A stretch of 64,000 nt of DNA from Rhodanobacter thiooxydans. GTDB lineage: Bacteria > Pseudomonadota > Gammaproteobacteria > Xanthomonadales > Rhodanobacteraceae. Positions 1-64,000 of this stretch are shown here, in pieces. The translations under genes and the position numbers were made by a program. A model generated the notes under the pieces. It saw only the letters and a list, made by a program, of their open reading frames with translations. It was not told the DNA's origin and did no database searches. The stretch covers positions 3,286,001 through 3,350,000 of the forward strand of contig NZ_CP127409.1 of the NCBI RefSeq assembly GCF_030291135.1. Reading direction: 5' to 3'. Each line of letters starts with the position of its first letter. The first letter of the stretch is position 1.

Positions 1-117
1 TGAGTGCGGCATGGACGGCTGCCTTTTGATCTCACTCTGCACTCATGGATGAGTGCACGAACTTCACTTCCATGGATGGCCGCCGTTTGATCTCCGCGAT
101 CAGGGATGATCGCAAAA
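1..117. repeat. Tandem pair of double-hairpin intergenic repeat units
   Basis: Two successive copies of a composite repeat lie just downstream of atpC. Each copy has a GC-rich palindrome with the core CATGGATG or CATGGACG, then a conserved linker of the form GCCTTTTGATCT, then a second palindrome. The second palindromes are GCACTCATGGATGAGTGC (39-56) and GCGATCAGGGATGATCGC (96-113). A third copy sits at 2089-2146 between atpD and atpG. The stem sequences differ between copies but stay self-complementary, while the loop region (T/G/C)GGATG is kept. They could act as transcript-end stabilisers or REP-like elements. No T-run follows on the minus strand, so an intrinsic terminator is not supported. 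Confidence 0.6.
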
Positions 118-119
118 GC

Positions 120-545
120 CTAGTGCTTGAGACTCTTGCGCAGCCGCTCCAGCGCCTGCAGCTGGGTGATCGCCTCGGCCAGCTTGGCCTGCGCCTCGGC
201 GATTTCCATCGCGTCGGTGCGGTTGGCCAGCGCGTCCTCGGCTTCCTTCTTGGCGCGCTGCGCGGAGGCCTCGTCCAGATCGGCGGCGCGGGCGGCGGTG
301 TCGGCCAGCACGGTGACCACCTGCGGCTGCACTTCCAGCATGCCACCGGAAATCCAGAACTGCTGGCGCTCGCCACCGGCCAGCAGCACGTCGACGTGGC
401 CCGGCTTGAGGCGGGTGATCAGCGGCGCGTGGCGCGGCGTGATGCCGAGTTCGCCGATCTCGCCGGTGGCGATGACCATCGTCGCGTCGCCGGAGAAGAT
501 CTCGGCTTCGGCACTGACGATGTCGACGCGAATGGTGTGGGTCAT
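120..545 (-). CDS. atpC: F1Fo ATP synthase subunit epsilon
   Basis: The 141-residue product is the epsilon subunit of the F1 central stalk, which couples rotation and inhibits ATP hydrolysis. The N-terminal beta-sandwich ([19 protein letters not shown], then [19 protein letters not shown]) is typical of the family. An Ala/Lys-rich helical C-terminal hairpin (residues about 90-141, [13 protein letters not shown]) follows. It is the last gene of the minus-strand atp operon, 56 bp after atpD. Length is normal (about 140). The ATG at 545 was chosen because it begins exactly at the conserved N-terminus. Confidence 0.97.
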
Positions 546-601
546 GGCTCAGATTCCAGATACTTGAAGGCGGCGGGCGGACGCGCGGTCCGCCCGGTGG
601 A

Positions 602-2146
<1,545 letters not shown>

Positions 2147-2157
2147 TCAATAAACCC

Positions 2158-3075
2158 TTACACCGCTGCGGCACCACCGACAATCTCGGAAATTTCCTGG
2201 GTGATCGCGGCCTGGCGGGCCTTGTTGTAGACCAGGGTCAGTTCGCCGATCACCTTGTTCGCGTTGTCCGACGCGCTCTTCATCGCCACCATGCGCGCGG
2301 CGTGCTCGCTGGCCAGGTTCTCCAGCGCCGCCTGGTACACCACCGACTCGATGTAGCGGGTCAGCACGTGCTCCAGCACGGTCTGCGCGTCCGGCTCGTA
2401 GATGTAATCCCAGTCGTGGCTCGCTTCCAGCTTGACCCCGGCGTAGGCCGACTCGCCCGCGGCCTGGTGCGCTTCCATTTCCGTGGCCACCAGCGGCAGC
2501 GGCAGCAGCGCGTCGATGGTCGGCTTCTGCGTCATGGTGTTGACGAAGTCGTTGTAGGCGAGGAACACGCGGTCCAGGCCGTTGGCCTGGTAGGCGTCCA
2601 TCATCACCTTGATCACGCCGACCAGCTGTTCGAGCTTCGGCTTCTCGCCGAGGTGGCTGACGCTGCCGACCAGGTTGACACCCTTGATGCGGCGGAAGAA
2701 CGATACGGCCTTCTGGCCAATCGCCACCACGTCGACCTGCACGCCCTGTTTCTGCCACTCGGCGATCGCCGGCAACAGGCGGCGGAACAGGTTGGAGTTG
2801 AGGCCGCCGCACAGGCCGCGATCGGTCGACACCACGATGTAGCCGACCCGCGCCACGGCCTCGCGCTGGACCAGGAACGGATGGCTGAAGTCAGTGCTGG
2901 CCTGCGCCACGTGCGCGATCACCTTGCGCATCGAACGCGCGTACGGGCGCGAGGCCTTCATCAGGTCCTGCGCCTTGCGGATCTTCGAGGCCGAGACCAT
3001 CTCGAGCGCGCGCGTCACCTTGCGCATGTTCTGCGTGCTCTTGATCTTGGTTTTGATTTCGCGTCCGCTGGCCAT
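2158..3075 (-). CDS. atpG: F1Fo ATP synthase subunit gamma
   Basis: The rotor shaft of F1, 305 residues, slightly longer than the usual 286-290. The N-terminal helix is [20 protein letters not shown], the central signature is [17 protein letters not shown], and the C-terminal helix ends [21 protein letters not shown]. The extra residues appear to lie in the middle to C-terminal part (around the [18 protein letters not shown] segment). It lies between atpA and atpD with repeat-containing spacers on both sides. Confidence 0.97.
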
Positions 3076-3102
3076 GCTCTACTCGCTCGCTTTGCTCACT
3101 CG

Positions 3103-3203
3103 TGGGAATCGGGAATGGGAGATCGGGAATGGTTCAAGGCGTGGCGCGAGGCGCCGTTGCTGTTCCGATTCCCGACTCCCGATTCTCTATTCCCGGCTCC
3201 TGA
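3103..3203. repeat. GGGAATCGGGAATGG-type inverted repeat
   Basis: The atpA-atpG spacer contains direct iterations of GGGAATCGGGAATGGGA at the left (3104-3131). Complementary iterations such as CCGATTCCCGACTCCCGATT follow at the right (3165-3183), so the transcript could fold into a long hairpin. Spacers with this motif are common in Xanthomonadales genomes (recalled, not searched). No gene is present here. Confidence 0.55.
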
Positions 3204-4754
<1,551 letters not shown>

Positions 4755-4781
4755 GGTTGCCTATCCCGAAATTGAATTCTC

Positions 4782-4835
4782 TTTTGAAGAGTCCAGCATG
4801 GAGCCGGGTTTTGCTCTTCGCGAAACGGACTTCGC
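4782..4835. repeat. Nested hairpin repeat shared with the rRNA spacer
   Basis: This 54-bp spacer element between atpH and atpA matches 63545-63599 almost base for base: GAAGAGTCC, a GGATGG-type inner palindrome, GGGTTTTGCTCTTCGCGAAA, then GGACTTCGC. GAAGAG and CTCTTC form an outer stem around the inner palindrome. The inner stem is degraded in this copy. Confidence 0.6.
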
Positions 4836-4841
4836 TTGAAA

Positions 4842-5375
4842 CTAATGGCTCAGCGTGCTGGCCAGCTTCGCCAGTCGACCGCGGGCGGAGCCGTCGATCA
4901 CTTCGCTGCCGGTATCGATCACCACACCAGCCAGCAGCGAGGCATCGACTCGGGTTTCCAGTTCGATCTCGCGCTTGAAACGGCGCTTCAGCGAGGCTTT
5001 GAGCTGCTCGGACTGCGCCGCGTCCAGCGCCATCGCGCTGGTCACCTTGACCAGCAGCTGCGACTCGGACTCACGCTTGAACGCCTCGAACAGTTCCGCC
5101 GTTTCCGGCAGCAGCGCCAGCCGGCGCTGCTCGGCCATCTCGGCAAGGAAGTGCCCGAACGGGCTGTCAGCGGCCACGCCGGCGGGCAGATGCAGCGCCA
5201 CCAGCTGCGCCGGCAGCACCCGCGGATCGTTGCCGAAGCCGGCCACGCGCGGGTCCTTCGCCACCGCGGCGGCGAACGCCAGCGCCTGCGACCATGCGGC
5301 CAGCGAACCGGCCGCATGCGCCACTTCAAACGCGGCACGGGCGTACGGGCGAGCGAGGGTGATTGCCTGGGCCAT
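4842..5375 (-). CDS. atpH: F1Fo ATP synthase subunit delta
   Basis: Delta subunit of F1, 177 residues, which clamps the b-subunit stator to the top of the alpha/beta hexamer. Recognisable features are the N-terminal TLARPYARAAFEVA motif and the C-terminal segment ESQLLVKVTSAMALDAAQ followed by VDASLLAGVVIDTGSEVIDG, which is diagnostic for the family. It follows atpF with only 3 bp between the genes. Confidence 0.97.
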   Translation of the reverse strand: MAQAITLARPYARAAFEVAHAAGSLAAWSQALAFAAAVAKDPRVAGFGNDPRVLPAQLVALHLPAGVAADSPFGHFLAEMAEQRRLALLPETAELFEAFKRESESQLLVKVTSAMALDAAQSEQLKASLKRRFKREIELETRVDASLLAGVVIDTGSEVIDGSARGRLAKLASTLSH

Positions 5376-5378
5376 GGA

Positions 5379-5849
5379 TCAAAGACCTGCCGCGAGCTGG
5401 TCGAGCAGGGCCTTGTGCGTGGAGGCATCAACCTCGCGCTGCACGATCTTGCTGGCGCCCTGCACGGCCAGCGCGCCAACCTGCTCGCGCAGCTGGTCGC
5501 GCGCGCGCTGTGCCATCGAGGCGATGTCGTCCTGCGCCGCCGCCTTCAGCCGGTTGATCTCGCTGACTGCTTCGCCACGGGCCTTGTCGATGATCTGGTT
5601 GGCCTGCTGCTGGGCCTTGTCGATGATCTCCGAGGCCTGCTGGCGTGCCTGCTTGATCTCGCCGGCCACCTTCACGTCCGCGCTCTTCAGCTCGGCGTGG
5701 GCGCGCTCGGCGGCATTCAGGCCCTCGGCGATCTTGATCTGGCGATCTTCGATGGCCTTGTTGATGTGCGGCCAGATGAAGTGGACGCTGAACCAGATCA
5801 GGATGGCGAACGAAATCATTTCGCCAATCAAGGTCGCGTTGAAATTCAT
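5379..5849 (-). CDS. atpF: F1Fo ATP synthase subunit b
   Basis: Peripheral stalk subunit b, 156 residues. A single N-terminal membrane helix (residues about 5-27, [20 protein letters not shown]) is followed by a long charged, Ala/Gln-rich coiled coil (for example [20 protein letters not shown]). Length is typical for a gammaproteobacterial b subunit. It lies between atpE and atpH. Confidence 0.97.
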
Positions 5850-5947
5850 CGCTGCGTTACCTGTAGTTGCTGTGTATTACGGGCAAACACGCCGAAGCGT
5901 CATTGCGGGAATGCGGCGCCGCCGAAGCGGCGCCGTGAGCCGATCGA

Positions 5948-6265
<318 letters not shown>

Positions 6266-6316
6266 TCAAACTGAAATGGACAAAGCGGTTGAAGCGAAAA
6301 GTTCGAGGTACGCGGA

Positions 6317-7138
<822 letters not shown>

Positions 7139-7504
7139 TCAACCCTTGAATCTGAACGCCAGCAGATAAACCGCGTAAGCCGCCGCCAACCCCGTGATGG
7201 CGGCCAGCGGTGGCAACTTGAATTGGAACAGGATCACGACCAGCCCCCCGACGATCACGATCCATTTCAGGAACATGCCCGTCAGCAGGCGGCTCAACGC
7301 CAGGCCCGCCCCGCCGAGGCCGCTGAAGAATCGCGTCGACATCAACGCGGTACCCAGCGCCACCATCGCCGCGCCTGCCGCCGCCGACACCGCTTCACGG
7401 TGCCCCAGCGTCAGAAACACGAGGCCAGCCAGCAACGCCACCGCAAGCTGCAGCAGGACGATGCGCAAGGCGAGACGTCGACCAGAGGCAAGACTGTTGA
7501 GCAC
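7139..7504 (-). CDS. atpI: ATP synthase protein I (assembly factor)
   Basis: First gene of the operon, 121 residues with about four hydrophobic segments (for example IVLLQLAVALLAGLVFLTLG and WIVIVGGLVVILFQF). AtpI-family proteins assist c-ring assembly. Sequence similarity in this family is weak, so the call rests on topology, length and position directly before atpB. The GTG at 7504 is preferred because it is preceded by GGAGA at good spacing. The open frame runs further upstream, to 7702, but that part is not hydrophobic and looks non-coding. Confidence 0.8.
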   Translation of the reverse strand: MLNSLASGRRLALRIVLLQLAVALLAGLVFLTLGHREAVSAAAGAAMVALGTALMSTRFFSGLGGAGLALSRLLTGMFLKWIVIVGGLVVILFQFKLPPLAAITGLAAAYAVYLLAFRFKG

Positions 7505-7703
7505 GTAGCGTCTCCGCGCGGCCTGCACCAGGCGGCACCGATACAGCTGCGGGCCACGATCCAATCCGCAAAAGTATATCAGTGCGGCAATTGCAGGAAC
7601 AAGCCGTGCGGCCTGCGGCATCGTGCCCACAAGGCCAAATCCACTGTCTGATCGCCTGCCAGCCCATTGCCGCTGCACATGTTCTTGCGACGGCACACAC
7701 AAA

Positions 7704-7730
7704 CAGGGCCGAACACAAGGTTCGGCCCTG
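7704..7730 (-). terminator. Hairpin downstream of the phasin gene
   Basis: A perfect 10-bp inverted repeat, CAGGGCCGAA and TTCGGCCCTG, is separated by a 7-nt loop, 34 bp past the phasin stop codon. Only a short TTT follows on the minus strand, so termination may be partial and the atp operon promoter probably lies between this hairpin and 7505. Confidence 0.7.
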
Positions 7731-7764
7731 CTTCATTGCATATCGCACGACGGTACCGCGGAAA

Positions 7765-8154
7765 TTACTTGGCGGCAGCCTTCTTGGCAGCGGCGACCGG
7801 CGCGGCAACCGCGTCATTGGCGGCCTGGCGCTGTTCCTGCACGAGCGCATTCAGCGACTCGGCAGTCTTCTGGGTGACCGCCAGGACTTCCTGCGAAACC
7901 GCCACTGCGCGCTCGGCATTCTCGCGGCTCAGGCTGACGCCCTTTTCCCACAGGCTGCGCAGGCCATTGATGTCACGCGTCTCCAGTGCCTCGGCGACGA
8001 ACTCGGCGGAGACCTTGCTCTGCTCCTCGAGCGCCTTGAGCTGCAGCTCGGCCACCGTCTCCAGACCCTTCAGGGCCAGCGACTGGGCCTTGAAGGCACT
8101 GTCGGTGAACTGCTTGGTGAAGGCAAAAAGCTGGTTGTTGAGTTGCTGCGTCAT
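7765..8154 (-). CDS. Phasin family protein
   Basis: The 129-residue product is a helical, Ala/Gln/Glu-rich protein of the phasin type, which coats polyhydroxyalkanoate granules or acts as a small stress chaperone. The N-terminal FAFTKQFTDSAFKAQSLALKG and a central SKVSAEFVAEALETRDI stretch fit the family. The tail AAPVAAAKKAAAK is a low-complexity Ala/Lys end common to these proteins. The ATG at 8154 is preceded by GAGGA at good spacing. It has its own promoter-like sequence and a downstream hairpin, so it is probably monocistronic. No PHA synthase gene is in the window. Confidence 0.88.
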   Translation of the reverse strand: MTQQLNNQLFAFTKQFTDSAFKAQSLALKGLETVAELQLKALEEQSKVSAEFVAEALETRDINGLRSLWEKGVSLSRENAERAVAVSQEVLAVTQKTAESLNALVQEQRQAANDAVAAPVAAAKKAAAK

Positions 8155-8190
8155 GACGTTGTCCTCGTTGAGGATGGGGTAGTGGCAGGC

Positions 8191-8219
8191 ACTCTAACAG
8201 CACTTTTTGTGCATTGCAA
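8191..8219 (-). promoter_or_regulatory. Sigma-70-type promoter for the phasin gene
   Basis: On the minus strand TTGCAA (8219-8214) and TAGAGT (8196-8191) are separated by 17 bp, about 40 bp upstream of the phasin start codon. Both boxes deviate from consensus by two bases. The call is by inspection only. Confidence 0.5.
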
Positions 8220-8306
8220 TATATTTTTTGAGGTCTACTTGCGTTGTAAGAAAATATTCATTTAGAAACGCCAGTTTATGGCGCTTCGATGAAACATTGC
8301 GACGCG

Positions 8307-8669
8307 TCAAAGACTGTCGCGGCTACAACTCGCGCCCGACGTGCAGGTCTCGTGCACCACCACCTTGTCCAGCCCCACCAGGCGCGGCTGCAGGCGCTGC
8401 CAGATCCAGCGCGCCAGCGTCTCGCTGGTCGGGTTCTCCAGTCCTTCGATCTCATTGAGGTAGTGATGGTCGAGCTGGTCGAACAGCGGCGCGAAGGCCG
8501 CCTTCACGTCGGCGAAGTCCATCACCCAGCCCAACTGCGGGTCCGGCTCGCCGGCCACATGGATCTCGACCCGGAACGAATGCCCGTGCAGCCGTGCGCA
8601 TTTGTGCCCGGCCGGCACGTTCGGCAGCCGATGCGCCGCCTCGAGCTGGAATACCTTGAAGATGTGCAT
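8307..8669 (-). CDS. queD: 6-carboxy-5,6,7,8-tetrahydropterin synthase, chromosomal copy
   Basis: QueD converts 7,8-dihydroneopterin triphosphate to 6-carboxytetrahydropterin in queuosine and preQ0 biosynthesis. The 120-residue product has the zinc-binding histidines (EAAHRLPN and LHGHSFRVE), the catalytic Cys in [11 protein letters not shown], the DHHYLN motif and the catalytic Glu in VHETCTSG. The C-terminus (ASCSRDSL) diverges from the usual GCxYRG ending, which the island copy at 23498 keeps. The ATG at 8669 begins the conserved N-terminus. Upstream frame extension toward the tRNA fragment is not coding. It probably originally followed tRNA-Met directly, before the island inserted. Confidence 0.95.
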
Positions 8670-8757
8670 GGCGTAGGCCTGCGTGATGCGATGGATGGAC
8701 CGGCGGAAGGGTACACGCCCGGTTCTTGGTGGTATCTGGACGTCTTCGGACAGGCAG

Positions 8758-8790
8758 ATGGTGGCTATGGGTGGACTCGAACCACCGACC
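8758..8790. repeat. Left attachment site (tRNA-Met 3' fragment)
   Basis: These 33 bp are identical to 44659-44691. They contain the 3' end of tRNA-Met, including CCA, acceptor strand and T-arm, without the rest of the gene. The identity stops abruptly on both sides. This is the expected scar of tyrosine-recombinase integration into a tRNA 3' end and marks the left edge of the island. Confidence 0.92.
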
Positions 8791-9100
8791 ATTATGAGAG
8801 ATAGAACGATGGGATACACAGAACGTCGTAATTTTACACGGACCTTCAAAAACATTCCTTGGCAAACCTGCCAAAGATGAGGCCAAGAGCCATTTCTTAC
8901 CCAACTTTGTAATTCGCATCAATCTAACGAAGAACTCGGCCAAGGAAGACGTGCCGACACCTAAGGGAGATCTAAGTGGTCTAGCGTCTGTCACAAAGAT
9001 TGCCGGGCTCCGACCAAAGGACTAACCTGCAGAAACCCCGTACAGACCTCCTACCGCCCTGAGCAACCCGGCCCATATCCAAGACCGCGGCGACACGCAA
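8791..9100. other. Island left end, no assigned gene
   Basis: This 310-bp stretch lies between the left attachment site and the giant recombinase gene. One plus-strand frame stays open from 8798 to the TAA at 9023, in the same frame as the recombinase, but has no ATG. It could be a decayed N-terminal extension or recombinase arm-site DNA. No promoter could be recognised. Confidence 0.4.
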
Positions 9101-12100
9101 TTGGTGTCCGACTGGAACACACGGCCAGCGGGCAAACTTCTCAATGCGCTGGACCATGGCCACGACGTCCCACAAGCTTGGCGGGCGACCGTGGCCAGGG
9201 CCCTGCTCGTCGTCTGGGAGGGGCTGTCGGAACATGACCGGACCACCCTCAAGCACATGTCGGCTCGGATCCGTGGGGGCTGGAACGATCTGGTCGCATG
9301 GTCCCAGCAGGCCCAACAAAACCAAATAGTCGCCCTTGGCGAAGCGGACGATACGCATCCGGTCGTCAATACGCTCATTGAGTGCGCGAGAACGGCACTT
9401 CCACCCCCAGGAGTTCGACTGCTCATCGCCCTGATGTGCGAGACAGCATTGTCGCCGTACCGACCCAGCACTCGGATCCGTAAACTTTCGTCAAAAATTC
9501 GCGGTGCGATGGAGATTCGTGGAAGGGAGCGCAGAAACGACCTGCCCATGCTGCTCGGCAGCTGCCGAACCCTGTCCCAGATGTACGCAGTCGTCGAGTC
9601 CTACATCAACGTTTCCGACGAAACCAGCAATGCGGTACTCGATGTCGGATTCAAGAAGTTGTGGGAGGCGTGGCTGGCATCCACGTTGCGCGGATGGTTG
9701 CACGATAGTCGGGCCCGCCTGAGCGTCATTCAACCGCATGTCCTTCTACCTTCTCTCGAAGCCACGGACATTCCCGTGGATTCCAACAACGATGCCGAAC
9801 CCGACGATGTCCTCGAGCTCCCCGCTGGCCTAAGTGATCCATACGAACCGGGGGAGCCACCGCGGCGCCTGGCTACTGAATGGGCGCGCGCGCGCGTTCA
9901 TTGCCTGACCCGGCAAAGCCATCCGGACATACTCTCTCCACCGAGCCATTTCGCTCCGACCGAAGTCGTCGCAAGGCTTGCTCACCAAGCCACCAAACAA
10001 GCGACACAACTGCAAGCCACCGGACAACATCGAGAGTCCGAGCCATTTGTCGCATTCCTTCTTTTGTTGGCCGCGGGACTGCGAGAGCCTGACCTTATGT
10101 CAGTGACGTGGGGATGCGGAGCTGAGGGAAAGCCCTACATGGAATGGGATCATCCGTTCCTGCACCGTCCGGTCGTTCGGCCACCGAGCGCCGTGAATCC
10201 GGACGAGTCACTTGCCGCATGGATAGTACCCACGGCTAGCCATGTTCTATGGCCCCTACCGCAGGTGCTACGAGGCCTGTTGGCGGGCTTGACTGAAGGA
10301 GCGGCCCCAATGCGAGGCGCCCCGGTACTCCCTTGGCTGACAGGGACTGAAGAACCAATCTACCGATTGAACGGAGTCATCCGCAGCCTCCAGCCAAAAC
10401 TTCACCTAGGCGCGGCTACCTGCCGCTCGGTGATGGCGTCAGAACTTGCCTTGGCGCTGGGCCCTGATGTGGCACAGCTCGCCATGAATGACACTTTTGC
10501 GATGTCGTCAGCCTCCGTGTACTACACCGCACCGCAACAGGCTCAACTGGTATCCCATGTAGCCCGAATTCAGTCGCAATGGTTTCCCCATGACGCGAAC
10601 TCCACGCCGCTCGTCGTGGCACCGGAGGGCCATGTTGGCTCGAGACTCGTCCTTACCGACACGGCTGCGAAACGCTGGCCCGTGCTCCTGCGCCACAGCA
10701 TGCGGTCATATTCACACCGCAACGACGCGACACGCATTGATGCGTGGCGTTGTCACCGAGACTTCCTCGGCGCTGCTTTGGCGGCCGCCACGGGCCACCG
10801 ACCTGTTGATGCCATCGGCGACATACGGTTGCATGATGTCATTCCCGAATACGGACTCGTCGTCCTCAGGGACAAGATGGTCGATCCACTCAGAGCCGTG
10901 CGCGTAGCCGCGACCGGAATGCACTGGGTGACAGAGCTGCGCGGGTTTCTGGATCGGCTCGTTGCACTCGCAGCCGACAACGATGACTCCGAGGAGGCCC
11001 AACTGGCACGCGCGATCCTCCGTTCCGAAGCCCCGCTCTTCGAAACGCCCAACGCCAAAGCTTCAGGGCGCTTCACCGCAGCGCGTCTACGCGAAACCAT
11101 GCCCGAACCACTTCGGAATTATCCCAACCACTACCGACATCGACTGAACCAACAACTTCAATATGCGAATGTCGATCCCGAACTTCGCTTCGCACAGCTC
11201 GGATGGGTGGTCTCGGCGGCCCACGCGACAGCCGATCTTTCGCCGATGTCGGCCCGGGATATTGCCATTCGGGTCGGGCCGGCTATCGACACGATGCTCC
11301 TGCGCGATGGCTGGTTCGGTTCCAGTCACAGGATCTCCCCATGGCACTGGAATGACGTACCGCTGCCGCCTCTTCGCAACTGGCAGTCGGTCGCGCTGGA
11401 ACACAACGAGGCCCACCGACTAGAGGTGAAAAGAGTTCGTACAGCCCTTCATGAAAGGGGGAGGGAGACCCTGAACGCCGTGCGGCCCCGATTACGGGAC
11501 GCAATTCAAGAGTTCCTGCCCGGAGTTCTGCTCGACGACGACGGAAAGCGCCTCGCACGGTCGCCCAAGACAGCAAGTTCCAAACCGATACTGATCGATG
11601 AAAGCCTCTGCGCTCTCATTGAGGGAAGGGTCCACGAACGCGGCAACGATCATTCTCCCAATGCACTTGAACGGATGATTACGCGTATCGAGCTGTCAAA
11701 ACTCATCAAGAAGTCACACCACGACGGCCTGACGGAGGGTTTCATTCCGCGCCGCCCTTTCCTGAGCTTTACCTCCGAGCCCTCGCCGTTCTTGTCGGGA
11801 CTCGGCACCGCCGTGCGACATTCCGAGCTCATTCGCGAGCACATCCTGCAACGCTGTCGCCTTGATCAACCCCATGATCGCGGCCCACTGGCGTACCTGG
11901 CGACCATCCTCTTCTCTCCATATCGGCACGCACACTTGGCCGAAGGCGCATTGAAGTCCGCATCCGATGCAATACGTAGCCAGGCCCCGGGGGACTGGCT
12001 ACGCGTTGATGCGACCGTGCAACGCAAACTCACGCCAATGGTATTCAGCGGCATTCCTGCGCTCTTGCTGTGGCGCAGGGGTAAGGAGGCCCCAACAGCG

Positions 12101-14329
12101 CCCCCGCCGACACCCGATCGCCTAAACACTTGGTTGAAGCGAATTTTGCCTGCGGTGCTTATGACCGGGGACGGAAATATGCTGGCATCCGTGATCGACG
12201 CAGCCCAGACAGCCGGACGCATCGAACTCAGCGGCCCGGAACGATTGCTCATGCTCGGCGTCACCGAGTTGACGTCTGTTCCATCTTTGCGGTCTGCTGC
12301 CGCCGACGGCCAGTGGCCTATCCGCACGCAGGTCATTGCTGACGGCTCTACGACCCATCCCGCCCCAAGGCGGCGCGACCGGGATCAGGAGCCAACATCT
12401 CCAGCAGCAACCCAATTCAGCTACCGCGATCTGACCAAGTGGCTGAACCCCTCTCTATTGCCACACCTGCTGGGTAAGCGGACGGGCAAAAACCACGGTG
12501 TGCGACAGGCGCTGATTCGGCACTTGGAACAGGTGCTTACAGAGGCGGACTCACACGCCAATCTCGGTCTCGTTGTCGGTTTCGCGATTCATCGCCTGCG
12601 CTACGGCGGCCTGAAAAAGGACTCGCTCACGATCAGCTCGGTCCAAACCAACGTGACCCGGTTTGCCCATGCATTGCTTGAAATTGCAGGTGCACGACCG
12701 ATCCTCGGCATGGACGACGAGACCCTCGTGAATGTCTACCTGGGAGTCCTGCAGTCCAAGACAGCGAAGTCCCGCCCCCTCACCATGGAAACGCTGTGCC
12801 AATTCCACGAATTCCTTGTCGTAGCCCACGGCATGGAGCCGATGGTCTATGCCGAGTTGGCTTCCTTCGCGGGTAACCGGAAGGATGGTGTCGATCCCGG
12901 CTTGCTCACGCTGGCTGAGAGGGAGGCCGTCTATGACGAACTCGTCTCTGACCTGCGTGCCGAGAGCGATCGCACCGATGCATCTCCAGAATTCTGCCGC
13001 ATCGCGGAGCTGCGTATCGTGCTCTTTGCATTGCTCGACGCCGCCGCAATCCGGCCCGACTCAACCCACGGACTGCTGCTGGACGACGTCATGCTGTTCG
13101 AAGGTGGGCGCGACTTCCTACACATTCACAAAACGGGCGGCTATGGGAAGGCCAAGACAGAAACGACTCTCGGGTTTGTGCCTCTTGAGGGTGCGCTGTG
13201 GAATCGTGCACGCGCTCGGGTCGTTGCTTGGCTGGAGACAGAACACCAGTGCCTCCCTGCCAATGCGCCGCGAAACATTCCACTGTTTGCTGAAGAGCCC
13301 GGGAGTGGCCGCCGTTTTCGGGCTGAAGTACTTCTGCGAAGGATTGGGGAACTCATTCGCTGGGCCAGTGACGAGCCTTTGGCCAAGACCTACTGGTTGC
13401 GCAAAACAGGAATCCAGGCGCGACATCGGGCCACGTATGCCGATGGATGCATGGCCCGCGATGTGATGGCAATCATGCGCCAAAGCGGGCACGCGACCAT
13501 CAACACACCGTTGACGAACTATCTTCACGACCCTGCCACGCCCTTGGTCCACAGCTTGAGAGAGGGTCGCCAGACATCACGTGCCGATCTTCTTGCGATC
13601 ACCAAACTGGCGGCGGCTCCGCTGGACATGGCTTGGCAAAGGAGTGGAGGCGCCACCAGCGAGGCGCGGCTCAGTGTCGTGTTTGACCGCGTAAAGATCC
13701 CGCGCACAGATATCCCGGATCGCGCCTACTCGGCGCCACCGCCGGCACGTCACAACCTGCACTTGCTGCCCCTGCACATAGACCGCTTTGCACGGGCGAT
13801 GCAGCAAGGAAGGCAAACGAATGACGCCGCCTTGGAGGTCGGTCTCACTGAACGACAAGTGGAACGTTTGCATAAGGCCGCCTGTGACTTGATCAGCCAA
13901 CGCGGATGCGTGCCGTGGCACATTGCCGAACTGCTTCATCGCCGGGCGGTCATGACGATTCCGCGCAACTTTCCCGGGACGGAGATGTTTCTTTCGGCGC
14001 TGGAACAGATGCCCTCGGCAGAATTGCAACAACTGGCCAGCGCGTGGGTCCAGGCCGGCCATGCCGAGCGGCTTGTCCGGAAAGACACTGGCATCATGCC
14101 GCTCAACGGACCAGACTCCGCCGATATTGCAGAGCAGGTCTTCAGAGCATTGAACGTCCCGAAGAGCCTGCTTGTGGTGAGCAAGGAGCAGCCCATTCCG
14201 TGCGTCACGCTCACGGCCCAGCGGACCAAGCAGTCCAGGCGCTTAGATCCAACCACGCCCCTCAGCGCACTGAGGTGGCTGCTGGCCATCGTTTGGCTGC
14301 ATCAACGCATGCTGTACACAAAGTCATAA
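9101..14329 (+). CDS. Giant multi-module protein with a C-terminal tyrosine-recombinase domain
   Basis: The 1742-residue product lies immediately inside the left attachment site and is the probable integrase of the island. The C-terminal module has a nearly complete catalytic set: Arg1318 (AAIRPDSTHGLLLDDV), Lys1344 (HKTGG), Tyr1431-x-x-Arg1434 in place of HxxR, His1464 and Tyr1474 (SGHATINTPLTNYLH). Two earlier stretches look like degenerate copies of the same fold. One has Arg328 (AAGLREPDLMSVTW), Arg442 and Tyr474/475. The other has Arg567, Lys592 and HYRHR at 677-681, but no obvious nucleophile. Start codons are weak (TTG at 9101 or GTG at 9104). The size is far beyond the usual 300-450 residues. 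Recombinase function of the C-terminus is inferred from motif order and spacing, and the role of the rest is unknown. Confidence 0.7.
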   Translation: MVSDWNTRPAGKLLNALDHGHDVPQAWRATVARALLVVWEGLSEHDRTTLKHMSARIRGGWNDLVAWSQQAQQNQIVALGEADDTHPVVNTLIECARTALPPPGVRLLIALMCETALSPYRPSTRIRKLSSKIRGAMEIRGRERRNDLPMLLGSCRTLSQMYAVVESYINVSDETSNAVLDVGFKKLWEAWLASTLRGWLHDSRARLSVIQPHVLLPSLEATDIPVDSNNDAEPDDVLELPAGLSDPYEPGEPPRRLATEWARARVHCLTRQSHPDILSPPSHFAPTEVVARLAHQATKQATQLQATGQHRESEPFVAFLLLLAAGLREPDLMSVTWGCGAEGKPYMEWDHPFLHRPVVRPPSAVNPDESLAAWIVPTASHVLWPLPQVLRGLLAGLTEGAAPMRGAPVLPWLTGTEEPIYRLNGVIRSLQPKLHLGAATCRSVMASELALALGPDVAQLAMNDTFAMSSASVYYTAPQQAQLVSHVARIQSQWFPHDANSTPLVVAPEGHVGSRLVLTDTAAKRWPVLLRHSMRSYSHRNDATRIDAWRCHRDFLGAALAAATGHRPVDAIGDIRLHDVIPEYGLVVLRDKMVDPLRAVRVAATGMHWVTELRGFLDRLVALAADNDDSEEAQLARAILRSEAPLFETPNAKASGRFTAARLRETMPEPLRNYPNHYRHRLNQQLQYANVDPELRFAQLGWVVSAAHATADLSPMSARDIAIRVGPAIDTMLLRDGWFGSSHRISPWHWNDVPLPPLRNWQSVALEHNEAHRLEVKRVRTALHERGRETLNAVRPRLRDAIQEFLPGVLLDDDGKRLARSPKTASSKPILIDESLCALIEGRVHERGNDHSPNALERMITRIELSKLIKKSHHDGLTEGFIPRRPFLSFTSEPSPFLSGLGTAVRHSELIREHILQRCRLDQPHDRGPLAYLATILFSPYRHAHLAEGALKSASDAIRSQAPGDWLRVDATVQRKLTPMVFSGIPALLLWRRGKEAPTAPPPTPDRLNTWLKRILPAVLMTGDGNMLASVIDAAQTAGRIELSGPERLLMLGVTELTSVPSLRSAAADGQWPIRTQVIADGSTTHPAPRRRDRDQEPTSPAATQFSYRDLTKWLNPSLLPHLLGKRTGKNHGVRQALIRHLEQVLTEADSHANLGLVVGFAIHRLRYGGLKKDSLTISSVQTNVTRFAHALLEIAGARPILGMDDETLVNVYLGVLQSKTAKSRPLTMETLCQFHEFLVVAHGMEPMVYAELASFAGNRKDGVDPGLLTLAEREAVYDELVSDLRAESDRTDASPEFCRIAELRIVLFALLDAAAIRPDSTHGLLLDDVMLFEGGRDFLHIHKTGGYGKAKTETTLGFVPLEGALWNRARARVVAWLETEHQCLPANAPRNIPLFAEEPGSGRRFRAEVLLRRIGELIRWASDEPLAKTYWLRKTGIQARHRATYADGCMARDVMAIMRQSGHATINTPLTNYLHDPATPLVHSLREGRQTSRADLLAITKLAAAPLDMAWQRSGGATSEARLSVVFDRVKIPRTDIPDRAYSAPPPARHNLHLLPLHIDRFARAMQQGRQTNDAALEVGLTERQVERLHKAACDLISQRGCVPWHIAELLHRRAVMTIPRNFPGTEMFLSALEQMPSAELQQLASAWVQAGHAERLVRKDTGIMPLNGPDSADIAEQVFRALNVPKSLLVVSKEQPIPCVTLTAQRTKQSRRLDPTTPLSALRWLLAIVWLHQRMLYTKS

Positions 14330-14420
14330 CCTTCGTTTTGGGACTCAGCAACGCGGCACGGGCACCGGGTCAATGCATCGCATGCACGCGCTGCTGCAAT
14401 CTGATCGCGTCTTTCGCCTA

Positions 14421-15157
14421 TCAGCAGCCCCCGGCGTCCCACTGCCATTCGCCGAAAGCATCCAGGGTACGCTTGGCTTGGAGATGCACTCGCCGGCCAT
14501 CATCGTACGTGCGGTAGCAACTTCCGTTGACACATTTGGTATGGCAACTGGTTCTGCCAGGCACATTGGCAGGCTGTGGATACAGCGTTCCGGGCGAACT
14601 CTTTCGGGCCAAGGGACGAGCGGTGGGACGGGGGAAAGCTGGGCTGCTGGGCGGACTTCTGGAATCGATTGGCCAGGTTTCCAGTCGCGTGACAGCTGCT
14701 GGGCTTTCTGGACGTCAGGGTTGCTGAGTCGCTCGGCAATCTCCTGGCGAATACCTGGGGCTTCCTGATCGCCTGCGCCAGCCGCAAGGTTCATCCACGC
14801 GTAGCCCGTCATCAGCGATGACGCTACACCGACTCCATTCGCGTATCGCACGCCGAGATTTCGCTGTGCCAATGCATGGCCCTGTTCGGCAGCCTTGCGG
14901 TACCAAGAGTTGGCCTGAACATCATCCTTCGGCACAACGTATCCGTTCGCATAGCGAATTTCGCATTGATGGTCGGTATCGGGATGTAGGGAGGAGCTGC
15001 GGGAAAGCATGCCTTCCATGTTGGTTCGTCCTAGCGTGATTGTTGGCATGAACCCGGCGGATTCCTTGATGCCGCCGAAACAGCAGCTCGACGCATCGAG
15101 GTGGTTGTTGAGCCCGAACCTCTTCGATAGCGGGTGGCACAAGACCAAGCTCGTCAT
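14421..15157 (-). pseudogene. Frameshifted SEL1-repeat protein
   Basis: The N-terminal frame encodes SEL1-like repeats (YRKAAEQGHALAQRNLGVRY, then SLMTGYAWMNLAAGAGDQEA). The natural C-terminal region is in another frame ending at 14421: CHTKCVNGSCYRTYDDG followed by WQWDAGGC, a Cys-rich tail I recall from Xanthomonadales SEL1 proteins. Both frames are open across a Pro-rich linker near 14590-14680, where a run of five G (14631-14635) is a plausible slip site. Without the shift the first frame runs on to 14345 as nonsense. The first repeat is also degraded. It is either an inactivated gene or a sequencing error. Confidence 0.6.
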
Positions 15158-15383
15158 ATCGGCGGGTCACGGCAAAAGTTTAGGCGCCGTGCGCATCGGT
15201 GGTTTTCGTCGCAGGTGGTGTCCATCATAGGTGTGCACAACGAACGACCAGTGGCAGAAACTCATGCGCTTGGGTAGAAAGCCACTGATGTAACTGGGGC
15301 ATTTCCCCGATCGGGAGCAGACCAGAGCCGCTAGGCTGGCTACCTGTAGCTGATTACCGACATCGCAGGGAACGCTCCCCACC

Positions 15384-16100
15384 ATGACAATGCCAAGCTT
15401 CACCATACCGTTGGGCCAGGAAGGTTGTGACCCAGCAGATTGCGTGATCGATCCGAATCGACTTGCCTGCGCAAAGCCGATTATCGACGGCTTGATTGCC
15501 ACCCTTCCCACAGGTTGCCGCATATCCAACATCACCCTGCGGGGCACTGACCTGATACTGCTGATCTCACCAGCGCCTGAACACACGTGGGACATGACAT
15601 CCTGCCATGAAGCAACCGCCGAAGCATGTGATTGTGTACACCGCGCAGATAAAGAACTCCGCGAAAATGCGCAAAAAACCACGGCGCTGCCTCCCTTGAA
15701 AGTTGCCTGTGTCACGAAGCCTTCGCTTCAAATACTCAAGGCACTGTGCGCTGGCGCCCAGCAAGGGATCACTGTCAGTTACGAATATCTAGGCCACAAA
15801 GCCACGCTACCCAGGCCCCGCCCGGAAGACTTTCCGGACATCAAACCGGCGAAAGAGAGCAAACCAGTTCGAATTCCAGCGACGTTGATCAGCGGCTTCT
15901 ACGTGGGTGAACACGCCGCCGAGAGCTGTATCCTTTTGACCAACAAAATCTTCATAAACGTGAAAATGGCGAGGGAAGAGCTTTTTGAAATCGCCCGGCG
16001 AGGACTGGTGTTTGAAGGGTCCATCAGGGAAACCACCGAGCGGAATGTATGGGCGGTGGCCAGCGCATACCGCATCGGCGACAAGACGTACGAGTTCTAG
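15384..16100 (+). CDS. Hypothetical protein
   Basis: The 238-residue product matches no family I recognise. It is soluble, without signal peptide or membrane helix. The N-terminal half is Cys-rich (CDPADCVIDPNRLACAK and an EATAEACDC segment), and the C-terminal half contains an alternating hydrophobic pattern (SGFYVGEHAAESCILLTNKI). The sequence TERNVWAVASAYRIGDKTYEF closes the protein. It is alone on the plus strand next to an HNH gene fragment, which suggests island cargo. Confidence 0.55.
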   Translation: MTMPSFTIPLGQEGCDPADCVIDPNRLACAKPIIDGLIATLPTGCRISNITLRGTDLILLISPAPEHTWDMTSCHEATAEACDCVHRADKELRENAQKTTALPPLKVACVTKPSLQILKALCAGAQQGITVSYEYLGHKATLPRPRPEDFPDIKPAKESKPVRIPATLISGFYVGEHAAESCILLTNKIFINVKMAREELFEIARRGLVFEGSIRETTERNVWAVASAYRIGDKTYEF

Positions 16101-16106
16101 ATTAAT

Positions 16107-16190
16107 AGAGAACATCGTTGCAGCGTGCTGGTGGCGCAACGCTCCCGACACCGTTGCGAGCATCCATTTTCTAGGCTGCGTCTCAGGTGT
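16107..16190 (+). pseudogene. HNH endonuclease gene fragment
   Basis: These 84 bp closely match 21975-22060, the 3' part of the HNH gene at 21778, including the codons for ENIVAACWW. Small indels and substitutions break the frame (Cys to Arg in the zinc pair). It begins right after the preceding stop codon. It is a remnant of a second copy, possibly left by recombination between repeated HNH genes. Confidence 0.75.
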
Positions 16191-16392
16191 TGGCACAGGG
16201 TCCCAGACCAGTTAGGTGGATATTAAGTAAGCGTCACAAGTGCGGCGCCCACGGTTACCGTTATGCATGGCTTCCTTCGTTGAGTAGGGTTGTTCATCGA
16301 CGACTGGGCCTCTGCCTAAATCATATAAAGGCACCCCAGACGCAGCTGGCGTAATGCTCATGGTGGACCACTTGTCATATCGATTTGCGGAA

Positions 16393-17691
16393 TCAGACGT
16401 CTTCCGTGAATGCCTCATTGACCCCTAGGTCATGGATGAGCACCCGACCATCGACAATCTCATGTCGGACCAGGCGCCTCTCGCGTACAGGCGCCTTCTC
16501 GGGGAAATCCCCGAAGCGGTCGTTGCTCACGACGTATGCATGCTCACTCGCAGCAAGGTCCAGCACGGTCTCGTCAGCTTTCTTCTTTGTTGCAACGACG
16601 TGTACCGTGGCCGCATCGCCGAATAACTGCGCAATCTCACTGTCGCTCATGCGCAGCTTTGGGCGAATGGACGCATCGAAAACGATCAGAATCCGGTAAC
16701 GTCCCGCCAAGCGCTGCACTGCAACCTTCACTGGGCCGATGCCGCAGAAGTCGCGCCCTTGGTAGCAGAGGTTGTTGCCATCGAACACCAGCTTTTCGAT
16801 TACCCGCATAGCGTTTTGCGCGATGTGCTCAAGGCGCGACTTGAGCTTCGCCAAGTTCCGCACGATAGATTGAATCTCACGTCGGGAGTTGTTAACTACA
16901 CGATTCGGACTTCCATCGCCGAAACGCCTCTCGCACTCCTCGTGGACCATAGCCCTCTCGTAACCGTTCGACGCTCGATCAAGCTGGTCATTGAGCTCGG
17001 AGGCCTCAGCCACTCGCTTGTGAAGAAGCTCCAAGCTATTGGTGAGGTTTATGTGTTCCGCACGCGGTTGCGCGAGCTCCTTCTCGACTCGCTCATGGCG
17101 GGCACGCAGATCAGTCAGCTTCGACGTAAGCGACTTGATCTCGGCTTGGCACTTTTCGTGTCCTGCCTGCAAGTTCGGAATCTGGGTGTGCAGTTGGCGA
17201 TACGCTTGGAGCGCCTGATCCTTCTTCGCAATCTCGCGGGACAGCTCCTCGGCGCTGGATTGCAGTCGCTTTTCAGCGCTCTCGAGCTCGGCGACGCTTT
17301 TTGCTGTCTGCTTAAACATCCGCTTGTACTGGGCACGCTCGCTGGAGAACCAGTAGCGCGGGTCCAAGCCAAGGCTTGCGCGGTCAGCAAGCGCTGACAG
17401 CGGCTGGCGAGTGCTGTTGATGCGGACCGCCACATCCTGGAGCTGGATTCCGAATTCGTGGAGCCCGTGGTGAGCTTGCTCGATGTCGGTTAGTGTCTGA
17501 GCCTCGTCAAAGTTGCGATACCAGGTAATGTCTTCGTGCAGCTTCTTCAGACGCTCTTGTGCTTGCGCCAGCTCCTTGGAGGCCTGATCGCGATCTTTAG
17601 TAATAGGGTTGAAGTCCAACGCGTTCCCCTGTTGTTGCCATTGCGAAATGCTGTAACACCGCTCAACCCGCCATCCAATCCTTGGCGGCAC
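16393..17691 (-). CDS. Coiled-coil protein with C-terminal NYN/Zc3h12a-like RNase domain
   Basis: The 432-residue product has a long coiled coil (about residues 35-290, rich in Glu, Gln, Arg and Ala) followed by a PIN-like nuclease domain of the NYN/Zc3h12a type. That domain contains KLVFDGNNLCYQG with Asp304, ILIVFDASIRP, KKKADETVLDLA and AYVVSNDRFGDF near residue 390, which together give the acidic metal-binding site. Such domains cleave single-stranded RNA. The likely start is GTG at 17691. It is the last gene of a minus-strand run with 17755-20934, 63 bp after the glycine-rich membrane protein gene. It could be the effector of that operon. Confidence 0.72.
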   Translation of the reverse strand: MPPRIGWRVERCYSISQWQQQGNALDFNPITKDRDQASKELAQAQERLKKLHEDITWYRNFDEAQTLTDIEQAHHGLHEFGIQLQDVAVRINSTRQPLSALADRASLGLDPRYWFSSERAQYKRMFKQTAKSVAELESAEKRLQSSAEELSREIAKKDQALQAYRQLHTQIPNLQAGHEKCQAEIKSLTSKLTDLRARHERVEKELAQPRAEHINLTNSLELLHKRVAEASELNDQLDRASNGYERAMVHEECERRFGDGSPNRVVNNSRREIQSIVRNLAKLKSRLEHIAQNAMRVIEKLVFDGNNLCYQGRDFCGIGPVKVAVQRLAGRYRILIVFDASIRPKLRMSDSEIAQLFGDAATVHVVATKKKADETVLDLAASEHAYVVSNDRFGDFPEKAPVRERRLVRHEIVDGRVLIHDLGVNEAFTEDV

Positions 17692-17754
17692 CGAGGTCAG
17701 TGCATGACTATGGCAGGTGATGTGGTCATGAAGCCGTTTGTCAGAGGGGTGAAT

Positions 17755-19221
17755 CTAGCAGGATACACATCGCTCATTGGCGATCTCATCAAGATGATCC
17801 GACACTATGGACTTCGCCTTTTCAAACGCCTCGGAGTCCACACCCAATCGGTCAAACCGACGATAGCGATTCAATTGGGGCAGCAATCGCTGGATCAGAG
17901 CGTGACGTTCGGACGGCGACAAGCGTTGTTGCGCGAGCATAGTCTCCAACCATGCGGGAACAACCTCAACCTGAAGCGACGGGGTTTCCGTACCAACGCA
18001 CTTGTTGATGCCAAGGCGCACCAAACGCGCCGAGCCCTCACCAGCCGCGGCGGAGCCAGCCGTGCCGATGATCGTCGCGACGACAAGGGCGCCTCCACCA
18101 GTCATCACCGTTGCGCAAGCCATCGAACCGAGGGTGAAACATGCGGTCCAGCCGGCCATGCCGCCCAAGTTTGATGCGAAGCTCTCTGCGCCCCGGCGAC
18201 CTACTTGGCTCCACGTCATACGGCCGACGAGCGCGCGCCCGATGTTTGGGGCGGTGGCCACACCGAAGCTGACTGTGCTCCCGATAATGGAGGAGCGCAG
18301 AAGCCTCGCCACATGATTGGTCGCCGCAATACCGCGAACCGCTTTTCCACAGCTGGCACTTGCCACCGCATTCACAACCCGCCGTCCGGCACCCGCACGG
18401 GTCGTCTGCTTGAGTCCGCTTCGCACGATAACTGTGGCCTGTCGCGCAAGGCGCGTACGCACTAATTGTGAAGTGGCGACACCAGTCAAAAGCGACTTTG
18501 TACCTGCTTGAACGGCACCGATAGCCACATCACAAAGAGCAGACTTCTTGTCCGCGGTCGGCGGGGGCTTTCGGCAACCCACCGCAACGAAGGCGACACC
18601 GGAGGTTAGAACTGCATTGGCGATATGAATCTTCGAATCGAACAACAAGCTGTCAATATTGCCTGGGCGAGAAATGTGCTTGGCCTGGATGTAACTCGCA
18701 CGGCCTTCGAGCACCATGGATTCCGCCTTGGCAGGGTCCGTTACACCCGGTACACGACCTTCGCGAATCGCATCGGCCATCTTTCCAACGACACCGGATC
18801 GCTGTCCGCGCGGAACCTCCAATACTTGGTCGCCATAACGGTAGATTCCGGCACTATCGAAGGCCTCCTTGAGCGTCGCGCTCGGCGTTCGACAGTACTT
18901 CGTCTGGATCTTGATGCCGTTGACGATGCGATCGGGACCGCTGAGGGTGTTGCTCTTGCCCACTTGGCTGACGCGACGCCCCTTCAACAGATCACCAAGG
19001 GCATTCGCATCCTCAGCAGCGAAGCCATGACCGCTGCGGGTGTGGTATTTGCCAATCTGCGTTTGCTGGATGCACCAGGCTCCGCGAGTGGCTGCGGCGC
19101 CAGCCATTCCTTCAGCCTCAGCATCGGACAACCCCGTCCGAACCGTGCGACGGGTAACGGGACCAAGACGGAGACTGACGTTATGGGTGAAATCATTCAT
19201 CGAAAGGGATTCCTTGGACAT
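17755..19221 (-). CDS. Glycine-rich membrane protein of an uncharacterised family
   Basis: The 488-residue product has a conserved-looking soluble N-terminal half: HGFAAEDANALGDLLKG, then DRIVNGIKIQTKYC, then a YRYGDQVLEVP segment. A C-terminal half with several Gly/Ala-rich hydrophobic stretches follows (for example CATVMTGGGALVVATIIGTA). I recall similar proteins in many bacteria as uncharacterised, with the DRIVxGxxIQTKY and QAKxIxxxGNIDSL signatures. No function is established. It follows the small membrane protein gene by 83 bp and precedes the NYN RNase gene. The glycine-zipper pattern would fit pore formation or membrane association, which is inference only. Confidence 0.65.
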   Translation of the reverse strand: MSKESLSMNDFTHNVSLRLGPVTRRTVRTGLSDAEAEGMAGAAATRGAWCIQQTQIGKYHTRSGHGFAAEDANALGDLLKGRRVSQVGKSNTLSGPDRIVNGIKIQTKYCRTPSATLKEAFDSAGIYRYGDQVLEVPRGQRSGVVGKMADAIREGRVPGVTDPAKAESMVLEGRASYIQAKHISRPGNIDSLLFDSKIHIANAVLTSGVAFVAVGCRKPPPTADKKSALCDVAIGAVQAGTKSLLTGVATSQLVRTRLARQATVIVRSGLKQTTRAGAGRRVVNAVASASCGKAVRGIAATNHVARLLRSSIIGSTVSFGVATAPNIGRALVGRMTWSQVGRRGAESFASNLGGMAGWTACFTLGSMACATVMTGGGALVVATIIGTAGSAAAGEGSARLVRLGINKCVGTETPSLQVEVVPAWLETMLAQQRLSPSERHALIQRLLPQLNRYRRFDRLGVDSEAFEKAKSIVSDHLDEIANERCVSC

Positions 19222-19304
19222 GCCTCTCCCTGCGCTGGCACCCTGGGGCGCCCGCGGAGAGCAGGTGGCGATGGATCAAGCCGGCGACAAGGACGCCGTC
19301 TGGA

Positions 19305-19448
19305 TCAAGCTTGGGGTTGGCCTGGCGTCACTTGGGATCGCCGCCGCATGAAGCCGTGATATACAACCGCGGTTACGGCCATGGCGGCGCCAGCGACGAA
19401 GGCGAGAGCGAATGCGCCAAGATATTGGTAGGGCGACGGGACGATCAT
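19305..19448 (-). CDS. Small single-pass membrane protein
   Basis: The 47-residue product MIVPSPYQYLGAFALAFVAG continues through one hydrophobic helix and ends in a basic, polar tail (HGFMRRRSQ). Its ATG overlaps the stop codon of the UPF0174-like gene (ATGA), which strongly supports translation. A longer frame upstream, to 19517, lies inside that gene and is not used. The function is unknown. Confidence 0.6.
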   Translation of the reverse strand: MIVPSPYQYLGAFALAFVAGAAMAVTAVVYHGFMRRRSQVTPGQPQA

Positions 19449-20326
19449 GCCAACCTCCCTGCGGGCTTGCCGCATTCCGGGCAGAACTTCACCGCATGCG
19501 GGATGACGGCTCCGCAATCACAGGTGACGTGTGTGGCTTGCATGATCAGCTTCTGGCGAATGTAGGCAACTTGGAGGACGCAGGGCACAGTAACGCGGTA
19601 CGCAGGCGCCGAAAGGTCGGCAAGCGTCCATAGGCTGGTAATGGCCCATCCGATAGGGCCGAGTGCCACGCTGAGGGCGCGCATGGCTCCGCCGGTCGCC
19701 GCAAAAGTCAGGCCTCGGCCAATCAATGCTCGGGCGGCCGAGTTGGCCACGATAGTGGCGAGCTTGTAAGTTGCAAACCCGCTGAGCCGACCGGCAACCA
19801 ATGCGGCGGCGGCCGCACCCGGCCCCCAGATTGTGTCGCCTGCACCGATTTCGTCGATTACCTGGCGGCGCTCTTCGACACTCATCTTGGTGAACGACTC
19901 GCGCATGACCTTCAACAGGATCGCCGTCTCGAGGTCGACCACACTTGCCTCCTTGCTTAGACCGACCTTCAGATGCGAGGCGACGTCGCGAACGACTTCA
20001 GCATAGGAGACCTTCTCATTCATGTCGGGCAGCACTTTGTCCAACACCGTTCCGAACGGCACGGTTGCGCGCAGGCTCCGCACCATGTTGCCTAGCGTAT
20101 TGCCGCCGAAGGCAAGGATCTCGTCTGCAATTGCGGTGCGTACGGCAGCCGGATAACTCTTCGTGGCCTTCGCGGCGACGAGCTGTGAGCAGACGCTTGT
20201 CGTAAGCGTGAGACGACCATCGCCGCTGTCGGTGACATAGTCGACGAGCACGGACAGGTCATCGACGTCGGCCTCCCGCAGCACGGGAGTCAAGGAGGTG
20301 TTCGTGGTCAGCTGGTCAATATTCAT
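19445..20326 (-). CDS. UPF0174 (YaaW-like) protein with C-terminal zinc ribbon
   Basis: The 293-residue product resembles E. coli YaaW. It has a helical N-terminal part (EILAFGGNTLGNMVRSL; VEERRQVIDEIGAG), a hydrophobic centre, and the signature AYRVTVPCVLQVAYIRQK. Unlike YaaW it adds a rubredoxin-like zinc ribbon at the end (CDCGAVIPHAVKFCPECG). The ATG at 20326 is preceded by AGGAGA, whereas upstream in-frame residues overlap the regulator gene. It is translationally coupled to the small membrane protein gene. YaaW has no established function. Confidence 0.72.
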   Translation of the reverse strand: MNIDQLTTNTSLTPVLREADVDDLSVLVDYVTDSGDGRLTLTTSVCSQLVAAKATKSYPAAVRTAIADEILAFGGNTLGNMVRSLRATVPFGTVLDKVLPDMNEKVSYAEVVRDVASHLKVGLSKEASVVDLETAILLKVMRESFTKMSVEERRQVIDEIGAGDTIWGPGAAAAALVAGRLSGFATYKLATIVANSAARALIGRGLTFAATGGAMRALSVALGPIGWAITSLWTLADLSAPAYRVTVPCVLQVAYIRQKLIMQATHVTCDCGAVIPHAVKFCPECGKPAGRLA

Positions 20327-20343
20327 TGCGCGGTCTCCTGGAG

Positions 20344-20934
20344 TCAGCAATTTGTCGTGGTGCCCACGACGGCGCAAAGCGCGAGCGTGGCGTAAATCTG
20401 GATCGGGGTGAGAAGGGCCAAAGGGGGCGTCGCACAGGTATGTGCAACCCCGTCTTCAGAGCGGCGGATCGCCTGCGCCATCTCTGGCGGAGTGAAGTCT
20501 CGACGACGAGGGAGAGCCTGGACCAAGCGTGCAAACTCCACGCCTGCAGTCGCAGCCTCTAGGGGATTGATTGAACTACGCCCGCCAAACTTTCGATCTG
20601 GCTCGTTCTGGCCATCTTCCCGAAGGATCTGGGCAAGAACGATGGATGCGTTTGCCACGGCGACCCAATCCTCGCGCCTCATCAGAAGGAAGGCCGGGGG
20701 AACCCCCAGTGCCCCGGCCAACTTCTCGATCGTCTCGAGCTTCGCACTGGCGGCATCGCCCCTGAGGTAGCGCTTGATCAGCGTGAGGCTCACATCCGCG
20801 CGCTCAGCAAGCTGGACGCGGCTCAGTTGATCGTGGTGTCCTTCATCAGACTCGCCGGCGACACGCATGACGCGAAGAAGTGCTTCGCCGAACGACGTGG
20901 CCAACGAACTTGGTGTTTCGCTCACGGTTTGCAT
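20344..20934 (-). CDS. XRE-family regulator with C-terminal membrane anchor
   Basis: The 196-residue product has an HTH domain (about residues 35-90: SRVQLAERADVSLTLIKRYL, then KLAGALGVPPAFLLMRRED). It ends in a single hydrophobic segment (PLALLTPIQIYATLALCAVVG), so it may be a membrane-tethered regulator. The ATG at 20934 is preceded by a strong AGGAGG site. It is the first gene of the five-gene minus-strand run that ends with the NYN RNase, with 17 bp before the next gene, and is the likely operon regulator. Confidence 0.7.
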   Translation of the reverse strand: MQTVSETPSSLATSFGEALLRVMRVAGESDEGHHDQLSRVQLAERADVSLTLIKRYLRGDAASAKLETIEKLAGALGVPPAFLLMRREDWVAVANASIVLAQILREDGQNEPDRKFGGRSSINPLEAATAGVEFARLVQALPRRRDFTPPEMAQAIRRSEDGVAHTCATPPLALLTPIQIYATLALCAVVGTTTNC

Positions 20935-21777
20935 TGGGTCCCCTCCTAAGTGGGGCCAGTATGCGTAGGCCCGCATACCAGTGCCACGAAGAGCGGGCAA
21001 GAAAAGCACCCATCCGCGCTTGCGAAACAAGATCAGCCGTGATAATTGCGCGCACGCGCCACGTAATCAGGCGCGTAAAGCTGTGCATCCGGAGGCGCGC
21101 GTACGCGAGGTTCCGCCACAGACAACTGGCAACGCGGGGTATATCCGACCAATTCAATGGATGTCATGCGAACGCATATCGCGTCCACCTAACAGCGAAC
21201 TCAAGTTCAGCAAAGAGATGAGATTTGGGGAAGTGACGACGCGCGATGCGGACATGACGTACTCAGGGGGAGATACGTACGGCGGGCTGCGGCCTGTCGC
21301 CTGCATGGTGCAAGCGCGAAGCGTCGCACCCCTCACCAAGCGGGTGAGGCGCAGACGTGATCAACGGTTTAGCTATGCACCTCCACCCGGTCTGGTGTTC
21401 GGATGACAATGATCATCCAGTGCGTCTCGGTAATAGCTCTGCAGCTTGGCAGATAGAGTAAGACGAGGAGTCCTCCCCGTTGGCCGGTGCAAACTGGATA
21501 TCGGCCTAAATCGACGGGTCTAGGCCGCCAGTGCGCCCCTGCAGCTGTCAACAGCCTCGCGGGTCAGCACCGCCAGATGTTTTTGAGGGCATCGTGGTGC
21601 AGGGAAGGTCTGGGTTGCATTGCTTCCACGGCCGGGCTTATAAAGCAGTCGCGGATCGACGTATGCCGTCCGTGTTCTGCCCTGTCGATGATATTCGCTG
21701 GGTGCCCGTTCAGTCGCCAGAGGCGCGACGGGAATCAAACCACCCTTTTTCTTCTACCCCAGCGGGGGATCTTCGGC
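20935..21777. other. Intergenic region without recognised gene
   Basis: The stretch holds short overlapping frames only, none with a recognisable motif. It should contain the promoter of the minus-strand XRE operon near 20940-21000 and the promoter of the HNH gene near 21700. No tRNA, hairpin terminator or repeat was seen. Confidence 0.4.
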
Positions 21778-22131
21778 ATGGCCAACTTTCGGGCGCGGCG
21801 CGCCCATGCATTCAAACAACAACACGGACGATGCTGTTACTGCCAACACGCCGTGTGGCTCACCGACGTGGCCACATTCGCTCGACAGCATGGGCTTACG
21901 GTACGTCAGTCGATGCACTTCAAGTGCACCGCGGAACATCTGGTGGCGCGATGTGAGGGCGGCAGGAACATTCAAGAGAACATCGTTGCAGCGTGTTGGT
22001 GGTGCAATACCCGCCGACACCGTTGCAAGCATCCGCTTTCCCCGGCTGCTTTTCAGGTGTACGTGACCAAACGCCTTCACGCAGACCGGTGGCATGGTAA
22101 GCGCAGCACGTCCGCGGACGTCCCAAACTGA
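21778..22131 (+). CDS. HNH endonuclease
   Basis: The 117-residue product has a zinc-finger CCYCQ near the N-terminus, the core HLVARCEGG with its catalytic His, then NIQENIVAACWWCNTRRHR. This is a complete HNH/His-Me finger pattern. The ATG at 21778 follows GGGGGAT at good spacing. A fragment of a second copy lies at 16107. It is followed by an AlpA gene. The role may be in mobility or defence and cannot be told apart here. Confidence 0.78.
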   Translation: MANFRARRAHAFKQQHGRCCYCQHAVWLTDVATFARQHGLTVRQSMHFKCTAEHLVARCEGGRNIQENIVAACWWCNTRRHRCKHPLSPAAFQVYVTKRLHADRWHGKRSTSADVPN

Positions 22132-22217
22132 AAGCCATCAGAGAATCGAAGGGATAAAGGGCGGCGGGTCAGATTCCCAAAGTCAGCTTCATTTCTGCAC
22201 GTCATAGGTACGCCAAC

Positions 22218-22511
22218 ATGAGCACGCCAACATCGACACCTTCCTCATCCGACTCACTCACCACCAGCCGCCATGCCCCGGTTCAACATCCGAGACTTCT
22301 GCGGCTTCGTGAGGTTCTGCATCGGACGGGGATGAGCCGATCGTGGATATACCGGGAGGTGGCGGAAGGATGTTTCCCCAAACCTTTGAAACTTAACCTC
22401 ACTTCGGCTTGGCTGGAAAGCGACGTCGACAGCTGGATCCAAGCGAAGGTCGATCAACGAGATCAGCTGCGCGCATCGACCATCATGCTCAGCAAATCAA
22501 GTCATGCATGA
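22218..22511 (+). CDS. AlpA-family transcriptional regulator, copy 1
   Basis: The 97-residue product has the winged-helix/MerR-like AlpA domain: LLRLREVLHRTGMSRSWIYR followed by EGCFPKPLKL and the AWLESDVDSWI signature. AlpA proteins act as excisionase-like DNA-binding proteins or activators of integrase genes on mobile elements. It lies downstream of the HNH gene and before an IS remnant. A close paralogue lies at 23997. Confidence 0.85.
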   Translation: MSTPTSTPSSSDSLTTSRHAPVQHPRLLRLREVLHRTGMSRSWIYREVAEGCFPKPLKLNLTSAWLESDVDSWIQAKVDQRDQLRASTIMLSKSSHA

Positions 22512-22559
22512 TCGAGGCATTGCCACGATCGGCGCATCCCGTAAACCGTGCCGTTAGTG

Positions 22560-22790
22560 GTTGGAGAGCTGTGGCGCCGATTCCGATCATGCAGTGCACC
22601 TCATTCAGACAGCTGTAGCAATCCAAGGCCTCGATGCAGATGGCACGGTTGAAACGTTCAATGTAGGCGTTCTGCTGGGCTGGCTTGCCGCGCTGGATCT
22701 GCAGCAGTTCGACGCCGCGCCGATGAGCCCATTGCCGCTGCGTGGCGCTGATAAGCGCCGGGTCGTAGTACATACCGAAGCATGATCTGT
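22560..22790 (-). pseudogene. IS3-family transposase remnant
   Basis: The minus strand encodes the C-terminal signature of an IS3-type OrfB: WAHRRGVELLQIQRGKP, then AYIERFNRAICIEALDCY. The DDE catalytic Glu lies in AYIERFN. Upstream codons decay rapidly, the aspartates are not recognisable, and no terminal inverted repeats were found. It is a short degraded fragment, evidence of past insertion. Confidence 0.7.
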
Positions 22791-22985
22791 TGGGCATCAT
22801 CAGGGCGAGCCGATCCCGAGGCTTCTGACCCACCGCAGGAGCTCCACCTTCCCGCGATGCGCGCCCAGCCAGATGCGCCACGCCAGGCAAATCTGATCAC
22901 TCAGACACCATCCAAGCCGCTCGCCGGCGACCATTCCACTGACATGACGGCATAACCGTTTGCATCATCTCCACGGAGGCGGAGC

Positions 22986-23459
22986 CTATACGGGGTGTCG
23001 ATAGGAATGATCGCTGGAACCACCTGACTCCCTGCTATCAGCAAATCTCAGAGCTGTCTGATTGAACGAACTCTCGTACACCATCTTCCGATTCAGCCCC
23101 ATCATCTCCACGTTGAGCTGACCGACCCGCTCCTTGGCCCGTTCTTCAAGACTTCCATCGCGACGGGGCGCCGTTGGCAAAACCAGTGGCGCCCCGCAGT
23201 ACCGTGGGTCGTCCAAATTCTTGACCATATCGACCAGCTCCCTTACTCCACGGTGGTACGCCTGCATCATTCTTCTCATATAGGGCCTGCGCATACTTCT
23301 GACGACCTCGCACTCGCCAGCTGCCTCAATCGGCCAAGATACAATGATCGCGCATTCCAGTGCCGCCACATCGTGCCCCGGTGGAACACCACTCGTCGAT
23401 ATAGCTGAGCGTCCTGCCCACACCGTGGCAACAACGTCGTGATCGCGCCAGATTCGCAT
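22986..23459 (-). CDS. Hypothetical protein (doubtful)
   Basis: A 157-codon frame with no recognised family. A Met/Arg-rich segment (MRRPYMRRMMQAYHRGVREL) precedes a charged helical part (LEERAKERVGQLNVEMMGLN). The neighbouring sequence is IS debris, and another long frame overlaps its upstream part. The true start may be internal, near 23294. It may be non-coding. Confidence 0.3.
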   Translation of the reverse strand: MRIWRDHDVVATVWAGRSAISTSGVPPGHDVAALECAIIVSWPIEAAGECEVVRSMRRPYMRRMMQAYHRGVRELVDMVKNLDDPRYCGAPLVLPTAPRRDGSLEERAKERVGQLNVEMMGLNRKMVYESSFNQTALRFADSRESGGSSDHSYRHPV

Positions 23460-23497
23460 TCAGTACTGGGCGAAGCTCACATGCTAGACAGGCGACA

Positions 23498-23851
23498 TCA
23501 TCCCCGATAGCGGCACCCCGACGTGCAGGTCTCATGCACGACCACCTCTGACAGCAACGGGAGCGCCGGCTTGAGGCGATCCCATATCCAGATCGACAAC
23601 CGCTCGCTGGTCGGATTCTCCAGTCCCACGATGTCATTGAGGTAGTGGTGATCCAGTTGGTCGTAGAGTGGCTGGAAGGCAGCCTTGACGTCTGAAAAAT
23701 CCAACACCCAACCGGTATCCGCTCCGAGCTCGCCCCTGAGATGAATCTCGACGCGGAAGGAGTGCCCGTGCAGACGGGAACACTTGTGGTCTTCGGGCAC
23801 ATTCGGTAGCCGGTGTGCCGCTTCGAGTGTGAAAACCTTGAAAATATCCAT
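23498..23851 (-). CDS. queD: 6-carboxytetrahydropterin synthase, island copy
   Basis: A second, complete QueD of 117 residues. It keeps [26 protein letters not shown] and the catalytic Glu in [12 protein letters not shown], including the usual family C-terminus that the chromosomal copy lacks. It is diverged from 8307-8669 at the DNA level by roughly a quarter of positions in the aligned part (estimated by eye), so it is an acquired homologue rather than a recent duplicate. The ATG at 23851 matches the conserved N-terminus. It sits between AlpA genes, with no other queuosine gene nearby. Confidence 0.93.
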
Positions 23852-23996
23852 GACGGCATTGTACATCCCGCCTCGCAACACACCCGCGCCACAACAGAAG
23901 TTGTGGCCAACCGTCACATGCTGAATCCAGATCACACTCGGAGAGTCAGCAGATCCAGAAAATATGCGCTTCACTACACTTCGAAAGCTCAATGCC

Positions 23997-24275
23997 ATGA
24001 GTACGGCAAAGTCGACATTGCCTCCAGAAGGCTCACCCATCACCGGCACCCATATCCCGACCCAACATCCAAGACTTCTGCGGCTTCGCGACGTCCTGTA
24101 CCGGACGGGCATGAGCCGTTCGCGGGTATACGCGCACATGGCCGAAGGCCAGTTCCCCAGACTCGTGAAACTTGGACGTTCCTCAGCGTGGTTGGAAAGC
24201 GAGATCGAAGCGTGGATCGCGGCCAAGATCGCTCAACGGGACCAACTGTTTGAAAAGCCGTCTACCCCTCAATGA
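23997..24275 (+). CDS. AlpA-family transcriptional regulator, copy 2
   Basis: The 92-residue paralogue of the protein at 22218 shares [20 protein letters not shown] and the signature [16 protein letters not shown]. The ATG at 23997 matches the start of the first copy (MST). Two related AlpA genes in one island suggest either duplication or fusion of two elements. Confidence 0.85.
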
Positions 24276-24623
24276 AATCCGTTGGACATTGCGGACATAC
24301 CCGCCGGCTGTGACACACAGTTGTCCGCGTGCGCCGGTGCAGTTGGCTCGCAGATGCCATCTATGCGGGAGGCAGCAAATTGTTCGTCAGCAGATCAGGC
24401 GCTACGCCAGCAAAGGGCGAATAACAGATGGTGCGGACGGTCAGCCGGCGGGGCGCTGCGCTCATCGGTGGGCGAGGCGTCATCCAGCCCTCGGTTAGCA
24501 TGCCGGGCTACGCAACCCTTCCATATGACCTCCTCAATCATCTGGGCTTCTCGGCGCCCTTGCCGAACATCAGATGGCGCAGCTCCGGGACCAGGTAGCG
24601 GATCTGGATGGCGCAGCCGACTC
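24276..24623. other. Intergenic region, possible gene debris
   Basis: No intact gene is seen. On the minus strand near 24500-24615 the short peptide RYLVPELRHLMFGKG is encoded in an open frame without a proper start, and could be the tail of a decayed gene. It was not identified. Confidence 0.3.
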
Positions 24624-24986
24624 TCAGTAGAAGTCGCTGCGCCCCCATTGAAAGCGCTCGTAGGCCTCGGCACACTCATCGTCGGTTGGTTGATGAAAAG
24701 AGGGCTCGTTCCCATGTCTGATCAACAACGCGGTGCGGTACCAGACGTCAAAGTCAGTCCGCTCTATGTGAAAGCCTGCGCGTGCAGCCTCATATTCGGG
24801 TTCGGGTCGTATTGACCTGCCGACACCGTTGAGGGATCGCAGCCGTTCGACTGCCTGATCTGCGGATTGCGCCCCATCCAGCCCAGAGTTTTCGCCAAGG
24901 ACGAATGCAGTCGCCCAGACCGCCCGTTCCATATCGTTCATCAAAAGCCATACCAACTCTGGTGAGCGTTGTTTTGAGGTAGTCAT
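24624..24986 (-). CDS. Hypothetical protein
   Basis: The 120-residue product is acidic and helical, with no signal peptide or membrane segment. It begins MTTSKQRSPELVWLLMNDME and ends with an acidic helix and aromatic tail (DECAEAYERFQWGRSDFY). No family was recognised. It has a plausible ATG at 24986 and codon usage like real genes nearby. It lies on the same strand as the downstream integrase-associated genes. Confidence 0.5.
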   Translation of the reverse strand: MTTSKQRSPELVWLLMNDMERAVWATAFVLGENSGLDGAQSADQAVERLRSLNGVGRSIRPEPEYEAARAGFHIERTDFDVWYRTALLIRHGNEPSFHQPTDDECAEAYERFQWGRSDFY

Positions 24987-25325
24987 TGTCGCCTCACTGC
25001 AAAAATGTCAAAAATGCGAGCCGGGTGCCACCCCGTCGTCGCGCCGCCAGATCGGGCGCGTTACGCCGATAGGGGCTACGTTGGTACTGGATTTGCCTTG
25101 TCAGTCTCTCAACGCAAGGGCCCGATGCTGCTCCCGCAACTACCGTCTCGATTGCGTTCGGATGCACCTCACGGAGGAGCGCCATGACGGCATCCGCGGA
25201 GAGAAGTGCCAAGTAGCAGAGTGATGCCACGGTTCAGCCAGAACTTGACGGTGAGGCACTCCCACACGCCTGGCGATGGCGTTTGCGCAGCTCGACAACG
25301 CCGACACCACTTCCTGTTGAGTGTC

Positions 25326-25577
25326 TCAGCCCGTGTGCGCACCGAAGCGGTACAAGCTGAACCAGCCTTTTTCGATGTCCGGGGTCAGATAGAAAGCTCC
25401 CGTGGTGTGCTTTTCCAGTTCAGCCAACATCCTCACCTCGTGGACTGTCGGGTAATGGCGGAGCAGGCGGTGAGCTTCTTGTCGGACCTCCTCCGGGACG
25501 GCCTTGTCTTCCCGCAGTTCCTTGAGAAATGCGCCGGTCTGCAGGAGATTCCGCGTGCGTTCGTCGGGAGTTGTCAT
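25326..25577 (-). CDS. BPSL0761-like small protein
   Basis: The 83-residue product starts MTTPDERTRNLLQTGAFLKE and contains VPEEVRQEAHRLLRHYPTV. These features match my recollection of the BPSL0761 family, which often accompanies integrases and TraI-like genes in proteobacterial islands. Function is unknown. The ATG at 25577 was chosen over the longer frame start at 25622 because it begins the family motif. Confidence 0.65.
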   Translation of the reverse strand: MTTPDERTRNLLQTGAFLKELREDKAVPEEVRQEAHRLLRHYPTVHEVRMLAELEKHTTGAFYLTPDIEKGWFSLYRFGAHTG

Positions 25578-25748
25578 GCCGAGCTCCGGTTCGTGGGATG
25601 GCGGTGGAAATTTCCTTGGCACGCTCGGATACTCACCGACCGGTGCCCGGCGGATGAAGCACCCTCCTCAGACGCCATTTTGCGAATTGACGTCTCAGCA
25701 CCCGCGACGAGCCTACGGCCCAGGTCGCCGTGCTCCATCGGCACGGCC

Positions 25749-26603
25749 TCAGCGTGGCTTCGTGTTCCGCTTCGCGCTGTCGCGATCAGCCTTGCTGACC
25801 ACCTCCCTGATCGCCTCGAGCCGATGGGGACTGCACGCGAAGCGGGTGCGGCTGAGCAGGAGTGCCGTCATCGCGTCTGCGAGATCGGGCCGTACCGCGC
25901 GCAGCGTGTCCAAGGGCTTGCGGATCAGCTCCACGCCGAGCAGTTCATGGCCGACCGTGAGCGCCCTTTCGGTGCAGTAGCCCTCCTCGGTATAGCTCAC
26001 CGTCTTGCCGACGTCGTGCAACAGCGCAGCGATGACGCCCAGCTCGTACTCGGCGGCACCGAAGCTCACCTGCTTCGGTGCCGGGGACGACATCACGTCA
26101 GCCACGCCGCGGGCCACCTCCAGACTGTGCCATGCGAGGCCGCCGGGCCATGCGTGGTGCTTGGTGCCCGCCGTCGCTGTCCAGAAGCCATGGAACACGG
26201 GCGTGAGGGTAAACACATCACTGACGAACCGACGCAGATCCGGTGCCGTGATGGTCTGGAGCAGGTCATAGACGTCCACCACCACTGATGGAACGGGACA
26301 CAGCTCTGCTGACATCACCTCGACTGGGTCGATGGCGTCGTCGCGCCGTGCACTCACGACATACATCTGATGATTGGGCAGGCTCAGAATCACCGCGCAC
26401 ACCTTGTCCACGGCATCCGGATCGCCAAACAAGGGCGGATCAACCCAGCTGACCACGGGATATATCCCGTCTTGGGTGGCGAAGTTCACGCTGTAGGGCG
26501 CCCGCGTCTGGGGAAGCGAACCATCCCAGAGCAGCACTCCTTCGCGGAGGTAACGAAAGGAGTCATGGGTCATGTCGATCTCTGCAGCATGAAGGTTGTT
26601 CAT
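25749..26603 (-). CDS. HD-domain protein, TraI-like
   Basis: The 284-residue product contains an HD phosphohydrolase-type motif set: HHAWPGGLAWHS (His159) and ALLHDVGK (His196-Asp197). The same arrangement occurs in the TraI/HD relaxase-associated domain of integrative elements. N-terminal residues 1-110 are unassigned. It follows the integrase gene by 56 bp on the same strand, so it is probably part of the integration module. No relaxase catalytic domain is present, so a role in conjugation is not shown. Confidence 0.72.
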   Translation of the reverse strand: MNNLHAAEIDMTHDSFRYLREGVLLWDGSLPQTRAPYSVNFATQDGIYPVVSWVDPPLFGDPDAVDKVCAVILSLPNHQMYVVSARRDDAIDPVEVMSAELCPVPSVVVDVYDLLQTITAPDLRRFVSDVFTLTPVFHGFWTATAGTKHHAWPGGLAWHSLEVARGVADVMSSPAPKQVSFGAAEYELGVIAALLHDVGKTVSYTEEGYCTERALTVGHELLGVELIRKPLDTLRAVRPDLADAMTALLLSRTRFACSPHRLEAIREVVSKADRDSAKRNTKPR

Positions 26604-26659
26604 CGGGCTTTCCTCATTGCGTGTATACGAAGGTTGGTCTCGGGAAGTGGGGTTCTCGA

Positions 26660-27988
26660 TCAGCTATCTCGGTCTCGGACCTCCTTTCCGGCGCTTGGCC
26701 CTGCCTTCAGAAGCTGTGCCAATGCAGCCTTGAGCTGCTCTGGACTCATCGTGTCGAGATCGGCGGGCGTCATCGGTGCCGCCTCCTCCTCCTTGTCGGC
26801 AAGGCGACTGTTGATGAGTCCGGCGAACGCGCGGCCATCCTGTCGGGTCAGATTCGGCACGTAGCGCGAGTACACGCGGAACAACATGTCGGTGTTCGTA
26901 TGGCCCAGCGTTCTGGCGATCCACTCGGGGTTCTCGCCCGAGGCCAGCATCAGCGTGGCAGCGGTGTGGCGGGTCTGGTACGGACGCCGCTTCTCCAGCT
27001 CCAGGTAGCGCAGCAGCGGGTACCAGACGCGGTTGGTGAAGTTGTGCGCGTCAATCGGGCCACCCTCCCGGGAGGGGAACACCCATGGCACCGCCGGATC
27101 GCGGGCACGTTGCTGCGCAAGGATCGCTTCGCGCACCATCGGCTGCATCGGGATGTCACGGACCGAGGACTGGTTCTTGGCGTCTTCCTCCACCTCACCG
27201 GCGACGACGGTTTCGCGCACCAGGATCAGGTTCCGCTCCAGATCCACGTATTTCCATTGCAGGCCATTGATTTCGCCCGTGCGCATCCCGGTGAAGAAGC
27301 GCGTAGCCAGGTAGTTGCGATAGTCAGGACGAACGGCATCGAGAATCCGGTTGACCTCATCCAGCGAAAACGGCTGCACATCGGTCTTCTTCTGCTTAAG
27401 CGGTTTCACGCCACGAAATGCCGGCGTCACCTCAAAGCGATCAGCCGCCTCGTTCAAGATCTGCCGCAGAAAGCACATGATCTTGTTGATGCGGGCATTG
27501 CCCAACGTGCCCTTGCGGCCCGGAAGCTGGGCGATCTGTGCGCGGAAGGCGAGCACGTCCGCCTTGGTGACCTCGCCCACCGGGCGCGACCCAAATGTCG
27601 GCAGCAGGTTCTTGTTGAGCACCTCGCGCACACACGATCGATGCAGTCGTCGCCACTGCGGCGACATCTCGAGGAACCACAGCTCGGCGAAGTCGGTGAA
27701 CAGAGGAGTGGCCGCCTTCGCTGCACCGGAGTCAGCCATCTGCACGGTTGGACGCAACCCAACGGCAGGAGCACCGAACTGCGCTGCCCGAGGGCTGCCT
27801 GGAAAAACTGCGGCGTAGTCGAACGCCCCTTGAGCCATGTCCTTCTGGACGCGATTGAGCAGCGACTGGACCTTCTTCCGGTTCTCCGACGTATCGGGGA
27901 GTGCCGTCTGCTCGCGGCACCGCACACCCCGATAGAAGAAGTCCAGATAGAGCGTACCGGTCTCCGGCCGCACCCGAACCTTAGCCAT
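26660..27988 (-). CDS. Tyrosine-type site-specific integrase
   Basis: The 442-residue product has an N-terminal arm-binding region (MAKVRVRPETGTLYLDFFYR), a core-binding SAM-like domain (about residues 100-190), and a catalytic domain. The catalytic domain contains FFTGMRTGEINGLQW (first Arg), PYQTRHTAATLML (second Arg), LGHTNTDMLFRVYSRY (His and Tyr nucleophile). The start ATG at 27988 overlaps the end of the excisionase-like gene by 8 bp. Its target is unknown. It may belong to an element nested in the island. Confidence 0.93.
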   Translation of the reverse strand: MAKVRVRPETGTLYLDFFYRGVRCREQTALPDTSENRKKVQSLLNRVQKDMAQGAFDYAAVFPGSPRAAQFGAPAVGLRPTVQMADSGAAKAATPLFTDFAELWFLEMSPQWRRLHRSCVREVLNKNLLPTFGSRPVGEVTKADVLAFRAQIAQLPGRKGTLGNARINKIMCFLRQILNEAADRFEVTPAFRGVKPLKQKKTDVQPFSLDEVNRILDAVRPDYRNYLATRFFTGMRTGEINGLQWKYVDLERNLILVRETVVAGEVEEDAKNQSSVRDIPMQPMVREAILAQQRARDPAVPWVFPSREGGPIDAHNFTNRVWYPLLRYLELEKRRPYQTRHTAATLMLASGENPEWIARTLGHTNTDMLFRVYSRYVPNLTRQDGRAFAGLINSRLADKEEEAAPMTPADLDTMSPEQLKAALAQLLKAGPSAGKEVRDRDS

Positions 27989-28217
27989 GAGCGACACCAC
28001 CATTGGCCATGGGAATGAGCGGAGCGCGGGAGGCTGACGGCGTGCCGATATCCCGCTGGATCGCCTCCCAGATGAACAGCAACTTCCTCCCTCCGAACGG
28101 CCTGATGTAGTGGACGCCTTCCAGCAGCACGGCGTCTTTGAGGCGCGTGCGGATGGTTCGAGCGTCATAGTGAATGCGGTCGGCCAGTTGGTCGGTTGTG
28201 AGATAGGTTTCGCTCAT
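27981..28217 (-). CDS. Excisionase-like DNA-binding protein
   Basis: The 78-residue product begins MSETYLTTDQLADRIHYDAR and resembles the MerR-like winged helix of Xis proteins, with a wing segment VHYIRPFGGRKLLFIWEAIQ. It overlaps the integrase start by 8 bp, which supports a paired Xis-Int unit. The ATG at 28217 was preferred over the longer frame from 28268. Confidence 0.78.
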   Translation of the reverse strand: MSETYLTTDQLADRIHYDARTIRTRLKDAVLLEGVHYIRPFGGRKLLFIWEAIQRDIGTPSASRAPLIPMANGGVAHG

Positions 28218-28250
28218 GGCAATGCTCCATGCACTGGTTTCGGGGCGAAC

Positions 28251-28277
28251 GCACATAAATATGTGCATTCGAGTGCA
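28251..28277. promoter_or_regulatory. Operator-like palindromes between xis and cro-like genes
   Basis: In the divergent spacer GCACATAAATATGTGC (28251-28266) is a near-perfect palindrome, overlapped by TGCA-N6-TGCA (28264-28277). Its position upstream of both the excisionase and the small HTH gene fits an operator for the latter. Binding is inferred. Confidence 0.5.
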
Positions 28278-28349
28278 TTTGTAGCATGCCGCTTGCGTTT
28301 GTCAAATTTTTTGTGCGAAATGCATGAAACGGTGCCAACAGGGTCGGCC

Positions 28350-28601
28350 ATGCTTCGCTACAAGCTCAAGGAAAGGATTGCTGACAAGGAGTTTGCCGAG
28401 CGTCGCCGCGTGACGATCCAGGAGATCGCGCAGGCCACCGGCATCACGAGGAATACGCTCTCGAAAATGCTCAACCAGCATGGTGCAAGCGTTCGATCGG
28501 AGAACCTCGACCGGCTCTGTGGCTACTTCAACTGTCGTATCGAGGAGCTTGTGGAGCATCTCGACGAGCCGCCCGCAAGCAAACCCGATTCCAGGCCATG
28601 A
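28350..28601 (+). CDS. Small Cro/XRE-family repressor
   Basis: The 83-residue product begins MLRYKLKERIADKEFAERRR and has an HTH (VTIQEIAQATGITRNTLSKM) followed by NLDRLCGYFNCRIEELVEHL, the pattern of YozG-like XRE proteins. It is divergent from the xis-int module and probably regulates it through the palindromes at 28251. An alternative in-frame ATG lies at 28320. Confidence 0.8.
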   Translation: MLRYKLKERIADKEFAERRRVTIQEIAQATGITRNTLSKMLNQHGASVRSENLDRLCGYFNCRIEELVEHLDEPPASKPDSRP

Positions 28602-28718
28602 AACAGCGGCCCAGTCGCTGCGTCTCAGCTTGCAAGACAGGGGTCAGCCAGAGTCGACAGCGTGACCCACGGAAGATCTCTATTCAGAGCAGAAGGGCAT
28701 GGATGACAGGCGCTGCCA

Positions 28719-29201
28719 TCAAGACTCGGGGACAAGTGGGTTCATCACAATTGAACTCCCGCTGCGGAGCAGCTCTGCGCTGCCGCTCTGTCGCCGAATC
28801 CATGAAACGGCTTGCGCTCCGGCGACCTCCACGTCCCATTTCAACGCGCACTCCCATACGACAAGAACACGCCACCCGGCTTCCGACAGCTCATGTATCG
28901 CCCTCGCATCCCTGCGTTGGTTGGCTTGCAGTTTCGGCTCCCAGAACTCCGGTCGGGTGGCAGGCAGCCGGAACAACGGACAGCCTTCGTGACGATGCCA
29001 GAAACATCCATGCACAAAAACGGCAGCGTTCCAACGTCGCAGCACGATATCCGGACGTCCTGGCAAGTTCCTTGCGTGCAAACGAAAGCGAAGCCCTTCC
29101 GACCAGAAAGCACGTCGAACCAGCAACTCAGGCGTCGTGTCCCTGCTCCGAATCCGCGACATCGCCATGGAACGCTGCTCTCTACTCAGAGTGTCCGCCA
29201 T
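28719..29201 (-). CDS. vsr: Very short patch repair (Vsr) endonuclease, copy 1
   Basis: The 160-residue product nicks next to T:G mismatches that arise when 5-methylcytosine deaminates. The motifs MSRIRSRDTTPELLVRRAF, RPDIVLRRW and VFVHGCFWHRHEGC (Zn/metal site) and the FWEPKLQANQRRD segment are diagnostic. The ATG at 29201 gives the usual N-terminus (MADTLSREQRSMAMS). It is divergent from the Dcm gene at 29384, its expected partner. The C-terminus after residue about 130 is extended with no recognised motif. Confidence 0.92.
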   Translation of the reverse strand: MADTLSREQRSMAMSRIRSRDTTPELLVRRAFWSEGLRFRLHARNLPGRPDIVLRRWNAAVFVHGCFWHRHEGCPLFRLPATRPEFWEPKLQANQRRDARAIHELSEAGWRVLVVWECALKWDVEVAGAQAVSWIRRQSGSAELLRSGSSIVMNPLVPES

Positions 29202-29383
29202 AGGGAAAGTCCTGATCCAAGCCACAAGACAACACAGGTGGGTATGGCGAGGGAATCCGTCCGGCCTCCGGATGACCAGCCCAGCCCCTCCAATACCCCG
29301 TCACCGACAACCAGCCACGCATACGGGTCAGCGGAGCACCCAGTGCTACAGCAACTCCAAACAGTCCGGGAAGTTCATTTGTC

Positions 29384-30946
29384 ATGCCCTTGCAAGTAAA
29401 TGTAATAGACATCTTTGCTGGCCCCGGCGGCCTCGGGGAGGGGTTCACCAACTTCTCGCCAGATGCCAAGCATCACCCGTTCCGCATCCGTGTCTCCGCA
29501 GAGATGGAATCCTCGGCCCATCGCACGCTGACCTTGCGCTCCTTCTACCGAAAGACCATCGCGCTGGATGGCCGCGCTCCCAAGGAGTACTACCAGTTCC
29601 TTGAGAAGGTCTCCCACGGGGATGCCCAGTCCGCCGGGGACTTTTTCTCGAATAGCGCCTATGCATCGCTCTGGCGCGAAGCCACTCTCGAGGCCCGCCA
29701 GTTGGTCCTCGGCACAGAGGACGGCGACAAGGAACTTGCCGGGATGGTCTCGCGGATCCACAACTCGGGCGACGCCCTGGTCTTGATCGGGGGCCCTCCC
29801 TGCCAAGCCTATTCACTGGTAGGTCGGGCACGGAACGCCAGGAACAGCTCCTTCCACACCAAAGGGGACCACAAACACTACCTGTACCGTTCATATCTTG
29901 GCCTGCTCGCCGAGTACAAGCCGGACATCTTCATCCTGGAGAACGTCAAGGGGATCCTCTCGTCGACTGTTGCCGGGAAAGGCATGTTCGGCCAGATCGT
30001 GAGCGACCTCAGCAATCCAACTGCGGCCATGGGATCAACGGGCAAGCGGTCCATGGAGTCCGAATACGTTCTCTTGCCACTCCTCACCGGGGACATGGGA
30101 GCTGAGGATCCACGCTCCTTTGTGGTCAAGGCGGAGACCTTGGGTGTTCCACAGGCCCGGCACAGAGTCATCATCATGGGGGTCCGTCGGGCCGTGTTCG
30201 GCTCAATAAGTCAGTCCCCCGTGCTGGCCAAGAACGAGGAACCGGTGCATCTACGCGATGTCTTGAAGGATCTTCCCGCGTTGCGGAGCGGCCTGAGCTC
30301 TGGTTTCGACACCGGCTCGGCATGGCTGAGCGAGGTCAGACACCAACGGCGACGCCTTATGGGCATGCTGGGCCGCGACGCCATGGATCTCAAGCACCAT
30401 CTGCGCCATTTGAACTTCGGCCCGTCCCTCGAACGATCGTCGTCCGTGTACGCCGATGAATACCTTTCACCAAGACACAGCCACTACTTCCGTGATCCCC
30501 GTCTCAGGCATGTGCTGAACCACGAGACGCGCAGCCATATGAATGACGACCTGGGCCGCTATCTCTTTACGTCTGTGTATTCAGCCGAGCGAAAGCGCTC
30601 ACCCGTCTCCGGCGAGTTTCCTCCGGAGCTGTATCCAGACCACAAAAGCTGGTCCTTGGGACAATTTGCCGACCGCTTTCGCGCTCAGTCGCCGATCCAC
30701 CCGGCGTCAACCATTACAAGCCATCTCTCCAAAGATGGTCACGCATTCATTCACTGGGATCCAGAACAGTGCCGTAGCCTCACCGTTCGCGAAGCCGCGC
30801 GGGCCCAGACGTTTCCCGATAACTATCTGTTCCTGGGTGGGAGAACACAGCAGTACGTCCAAGTGGGCAATGCTGTCCCGCCATTGCTGGCCCAGCGGAT
30901 CGCCGAAGTTGTGTGGTCACTGCTTGTGAACAGGAGAAAGCACTGA
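29384..30946 (+). CDS. DNA (cytosine-5) methyltransferase, system A
   Basis: The 520-residue product has the C5 methyltransferase motifs in order: I (DIFAGPGGLGEGF), IV (GGPPCQAYSLVGRARNARN with catalytic Cys140), VI (ENVKGIL), VIII (QARHRVIIMGV) and X (QVGNAVPPLLAQRIA). A long variable region between VIII and X (about 150 residues) would recognise the target. It heads the six-gene operon to 39870, 31 bp before the sigma-factor gene. It is the modification subunit of a predicted MutL/MORC-type restriction-modification system. Confidence 0.93.
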   Translation: MPLQVNVIDIFAGPGGLGEGFTNFSPDAKHHPFRIRVSAEMESSAHRTLTLRSFYRKTIALDGRAPKEYYQFLEKVSHGDAQSAGDFFSNSAYASLWREATLEARQLVLGTEDGDKELAGMVSRIHNSGDALVLIGGPPCQAYSLVGRARNARNSSFHTKGDHKHYLYRSYLGLLAEYKPDIFILENVKGILSSTVAGKGMFGQIVSDLSNPTAAMGSTGKRSMESEYVLLPLLTGDMGAEDPRSFVVKAETLGVPQARHRVIIMGVRRAVFGSISQSPVLAKNEEPVHLRDVLKDLPALRSGLSSGFDTGSAWLSEVRHQRRRLMGMLGRDAMDLKHHLRHLNFGPSLERSSSVYADEYLSPRHSHYFRDPRLRHVLNHETRSHMNDDLGRYLFTSVYSAERKRSPVSGEFPPELYPDHKSWSLGQFADRFRAQSPIHPASTITSHLSKDGHAFIHWDPEQCRSLTVREAARAQTFPDNYLFLGGRTQQYVQVGNAVPPLLAQRIAEVVWSLLVNRRKH

Positions 30947-30977
30947 GCGCAAAATGCAACAGGGGGATGTCTGACCA

Positions 30978-32696
30978 GTGACCGAAGCAATAGCCACCAA
31001 TCCAGAGGAACAGTCGACGCCACTGGATGCGCTCGACATGTTCGTCGCTGACGATTCCGAAAGTGGGATCAGCGACCAGTCCATCGCCGACAACGAATTG
31101 CTTGTCGACACGCTCGTGGCTGAGTGGTCGGACCTCATGCGGCGCAGCGAGGATACCGGCTCCGGGTTTGACGATGGCATCGAATCACATATCGGTAGAG
31201 ATCTGGAGAGGCAGTTCACCGATGCTCATCGCACAAAACAGCTGGAGCGCAGATCCAATATCGTCGACGCGTTTTCGGCGGCACGGGATAGAGGCTGGAT
31301 CACCGCAGCCGAGCTGGCGGACATACTCCCGAACGGCGCGGCAACTGAGGAGGCCATTTCCGAGATTGCGCTCCATCTCGACGCCGCCGGCATTGCCATT
31401 ATTCAGAGCTGCCCTGAGGAGGGGGCTGAGCCGCTGGATGCGACACCATGTGGCTACCTGGAGGATCTCGACGACGAAGTGGCCATAGCCGAAGGCATGG
31501 GGTCATGCATACCGATCTATCAACCCCGTGTCGGATGGATAAGCAGTCCGCATGATCCCTTGCGCACGTTCGTGCACCACATTGCAAAGAAGCCTCTGCT
31601 GTCAAAGTACGAGGAAATATCACTCGGCCGCCGTGTCGTGGCGGCTCTGCAACCTGTGGCACAGTTGATCCACGATCACCCGGCAATCCTCGATTGGCCC
31701 AAGCTGCGGTGCGCCATACGGCCGCCATATATGTTGGTAGGCGGCCGAGACAGGGAAGTCTCCTTGGAGGCACCTGCCACCCTGGATTCAGCCAAAGCAG
31801 ACCCCGAGGACCTCGAAGACCTCGAAGACCGGGATGAGGAATCCATGGTGTCCGAATCCGCCGACGATGCAGCGACGGATCTCTGGGCACTTGCGCGCGC
31901 CATATGCAAAGCGTCAACGAACATCAATCCGCCAAGCGAACTTGGCACCCATGCGAACAGGATCGCAGCGAGTGCGTTGAGCACTGCAGAAGCCATAAGA
32001 AACATATTTGCCGAGTCGAATTTCAAGCTCGTTTTTTCGATCGCGACCAGGTACATGGGTCGTGGACTGGAAATATCGGACCTCGTCCAAGAAGGGGTTC
32101 TTGGTCTCCTGCGCGGTATCGAGAAATGGGATCCAGAGAGGGGCTGGAAGCTTTCGACGTACGCGACTTGGTGGATCAGGCAGTCAATCACGAGGGCTCT
32201 CGCTGACAAGGGAGGCGAGATACGCATTCCGGTGCACATGATGGAGAAGCTGAACCAAGTGTTTGGCGTGCAACGGACTCTCGAACGTGAACTGGGGCGA
32301 GCACCATCGACTGAGGAAACCGCCGCAGCCCTCAACACCGACGCAGCCTTCGTCACCCGCACGATGAGGATGAGGAGAACGATTGTGGATATCGCCACGC
32401 TGGATCCCGAATCAGAGTGGGTAACCGGCGGAGACAGCGCCATCGATCACGCATGTCAGGAGAACTCCAATGCGCAGATCGACATGGCGCTGTCTTCCCT
32501 AGACAAGCGCGAGGCCGAGGTCGTGAGGCTGCGCTTCGGTATCGCAATGGATGGCGAGCTCACCTTGGAGGAGGTCGGCAAGCGATTTGGTGTCACGCGA
32601 GAGCGGATACGCCAGATTGAGAAAAAGGCGCTGATGAGGCTGCGGCATCCTTCCCGCGCCGCGGGCCTGGCTGATTTGCTGGACTCACAGCCATGA
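30978..32696 (+). CDS. RpoD-like sigma-70 factor inside a restriction-modification operon
   Basis: The 572-residue product carries almost all regions of a primary sigma factor. Residues 1-93 are an acidic extension. Region 1.1 is at about 94-147 (RDRGWITAAELADILPNG, then EEAISEIALHLDAAGIAII). Region 1.2 follows (HIAKKPLLSKYEEISLGRRV). Region 2 is at about 350-420 (SDLVQEGVLGLLRGIEKWDP; KLSTYATWWIRQSITRALAD; IRIPVHMMEKLN). Region 4.2 is LTLEEVGKRFGVTRERIRQI. The GTG at 30978 is the likely start. Its 3' end overlaps the GHKL gene by 4 bp (ATGA). A primary-type sigma on a mobile island is unusual. Its target promoters are unknown. Confidence 0.88.
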   Translation: MTEAIATNPEEQSTPLDALDMFVADDSESGISDQSIADNELLVDTLVAEWSDLMRRSEDTGSGFDDGIESHIGRDLERQFTDAHRTKQLERRSNIVDAFSAARDRGWITAAELADILPNGAATEEAISEIALHLDAAGIAIIQSCPEEGAEPLDATPCGYLEDLDDEVAIAEGMGSCIPIYQPRVGWISSPHDPLRTFVHHIAKKPLLSKYEEISLGRRVVAALQPVAQLIHDHPAILDWPKLRCAIRPPYMLVGGRDREVSLEAPATLDSAKADPEDLEDLEDRDEESMVSESADDAATDLWALARAICKASTNINPPSELGTHANRIAASALSTAEAIRNIFAESNFKLVFSIATRYMGRGLEISDLVQEGVLGLLRGIEKWDPERGWKLSTYATWWIRQSITRALADKGGEIRIPVHMMEKLNQVFGVQRTLERELGRAPSTEETAAALNTDAAFVTRTMRMRRTIVDIATLDPESEWVTGGDSAIDHACQENSNAQIDMALSSLDKREAEVVRLRFGIAMDGELTLEEVGKRFGVTRERIRQIEKKALMRLRHPSRAAGLADLLDSQP

Positions 32697-34204
32697 AGAC
32701 GAAAAGCTGCCCACCTCGCGCCAGCGCGATGATCGAGTCACTGCGTGGCATGGGCTACACAACCGGATCGGCCATTGCTGACGTCATCGACAACAGTATT
32801 TCTGCGGGGGCAACCCTCATCCAGCTCGATTTCGGATGGCACGGAAAGGACTCGTTCATCCGCATATCCGACAACGGGCACGGATTGACTGCGGAAGAGC
32901 TGGACCAAGCCATGGTTCTCGGCTCGACGAACCCTCTGGAATCCCGGTCGACAAGCGATCTTGGGCGCTTCGGCATGGGGCTCAAGACAGCATCCCTATC
33001 GCAATGCCGTCGCCTCACTGTGGCGGCAAAAGTGGACACGGAGGTGAACTACCGCTGCTGGGATCTGGATGTGCTCGCCACGAGCACTGGGGACGATTGG
33101 ACTCTGCTGCTGGAACCATTCCCGTCATCCAGAGGGCTATGCCAAGAAACGCTGGAGAGCGGGTTTGCCACCGTGGTCCTCTGGGAGGGCCTGGACAGGG
33201 TAGTCACTCCGGGGTTCCAGGAGCGGGACTTCTTCGACCTGATCGATGAAGTGGAGCGTCACCTCGCCATGACGTTTCATCGGTTTCTCGAAGGGCAGAG
33301 CCCTCAGGTACGCCTGTACATCAATGGGAACACGCAGAACGAACGCGTGCGCCCGTGGGATCCGTTCATGCGCGCGCACGATGCAACGATGGCCACGCCG
33401 GTGGAGATCCTGCACGGTGGTGTTGCTGTGCAAGGTTACGTACTGCCCCACCGCGACAAAATGAGCAATGCTGAGTTCGAGGCGGGCTCGGGGCCAGCTG
33501 GCTGGGTCTCCCGACAGGGGTTCTATGTCTACCGCGGGAATCGCCTTCTTGTGACAGGAAGCTGGCTGGGTCTCGGCGAAGGGAGGCCATGGCCCAAGGA
33601 TGACCTCCACCGGTTGGCCCGCATCAGCTTGGACCTACCGAATACTCTCGACCATGAGTGGCGGATCGATATCAAGAAGTCGACAGCTCGGCCCCCTGTC
33701 CATCTTCGCAGTCGGCTGGTTGAGCTCGCAAAATCGGTACGTGCGGATGCACGACGCGTGTTCACTCATCGAGGTGAAGTGCGATCCGATGGAGAGGCGC
33801 GGACGATCACCCCCGCTTGGATGGTTTCCGCATCCACGGTCGGTGCCCGGTACCGCATCGACGAAGCGCATCCTGTCATTGCCAGGATTCTGGAAGAATC
33901 GGGCCCATACGCCGGCCGCATCCGTCAGATGCTGCGCGTGATCGAAGAAACCGTGCCTGTCCAGCGTATCTGGTTGGATTCAGCCGAGACGGTCGACAAG
34001 GAGCCCTCCACCATCGACGATGGGGTTCCGGATGATCTGATGGATCTCCTGCGAGAGGAATATCGGAGCCTGATCACTTCGAAGGGATTTTCTCCGGATC
34101 AAGCCCGACGCCAGCTTTCAAGCACAGCACCATTCCACCGATTTCCCAAGGCCATCGCACTGCTTGGGGACAACCGGCAGCACAACGCGGGAGCAACGCC
34201 GTGA
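32693..34204 (+). CDS. GHKL ATPase of the MutL/MORC type, system A
   Basis: The 503-residue product has an N-terminal Bergerat ATP-binding fold: N-box GSAIADVIDNSISAGAT (about 25-41), G1 box SDNGHGLTAEEL with Asp60, and G2 box GRFGMGLKTASLS (91-103). An S5-like middle region follows. This is the MutL/MORC-like GHKL class reported in restriction-modification operons (Iyer, Abhiman and Aravind 2008, recalled). It overlaps the sigma gene and the Z1 gene by 4 bp each. It is likely a conformational switch that clamps DNA or recruits the helicase and nuclease. Confidence 0.85.
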   Translation: MKTKSCPPRASAMIESLRGMGYTTGSAIADVIDNSISAGATLIQLDFGWHGKDSFIRISDNGHGLTAEELDQAMVLGSTNPLESRSTSDLGRFGMGLKTASLSQCRRLTVAAKVDTEVNYRCWDLDVLATSTGDDWTLLLEPFPSSRGLCQETLESGFATVVLWEGLDRVVTPGFQERDFFDLIDEVERHLAMTFHRFLEGQSPQVRLYINGNTQNERVRPWDPFMRAHDATMATPVEILHGGVAVQGYVLPHRDKMSNAEFEAGSGPAGWVSRQGFYVYRGNRLLVTGSWLGLGEGRPWPKDDLHRLARISLDLPNTLDHEWRIDIKKSTARPPVHLRSRLVELAKSVRADARRVFTHRGEVRSDGEARTITPAWMVSASTVGARYRIDEAHPVIARILEESGPYAGRIRQMLRVIEETVPVQRIWLDSAETVDKEPSTIDDGVPDDLMDLLREEYRSLITSKGFSPDQARRQLSSTAPFHRFPKAIALLGDNRQHNAGATP

Positions 34205-37095
34205 ACGAGGCCTTGGTGCAGGACTTCATCAAGCTGGTACAGATGGACCTCAAACGATTCGCACGGGATGGAAAACCCGTCACGCTTGAGACGATCGAGG
34301 CAGCCGTCGCGAAAGCACTCTCTTGGGACGAGGCGTTCAGCACCGTCCCCAAAGGGGACATCGTCAAACTGATGAGCGACCGCTACGCGATCTGGATCGG
34401 CGAGGCAAAGGCGCTCGATGGCGATGACGAACATACGCCATGGCTGACCCCCGAACGCCGGCAGGGGTGGCGCTATTGGTCGGACTACGAAGACTTCCTC
34501 GAGCCCAAAATTGCCGAGGCGAGCATTGAGAGCCTTGATCGGCAAACGGACGAGATCCTCAAGAGGCTTGAGGACCCCGAGAAGCCGGGGCCCTGGGACC
34601 GGCGTGGCCTGGTCGTCGGTCATGTGCAGTCAGGCAAGACGAGCAACTACACCGGTCTGATCTGCAAGGCCGCCGATGCTGGCTACAAGATCATCATCGT
34701 GCTCGCTGGACTCCACAACAATCTCAGATCGCAGACACAGATGCGGCTTGACGAGGGTTTCCTTGGGTACGAAACGAGCCCGAATCTCAATTCACCAAAG
34801 AAGGAGATCGGGGTCGGTCTCGGCCGGGAGCCCAGCCTGAGACCCAACTACGTCACCAATCGATCCGACGGAGGTGACTTCCGGACCCAGGTAGCCAAGC
34901 ACTTGGGTATCAGGCCGGAGCAGACCCCATGGCTGTTCGTGGTCAAGAAGAACAAAACCGTCCTTACGAGGTTGCTCGAATGGATACGGCTTCACGTTGC
35001 AGAACAGACCGACCCGGAAACGGGACGGCGCGTCGTGACCAAGCTGCCCCTGCTCCTCATCGACGACGAGGCTGACCATGCATCGGTGGACACCGCCGAA
35101 CAGGCATTCGATGGTGATGGCAATCCGGACCCGGAGCATGAGCCCAAAGTCATCAACAGTCTGATACGACAGATTCTTGGGGCGTTTTCCCGTTCCGCCT
35201 ATGTCGGATACACAGCTACACCCTTCGCAAACATCTTCATCCATGAGAAGGGATGGACGAAGCTTGAAGGTGAGGATCTGTTCCCGCGCAGCTTCATAGT
35301 CAACCTGCCCGCGCCGTCGAACTATGTCGGGCCAATGAAGGTGTTCGGGCATACCTTGTCGGACGGCACGCTGATCGAGGGACTGCCCTTGATCAGGGAT
35401 GTATCGGACTTTACCGACAGCGAGGAACCAGACTCGACCATTGGCTGGATGCCGAACGGGCACAAAAACGGATATTCACCGCTCTACAAGGGACAGCCCG
35501 AGCTGCCACCAAGCCTGAGGGAGGCCATCCAGGCTTTTGTCTTGACCTGCGCCATCAGACGAACGCGGGGCCAAGGCAGAGAGCACTGCTCGATGCTGAT
35601 CCACGTCACGAGATTCACGAGCGTCCAGGCCGAGGTGACGGGCCAAGTGAAGTCCTATATCGAGGACATGTATCGGCGCCTCCGCCGCGGTATCGGCCAA
35701 GAGGAACTCGTCGCGGAACTCCGCGCACTTCTGGAACACGATTTCATTCCAACGACACGGCTGGTCAACCAACGCATGCCGCCGAATGAACGTGTCGATG
35801 AACCGGACTGGGGCACGGTGGAGCCGGAATTGGTACCGGTTCTCGAGGAGCTTCAAAACCGCACACGCGCGGTGAACGGAACCGCAAAAGATGTCCTCGA
35901 CTATGCCGACAACGAGGTGACCGGAATTCGGGTCATCGCCGTAGGTGGCGACAAATTGGCTCGCGGACTCACCCTGGAAGGGCTGACCGTCAGCTATTTC
36001 CTGCGTGCCTCGCGAATGTACGACACCCTCATGCAGATGGGGCGCTGGTTCGGATACCGCCCGGGATATACGGATCTATCGCGGCTCTACACGACCGAAG
36101 AACTCCAGAAGTGGTTCCGCCACATCACCATTGCATCAGAGGAACTTCGTCAAGCCTTTGACCACATGTCAGCCACACATGCCAAGCCCCGCGAATACGG
36201 CCTTCGTGTGCAGTCGCATGAAGTCATGACGGTCACTTCTTCCACGAAGATGCGATCAGGTCGTGAGCTGAAGATGTCCTACGCCGGGGATGGTATCGAA
36301 ACTACCGTCCTGTCCAGGGACAAGGCGGTGATCGAGTCGAATGCCGATGCTGTAGAGCGCCTGCTTGCAGGCATGGGCAAGCCAAATCTCAATCACTCGC
36401 AGCCGCGGCCGGGCAATACATCGGCCTCATGGAGCGGATCCATGGTCTGGAGCGACGTCTCCGGCGAAACCATCGCGTCCTTTCTGTCTGCCTACCGGAC
36501 TCATATCTCAGCGTACAAAGCCAACAGCTCTCTGTTGGCCAATTACGTGGAGGAAATGCTCAAGGTTGGCGAGTTGGCAGACTGGGTCGTCGCTGTCCTC
36601 AGTGGTGACTCACCGTCGGCACCGAAAATCGCAGGGATCCCAGTCCACCTCGTGGAGCGGACACCGGATGACCGCGACAGCGCACAAGCTGAAAAAGGAA
36701 GGTATGTCATCCGGCGCCTGCTTTCACCACGTGACGAGGCCATGGACCTTGACCTTCGCGCATACGAGGCAGCCCTGGTCCTGACGAGCAAGGCCCGGGC
36801 AAACGATCCGGCCAGAGGCGGCACCCGAAAGAACGAGAAGATCACTTTTCCCAGTGGCCCAGCCATCCGCGCGATCCGCGGCCTCGGCACCCCGGATGGG
36901 ATCGTTCCGCCCAACCCGACAAGGGGCGTGCTTCTCATCTATCCACTTGACCCTCAGAAAGCCAAAATTGCCAACGTCGAAGTTCCGATATACGCCATTG
37001 GTATCAGCTTCCCGTCCAGCACCAACGCGAAATCGATCCCCTATGTCGTGAACAATGCGTACTGGGAACAGGAGCTCGGCGGGGGCCTGCAATGA
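34201..37095 (+). CDS. Z1-domain SF2 helicase, system A
   Basis: The 964-residue product is a Z1 superfamily II ATPase. Walker A is at about 140-147 (GHVQSGKTSN), Walker B is LLLIDDEADHAS (about 285), motif III is GYTATPFANIF (about 336), and motif VI is LMQMGRWFGYRPGY (about 611). Z1 proteins occur with GHKL ATPases, PD-(D/E)XK nucleases and AIPR proteins. The GTG at 34201 overlaps the GHKL stop (GTGA). It would remodel or translocate on DNA to expose it to the nuclease. Confidence 0.88.
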   Translation: MNEALVQDFIKLVQMDLKRFARDGKPVTLETIEAAVAKALSWDEAFSTVPKGDIVKLMSDRYAIWIGEAKALDGDDEHTPWLTPERRQGWRYWSDYEDFLEPKIAEASIESLDRQTDEILKRLEDPEKPGPWDRRGLVVGHVQSGKTSNYTGLICKAADAGYKIIIVLAGLHNNLRSQTQMRLDEGFLGYETSPNLNSPKKEIGVGLGREPSLRPNYVTNRSDGGDFRTQVAKHLGIRPEQTPWLFVVKKNKTVLTRLLEWIRLHVAEQTDPETGRRVVTKLPLLLIDDEADHASVDTAEQAFDGDGNPDPEHEPKVINSLIRQILGAFSRSAYVGYTATPFANIFIHEKGWTKLEGEDLFPRSFIVNLPAPSNYVGPMKVFGHTLSDGTLIEGLPLIRDVSDFTDSEEPDSTIGWMPNGHKNGYSPLYKGQPELPPSLREAIQAFVLTCAIRRTRGQGREHCSMLIHVTRFTSVQAEVTGQVKSYIEDMYRRLRRGIGQEELVAELRALLEHDFIPTTRLVNQRMPPNERVDEPDWGTVEPELVPVLEELQNRTRAVNGTAKDVLDYADNEVTGIRVIAVGGDKLARGLTLEGLTVSYFLRASRMYDTLMQMGRWFGYRPGYTDLSRLYTTEELQKWFRHITIASEELRQAFDHMSATHAKPREYGLRVQSHEVMTVTSSTKMRSGRELKMSYAGDGIETTVLSRDKAVIESNADAVERLLAGMGKPNLNHSQPRPGNTSASWSGSMVWSDVSGETIASFLSAYRTHISAYKANSSLLANYVEEMLKVGELADWVVAVLSGDSPSAPKIAGIPVHLVERTPDDRDSAQAEKGRYVIRRLLSPRDEAMDLDLRAYEAALVLTSKARANDPARGGTRKNEKITFPSGPAIRAIRGLGTPDGIVPPNPTRGVLLIYPLDPQKAKIANVEVPIYAIGISFPSSTNAKSIPYVVNNAYWEQELGGGLQ

Positions 37096-38087
37096 CTTCC
37101 AACCTTCAGGCGCTGTGGAAGGGGCTGGCAGGCGTCTCCGATGGAGCCGGCTGGCAGACGCTCGGCATCAGGCCACAGGCACATTGCTCCATCTGTGCGG
37201 CTATCCGGCATCCAGAGGTGCTGGAGGCGGTGATGCTCGATGTGATGGCGAGCTCGATCCCGAGCAATCTGGATCTGCCCGAGGCACAAGGGTTCCGCGT
37301 GCTGCTGGAGCGGCGCTCTTCGGGAGCCAAAGGCCAGGTGCTGCTGATACTGGAGCGCACGCAGAGCGGAGGCTCTGAACTGTTTGCCCAGATGGTCGAC
37401 GATGTGCTGGATATCACCGAAGCCGCTTCATCCGAGGAGGCCGCAGTGCGCGCATTTGTCGGCAGAATTGTCGCTTGGAAGCGATTCATGCACGAAATGC
37501 GTCCCACGGGCCTCTCTGATTCGGAGGAAATCGGTCTGCTTGGTGAACTGGTGGTTCTGAACACGCTCTTGGATACGCTCCCGGCAGACCAGGCAATCCG
37601 GTCCTGGGTCGGTCCCGAGGATGGGGTCCAGGATTTCGTTTGGGGGCAGTCGGCCATCGAGGTCAAAACCACCCTTGGTGCCAAGGACATCGTCCACATC
37701 TCGTCCATGGACCAGCTTGACCCCTCGCCACTCGATCAACTGCGGTTGATCCGTGTGAGGGCACGGCCCGGGAGTGACGGAAAGACGTTGCCGCAATGGG
37801 TCGACACGGTGGCGGAGCGTTGCCAGCAAGCCCTTTCCGACTTCTCGAATCGTCTGCTTTCCGCAGGCTACGCCGAGGTGCAACGCGACCAATACACTCA
37901 CCAGTTCACCGTGGAAGGACTGGACGCTTACGCAATCACGGAGAGATTTCCCTCTCTCCGAAGAGCCCGTGCACCAGAAGCTGTCCGCGAGGCGAACTAC
38001 CAGCTCGACCTCCGGCTCGCGAAACCGTTCGAGGTGCCGATGGACGAAGCCATCAGCGCAGTGACAGGGGATAAACGTGGCTCTTGA
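37092..38087 (+). CDS. PD-(D/E)XK nuclease-fold protein (DUF4420), system A
   Basis: The 331-residue product has the restriction-endonuclease fold signature: ETxGLL-like EEIGLLGELVVL (about residues 140-152), then GVQDFVWGQSAIEVKTT (about 178-194), with Asp and the Glu-x-Lys of the active site. The DUF4420 family occurs with Z1 helicases. It overlaps Z1 by 4 bp and the next gene by 11 bp. It is the probable restriction endonuclease of the system. Confidence 0.85.
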   Translation: MTSNLQALWKGLAGVSDGAGWQTLGIRPQAHCSICAAIRHPEVLEAVMLDVMASSIPSNLDLPEAQGFRVLLERRSSGAKGQVLLILERTQSGGSELFAQMVDDVLDITEAASSEEAAVRAFVGRIVAWKRFMHEMRPTGLSDSEEIGLLGELVVLNTLLDTLPADQAIRSWVGPEDGVQDFVWGQSAIEVKTTLGAKDIVHISSMDQLDPSPLDQLRLIRVRARPGSDGKTLPQWVDTVAERCQQALSDFSNRLLSAGYAEVQRDQYTHQFTVEGLDAYAITERFPSLRRARAPEAVREANYQLDLRLAKPFEVPMDEAISAVTGDKRGS

Positions 38088-39870
38088 GGATTTTGCGAAG
38101 AACCTGCAGATGGAAGTGCGTGACCGTCGATCCACCCAGTCCGGGAGTGGCGCGGAGGAACGGTCCCCTTTCAGCGAGGAGATATTCACCGAGCTGGTGC
38201 TGGAGAACCTTCAGGAAATCGGCATGGTCTCCGAACCGGAACTGTGTCCACACATCGGACGATTCAGAAATACCGAGGTGAAGATCAGTGGCTATGCCTT
38301 TGGTGAGGTGGACGAGGAGGGCCAGGAGCCGGACGAGGTCGACATCTTTGTCACCCATTATTGCGGCCTCGAGACACCAGAACTCCTTCCAACGGAAGAA
38401 TTGCGCACAGCGGCAACCAAAGCCCTGCGCTTCTACAAGGCCGTGGTGGAGACAGATTTCCGCTTCCAGCTGAATGAGGCAAGCGGGATATTTTCCTTTG
38501 CCGAGCGCCTCCACGCGATCAAGGATGACTTGCGCAAAGTCAGGATCTTCGTGCTGACTGACGGGATCGCGCGTGAGAAGAAATTCAAACCAACCACAGT
38601 TGGCGATGTCGAGGTCCGCCTGGAGGTGTTCGACATCGAGAGGCTGTATCAGCGACTCGAGGCAGGCAAGCCCCGTGACGAGATCGAGGTGGACTTCGTC
38701 AAGCTGACGGGTAGAACGATCCCATGTGTCTACATTCCGGAGATCAACGACGAGTACGAAGCCTGCCTGGCTGTTATTCCAGGTGTGGTGTTGGCAAAGC
38801 TTTACGACCAATACGGCGCCCGCCTGCTTGAACTGAACGTGCGATCTTTCCTGTCGGCGACCGGCAAGATCAACAAAGGGATCCGGGAAACCCTCAAGAC
38901 TCGGCCTGACAGGTTCCTCGCGTTCAACAATGGCATCGTGATGACAGCCGACGAACTGGTCGCGGAGCGCGGGGAGAATGGTCAGATCGGGTTGCGATAC
39001 CTCAAGGGTGTGCAGATCGTAAATGGTGGCCAGACGACCGCATCAATCCACCGGTCCTGGAAACTCAAGGAGGCGGACCTTTCGAAGGTCTTTGTTCCAG
39101 CGAAGATATCCAAGATCCGAGAGGACCAACTCGAGGAGATGGTTTCGCTGATCTCCAAATACGCAAACAGCCAGAACTCAGTTCAGCCGGCCGACTTTTC
39201 CGCCAATGACCCGTTCCATATCGAGATCGAGCGACTCGCCGAGCGCACGTGGTGCCCGGATCAGCGGGGTCGTTGGTTCTATGAGCGCGCAAGGGGCAGC
39301 TATCAGGTTGCGCTGTTCCGGGGGGGCGACACACCGGCGAAACTGCGAAAACTCAAGGAGACCATCCCTCCCCAGCGGAGGATCTCGAAGCCGGACGTTG
39401 CGAGATACATCAACGCTTGGGACGCCAAGCCTCACTTGGTCAGTCTGGGCACCCAGAAGAATTTCGATCACTTCATGCAGCAACTGAGGAAGAGCAGTGA
39501 TGCGAACTGGACTCCTGATGAAAAATGGTTTCGGGACTTGGTAGCAAAGGCCATCCTTTTCAGGGAGGCGCAGCGCATCGTGCGAAGCCTGAAGTTCAAG
39601 GCCAGCCAGTCAAACATCACGGCCTACTTGGTTTCCCTTCTTGCGGATCGCTATGGTGAAAAATTTGATCTGGAACGCATATGGCGAACCCAGGCCACCT
39701 CTCCGCAGTTGAGTGACCTCATGCGTCAGTGGGCCCCTAAAATTGACGGGGCACTGAGACATACGGCCGCTGGGCGTCAGGTGTCCGAATGGGCAAAGAA
39801 GGAGGGTTGCTGGCTTCAGGTACGTCAAGTGGAGCTTGATCCAGCTGAAGGGGTACCCGAGATTCGCTGA
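38077..39870 (+). CDS. AIPR family protein, system A
   Basis: The 597-residue product has the AIPR (abortive infection phage resistance) core: RFLAFNNGIVMTADEL, then LKGVQIVNGGQTTASIH, then LISKYANSQNSVQPADFSAN. The AIPR fold occurs in phage-resistance proteins and beside Z1/DUF4420 genes. Its molecular activity is not established. The GTG at 38077 overlaps the DUF4420 gene by 11 bp, and it is the last gene of the six-gene operon. It may be a nucleic-acid-binding effector. Confidence 0.85.
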   Translation: MALEDFAKNLQMEVRDRRSTQSGSGAEERSPFSEEIFTELVLENLQEIGMVSEPELCPHIGRFRNTEVKISGYAFGEVDEEGQEPDEVDIFVTHYCGLETPELLPTEELRTAATKALRFYKAVVETDFRFQLNEASGIFSFAERLHAIKDDLRKVRIFVLTDGIAREKKFKPTTVGDVEVRLEVFDIERLYQRLEAGKPRDEIEVDFVKLTGRTIPCVYIPEINDEYEACLAVIPGVVLAKLYDQYGARLLELNVRSFLSATGKINKGIRETLKTRPDRFLAFNNGIVMTADELVAERGENGQIGLRYLKGVQIVNGGQTTASIHRSWKLKEADLSKVFVPAKISKIREDQLEEMVSLISKYANSQNSVQPADFSANDPFHIEIERLAERTWCPDQRGRWFYERARGSYQVALFRGGDTPAKLRKLKETIPPQRRISKPDVARYINAWDAKPHLVSLGTQKNFDHFMQQLRKSSDANWTPDEKWFRDLVAKAILFREAQRIVRSLKFKASQSNITAYLVSLLADRYGEKFDLERIWRTQATSPQLSDLMRQWAPKIDGALRHTAAGRQVSEWAKKEGCWLQVRQVELDPAEGVPEIR

Positions 39871-40075
39871 ACCCATTTCGCGAGCCAGCTCCTGATATCA
39901 GACTGCCGTGATCAATATTCTTGGTAGCGGATGATCGCGTCACTACTTCTTGTCGCAACATCGAGATGCTCTCGACCACGCATGCTTATGAGCGTACAGA
40001 TCAGACCACCAGCGCTTGGTCAGCAAAGCATGACAGACTTTGATCCGCTGACACCCGATAGAAGGCATTCCAGCG

Positions 40076-40558
40076 GTGCGTAAACCTCGGCGAAACGATG
40101 CACAGAGCATCACCCTCGGGACACAGGCATACCTACAAGTGGCGCCTGAGACCCGCCGCCGCATGCTGGCCGTCCGGCGCCGGGACACGGCACCTGAGCT
40201 CCGCGTTCGCAGTACTCTTCACGCCATGGGCTTTCGGTTCCGACTACACAGCAAGGATCTCCCCAGCACGCCCGACATTGTCCTGCCTCGCCACCGAAAG
40301 ATCATCCTCGTACATGGCTGTTTCTGGCATGGGCACGACATGTGCAAACGAGCGACGCGCCCCGTCAACAATGCCGACACTTGGGCAGCCAAAATCGAAG
40401 GCAATCGCCGGCGCGATCAAGAAAACCTTGATGCTCTCCGCTCACTGGGTTGGGGAGTCCTGATTGTATGGGAGTGTGAGGTACGGGATATCATTCTCCT
40501 TGAAAGGCGCTTACGCAATTTCCTCGAGCAGCCCGTGACAGGCGTCAGACCCGTGTAG
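40076..40558 (+). CDS. vsr: Very short patch repair (Vsr) endonuclease, copy 2
   Basis: The 160-residue product has the Vsr motifs MLAVRRRDTAPELRVRSTLH, SKDLPSTPDIVLPRHRK and IILVHGCFWHGHDMC, then the AAKIEGNRRRDQENL stretch. It differs clearly from the copy at 28719. The start is probably GTG at 40076. It converges on the Dcm gene of system B with an overlap of 14 bp, so the pair is probably one repair/modification unit. Confidence 0.9.
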   Translation: MRKPRRNDAQSITLGTQAYLQVAPETRRRMLAVRRRDTAPELRVRSTLHAMGFRFRLHSKDLPSTPDIVLPRHRKIILVHGCFWHGHDMCKRATRPVNNADTWAAKIEGNRRRDQENLDALRSLGWGVLIVWECEVRDIILLERRLRNFLEQPVTGVRPV

Positions 40559-41978
40559 TTCTTGTAGGACCGCCTAGCTGTTTGTTTGGTGGAGTAGCGC
40601 GCTTTGTCGGCTTTACGTAATCAAAGTAGATGCGCGGGTCGTCGCGCCCGTCCTTTTTGGCCGCGAACACGAGCTTCGCCCATCCCTTGATGATTCGCTC
40701 GTCACTCGAAGCCATTGGCGCGCGGCCCCATTTGTGCTTCAAGATGCCATAAAGCACTTCGCCGTGCAGCTTCGTGAATGCCGGCGGCACAGCCTCACCG
40801 ATCATCTCTCGCACGTTCGTATGACCAAGTTTCTTGAGCGCATCCCCCCATTTGAAGTCGATTGGGAAAGTTTGGAGCAGTGAACATTCGAGCGGGCTAA
40901 GCAGACGATTTTGTGTCGGATGGATCGTGTAATCGCTTCCAATGTGTCCGCTTGCGGTCGTGACGGTAGCAGCTGGGCGGTCAGCATGCATTCGACGATA
41001 GCTACTCTTGAAGCCTTTGATCAGCCGATAGCCACCATCTCTTTCTTGCACTATGGGGCGTAAGAGCGGATTGGAACAATTTGGGCAAATCACCGTCTCA
41101 GGCAATACCTTGACGGGCCCGCAATGGTGACAAATATCGTTGTCCCAAGCACTGAGACCTGTGCCACGTGGAATCGCCGCCACCATGGCATATGTGCGTT
41201 CATCCCACACCGGCACGAAATGAAAACCAGCGTACCCTTCAGCACGAGCCGCCTTGGGCGTCGCTGCATCCAAATCCGGAAGCGCAAATGCAGCCAGTGC
41301 GTCCGCCAACGAGATCGGCATGGCGTTGCCAACGTCGGGAGCGTGCGTAGCCCGTGGGAATGGGGCTCTGCCAATGCGTAGTAATTTCTTCAGCCCGGGA
41401 AGATCTTTGCGCACGAAGGTCAGGAACGCCCTGTTGCGCGACTGGGGCACGCCGAAGTCGCAAAGATCCGCAACCATTGGAAATGCGACGTAATGTTTGG
41501 CCAATGCGGTGATGAGGTAGTTCGCAGCCGAGACCGGTTTCTTGTCCTTGGGATGATGGACCTTGCGGGCGAAAAACGCAGGTACATTTTCGACTACGAT
41601 CAACGAAGGCATTAATTTCAACGCGACGTTAGCAACCACCGTTACAAGCAGGTTGCGCTCATCTTTTGAGCCAGCATTGGCATCGTCATGGCTGCCTTTG
41701 CCCGAGCGTGCAGAACTCATGCCCTGGCAAGGTGGGCAAGCGCAGAGCAAAGCTGGACGAGCCTTGCCGGCACGAGAGCGATACTTTTTGATCACGGTCC
41801 GCCAAGTCTTTCGCAAATCACCCGGCACGCCTTCGGCCTCTGGGTGATTGAGTAGGCAAACATCTAGGCGGCGCGCATCTAGTTCGGCCATTACGTCGAA
41901 TCTGAAGCCTGCTTCACGATAGCCGACATCACCGGCGCCGCAATTGGAAAACAGACTTACAGCGCGCAGCTTACTCAT
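40545..41978 (-). CDS. DNA (cytosine-5) methyltransferase, system B
   Basis: The 477-residue product has motif I (SLFSNCGAGDVGYREAGF), IV (CACPPCQGMSSARSGKGS, catalytic Cys84), VI (IVVENVPAFF), VIII (DFGVPQSRNRAFLTF) and X (MIGEAVPPAFTKLHG). The region between VIII and X contains a zinc-ribbon-like set (CHHCG, then CPNC), unlike the system A enzyme. The start overlaps the GHKL stop by 4 bp (ATGA), so it is co-translated with 41975-44074. It is the modification enzyme of a second MutL/MORC-type system. Confidence 0.9.
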   Translation of the reverse strand: MSKLRAVSLFSNCGAGDVGYREAGFRFDVMAELDARRLDVCLLNHPEAEGVPGDLRKTWRTVIKKYRSRAGKARPALLCACPPCQGMSSARSGKGSHDDANAGSKDERNLLVTVVANVALKLMPSLIVVENVPAFFARKVHHPKDKKPVSAANYLITALAKHYVAFPMVADLCDFGVPQSRNRAFLTFVRKDLPGLKKLLRIGRAPFPRATHAPDVGNAMPISLADALAAFALPDLDAATPKAARAEGYAGFHFVPVWDERTYAMVAAIPRGTGLSAWDNDICHHCGPVKVLPETVICPNCSNPLLRPIVQERDGGYRLIKGFKSSYRRMHADRPAATVTTASGHIGSDYTIHPTQNRLLSPLECSLLQTFPIDFKWGDALKKLGHTNVREMIGEAVPPAFTKLHGEVLYGILKHKWGRAPMASSDERIIKGWAKLVFAAKKDGRDDPRIYFDYVKPTKRATPPNKQLGGPTRTTRV

Positions 41979-44074
41979 GGCTGCTTTCCCTCTCGCTTCT
42001 CAGCGCCGAGGTCATGGACATCCAAGAACTGCTCGTGTACTTTCTTCGTCCGGCTCAAGAAGTCATGCCAAGACGTACGCTTTACGCGGCCGTCATCCAC
42101 GAATCCCTTGTAGGCATGTCGATTGGAACTCTTCTTCAGTTTCTCGCCGTCTGCGACGAGGTCAATTCGCCATTTCCTGTAAAATTCTGCCACGGTCTCC
42201 GTGTTTTCTTTGAAGAATTGCTCGAAGGCATCGACATAATTGATCAATCGATCAAAATCCGTGTCGTCAAAGGCATGGCCAGCCTTCTTGATCTCCACGA
42301 TGTGTAGAAGTCCGTCGATACTGACCAGCGTGAAGTCTGGTCGCTTGCTTTCGTAACCAATGGCGAGAACCACCTCGGTGCCGTAGGCCGTTTTCCAGAA
42401 TTTCTCGAAAGCGTGCTTGAAATTCTTCAAGCTCTGGTTCTTCGTGATTACGGTCCAAGAAGGTTCAATGAGCCAAGGTGCTTGCGCGATAAGCTCCTGA
42501 AATTGGTTTTCGTCCATCGACACGTCGATAATTTTCTGGAGATCTTTGATCACCCTGACGCGCTGCGCGGCGATTTGAGCATAAGATGCCAGTTCCGCGA
42601 TCTGAGCCTTGCTAAAGATGTCCAGCATCTGGTCAATAGACGCTTCGCCTTTGGTCACTTGGTTAGTGAATTCGTGGAAAGCTTCCATTAGTGCTTGATG
42701 CGGCGCGACCGAAAGAATAATCTGCGATAGGTCCTCAACATAAACGTCGTCGTTCAATTCGTCTTCAGCGGCGAAGCCGCCGAATTTCTTGGCCAAGTCG
42801 ATGGCGACGCGCGCCACCTGTTTGTCCCCGAACCTTTGTCTAGCTCGATTCTCGATCTGGGACTTCCGGAGGAACTCATCGCGCACGCGAATCCGACGTG
42901 GCTCGCGCGAGATGCGAGCAATCTCCTTGATGAGTTCAGCGCCCCAGCGACGCAACAGCTGACCATAGTCTGAGTCCCAGAGGATGTCTTGGCGGTCTGT
43001 TCGAACGAGGTCATCACCTTGATCCAAGTCCAGCCACTCCGCCTCGACTTGGCCGACCAAGTACGAGCGCATTGCGAATTCGCCGGTGAAGCCTGCGGGC
43101 TGATTAAAGTCTCGCGTCACACCAACAATCTTGCCGCGCGCGTAGATTCGCACGCCCATCATTTCTTCGTTCTTGTACGCCTCTTTGGCCATGCCAAGCC
43201 ATCCCGACACGGGGAGTGTGGAACCATCGTCGGCGATGACAGGGCGGCTGGCTAAGTCGACCTTTGAACCGGGTAGCAGCGGTATGTCTAGTGGATTGAC
43301 CCTTACAGGTCCTACGTCGCTCTTGGTCGCGTCGACGATCAGAATCTTAAAGTCGGGTTTGGCGAATGTGAACCGCACGGCTAACTGGCGTAAGAATGTG
43401 TCCAGATCAGGGACACGCTTGGCCAGAAAGAACGTAAGTCTTATGCGGGTTCCGGATTTTTTGCTCCAACCGTGGTCGTCGCTACCAACCTCGAGTGGTA
43501 CCGCATCGTCATCGTCTGTGACGATCTTGTCAAAGTCCATGAAGAAGTGCGAGATCGCATAACCATTCTTGGTCTTGGGACCACCGGCAGACCACACTTC
43601 AATGCGACGACAAATTCCGAAAGGGGCCAGTTTCCCGATGCCCTTGCGACCCATGACGGGCCGCTTTTTCGTCCTCGACCTGCTGCCGTCTTCGTTCTTT
43701 CGGGTCCGGCGATCCGCGCCCACCCGTAAGTAAAAACCGCTCGCTTCGTCGGGCGTCATGCCGTGTCCGTCGTCCTCGACATCGATTACGTAGCCAAGAT
43801 CCTTCAGCTTCCCACCAGCCTGAGATGCAAGCTGGAGGTTCAGCGGCAGGCGGACGGTGACGGTTTCTGCATCTGCGTCGTAGCCATTGGCAATGAGTTC
43901 TGCGACCACCGCGCTGGCTTTGTCGTATAGCTTGACGCCAAGTTTGTCGACGGTGAGGCGCGAAATTCGTAAGTGGTACGGTGAGTGACCCGCTTCAGCC
44001 TTCTTCACGACCGAGGTTGGTCGACCGGACTCGCGGCCGTCGGCCGGCACTGCACGGCGAGAAGGTGTGGCCAT
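41975..44074 (-). CDS. GHKL ATPase fused to a Shedu-like nuclease domain, system B
   Basis: The 699-residue product has an N-terminal GHKL domain: N-box AVVAELIANGYDADAETV (about 56-73), G1 box VEDDGHGMTPDEA (about 99-111), and G2 box GRKGIGKLAPFGIC. After an S5-like and helical middle region it ends in a DUF4263/Shedu-like PD-(D/E)XK domain (PDFTLVSIDGLLHIVEIKKA at about 585-605). It merges the ATPase and nuclease functions that are separate in system A. The ATG at 44074 is preferred because GGAG lies about 6 bp upstream. An alternative ATG is at 44080. The C-terminal nuclease call is by motif only. Confidence 0.85.
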   Translation of the reverse strand: MATPSRRAVPADGRESGRPTSVVKKAEAGHSPYHLRISRLTVDKLGVKLYDKASAVVAELIANGYDADAETVTVRLPLNLQLASQAGGKLKDLGYVIDVEDDGHGMTPDEASGFYLRVGADRRTRKNEDGSRSRTKKRPVMGRKGIGKLAPFGICRRIEVWSAGGPKTKNGYAISHFFMDFDKIVTDDDDAVPLEVGSDDHGWSKKSGTRIRLTFFLAKRVPDLDTFLRQLAVRFTFAKPDFKILIVDATKSDVGPVRVNPLDIPLLPGSKVDLASRPVIADDGSTLPVSGWLGMAKEAYKNEEMMGVRIYARGKIVGVTRDFNQPAGFTGEFAMRSYLVGQVEAEWLDLDQGDDLVRTDRQDILWDSDYGQLLRRWGAELIKEIARISREPRRIRVRDEFLRKSQIENRARQRFGDKQVARVAIDLAKKFGGFAAEDELNDDVYVEDLSQIILSVAPHQALMEAFHEFTNQVTKGEASIDQMLDIFSKAQIAELASYAQIAAQRVRVIKDLQKIIDVSMDENQFQELIAQAPWLIEPSWTVITKNQSLKNFKHAFEKFWKTAYGTEVVLAIGYESKRPDFTLVSIDGLLHIVEIKKAGHAFDDTDFDRLINYVDAFEQFFKENTETVAEFYRKWRIDLVADGEKLKKSSNRHAYKGFVDDGRVKRTSWHDFLSRTKKVHEQFLDVHDLGAEKREGKQP

Positions 44075-44080
44075 TGGCAT

Positions 44081-44593
44081 CTCCGCGTTGGGCGGCCCGA
44101 TCCGGTGCCGCGATCTTGTTCGTGCCGCTCATGAGCATAATGAAGTACACGGCATTGTCGCATCATCTCGGCCAAGGAGAGTCCGATCAAGCACCGCTCT
44201 GGTCGCCTGGATGCCCCTGACACGACATACAGCTTCGTCGCTGCCACCAACGCCCGCTCGGCGAATCCCGTGCGGCCCTGCTACACGAGAAGCCGAGGCA
44301 TCAAGAACGTACTGTTAGCAAACCGTCATCTTGGACATACTGCAACTCAATGTCGCTCACGGACGGATAGGCTGTGCGTGCTTATGCTCTCAACAAACGT
44401 GGGCCACCCGAGGGAACCCACGTTTACGCTTCACGTGTCACCGGATGCTTGGGTCATTTCACCCACTCCGCCTACCCCGTGACAGTAAAAAGTGTCACAG
44501 GGCGTGTCACATAGCCCACTCGGGAACCGAAGACGGGAGTGTGGGGGGATGACATCACGGGGATGCGCATGAGCCGAATTCGTCATGAAAGAC
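44081..44593. other. Island right end, no gene recognised
   Basis: This 513-bp segment upstream of the system B operon has only short frames without motifs. The promoter for the minus-strand operon should be here, but clear boxes could not be assigned. No repeats or transposon ends were seen. Confidence 0.4.
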
Positions 44594-44621
44594 ACAAAAA
44601 AGCCCGCAATGACGCGGGCTT
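44594..44621 (-). terminator. Rho-independent terminator of tRNA-Met
   Basis: On the minus strand AGCCCGC-N6-GCGGGCT forms a 7-bp GC stem, followed by a run of six or more T. It lies 38 bp downstream of the tRNA 3' end, inside the island, so the element supplies the terminator. Confidence 0.82.
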
Positions 44622-44658
44622 ATCTGTCTCCATCCAATTGCTTGATTCGCAAAAGGAA

Positions 44659-44691
44659 ATGGTGGCTATGGGTGGACTCGAACCACCGACC
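44659..44691. repeat. Right attachment site inside tRNA-Met
   Basis: Identical 33-bp repeat to 8758-8790. It covers the 3' end of the tRNA gene from the CCA to the T-arm and variable region. The whole tRNA is preserved here, as expected when a mobile element replaces the 3' end it interrupts. Confidence 0.92.
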
Positions 44692-44736
44692 CCAGCATTA
44701 TGAGTGCTGTGCTCTAACCGGCTGAGCTACATAGCC
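44660..44736 (-). tRNA. tRNA-Met (CAT anticodon, elongator)
   Basis: The 77-nt gene folds as a cloverleaf: acceptor GGCTATG/CATAGCC, D arm AGCTCAGCCGGTTAGAGC, anticodon loop CTCATAA with anticodon CAT, T arm GGTGGTTCGAGTCCACC and encoded CCA. The acceptor begins G-G with a normal 1-72 pair, so it is the elongator and not the initiator species. It is the integration target of the island. Confidence 0.96.
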
Positions 44737-44917
44737 TTGGGGGAACCCGCCGTACCGGCATCGGAACGATGCGGGCGGGGCGCGGCAGTTTAGTCGGGTA
44801 GCCCGGCAGGTTCAAGTCTGCCGCTTGCCGCCGCTTTGCGCGCCGTGGTTGAATCGGCGGCAGGACTTCGCTGCGGTCTTGCCGGCCATACGGTGCCGTT
44901 CGACCCCAGGAGACGAC

Positions 44918-45478
44918 ATGATTGATGTAGATGGCTATCGTCCGAATGTCGGTATCGTGCTGCTGAGTGCGGATGGCCGGCTGTTCTGGGCGCGCCGGGT
45001 CAATCGCGACGGCTGGCAGTTCCCGCAGGGCGGCATGCGCTCGGACGAGACCCCGCTGGAGGCGATGTACCGCGAGCTGGAAGAGGAAACCGGGCTGGCC
45101 GCGCACCACGTCGAGGTGATCAGCGCCACCCACGGCTGGCTGCGCTACCGCCTGCCGAACCGTTACGTGCGCCACCACCAGCGGCCCACCTGCATCGGCC
45201 AGAAGCAGGTCTGGTTCCTGCTCAAGCTGGTCGGTGACGAGGACGCGCTGAAACTGGACGCCTGCGACAAGCCGGAGTTCGACCTGTGGCGCTGGGTCGA
45301 CTTCTGGTACCCCGCCGCGCACGTAGTCAACTTCAAGCGACAGGTGTACGAGCGGGCGCTGCGCCATTTCGCGCCGCTGGTCGAGGATCTGTTCGGCATC
45401 CAGCTGGGCAGCCTGCCGCCGCGCGAGGACGCCGGGAACCCGCCCACCGGTCCCCGCGACGGCCGCGCCGCCGCCTGA
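44918..45478 (+). CDS. rppH: RNA pyrophosphohydrolase
   Basis: The 186-residue product is RppH/NudH, which removes pyrophosphate from 5' triphosphate ends of mRNA. The N-terminus [16 protein letters not shown] and the Nudix box [20 protein letters not shown] are diagnostic. The following EVDFWYP-like [16 protein letters not shown] also fits. The ATG at 44918 has AGGAGA upstream. It is the first core gene after the tRNA. Confidence 0.95.
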
Positions 45479-45506
45479 ACGGATGGCCGCGGCCAGTCAA
45501 TCATAG

Positions 45507-45525
45507 TTGACAATCATTCGCATTC
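45507..45525. promoter_or_regulatory. Fur-box-like sequence upstream of bfd
   Basis: TTGACAATCATTCGCATTC resembles the Fur site built of GATAAT/ATTATC hexamers and lies 9 bp before the first bfd start codon. Iron-repressed bfd genes in gammaproteobacteria commonly have such sites. The assignment is by eye. Confidence 0.55.
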
Positions 45526-45533
45526 GCGTTCCA

Positions 45534-45740
45534 ATGCGCACCATGTATATCTGCATGTGCAACGCCGTCACCGACCACGACATTCGCCGCGAAGCCGCCG
45601 GTGGCGTGCACACCTTTGCCGAGCTGCAGGCCCGCACCGGCTGCTCGGACTGCTGCGGGTGCTGCGAGCAGGAAGCGCGTGCCACGTTCGACCAGGCCTT
45701 GTCGCAGTTCACCTGTTCGCTGCCGCTCGCCACCGCCTGA
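45534..45740 (+). CDS. bfd: Bacterioferritin-associated ferredoxin
   Basis: The 68-residue product is Bfd, which delivers electrons to bacterioferritin to release iron. It has the [2Fe-2S] cysteines in YICMCNAVTD and CSDCCGCCEQEA. The ATG at 45534 or 45543 could be the start (the second gives the canonical MYICMCN). It is followed by bfr, with a Fur-like site upstream. Confidence 0.92.
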   Translation: MRTMYICMCNAVTDHDIRREAAGGVHTFAELQARTGCSDCCGCCEQEARATFDQALSQFTCSLPLATA

Positions 45741-45866
45741 GCTTCCCTTTCATCGCCCCGCTGCGAAGTCCCCGACTCTGCGGCGACGGATCGTTGCCAT
45801 TCACCTTGCCACCGATCACACGCGGAGTTTGTATAGTCCGTGTTGTCTTCGATCGGAGTGGAAACC

Positions 45867-46337
45867 ATGAAAGGTGATGCCAGGGTCATCGAGTTCCTCA
45901 ACAAGGTGCTCTACAACGAACTGACCGCGATCAACCAGTATTTCCTGCATTGCCGCATGCTCAAGAACTGGGGCTACACCGAGCTGGCCGAGCACGAGTA
46001 CAAGGAATCGATCGAGGAGATGAAGCACGCCGATCACCTGATCGAGCGCATCCTGTTCCTCGACGGCCTGCCGAACCTGCAGCACTTGGGCAAGTTGCGC
46101 ATCGGCGAGAACCCGCTGGAATCGCTGCAGGGTGACCTGGACCTGGAACTGGCCGCGGTGAAGGACCTGCGCGAGGCGATCGCCTACAGCGAAGGCATTG
46201 CCGATTACATCAGCCGCGATCTGTTCAAAAACATCCTGCACGACGAGGAAGAACACATCGACTGGCTGGAAACCCAGTTCAGCCTGGTCAAGGACATCGG
46301 CGCGGAACGCTACCTGCAGAGCAAGATGCAGGGCTGA
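45867..46337 (+). CDS. bfr: Bacterioferritin
   Basis: The 156-residue iron-storage subunit has the ferroxidase ligands of the Bfr family: [26 protein letters not shown] (with the haem-ligand Met), [14 protein letters not shown] and [14 protein letters not shown]. Length is normal. The start at 45867 follows CGGAGTGG. It lies 126 bp after bfd, which fits the partner relationship. Confidence 0.96.
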
Positions 46338-46454
46338 GCCACGCGGCTTGCCGGCCGTCACCCACCCGCCGGCAGCGCCCTGAAGCGTGCTCCCGTTCCT
46401 TGACGCTTTCGTCACGCCGGGGCTATACCTTCGGTTTTCCCCGGAACGCGCCGC

Positions 46455-47210
46455 ATGGCCTCACGACCACCACCGCGTTTTGTCGTGCGCCGGCACGACG
46501 ACGCCAGCCACCGCCGACGCTGGCTGTGGCTGGGCCTGGCCTGGCTCGGCAGCCTGCTGGTGGTCAGCCTGGTCGTTGCTGCGCTGAGCCGGCAGGCGAA
46601 TGCTCCGGCCGCGGTGGACAACCGCCAGCAACGCGCCCTGCTCGGCCAGATCGACGATCTGAAACAGCAGCTCGCCAACCTGCAGCGGGCGGCCCAGGTC
46701 AATGAAATCGCCACCCGCTCGCTGCGCGGCACCCTGGCCCAGCGCGAGGAAGAACTCAACGGCCTGCGCGCCGACCTGGGTTTCTACTCGCGGCTGGTCG
46801 GCGGCGACGCCCAGCGGCAGGGACTGAAGCTGCAGGAAGTGAAGCTGCAGCCGATCGCCGGCTCGCGCGGCTGGAACCTCAGCCTGAGCCTGACCCAGAA
46901 CGCCAAGCGCGGCGACGAGATTTCCGGCAACGCCCTGGTCAGCGTGGAAGGCCTGCGCGGCGACCAGGTGGCGCGGCTGGACTGGCCGGCGCTGGGCGAT
47001 GCCGCGCAGAAGAGCGGCCTGCCGTTCCGCTTCACCTATTTCCAGCAATTGCACGGCACCATCGTGCTGCCGGCGGATTTCCGTCCGACGCGATTGCGCA
47101 TCAGCATTCAGCCTGCCAGTGGCGAGCCGGTCAACCGTGCCGTCGCATGGGGCGCCGCACTGAGCGGAAACATCACCAACACCGAAGGGGACCGCGATGC
47201 TCAACCGTAG
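46455..47210 (+). CDS. Single-pass membrane protein with coiled coil (DUF6776-like)
   Basis: The 251-residue product has one membrane helix (about residues 23-44, LWLGLAWLGSLLVVSLVVAA), a coiled coil (about 58-105: LGQIDDLKQQLANLQRAAQ), and a beta-rich C-terminal domain (about 115-240). The overall layout matches the DUF6776 family (recalled) found beside bactofilin genes. It overlaps the bactofilin start by 14 bp, so the two are likely functionally linked in the cell envelope. Confidence 0.72.
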   Translation: MASRPPPRFVVRRHDDASHRRRWLWLGLAWLGSLLVVSLVVAALSRQANAPAAVDNRQQRALLGQIDDLKQQLANLQRAAQVNEIATRSLRGTLAQREEELNGLRADLGFYSRLVGGDAQRQGLKLQEVKLQPIAGSRGWNLSLSLTQNAKRGDEISGNALVSVEGLRGDQVARLDWPALGDAAQKSGLPFRFTYFQQLHGTIVLPADFRPTRLRISIQPASGEPVNRAVAWGAALSGNITNTEGDRDAQP

Positions 47211-47625
47211 ACGCAGCGATCGCAACGATCGCAACAGCAGCAACGAAACCAGCCTGATCGCCCGCGGCACGGTGATCCGCGGCGACCTGCGCTTCAGCGG
47301 CGCGCTGCACCTGGACGGGCGCATCGAAGGCAGCGTGCTGGGCGAGGGCGAGGACGCCGTGTTCACGCTCAGCGAACACGGCCACGTGCACGGCGAGATC
47401 CACGTGCCGCAGGCGGTGATCAATGGCCACGTGACCGGCGACGTCAACGTCAGCGCGCGGCTGGAACTGGCGCCGCAGGCACGCATCGACGGCGACCTGC
47501 GCTACCACACGCTGGAAATGGCCGCCGGTGCGCAGGTCAACGGGCGTATCTCGCGCCAGGCCGGAGACGCCCCGCGCGAATTGCCGGCGCCGGACGCCGA
47601 ACTCGACGAGGCCATGCCGGCCTGA
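47197..47625 (+). CDS. Bactofilin (polymer-forming cytoskeletal protein)
   Basis: The 142-residue product has the bactofilin beta-helix core with repeated G-x-V/I-x-G patterns (TSLIARGTVIRGDLRFSGAL, then LDGRIEGSVLG, then VPQAVINGHVTGDVNVSARL). Polar, disordered N- and C-terminal tails are typical. Bactofilins form non-polar filaments for cell shape and envelope positioning. It overlaps the upstream membrane protein gene. Confidence 0.9.
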   Translation: MLNRRRSDRNDRNSSNETSLIARGTVIRGDLRFSGALHLDGRIEGSVLGEGEDAVFTLSEHGHVHGEIHVPQAVINGHVTGDVNVSARLELAPQARIDGDLRYHTLEMAAGAQVNGRISRQAGDAPRELPAPDAELDEAMPA

Positions 47626-47665
47626 AGCGGTATGCTTGGCTCCAGTCCGCCCCGCCCCCATCTAG

Positions 47666-48040
47666 ATGCCCATGGAAACTCTCGTCGCGATCCCCGATTA
47701 CCGCAGCAGTGGTGCCCCGCTGGTGTTCACCGCCGCCGCCGCGCACAAGGTGCATGAGCTGATTGCCGAAGAAGGCAACCCGGCGCTGAAGCTGCGCGTA
47801 TACATCTCCGGCGGCGGCTGCTCGGGCTTCCAGTATGGCTTCACCTTCGACGAGGCCCAGGCCGAGGACGACCTGGCGATCGAGCGCGACGGCGTGACCC
47901 TGCTGTGCGACCCGCTGTCGCTGCAATACCTGGGCGGCGCACAGATCGACTATGCCGAGAACCTCAGCGGCGCGCAGTTCGTGATCAGCAACCCGAACGC
48001 CAAGACCACCTGCGGCTGCGGCTCCTCGTTCTCGGCCTGA
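47666..48040 (+). CDS. erpA: Iron-sulfur cluster insertion protein ErpA
   Basis: The 124-residue A-type carrier has the three conserved cysteines in [11 protein letters not shown] and [10 protein letters not shown], and [14 protein letters not shown]. It delivers Fe-S clusters to apoproteins, including those of isoprenoid synthesis. The start is ATG at 47666 or 47672. It is 11 bp from nudC. Confidence 0.95.
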
Positions 48041-48051
48041 GCGCGCCGCCG

Positions 48052-49026
48052 ATGGATCGGGCCAAACTGCCGCCGCCGAACACGTTCGCCGGGCTCAGCC
48101 TGGTCCTCGATCGCGTCGCCGAGTCGCGCGACGAGTCGGTGTGGATCGTCGAACAGGCCCGCTCGCCGCAAGCGCGCTACCTGCTGCTGGACCATGCCGG
48201 CGAAGCCTTCCTGCACCGCGACCGGGATGCGTTGCGCTGGCTCGACAGCGACGAGCGCGAACGGTGGCTCGGCGAGCAGCGCGCCAGCCTGCTCGGCATC
48301 GCCTACGAGCGTCCGCATTTCTTGCTGGTGGCGGACGACCCTACGCGCCTCGCCGAGCTGGAGCATGCACTCGACGCACGCCGCATGAGCCTGCGCGGCG
48401 CCGGCCTGCAACTGGCGACCGACGAGGCCGGCCTGTTCGCCTACGCCAAGGGCCTGGCGCACTGGCAGCGCGAGACGCGCTTCTGTGCGCATTGCGGCGC
48501 GCCGCTGCTGCTGGTCGCCGCCGGCCATCGCGCGCAATGCACCAACCCGGATTGCGCGCGGCTGCACTTCCCGCGCACCGACGCCGCCGTGATCATGCTG
48601 GTCGAGCACGACGGCGCCTGCCTGCTCGGCCGCCAGGCCGGCTGGCCGCCCGGCCGCTATTCCACCCTGGCCGGCTTCGTCGAGCCGGGCGAGGCGCTGG
48701 AGGACGCGGTGCGCCGCGAAGTGGCCGAGGAAGCCGGCGTGATCGTCGACGAGGTGCGCTACCACTCCTCGCAGCCGTGGCCGATGCCCGCCTCGCTGAT
48801 GGTCGGCTTCATCGCCACGGCGCGCTCGCGGCACATCGCAAGGCGCGACCACGAGCTGGAAGACGCACGCTGGTTCACCCCCGAGCAGATCATCGACGGC
48901 ATCGCCGACGGCAGCTTCCTGCCATCCACGCGCCTGTCGGTCTCCTACCAGTTGCTGGCGCACTGGCTGCGGCAGCGCGCGGGGCTGGAGCTGGATGCGC
49001 TGGTCGCCGGCGCCACACCGCGCTGA
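48052..49026 (+). CDS. nudC: NAD(+) diphosphatase (NADH pyrophosphatase)
   Basis: The 324-residue product has the NudC organisation: an N-terminal domain, a zinc ribbon (FCAHCGAPLL and QCTNPDCARLHFPR), a Nudix box (GFVEPGEALEDAVRREVAEE) and the NAD-specific SQPWPMPASLM motif. It hydrolyses NAD(H) and can remove NAD caps from RNA. The ATG at 48052 begins 11 bp past erpA. Confidence 0.95.
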   Translation: MDRAKLPPPNTFAGLSLVLDRVAESRDESVWIVEQARSPQARYLLLDHAGEAFLHRDRDALRWLDSDERERWLGEQRASLLGIAYERPHFLLVADDPTRLAELEHALDARRMSLRGAGLQLATDEAGLFAYAKGLAHWQRETRFCAHCGAPLLLVAAGHRAQCTNPDCARLHFPRTDAAVIMLVEHDGACLLGRQAGWPPGRYSTLAGFVEPGEALEDAVRREVAEEAGVIVDEVRYHSSQPWPMPASLMVGFIATARSRHIARRDHELEDARWFTPEQIIDGIADGSFLPSTRLSVSYQLLAHWLRQRAGLELDALVAGATPR

Positions 49027-49091
49027 CCCCGGCGCGAACTTCGCGTCAATCCTCCGGTCCCAGCCGCATCCACCACGAAGGATCGGCGGCG

Positions 49092-49781
49092 ATGGCGCAC
49101 GGAAGCACCCCGCACTCTGCCCGCGAGTCTTCGCCTGCGCGCTCCTGGCGGGCCGCATGCCGTCGCGGCGTCATCCTCGGCAGCGTCACGGCGCTGCACC
49201 TGCTCACCCTGGCGCTGGTGCTGCGCCCCGCGCTGCCGTACCGAGCGGCGCGCACCACCGGCCACGACAACGGCGAGGCATTGCAGCTCAGCTTCGTCGC
49301 ACGGCCCGACAGGCCGCGATCCACCAACCCGCCGCCACGACTGCCGCGACCCCGGACGACGCGCCTGGCAAGGTCGGCGGCCGCAGCGCAAACACCGGGC
49401 GCCGTTGCGTCATCGCAGGTGCTCGTCACCTCCCCGCCGGCAAACCTGCCGGACGGCTCCGGTGACTACCACGCTGCCCTTGCCGGGGCGGGCAACACGC
49501 AATGGGCGCCACGCGTGCGCCTGCCGGGTTCGGGCCTGCCGCCACGCGCCGGTATCCTGCTGCGCAGCGGGCCGAGCCTGCGGCAGGCCGTGCGCGCGAT
49601 GACCACCGCCAGCCGCTGCAAGTACGAGCGCATGAAGATGGAACGCAGCGCCAACCAGTTCGTTACGCGTCAGCTGGTCGAACGGGCGCTTGACGCCGAC
49701 GGCTGCGGCCCGCAGCTCGATCGTGCGGCGGCCGACGGCACCGTCGATGCGATCTCGCATCGCGCGATTTTCGGCAACTGA
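49092..49781 (+). CDS. Hypothetical protein with N-terminal membrane helix
   Basis: The 229-residue product has a membrane segment (residues about 25-45, RGVILGSVTALHLLTLALVL), then a Pro/Arg-rich linker and a globular tail (RCKYERMKMERSANQFV). The C-terminal part resembles no family I know. AAGGA precedes the ATG at 49092. Its long upstream frame overlaps nudC in another frame and is not used. Confidence 0.6.
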   Translation: MAHGSTPHSARESSPARSWRAACRRGVILGSVTALHLLTLALVLRPALPYRAARTTGHDNGEALQLSFVARPDRPRSTNPPPRLPRPRTTRLARSAAAAQTPGAVASSQVLVTSPPANLPDGSGDYHAALAGAGNTQWAPRVRLPGSGLPPRAGILLRSGPSLRQAVRAMTTASRCKYERMKMERSANQFVTRQLVERALDADGCGPQLDRAAADGTVDAISHRAIFGN

Positions 49782-49849
49782 CCGCGCCGGGTGATACCGA
49801 CGCCGGCACGTCGCTTACAATGCAGCCACTGTCTGCGAGTTCCTCCGTC

Positions 49850-50719
49850 ATGGCCATCCGTCTGCTCGTTGCCCTCGTCGCCCTCGGTCTGCTGCACCTC
49901 ATGCCGCAACTGGCACGCTGGCGCGGCGACGGCCTGTTCCGCCGCTGGGTGGCGCAATTGGCAGACACCAGCGGCGGCGGTCGCGTGGCGCTGGCCCTGC
50001 TGCTGCCGCTGATCCTGTGCGCGCTGCTGGAGTGGCTGCTCGGGCGTTCGCCGCTGGGCGAGTTGCTGCCGCTGCTGTTTGCGTTGGTGGTGTTGCTGTA
50101 CTGCTTCGGCCCGCGCGAATTCGAAGCTGACCTGGAGGCGATCCTGGACGCCCCGGACGGCGCCAGCCGCGAAGCCGCGGCGCAGGCGCTGGCCGACGAT
50201 GGTCAGCCGATTCCGTGGAACGCGCCGGCGCTGGGCGAAGCGATAGTCTATGCCGCGTTGCGCCGGCGCTTCGCCGTGCTGCTGTGGTTCTTCCTGCTCG
50301 GCCCGGCCGGTGCGCTGGGGTACCGGCTGGCGCAGACGCTGGGTCGCAACGACGCGCTGCGGCTCGATCCGGACGGCCGCCGCGCCGCCGGCTACGTGGC
50401 CAACGCGCTGGACTGGCTGCCGGCGCAGATGCTGACCTTCACCCTGGCCGTGGTCGGCCACTGGGAAGCGGTGATCGGCGCCTGGCGGCGCTGGCACAGC
50501 CAGGCCGCGCCGACCAGCTGGTACGGCGCCGGCCCGGGTTTCCTGGGAGCCGCGGCACAGGCCGACGTGCTGATCGACATCGAGGCCGGCGACGGTTACG
50601 CCGAGGAGCACAGCGATCCGCTGGCCGAGCTGCGGCGCCTGCGCAGTGCCCTGCTGCGGGCGCTGCTGGTCTGGCTCAGCGTAGTGGCGCTGATCGTGAT
50701 CGGCGGCTGGGTGAGCTGA
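49850..50719 (+). CDS. ampE: AmpE-like regulatory signalling protein
   Basis: The 289-residue membrane protein has a hydrophobic N-terminus (MAIRLLVALVALGLLHLMPQ), the YCFGPREFEADLEAIL segment of the AmpE/CbiB-like family, and further membrane helices. AmpE acts in sensing for beta-lactamase induction with AmpD. AmpD is not in the window. Start choice between 49820 and 49850 is uncertain; 49850 begins at the hydrophobic helix. Confidence 0.8.
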   Translation: MAIRLLVALVALGLLHLMPQLARWRGDGLFRRWVAQLADTSGGGRVALALLLPLILCALLEWLLGRSPLGELLPLLFALVVLLYCFGPREFEADLEAILDAPDGASREAAAQALADDGQPIPWNAPALGEAIVYAALRRRFAVLLWFFLLGPAGALGYRLAQTLGRNDALRLDPDGRRAAGYVANALDWLPAQMLTFTLAVVGHWEAVIGAWRRWHSQAAPTSWYGAGPGFLGAAAQADVLIDIEAGDGYAEEHSDPLAELRRLRSALLRALLVWLSVVALIVIGGWVS

Positions 50720-50725
50720 TCCGCC

Positions 50726-50746
50726 CGACGCCCGCCGCGGGCGTCG
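50726..50746. terminator. Convergent hairpin between ampE and the MFS-PlsC gene
   Basis: CGACGCCCG-N3-CGGGCGTCG is a perfect 9-bp palindrome located between the two convergent stop codons. No T-run follows on either strand, so termination is inferred from position. Confidence 0.5.
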
Positions 50747-50749
50747 ACG

Positions 50750-52624
50750 TTACGCGAGATCGCCACGCAATTCGCGCACCCGCGCCTCCAGGGATGCCGC
50801 CGTGACCTGCGGTGATGGTTGCGCGGCATCCACCACCAGTTCCACCCGCGCGCGGAACCGCCGTGGCAGGCGCGCGCGGCGCAGCATCGAGTCGCGCCGG
50901 CTCCACACGCTGCCCCACAGGCCGCGCAACGCCATCGGCACCACCGGCACCGGCCGCCGCGCCAGGATCTTCTCCACACCGGGCCGGAACGGCGCGATCT
51001 CGCCGTCACCGGTCAAGCCGCCTTCCGGGAAGACGCACACCACCTCGCCCTCGGCCAGCGCCGCATCGATGGCATCGTAGGCCTGCTGCAGCACCGCGGG
51101 ATCTTCCTTGTGGCCGGCGATCGGGATGGCTTTGGCGGTGCGGAACACGAAGCTCAGCAACGGGATGTTGAAGATCCTGTAATACATCACGAAGCGCACC
51201 GGCCGGCGCAGGTTCGCCATCAGCAGCAACGGGTCCATGAAGCTGACGTGGTTGCACACCAGCAGCGCCGGCCCTTCCTCGGGAATCTGTCCGGCACCAT
51301 CGGCGCGCACCCGGTACAGCGTGTTCACCAGCACCCAGGTGATGAAGCGCATCAGGAACTCGGGCACCAGGGTAAAGATGTACCAGGCCACCAGCACGTT
51401 GAGCAGCGCCGCGGCGAGGAAGATCTGCGACGCATCCAGGCCCAGCGCACCCAGCCCCAGGCCGAAACCGGCGGCCAGCACGATCAGCAGCGCATTCAGG
51501 ATGTTGGTGCCGGCGATGATCCGCGACAGCTTCTCGCGCGGCGCGCGCGCCTGCACGAAGGCAAACAGCGGCACCACGTAGAAGCCGGCGAACATGCCGA
51601 TCAGGGTGAGGTCGAGCGCGACACGCCAGTTGCCCGCGCCGCGCAGGAAAGCCAGCCAGTCCAGCCCGCGTACGGACGCCACACCGTGCCGTGCGAAGTA
51701 CAGGTCCACGCCGAACGCGGTCAGCCCGAATGCGCCCAGCGGCACCAGTCCGATCTCCACCCGCCGGCCCGACATCTTCTCGCACAGCAACGCGCCGAGT
51801 CCGGTGCCGATCGAGAACAGGGTCAGCACCAGCGTGTTCACCGAGCCGTCGCCGCCCAGCGTCTCGCGCGTATAGATCGGCAACTGCGCGATCAGCACCG
51901 TGCCGAAGAACCAGAACCACGAGATGCCCAGCACTGCGTTGAACACCGCGCGATCGGCGCGGGTGATCGCCAGCACCCGCGCGGTCTCGCTGAACGGATT
52001 CCAGTTGAATTTCAATCCCGGCGCGGTCGCCGGCGCCGGCGGAATCCGGCGACTGGCCAGATAGCCGGCCACCGCCACCGCGATGGTGGCGCCCGACGCC
52101 AGCAGCGGCCCCACGCCAGCCACCAGCATCAGCGAGTTGCCGGCGATCATGCCCACCAGCATCGCCATCTGCGTGCCCATCTCCACCAATCCGTTGCCAC
52201 CGACCAGCTCGGCCGGTTTCAACGCCTGCGGCAGGATCGCGTACTTGATCGGCCCGAACATGGTCGAGTGCATGCCCATCATGAACAGCACAACCAGCAG
52301 CAGCGAGGTGTGGTGTGTGTAGAAACCGTACGCGGCCAGCGCCATCGCGCCGATCTCGAACAGCTTCACGTAGCGGATGATCCGGCTCTTCTCGTACTTC
52401 TCGGCCAGCTGGCCCGCTGTGGCGGAGAACAGGAAGAACGGAATGATGAACAGTGCCGGTGCCAGGTTGGTGTAGAGCGACACCGTGTGATCGTCCAGCC
52501 CCATCTGGAACGCCACCAGCATCACCAGCGCATTGCGGAATGCATTGTCGTTGAACGCCCCCAGCGCCTGGGTCCAGAAGAACGGCGCGAAACGCCGCTT
52601 GCCCAGCAATGCGAATTGGCTCAT
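50750..52624 (-). CDS. MFS transporter fused to PlsC-type acyltransferase
   Basis: The 624-residue product has an MFS transporter domain (about residues 1-410, with FNDNAFRNALVMLVAFQMG and many membrane helices). A lysophospholipid acyltransferase domain follows (about 430-624), with the catalytic NHVSFMDP and the binding motif VFPEGGLTGDGE. The arrangement resembles the LplT-Aas pair, which imports lysophospholipids and re-acylates them. The ATG at 52624 begins the conserved MFS N-terminus, whereas the frame extends to 52720. Confidence 0.9.
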   Translation of the reverse strand: MSQFALLGKRRFAPFFWTQALGAFNDNAFRNALVMLVAFQMGLDDHTVSLYTNLAPALFIIPFFLFSATAGQLAEKYEKSRIIRYVKLFEIGAMALAAYGFYTHHTSLLLVVLFMMGMHSTMFGPIKYAILPQALKPAELVGGNGLVEMGTQMAMLVGMIAGNSLMLVAGVGPLLASGATIAVAVAGYLASRRIPPAPATAPGLKFNWNPFSETARVLAITRADRAVFNAVLGISWFWFFGTVLIAQLPIYTRETLGGDGSVNTLVLTLFSIGTGLGALLCEKMSGRRVEIGLVPLGAFGLTAFGVDLYFARHGVASVRGLDWLAFLRGAGNWRVALDLTLIGMFAGFYVVPLFAFVQARAPREKLSRIIAGTNILNALLIVLAAGFGLGLGALGLDASQIFLAAALLNVLVAWYIFTLVPEFLMRFITWVLVNTLYRVRADGAGQIPEEGPALLVCNHVSFMDPLLLMANLRRPVRFVMYYRIFNIPLLSFVFRTAKAIPIAGHKEDPAVLQQAYDAIDAALAEGEVVCVFPEGGLTGDGEIAPFRPGVEKILARRPVPVVPMALRGLWGSVWSRRDSMLRRARLPRRFRARVELVVDAAQPSPQVTAASLEARVRELRGDLA

Positions 52625-52720
52625 GCGATGTCCTGGGTTGGTGCCGTCACGCCCACCGCGGAGGGTGCGAGGGGACCTGGCAAGTATTGCCGCGTGTGAC
52701 TTGCGGACACAACCAGACAC

Positions 52721-52751
52721 AAAAAAACGCCACCCATCAAGGGTGGCGTTT
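52721..52751 (-). terminator. Terminator of the TonB-receptor gene
   Basis: AACGCCACCC and GGGTGGCGTT form a 10-bp stem with a 5-nt loop. On the minus strand a T-run follows, 57 bp after the receptor stop codon. The stem also lies upstream of the MFS-PlsC gene. Confidence 0.85.
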
Positions 52752-52807
52752 CTTCAAGGCAAGTTCAGAGCGTCAGAACAGCATGCTCATCCCTTTGTAC
52801 GTGTTGC

Positions 52808-55800
52808 TTAGTAGTCGTACGTCATGGAGAGACGCACGTAACGCGGCGACTGGAAGTAGGTGCCGAGACCATAGGTGTTCGAAACCGTACCCACGTCGGT
52901 CTGCGAGCGCGGGGTCGTGTTGGTAACCCGACGCTGGTTGAGCACGTTGAAGACGTTGAGCGAGAAGCCCAGCTTGTGGTCGGCAAACGCCGGACGGTAA
53001 GTCACCGCCAGATCGACCTTCTCCGTCCACGGCGTGTTGCCCACCGCACCCGGACCGCTGGGCTGACCGAAGCAGAAGTGGTAGTCGCCACCGTAGCCGA
53101 TCGGATCAGTCTGGTTGGCACCAAAGCGACCCAAGCAGGTCTTCGGCGTACCCGACTGGATGCGCGCTGCGGCGGAGAGCAGCCATTCCGGCGTGAGCTG
53201 GTAGCTGCCGCGGATCTTCAACTGGTGCCGGCGGTTGTTCGCCAACAGGCCGCCGCTGGCAATCATCAGCTCGGCTGCATCCCAGTCTTCCGTCTTGGAC
53301 ACGTCATCCTGGCCCAGGTCGGAACGCACCTGACCCTCGGTGTTGCCCCAGCTGCGCGAGAACGTGTAGTCCACGCGTGCCTGCCACTTGCCGTTGAACG
53401 GGTGCTCCAGGTACATGTCGAGCGCGTAGTACTTACGCTTGGCACCCTGGTTGAAGCCCCAGTCAGCCTGCGACATCTGGACGCTCTTGTAGCCGCCGTT
53501 CGAGTCGTTGAGCAGGAAGGTGTTGGTGCGGCCCGGGTTGAAGATATAGCAGCTGTGAATGTCGAGCGTGGAGGTATCGACGCCCTGCGCAATCAGCTTG
53601 TCTTCGATCTTGCCGCCGTCGCAGACGTCATCGATCGCAGACTGCAGCTTGCGGTAGGTCGCCTTTGCACCATAGGCCCAATCCGAGCCCAGCGTCTTGT
53701 CGAAACCAAGAATGGCTTCATCCTGGTATTGCGACTTCAGATCGGTCGGGGCGAAGGTCTTGTTGTCCGGTGCGATACCGTACTCGCCGTTGGCCGACAC
53801 CGGACCTGGACCCAGTGCGGTCAGACCGGTCGGGGCACCAGTCACCGGGTCGATACCGGTGTAGGTGGAGTACTCGCGCGTGAAAGTGGAGGCAGAGGCA
53901 CCACGAATGGCCACGCTGTTGGGCAGCGCGAGGAAGTAGCGACCGAGGTTGCCATAAACCTTGAACGAGGAGTCACCGAACACGTCCCAGCTGGCGCCCA
54001 GACGCGGTGCCCACTGGTTCTTCTGATCGACGTACGGCTTGGCTGCGCTGTTGTAGTTGGTGAAGTGATCGTTGCGCACGCCCAGGCTGAGCATCACGTT
54101 GTCGCTGACCTGCCAGCGGTCTTCCAGATAGAACGCCTTCTGCTTGACCGACATGCTGGTGGTGGTCTTGAAGATGTACTTCTGGACGTAGTAGCCATTG
54201 CCGCCCGGAGCACCGACACCGAGCGCCGAATTGATCGGCGCAGTCGGCTTGCCGGACTTGCTGTAGATCCAGAGGTAACCCGGGCCACCCATGTCCTGGC
54301 CCTGGTTGTGGGCGAAGTAGGACTGGTTGTCGATACCGAGCGCGAGGTGGTGATCACCCAGCTGGTATTCCAAGTCGGCGCGCAGGCCGCGCGTCTTGCT
54401 GCCCGCATCCGGCGTGGTGATCACGTAATCCGTAACACCGTTGCGGATCGGGGTACCACCGGTGATGGCCGGATTCTGGTTGGTCACGCCCGAGAGGAAC
54501 GGCAGTGTGGCGCTGAGCCCCGGGATGACAGTGTAGTTCTCGGTCTTGCTCTTGCCGTAAGTCACCGACAGCGTCAGGTCATCGGTGATGTAACCGGTGT
54601 ACTTGGCGATATCGTACCTGTTGGCGTCCTTGGTCGAGGTCGGATGGCCCGTGATCCCGGCGCTGTGCATGCCGGTGGCATAGCTGTAGTTATACAGGTC
54701 GCCGCTGTAGGACGTGTTGCTCTTGATGTGGGTGTATTCCAGGATGTTGCTGTCGTTGATGTTCCAGTCGAACTTGGTGTACAGCTTGGGCAGGCTGTAC
54801 TTGTACTCGTTGACTGTCTGCACGCCAGCGGCGGAGGTCGAGGTGCTCGTACCCCGCTGCTTTTCGGACTCGGCCGACACGAACATGTACAGGCGATCGC
54901 GGATCAGCGGACCACCGGCATAGACCGAATAGGTGGTATCCCAGCTGGTGTTGTTCTTGCGATTGCGATAGATCGTGCCCGGCAGGTTCGGGTTGGTATA
55001 GACATAGCCCGGCGGCAGCTGATTGTTCGGGTAGTAGATGTTTTCCGGATCATTGGCCAGCGACTTGGGCGCCCAAGTCACCTGGGCGCCGAAATGCCAC
55101 TCGTTGGTACCGCGCTTGCCGACCTGGCTGATCACGCCGCCATCCGAACGACCGTACATGGCGCTGTAGCCGCCGGTGTAGGTTTCCTGCTGGTCAATCG
55201 AGCCATACGGCAGGCCAACGCCACCCAGAGCCTTCAGCGGATCGGTCGTGTTGAAACCGTTGATGTAGTAGGCATTCTCAGTGACGCCGGCACCGCCGAA
55301 CGAAACCGTCCGGCCAAAGGCGCCATTGCCGGCGACCGCGCCCGGAGCAAGCAGGGCAATCGACTCGGCGTTGCGGCCGATCGGCAGCTTGGCCAGTTCC
55401 TGGGCGGTGATGACCGTGCGCGAGTCAACCGAGGAGACGTCGATCACGGGAAGCGCATTGGCCTGAACCGTCACCGCACCCAGGTTCTGGGCGTTTTCCA
55501 CGCCAGCAAAGGACACCGCCGTACCGGCGCCAACAACAAGGTTGACATTGTCACGCGTGTCGACCGTCACGCCATCCTTCTTGAGGGTGACCGTGTAGGT
55601 GCCGAGCGGAAGATTGGCGACGCGGTAGCGTCCGGTGCTGTCAACAGCAACCTCGCGGGTAATACCGGTGGAGCCACTTACCGTGACGGTCTCGCCAGAG
55701 GCAGCTGGCGCCTGGCCGAAGATGCTGCCGGTGGTCGCCTGACCGAAGGCCATGCCACTGAAGCCCAGACCCAGCGCCAGGGCGAGCGCGGTGCGCTGCA

Positions 55801-55834
55801 GCTGCCCCGCCTTGAAATTTTTACGCGAATTCAT
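52808..55834 (-). CDS. TonB-dependent receptor, Oar-like
   Basis: The 1008-residue outer-membrane protein has a signal peptide (about residues 1-31, ALALGLGFSGMAFGQ), a carboxypeptidase-regulatory-like domain (about 40-115), a plug domain (about 130-260: LPIGRNAESIALLAPG, YYINGFNTTDPL) and a beta-barrel. It ends in RYVRLSMTYDY, an aromatic terminus suited to barrel assembly. The GGGAGT before the ATG at 55834 supports the start. The substrate is unknown. It is divergent from an HTH regulator gene. Confidence 0.92.
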   Translation of the reverse strand: MNSRKNFKAGQLQRTALALALGLGFSGMAFGQATTGSIFGQAPAASGETVTVSGSTGITREVAVDSTGRYRVANLPLGTYTVTLKKDGVTVDTRDNVNLVVGAGTAVSFAGVENAQNLGAVTVQANALPVIDVSSVDSRTVITAQELAKLPIGRNAESIALLAPGAVAGNGAFGRTVSFGGAGVTENAYYINGFNTTDPLKALGGVGLPYGSIDQQETYTGGYSAMYGRSDGGVISQVGKRGTNEWHFGAQVTWAPKSLANDPENIYYPNNQLPPGYVYTNPNLPGTIYRNRKNNTSWDTTYSVYAGGPLIRDRLYMFVSAESEKQRGTSTSTSAAGVQTVNEYKYSLPKLYTKFDWNINDSNILEYTHIKSNTSYSGDLYNYSYATGMHSAGITGHPTSTKDANRYDIAKYTGYITDDLTLSVTYGKSKTENYTVIPGLSATLPFLSGVTNQNPAITGGTPIRNGVTDYVITTPDAGSKTRGLRADLEYQLGDHHLALGIDNQSYFAHNQGQDMGGPGYLWIYSKSGKPTAPINSALGVGAPGGNGYYVQKYIFKTTTSMSVKQKAFYLEDRWQVSDNVMLSLGVRNDHFTNYNSAAKPYVDQKNQWAPRLGASWDVFGDSSFKVYGNLGRYFLALPNSVAIRGASASTFTREYSTYTGIDPVTGAPTGLTALGPGPVSANGEYGIAPDNKTFAPTDLKSQYQDEAILGFDKTLGSDWAYGAKATYRKLQSAIDDVCDGGKIEDKLIAQGVDTSTLDIHSCYIFNPGRTNTFLLNDSNGGYKSVQMSQADWGFNQGAKRKYYALDMYLEHPFNGKWQARVDYTFSRSWGNTEGQVRSDLGQDDVSKTEDWDAAELMIASGGLLANNRRHQLKIRGSYQLTPEWLLSAAARIQSGTPKTCLGRFGANQTDPIGYGGDYHFCFGQPSGPGAVGNTPWTEKVDLAVTYRPAFADHKLGFSLNVFNVLNQRRVTNTTPRSQTDVGTVSNTYGLGTYFQSPRYVRLSMTYDY

Positions 55835-55964
55835 CGTGGTGACTCCCCATGGTTCGGCCCGAAAGATCCGGGCACAAGAAACTTTTGTGTGTTCGTGACA
55901 TCCAAGGGCGGCATCCTGGAAACTCTGCAAGCCCATGCCGATCCATATGATTTAGACTAGGTTT

Positions 55965-55986
55965 CTTACGCAAACAGACGCGTAAG
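55965..55986. promoter_or_regulatory. Inverted repeat upstream of the TonB receptor gene
   Basis: CTTACG-N10-CGTAAG lies about 130 bp upstream of the receptor start and 125 bp upstream of the HTH start. It is a candidate operator for the divergently encoded regulator. The spacer is AT-poor and no clear promoter boxes were assigned. Confidence 0.45.
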
Positions 55987-56110
55987 TTATTGCGACGTTA
56001 ATTCAAGAAAACGCGCAGGTCAACCGGCTCTTAACTTAAATTCGCAGATTTCTACACTTGACTTGTGACATAAACTTACACTAGACCCACTACACAAGGC
56101 GGTCTTCCTG

Positions 56111-56677
56111 ATGGACGCGCAAATGCCTACTGCCCCGCAAGACGCAGAAACTTTCGCCGAACGCATCAAATTGCTGATCCAGCGCGTGGGGAGTGCCACG
56201 GAGATCGCCCGAATGTGCGGCTTCTCCGAGGGCGTGGTACGCAGCTGGCGCGACGGCAACACCGATCCATCGCGCGCACGTTGCGTGACACTGGCCAAAA
56301 CGCTGGGCATCTCGCTGGTCTGGCTGGTGGCCGGCGAGGGAACGCTGCAGGTCGACCCCAGCCCCGTCGGCATGGATGAGCAGTACAGCTCGGAAAAGGC
56401 CTCGCCGCAGCGCGCCCATGCTCGCCTGGGTGCTGCGCATGACCACATCGCCACCACCACGGCGGTCGATGCGCAGCGGCTGGATACTGCCGTACGCATC
56501 CTGCAATCGGAGCTGAGCCTGGCCGACAGCCGTCTGTCGCTGTCCGAGAACACCGACCTGCTCAGTCAACTCTATGAGATGCTCGGTCCCGGCGGGACTC
56601 ACGTGGATCCACTCGCCATGGTGACGTTCAACCAGCGGCTGGCCGAGCGGATCCGTCAGGAGCGCAACACGGCCTGA
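56111..56677 (+). CDS. HTH transcriptional regulator
   Basis: The 188-residue product has a Cro/CI-type HTH (about residues 16-72: ERIKLLIQRVGSATEIARMC, then EGVVRSWRDGNTDPSRARCV) followed by a Pro-rich linker and a helical C-terminus. It is divergent from the TonB receptor, which it may regulate. A strong terminator follows. No ligand domain was recognised. Confidence 0.75.
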   Translation: MDAQMPTAPQDAETFAERIKLLIQRVGSATEIARMCGFSEGVVRSWRDGNTDPSRARCVTLAKTLGISLVWLVAGEGTLQVDPSPVGMDEQYSSEKASPQRAHARLGAAHDHIATTTAVDAQRLDTAVRILQSELSLADSRLSLSENTDLLSQLYEMLGPGGTHVDPLAMVTFNQRLAERIRQERNTA

Positions 56678-56704
56678 CTCACGATCTGGTGCACCACCAA
56701 GAGA

Positions 56705-56736
56705 ACGCGGCAGCCAACCAGGCTGCCGCGTTTTTT
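56705..56736. terminator. Bidirectional terminator between the HTH gene and glyS
   Basis: ACGCGGCAGCC-N4-GGCTGCCGCGT followed by a T-run on the plus strand is a canonical intrinsic terminator. It serves the HTH gene and lies 17 bp after the glyS stop on the other strand, so it may act on both. Confidence 0.9.
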
Positions 56737-56753
56737 ATGGCTTGCTCTCGGAC

Positions 56754-58901
56754 TCAGAGCAGGGCGATGTCGGCGATGGCGCTGAACTGGGCTTTCAGCT
56801 GGCTCAGCAGGGCCAGCCGGTTGGCGCGCACTGCCGGGGTATCAGCGTTCACCAGCACGTTGTCGAAGAACGCATCCACCGATGCCTGCAGCTGCGACAG
56901 GCGAGCCAGCACCGCGGTGTAGTCGCCGGTGGCCAGGGCAGCCGCGCTGTCCTGCTGTGCCGAGGCCAATGCATCGGCCAAGTCGCGCTCCGCATCCGCC
57001 TCGAAGTGCGCCGGGTCGACGACCCGGCCGACCGGCGGCGCGCCGGCCTCTTCGGCCTGCTTGCGCAGGATGTTGGCGACCCGCTTGTTGGCGGCGGCCA
57101 GGCTGGCGGCTTCCGGGCGGCGACCGAACTCCGCCACCGCGCGCAGGCGGCGGTCGAAATCCGCCAGGCTGACCGGCTGCACCGCCAGCACCGCCTCGAA
57201 CTGCGTGTTGTCGAACCCCTGCTCGGCGTAGTAGCCGCGCAGGCGGTCGAACACGAAGTCGTACAGCTCGTCGGTCAGGATCGCCCGCCGCTGGCCCGCG
57301 TTCAGGGCCGGCGGCTTGCCATCCTTGCCCGGCTTCAGACCCGCCGCCAGCGCCGCGTCCGGCAGCAGTTCCAGCGCTTCGATGAAGCTGGCACGCAGAT
57401 CCAGTTCCAGGCCGCCCTCGATCAAGGTGCGGGCCAGGCCCAGCGCGGCGCGGCGCAGGGCGAACGGATCCTTGTTGCCGCCGGGCTTCATGCCTACCGC
57501 GAAGATGCCGGCCAGGGTGTCCAGCCGTTCGGCCACGGCCAGTACCTGGCCGAGCCGGTCGGCGGCGATGGTGTCACCACCGAAGCGCGGCTGGTAGTAG
57601 CTGTCCAGCGCCTCGGCCACCGCCGTCGTCTCGCCGTCGTGGCGGGCGTAATAGCGACCCATCACGCCCTGCAGTTCGGGGAACTCGCCGACCATGCGGG
57701 TCAGCAGGTCGCACTTGCTCAGCGAGGCGGCGCGGGTGGCCGAGGCGGCATCAACGCCGACCCGGTTCGCGACGACCCGTGCCAGTTCGGCCACACGCAC
57801 GCTCTTGTCCCACAGGCTGCCCAGCGCCTGTTGGTAGGTGACGCCCTTGAGCTGCTCCTGGTAGCCGGCCAGCGGCGTCTTCAGATCCTCGTCCCAGAAG
57901 AACTTGGCGTCGGCGAAGCGCGGCCGGATCACCCGCTCGTAACCCTTGCGGATCTCGGCCGGGTCCTTGCTCTCGATGTTCGCGATGCCGATGAAATGCT
58001 CGGTCAGCTTGCCGTCGGCGTCGAATACCGGCACGAACTTCTGGTTCGCCACCATGGTGGTCACCAGCGCCTCGGGCGGCACGCCGAGGAACTCGCGCTC
58101 GAACGTGCAGGCGATCGCCACCGGCCATTCGGTGAGGTTGGCCAGCTCGTCCAGCAATGCATCGTCCAGCCGCGGCAGGCCGCCGGTGACCGCGGCGGCC
58201 ACGCCGACCTGGTCGCGGATGCGCTGGCGCCGTTCGTGCGGATCGGCCAGCACGTTGCAGGCGCGCATCGCATCCAGCCAGCCATCCGCGTCGGCCAGGT
58301 GCACCGGCTGCGGGTGCATGAAGCGGTGGCCGCGCGACTTGCGGCCGCTGTGCAGGCCCAGCACGCTGCCGTCGATGATGTTGGCGCCGTGCAGGATCAC
58401 CAGCCAGTGCGCCGGGCGCACGAAGCTGTAGTCATGGTCGGCCCAGCGCATCGGCCGCGGGATTGGTAGCGTCTTCAGCGCCTCGTCGATGATTTCCGGT
58501 AGCAGCGCCGCCACCGGCTGGCCCGGCTTGACCGTGCGCCAGACATACCAGCCGCCCTTGTCGGTTTCCAGTTTTTCCAGCTGTTCGACGCCGACGCCGC
58601 AGGACTGCGCGAAGCCAAGCAACGCCTTCGACGGCTGGCCCGCCGCATCGAGTGCCGCGGCCAGCGCCGGGCCACGGCGTTCCAGCGCCTGCTCCGGCTG
58701 AGTCACGGCTACCGCCGGGATATACGCGGCCAGGCGGCGCGGCGAGGCGTAGGCCTGGGCCAGATCGAGCCCGGCGTCGATGCCGCGCCTGGCCAGGCCG
58801 TCGCAGATGCCGCGCAGGAAAGCGGCGGACAGTTCATCCAGCGCCTTCGGCGGCAGCTCCTCGGTGCCCAGTTCGATCAACAGCGACTTGGCGACGCTCA
58901 T
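56754..58901 (-). CDS. glyS: Glycyl-tRNA synthetase beta subunit
   Basis: The 715-residue beta subunit of the alpha2-beta2 glycyl-tRNA synthetase handles tRNA binding. The N-terminus [20 protein letters not shown] and the RFDKSMRW-like segment ([20 protein letters not shown]) are diagnostic. The C-terminal region includes the DALRV-like anticodon-binding part. It overlaps glyQ by 4 bp, so both subunits are translated together. Confidence 0.97.
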
Positions 58902-59821
58902 GCGGCCTGCTCCTTCGCGTTCCTGGACGACGCGTGCTTCAGGCCCGGGAAACCGAGCTTCTCGCGCTGCGCCACATAGGTCTCGGCCACGCTGCGCGAC
59001 AGCGTGCGCACGCGCAGGATGTAGCGCTGGCGCTCGGTGACGCTGATCGCGCGGCGCGCGTCGAGCAGGTTGAAGGTATGGCTGGCCTTCATCACCTGCT
59101 CATACGCCGGCAGCGGCAGATTCGCCGCAACCAGCTGGTTGGCAGTGGCCTCGCACACGTCGAACCAGTGCAGCAGCTCGGGCACATTCGCGTGCTCGAA
59201 GTTGTAGGTGCTCTGCTCCACCTCGTTCTGGTGGAACACGTCGCCGTAGGTCACGATGCCGCGCGGGCCGTCGGTCCAGACCAGGTCGTAGACGTTGTCC
59301 ACGTTCTGCAGGTACATCGCCAGCCGCTCCAGGCCGTAGGTGATCTCGCCGGTCACCGGGCGGCATTCGAGTCCGCCAGCCTGCTGGAAGTAGGTGAACT
59401 GGGTGACTTCCATGCCGTTCAACCAGACTTCCCAGCCCAGGCCCCAGGCGCCCAAGGTCGGCGACTCCCAGTTGTCCTCGACGAAGCGCAGGTCGTGCAC
59501 CAAGGGATCGAGGCCCAATTCTTTCAGCGAGCCGATGTAAAGATCGAGGATGTTCTCGGGATTGGGCTTCATCACCACCTGGTACTGGTAGTAATGCTGC
59601 AGCCGGTTCGGATTCTCGCCGTAGCGGCCATCGGTGGGCCGGCGCGAGGGCTGTACGTAGGCCGCCGCCCAAGGCTCGGGGCCAAGCGCGCGGAGAAACG
59701 TGGCGGGGTGGAAGGTGCCGGCGCCGACCTCGGTATCGAGTGGCTGCAGCAGCACACAGCCCTGCGCCGCCCAGTAGCGGTTGAGGGTCTGGATCACATC
59801 CTGGAAGGTGCGTGCGGACAT
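58898..59821 (-). CDS. glyQ: Glycyl-tRNA synthetase alpha subunit
   Basis: The 307-residue alpha subunit carries the glycine-activating site. The sequence [18 protein letters not shown], the [19 protein letters not shown] segment and the [18 protein letters not shown] segment are hallmark stretches. The ATG at 59821 begins the conserved N-terminus; the frame extends upstream without similarity. A TATACT box lies about 31 bp upstream. Confidence 0.97.
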
Positions 59822-59918
59822 GGTTTTCCGTGACCTTGGGTAAAGCGCGTTAGTATAGCTGCAGCGCGCTTTTCCGCCGGATTCCGGTCGGGAAGCGCAT
59901 CGCGGGGGACGCATCCGG

Positions 59919-61739
59919 ATGGCCGCTTCACCTCAAATTGCATCCCTGCTCGGCCGGCGTGGCCGACTGGAGCTGGACGAACTGCTGGCGACGCTGGTGG
60001 TCGACGGTTACCTGCTGGCCGATGATGCCAAACAGGTGCGCATGGGTGTTCGGGCCGGTCGCAGCACGGTCGAGCTGCATCCGCTGGTGCTGATCGCGAA
60101 CGCCAGGTTGACGAACCAGCACGATCCGGGCCGCCCACTGAGCCTGGAGGGCCTGACCGAATGGCTGGCCAGCCATGCCGGGCTGCCGTACCTGAAGATC
60201 GACCCGATGAAGATCAACGTCGCCGCAGCGACCCAGGTGGTGAGCCACGCCTATGCCAAGCGCCACCGCATCCTGCCGATCGCGGCCGCACCGGGCGAAG
60301 TAACGTTCGCCACCTGCGAGCCGTTCGAAGCCGGCTGGGCGCCGGATCTGGCGCAGATGCTGCGGCGGGACATCAAGCGCGTGGTGGCCAGCCCGATCGA
60401 CATCAACCGCTACCTGCAGGAGTTCTACGGCGTCCAGCGCTCGATCCAGCTGGCGCAGGACGCCAAGGGCGGCAGCGATGCCTCTTCCGCCATCCTCAAT
60501 TTCGAGCAGCTGGTCGAGTTGGGCAAGAGCGGCGAAGTCGGCGCCGACGACCGCCACGTGGTGCACATCGTCGACTGGCTGTTGCAGTACGCGTTCGAGC
60601 AGCGTGCCTCGGACATCCACCTGGAACCACGCCGAGAGACCGGGCACATTCGCTTCCGCATCGACGGCGTGATGCAGAAGGTGTTCGAACTGCCCTCGCC
60701 GGTGATGACCGCAGTGACCGCGCGCATCAAGATCCTGGCGCGCATGGACGTGGCCGAAAAGCGCCGCCCACAGGATGGCCGCATCAAGACCCGCTCCTCA
60801 TCCGGTCGCGAGGTGGAGCTGCGCATCTCGAACATGCCCACCGCATTCGGCGAGAAGGTGGTGATGCGCATCTTCGACCCCGATCTGGTGGTGAAGGATT
60901 TCGCCCAGCTCGGCTTCTCGCCAGGTGAGGGCGCCAACTGGCGCAGCATGGTCGAGCGGCCGCACGGCATCGTGCTGGTGACCGGCCCCACGGGCTCGGG
61001 CAAGACCACCACGCTGTATTCCACGCTGAAGCACCTGGCCACGCCGGAGCTCAACGTATGCACGGTGGAAGATCCGATCGAAATGGTCTCGCCGGAGTTC
61101 AACCAGATGCAGGTGCACGCGGCGATCGAGCTGGATTTTGCCGCCGGTGTGCGCACGCTGCTGCGGCAGGACCCGGACATCATCATGATCGGCGAGATCC
61201 GCGACCTGGAGACCGCGCAGATGGCGGTGCAGGCCTCGCTCACCGGCCACCTGGTGCTGTCCACCCTGCACACCAACGACGCACCGAGCGCGGTCACCCG
61301 CCTGCTCGACCTGGGCGTGCCGCATTACCTGATCCAGTCCACCCTCACCGGCGTGGTGGCGCAGCGACTGGTGCGCACGCTGTGCCCGCACTGCAAGCGG
61401 GCAGCCGCGCAGGACCCGCAGGCCTGGACCGTACTCACTCATGGCTGGAACATGCCGGTGCCGCCGCAGGTGTTCCAGCCGGTCGGCTGCCTGGAATGCC
61501 GCAATACCGGCTTCCTCGGCCGCACCGGCATCTACGAGATGCTGAAACTGTCGCCGCGGCTGCGCGGCATGATCTCGGCCCAGCTCGACCTGAGCGGGTT
61601 CGGTCAGGCGGCCCTGTCCGAGGGCATGCGCCCGCTGCGCATCTCTGCGGCGGATCAGGTGGCGGCCGGGCTGACCACCGTGCAGGAAGTCCTCACTGTC
61701 TTGCCGCCGATCGACGCATTCGATGATACTCAGCCGTAA
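59919..61739 (+). CDS. GspE/PulE/PilB-family ATPase
   Basis: The 606-residue assembly ATPase of type II secretion or type IV pili has an N-terminal GspE_N-like domain (about 60-160), Walker [14 protein letters not shown] (about 355), Walker [15 protein letters not shown], and a Cys4 zinc motif (CPHCKRA and CLECRNTGF). No other secretion genes are next to it, so its system is undetermined. The start at 59919 gives [15 protein letters not shown]. Confidence 0.9.
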
Positions 61740-61772
61740 AGACGTCCAGATGATGCGTGACCGACTCCCTGC

Positions 61773-62501
61773 ATGAAATCCGTACTGATCATCCGCACCG
61801 GTCGCGCGCCGGACCGCATCCGGGCCCGTCACGGCGACTTTCCCCACTGGTTTCGGCTTGGCGCTAGATTGCACCCACAGCAGCTGCAGATTGTCGATGT
61901 CGCAGCCGGCGAGGCATTACCAGCGCCGCGGGAGGTCGCCGGAGCCATCATCACCGGCTCGGCAGCCATGGTCACCGAACGCTCGGTATGGAGCGAACGC
62001 ACCGCCGGCTGGATCCGCGATGCGATGGACGTCGAGCTGCCCTTGTTCGGCGTCTGCTACGGCCACCAGCTGATGGCCCACGCGCTGGGCGGACGCGTCG
62101 ATTATCTGCCGGGCGGTCGTGAAATCGGCACCCAGGCGATCGAGTTGTCAGCTACCGGGGCGCTGGATCCGTTGGCGCGTGGGCTACCGGCCAGCTTCCG
62201 CGCGCACACCACGCACGAACAAAGCGTGATCGAGCCACCGGGTGGTGCTGCCGTACTGGCTCGATCGGCGCGGGATCCGCATCAACTGCTGCGTTACGGA
62301 CCACATGCGCTCAGCGCACAATTCCACCCCGAGTTCAATGCCGATGTGATGCGCGCCTATATCCGTCGCAAGCATGCCGACATGCAGCGCGAGGGTTCGG
62401 ACCCGCAACAAATCTACAGCGCAGTGGCCGCCACGCCGATCGCCCGCGGACTGCTGCGCCAGTTCTCACGCCGCCACCGCTGGATCGCGGCCGCGGGCTG
62501 A
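61773..62501 (+). CDS. Class I glutamine amidotransferase
   Basis: The 242-residue product has the GATase triad: nucleophile Cys95 in LFGVCYGHQLMAHALGG and the FHPEF motif supplying His and Glu. It resembles stand-alone GMP-synthase-like amidotransferases of unknown acceptor. The start at 61773 follows GCATGAAATC with no strong ribosome site. It converges on the rhomboid gene. Confidence 0.85.
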   Translation: MKSVLIIRTGRAPDRIRARHGDFPHWFRLGARLHPQQLQIVDVAAGEALPAPREVAGAIITGSAAMVTERSVWSERTAGWIRDAMDVELPLFGVCYGHQLMAHALGGRVDYLPGGREIGTQAIELSATGALDPLARGLPASFRAHTTHEQSVIEPPGGAAVLARSARDPHQLLRYGPHALSAQFHPEFNADVMRAYIRRKHADMQREGSDPQQIYSAVAATPIARGLLRQFSRRHRWIAAAG

Positions 62502-62505
62502 AACC

Positions 62506-63189
62506 TCAGCTGCGCAGGCGGCGGGCGATCGCATCGCGCGAGAACAACGCAAACACCACGCCGAACAGAAAACCGCCGATGTGCGCCCACCAGACATAGG
62601 CGCCATAGCTCGGCCCCGCATAGCTGAACAGCAGTTGCAGCAGAACCCAGAGGCCGATCAGCAGGAACGCCGGCACCCGCACGAATTCCAGGTACAGCCC
62701 CAGCGGCAGCACCAGGCCGAGCCGCGCACGCGGGAACAGTGCCACATACGTGCCGACCACCGCCGATACCGCGCCGCTGCAACCGATGATCGGCAGGCGG
62801 ACACCGGTCAGGGACAACGCGCCGATCAGATTCGCCACGACCCCGCCGACCACGAACAGCAGCAGGAACCGCAGCGAACCCAACGCACGCTCGCCCGGCA
62901 GCCCGAAGATCGCCAGGAACAGCAGGTTGCTCAGCAGATGCAGCCAGGTCACGTGGATGAACAACGCCGTGAACAGACGCAGCAAGGCCGGATCGGTCAG
63001 CTGCGGCAGCAGCGCCTCATGCGGGTCGAAGATATTCGCCGGCACCGTACCCCATTCCAGCAACAGGGAGATTCGCTGCGTGGCAGGCATCAACGCCAGC
63101 CCCACGAAACATACCACGCAGACCGTCACCATCAGCAAGGTGGCCCAGTGCCAGCGAGGGCGGCGGCGCGTTTCGACGTGGACAAACAA
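62506..63189 (-). CDS. Rhomboid family intramembrane serine protease
   Basis: The 227-residue product has six or so membrane helices, the catalytic Ser138 in IIGCSGAVSAVVG (GxSG) and His203 in VWWAHIGGFLFG. Rhomboids cut membrane substrates within the bilayer. The N-terminus is cytoplasmic and basic (RRRPRWH). It is the last gene before the rRNA operon. Confidence 0.9.
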   Translation of the reverse strand: MFVHVETRRRPRWHWATLLMVTVCVVCFVGLALMPATQRISLLLEWGTVPANIFDPHEALLPQLTDPALLRLFTALFIHVTWLHLLSNLLFLAIFGLPGERALGSLRFLLLFVVGGVVANLIGALSLTGVRLPIIGCSGAVSAVVGTYVALFPRARLGLVLPLGLYLEFVRVPAFLLIGLWVLLQLLFSYAGPSYGAYVWWAHIGGFLFGVVFALFSRDAIARRLRS

Positions 63190-63328
63190 GGGCGCTCCCC
63201 AGGCATGCGCGCGGATCGCGGCGTGCCGACATCATAGGCGATGACGGACGACCCACATAAAGGCAATCAATCGGCCTGTCAGCCGACCGGCAGCCGTTGT
63301 TGGTCACGGCCAGCGGTGCCAGCGGCGC

Positions 63329-63366
63329 AAAAAGAAAAACCCCCACCGTTGCCGGTGAGGGTGTTT
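63329..63366 (-). terminator. rRNA operon terminator
   Basis: On the minus strand ACCCTCACCG-GCAA-CGGTGGGGGT forms a stem with one wobble pair, followed by TTTTTCTTTTT. It lies 13 bp after the 5S gene. Confidence 0.9.
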
Positions 63367-63378
63367 CAGGATAAAGCC

Positions 63379-63491
63379 CCTGGCGGTGACCTACTCTTGC
63401 ATGGCAAAGCCACACTACCATCGGCGCATGCGCGTTTCACTTCTGAGTTCGGGATGGGATCAGGTGGGACCACGCCGCTATGGCCGCCAGG
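63379..63491 (-). rRNA. rrf: 5S ribosomal RNA
   Basis: The minus strand reads CCTGGCGGCCATAGCGGCGT at its 5' end and finishes GTAGGTCACCGCCAGG, with the terminal stem CCTGGCGG/CCGCCAGG and the CCCATCCCGAACTCAG loop motif. Length is about 113 nt, a little shorter than 120. Confidence 0.96.
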
Positions 63492-63544
63492 GAAGGGGTT
63501 GAAGCAGCGCAAGATGCGCCCGCTTCAGTCTGGAGACAAAGCCT

Positions 63545-63599
63545 TTCTGAAGAGTCCGCCATGGATGGCGGGTTTTGCTCTTCGCGAAAAGGACTTCGC
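63545..63599. repeat. Nested hairpin repeat in the 23S-5S spacer
   Basis: It is the intact copy of the element at 4782-4835: outer stem GAAGAG/CTCTTC, inner palindrome CCGCCATGGATGGCGG, then CGCGAAAAGGACTTCGC. It lies between the 3' end of 23S and 5S rRNA. The inner loop core ATGGAT is shared with the double-hairpin elements. Confidence 0.6.
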
Positions 63600-63685
63600 G
63601 TCAATAAGGTGTAAACGAGTGACAAGCGTCGAGGTGAATTCGAATCAGACAAGCTTCGGGAACAAACGAAGCGTCTTGGGGTTAT

Positions 63686-64000
<315 letters not shown>

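Follow-up and report, generated by a model that had tools for sequence, protein, structure and literature searches.

The window, a 64,000-nucleotide stretch of a Rhodanobacter thiooxydans contig, carries six genes on one strand that encode a C5-cytosine DNA methyltransferase (MTase), a sigma70-type factor, a GHKL ATPase, an SF2 helicase, a PD-(D/E)XK nuclease and an AIPR-family protein, with a vsr gene lying divergent from the MTase gene across a 158 bp spacer (Table 1). The open reading frames were rechecked, and the single-strand arrangement, the overlaps between the genes and the divergent vsr are all as the first-pass annotation had described them.

Table 1. Coordinates and family matches of the operon and of other features in the window.
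Feature	Position in window	Strand	Matches and remarks
Vsr mismatch endonuclease	28719..29225	-	Pfam Vsr 2.3e-29; TIGR00632 141.7 bits, cut-off 97.85
C5-cytosine DNA methyltransferase, 520 aa	29384..30946	+	Pfam DNA_methylase 5e-37
MzaA-like sigma70 factor, 572 aa	30978..32696	+	Pfam Sigma70_r1_1 to r4; PADLOC MzaA 2.2e-50, 169.6 bits; NCBIfam 292 bits, cut-off 800
MzaB, MORC/MutL-type GHKL ATPase, 503 aa	32693..34204	+	HATPase_c_3 4e-26; PADLOC 523 bits; NF041932 625 bits, cut-off 850
MzaC, SF2 helicase		+	PADLOC 1015 bits; NCBIfam 1096 bits, cut-off 1500
MzaD, PD-(D/E)XK nuclease, DUF4420, 331 aa	37092..38087	+	DUF4420 4.3e-67; PADLOC 125 bits; NCBIfam 248 bits, cut-off 420
MzaE, AIPR abortive-infection family, 597 aa	38077..39870	+	AIPR 1.3e-92, AIPR_N 1.1e-37; PADLOC 475 bits; NF041935 639 bits, cut-off 1050
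33-bp direct repeat, first copy	8758..8790		
33-bp direct repeat, second copy	44659..44691		Spans 3' end of tRNA-Met
tRNA-Met	44660..44736	-	
1742-aa ORF	9101..14329	+	No Pfam match
NYN-ribonuclease-like ORF	16393..17691	-	Weak match, under its cut-off
6-pyruvoyl tetrahydropterin synthase-like protein	23498..24226	-	
Tyrosine recombinase	26660..28168		
Second 5mC-type system	40076..44080		Adjoins MZA genes
vsr of second system	40076..40558	+	
C5-MTase of second system	40545..41978	-	
GHKL protein of second system	41975..44080	-	Resembles BbrUII/HgiDII restriction enzymes, 244 bits, cut-off 550

The first-pass annotation suggested that no complete system of this kind had phage defence data, and here it was mistaken: genes two to six match, in order, MzaA to MzaE of the MZA anti-phage system in both PADLOC (MzaA-E) and NCBIfam (NF041931-NF041935), and these matches to named families rule out an entirely new system. 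Gao et al. 2020 are said to have first reported MZA (mzaABCDE), with phage data. The window and E. coli MZA have the same five families in the same order, with identities of 47% for MzaB, 52% for MzaC, 30% for MzaD, 39% for MzaE and 39% for the sigma part of MzaA. The window differs from MZA in its place on the deepest branch, in a MzaA that has region 1.1 and lacks ankyrin repeats, and in an MTase gene that is apparently the first of the operon. Because all five NCBIfam scores fall below the equivalog cut-offs, we file the window as a deep sister branch and not as a named MZA system. The passages on these systems in a 2022 language-model study (PMC9523054) call mzaABCDE validated and present a putative type II system that is about 20% identical to mzaBCDE and has a sigma factor in few systems only, whereas the window has a sigma factor and MzaB-E proteins 30-52% identical to those of E. 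coli. The operon fits the third prokaryotic MORC operon type of Iyer, Abhiman and Aravind 2008 (PMC2292703), although the paragraphs describing that type mention no sigma factor. For the ATP-dependent restriction-modification (RM) systems CglI and NgoAVII, the corresponding part of PMC4267653 describes a PLD-type nuclease and no GHKL, DUF4420, AIPR or sigma gene.

The proposal of a MORC-type restriction operon was right, as both signature motifs of the 2008 study are found in the window proteins. GFYVYRGNRLL at residue 276 of MzaB fits GhXhhpXXRhl, and DTLMQMGRWFG at residue 608 of MzaC fits DThhQXuRhFG; the first motif is present in 101 of 103 MzaBs and the second in 100 of 103 MzaCs, with 0/103 each in shuffled controls. 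MzaD carries the E-D-ExK residues of an RE-fold nuclease (E152, D181, E190-x-K192), all four kept in 102/102 relatives, and N284-N285-G286 of MzaE is kept in 103/103. By sequence, the nearest PDB relatives of MzaB are MutL (7.9e-8) and then human MORC4 (0.0035); PDB sequence searches gave no relative for MzaC up to E 0.1, none for MzaD up to E 1, and a single match for MzaE at E 0.61. In a phage collection, MzaB relatives turned up in five records, of which two name the protein a mismatch repair protein. Four loci (L082, L101, L106 and L111) have an additional AIPR-family ORF behind MzaE that is longer (883-1102 aa).

Relatives were sought with iterated profiles, one scan contributing the best 80 of 265 confirmed loci. 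In the taxonomic family of the window a MzaB-like gene occurs in 16 of 233 genomes, the window's own included (E up to 1e-20), and at 1e-60 the counts are 15 of 398 genomes for a phylum-level sample and 5 of 369 for a class-level one; among 5426 complete E. coli genomes, 55 match the mzaB DNA of the E. coli locus L103, 46 of them over at least 80% of its length. Trees were built from MzaB and MzaC of 104 loci and from MzaB, MzaC and MzaE of 103 loci. Near-duplicates such as L036/L037 and L072/L123 were kept throughout, so that the loci are partly non-independent, in the trees and in the linkage counts below; all clade statements hang on the outgroup, L033 for the former and L041 for the latter. 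Sigma-bearing rows form one clade with support 1.0 (74/74 and 71/71, respectively). The window falls in one clade with the named MZA systems, again at 1.0 (81 rows in the three-protein tree), and in both trees it splits off first within the sigma-bearing clade, the clade without it having support of 0.991 in the two-protein tree and 0.996 (80 of the 81 rows) in the other. Ten of the 81 rows have no counted MzaA: six are Pseudomonas-type loci, and the other four loci (L070, L072, L123, L114) are truncated at a contig end or have no more than a short MzaA ORF. Sigma-free outgroups branch next to the clade, and a Pseudomonas clade nested inside it also lacks the sigma factor, which on this topology looks like a loss. 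Since sigma is absent from both, the MZA core does not need it.

We next consider the linkage of the MTase and Vsr genes to the system. Defining an MZA-like locus as a MzaB profile match above 400 bits gave 110 loci, the window included, with a C5-MTase within the stretch in 95 and a Vsr in 85. In the 59 loci that have MzaE and at least 2.5 kb of flank on each side, an MTase is present in 57 and both genes in 49, Vsr being missing from ten, compared with an MTase or Vsr in 0 of 40 control stretches centred on HsdR and taken from the taxonomic family of the window, places that were hand-picked from a list and not random, and one of which (L176) is shorter, at 16.2 kb rather than 19 kb. The MTase and Vsr profiles, built from MZA-linked proteins, still give an E. 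coli Dcm-like enzyme 244 bits and its Vsr 194 bits. In L097 and L101, which have no MTase within the stretch, MTase and Vsr lie farther along the contig (L166 and L167, respectively); only L097 belongs to the 59, and the remaining exception among them is an Enterobacter locus, L108. The E. coli system L130 has neither gene in 41.5 kb, and has a type I RM system upstream. Both the L108 genome and that of E. coli L103 have an MTase of 472-477 aa, which from its resemblance we call Dcm-like, beside a Vsr at another place. Whole-genome searches of 13 further genomes for the C5-MTase family found none in three (L053, L077 and L109), which are metagenome assemblies with cut contigs. No C5-MTase was seen in the stretches around the E. 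coli and Enterobacter systems, so self-marking may not depend on methylation alone. In the L103 genome, inspection by eye found a fusion of a Dcm-like MTase and a Dam-like part, the catalytic Pro-Cys-Gln motif being interrupted by an intein-like insert (L161).

The linked MTase occurs in varied positions and orientations and is occasionally of another family. The PCQ cysteine and the ENV and QxRxR residues are invariant among 74 long MTases, and D59 and H77 of Vsr, presumably its catalytic residues, are kept in 84/84 relatives. Target-recognition regions could be delimited in 68 of 96 MTases (28 could not), and 59 of these, the window's included, fall in one single-linkage cluster at 40% identity, which splits at 50% into pieces of at most 31; the MTases of L031, L036, L037 and L120 stand apart and have the target-recognition type of the E. 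coli Dcm-like enzyme. A search of solved structures for the specificity of the window MTase returned generic C5-MTase matches only. A Listeria study notes modified GCAGC in four strains whose mza encodes a methyltransferase. The MTase and Vsr could instead be an independent type II RM system, or an orphan pair, that merely adjoins MZA in a defence island; L035 and L036 have their linked MTase in the neighbourhood of another gene with a restriction endonuclease annotation, and the E. coli system has neither gene within 20 kb. We consider this very unlikely given the contrast with the HsdR-centred stretches and the placement of most delimited target-recognition regions in one cluster. Judged by gene linkage, the MTase and Vsr belong with the MZA operon, and the operon in the window is an early-branching MZA relative paired with a DNA methyltransferase.

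The operon appears to lie inside an island of about 36 kb, mostly of lower G+C, that is bounded by the direct repeat at tRNA-Met and contains the tyrosine recombinase. The other island genes, including a second 5mC-type system directly beside the MZA genes, are listed in Table 1.

The sigma factor of the window has regions 1.1, 1.2, 2, 3 and 4 and is without ankyrin repeats, whereas N-terminal repeats (Ank_2) are present in 72 of 73 relatives (36/36 and 36/37 in two scans), a set limited to ORFs longer than 450 aa and, in the ankyrin count, without four that run off a contig. Among 74 MzaAs it alone matches the Pfam family for region 1.1. An overlooked ankyrin part owing to a wrong start codon is ruled out, as the MTase stop lies only 31 bp upstream. 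L115 has the only other MzaA uncut by a contig end that gives no match to the ankyrin profile, so ankyrin loss may have occurred more than once. A predicted model of the window MzaA (mean pLDDT 70.7; 152 residues below 50) resembles E. coli sigma70, the best PDB matches aligning across 563 columns at TM-scores close to 0.3. A stray housekeeping paralogue is ruled out, since the gene is part of an MZA operon and the closest sequence to its regions 2-4 is the MzaA of L080 (49%, against 45% for the nearest RpoD). The MzaA model scores the window's own RpoD (463 bits) above the window MzaA (292 bits), and a class-wide search for the MzaA family is thus uninformative.

Across 78 MzaAs, including a few rpoD-like copies, conservation reaches 0.91-1.00 at D403, Q406, E407, F427, T429, Y430, W433, W434, R436, Q437, R441 and H455 (E. 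coli numbering) and at the -35 region residues R584, E585, R588 and Q589. We take D403, Q406 and E407 to dock RNA polymerase, T429, Y430, W433, W434, Q437 and R441 to read the -10 element, and R584, E585, R588 and Q589 to read the -35 element, as in E. coli sigma70. Lower values were found at E458 (0.88), A592 (0.65), V576 (0.55), I405 (0.54) and T440 (0.51), and the lowest at M413 (0.49), L402 (0.28) and Y425 (0.19). The window MzaA keeps all the docking and promoter-reading residues just named, together with T440, H455 and E458, and deviates at L402, I405, N409, M413, Y425, F427, R448 and A592.

These residues, the position of mzaA immediately 5' of mzaB in sigma-bearing loci, and the occurrence of the core without sigma in the outgroups and one Pseudomonas clade are what would be expected if MzaA were an ordinary regulatory sigma factor that drives its own operon or other genes, in the manner of the C proteins of RM systems, with the restriction genes coming up after methylation. 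Against such a role, the region 3.2 finger is poorly conserved, none of its 16 positions exceeding 0.28 in the 78 MzaAs (0.05-0.28) compared with 1.00 at 15 of 16 in 24 RpoDs, and in the window it is unlike RpoD (identity 0.16 over E. coli positions 502-526), though alternative sigma factors also vary there. In addition, the window mzaA sits behind the MTase gene in one apparent operon, and scanning window 28600-32000 for sigma70-type promoters gave no match, a consensus scan being weak evidence. We put the regulatory role just short of even odds.

Host RpoD comparisons bear on this question as well. The MzaA of L074, from a finished Cupriavidus chromosome, is 96.6% identical to its own host's RpoD in regions 2-4, yet the part before region 1.2 shares only 16% identity with that RpoD and 47% with the MzaA of L068, the sister system. 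Such a core should read the same promoters as RpoD, which makes control of its own operon by promoter choice unlikely in L074. Weaker rpoD-like cores occur in L105 (88%), L078 (85%), L020 (74%; the genus of the window), L099 (71%) and L052 (63%). These six were picked after their RpoD identity had been seen; in all of them the N-terminal part is 39-91% identical to the nearest other MzaA and 13-18% to the own RpoD. Ranked by nucleotide identity among 23 rpoD genes, that of the own host came first in five of the six and second in L052, and by protein identity it came first in two (L049, L094) of 18 other MzaAs with a host RpoD available; in L119, the sister of L099, it ranked only 8 of 25. In a mixture-model tree, MzaA rows branch within the RpoD group at several points, and a joint AU test rejected RpoD as one clade apart from MzaA (p-AU 2.4e-5), whereas single-lineage tests of four of the six candidates were non-significant (L074 0.23, L105 0.23, L078 0.28, L099 0.10) and L020 alone does not nest in the RpoD group. 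The residue counts, the tree, the AU tests and the nucleotide ranking do not include the RpoD of the L061 host, which dropped out during extraction. The joint AU test, the L074 tract and the ranks of the own-host rpoD genes together suggest a repeated capture of host rpoD by MzaA. The window MzaA, only 44% identical to its own RpoD, is not such a case.

The rpoD-like cores could also reflect passive gene conversion between paralogues, with no functional meaning. The two genes have common conserved stretches where recombination can start, and in L074 the 40-codon blocks from about RpoD ORF residue 350 onward are mostly 0.81-0.99 identical in nucleotides, with one at 0.61. This seems unlikely to us, because there are five or six candidate lineages in which the likeness always begins only behind the first 250-370 residues, and because regions 2-4 in the sister system L068 remained at 59% to its host RpoD.

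Integrated-decoy logic is known from plant immune receptors. By analogy, MzaA might mimic host sigma70 and bind phage proteins that seize it, with the ankyrin part (in the window, region 1.1) signaling to MzaB-E. The near-universal ankyrin repeats, the rpoD-like cores behind a non-rpoD N-terminal part with mostly own-host affinity, and the joint AU test are consistent with this, as is one study that counts mzaA among the defence genes showing a high density of mutations across biomes. We nevertheless regard a decoy as rather unlikely in view of the single-lineage tests, the rank of L119, and a window MzaA that has no ankyrin part and little likeness to its RpoD. The family does seem to be overwritten sometimes with the host housekeeping sigma, hinting at a possible phage bait.

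Taken together, we favor, with a probability of about 0.6, a reading of the operon as a 5mC-coupled, ATP-driven restriction machine. The MTase would mark the cell's own DNA with 5mC and MzaB-E would form the predicted restriction machine, as suggested by gene linkage, with a sigma layer that would either regulate this machine or act as bait for phage proteins. Counting against this reading are the loci and genomes in which no C5-MTase or Vsr was found, the varied placement and family of the MTase, the NCBIfam scores below cut-off and the occurrence of the core without sigma. The linkage argues for testing MZA systems jointly with their 5mC methyltransferase and Vsr; NCBIfam and PADLOC define MZA by five genes, without these two. 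No role for a sigma factor inside an anti-phage operon is explained in the open-access literature searched, where we also saw nothing on the ankyrin-sigma fusion or on host-rpoD-like MzaA cores; the near-universal fusion and these cores make the question testable. If the decoy reading were true, bacteria would use integrated-decoy logic to guard their transcription machinery.
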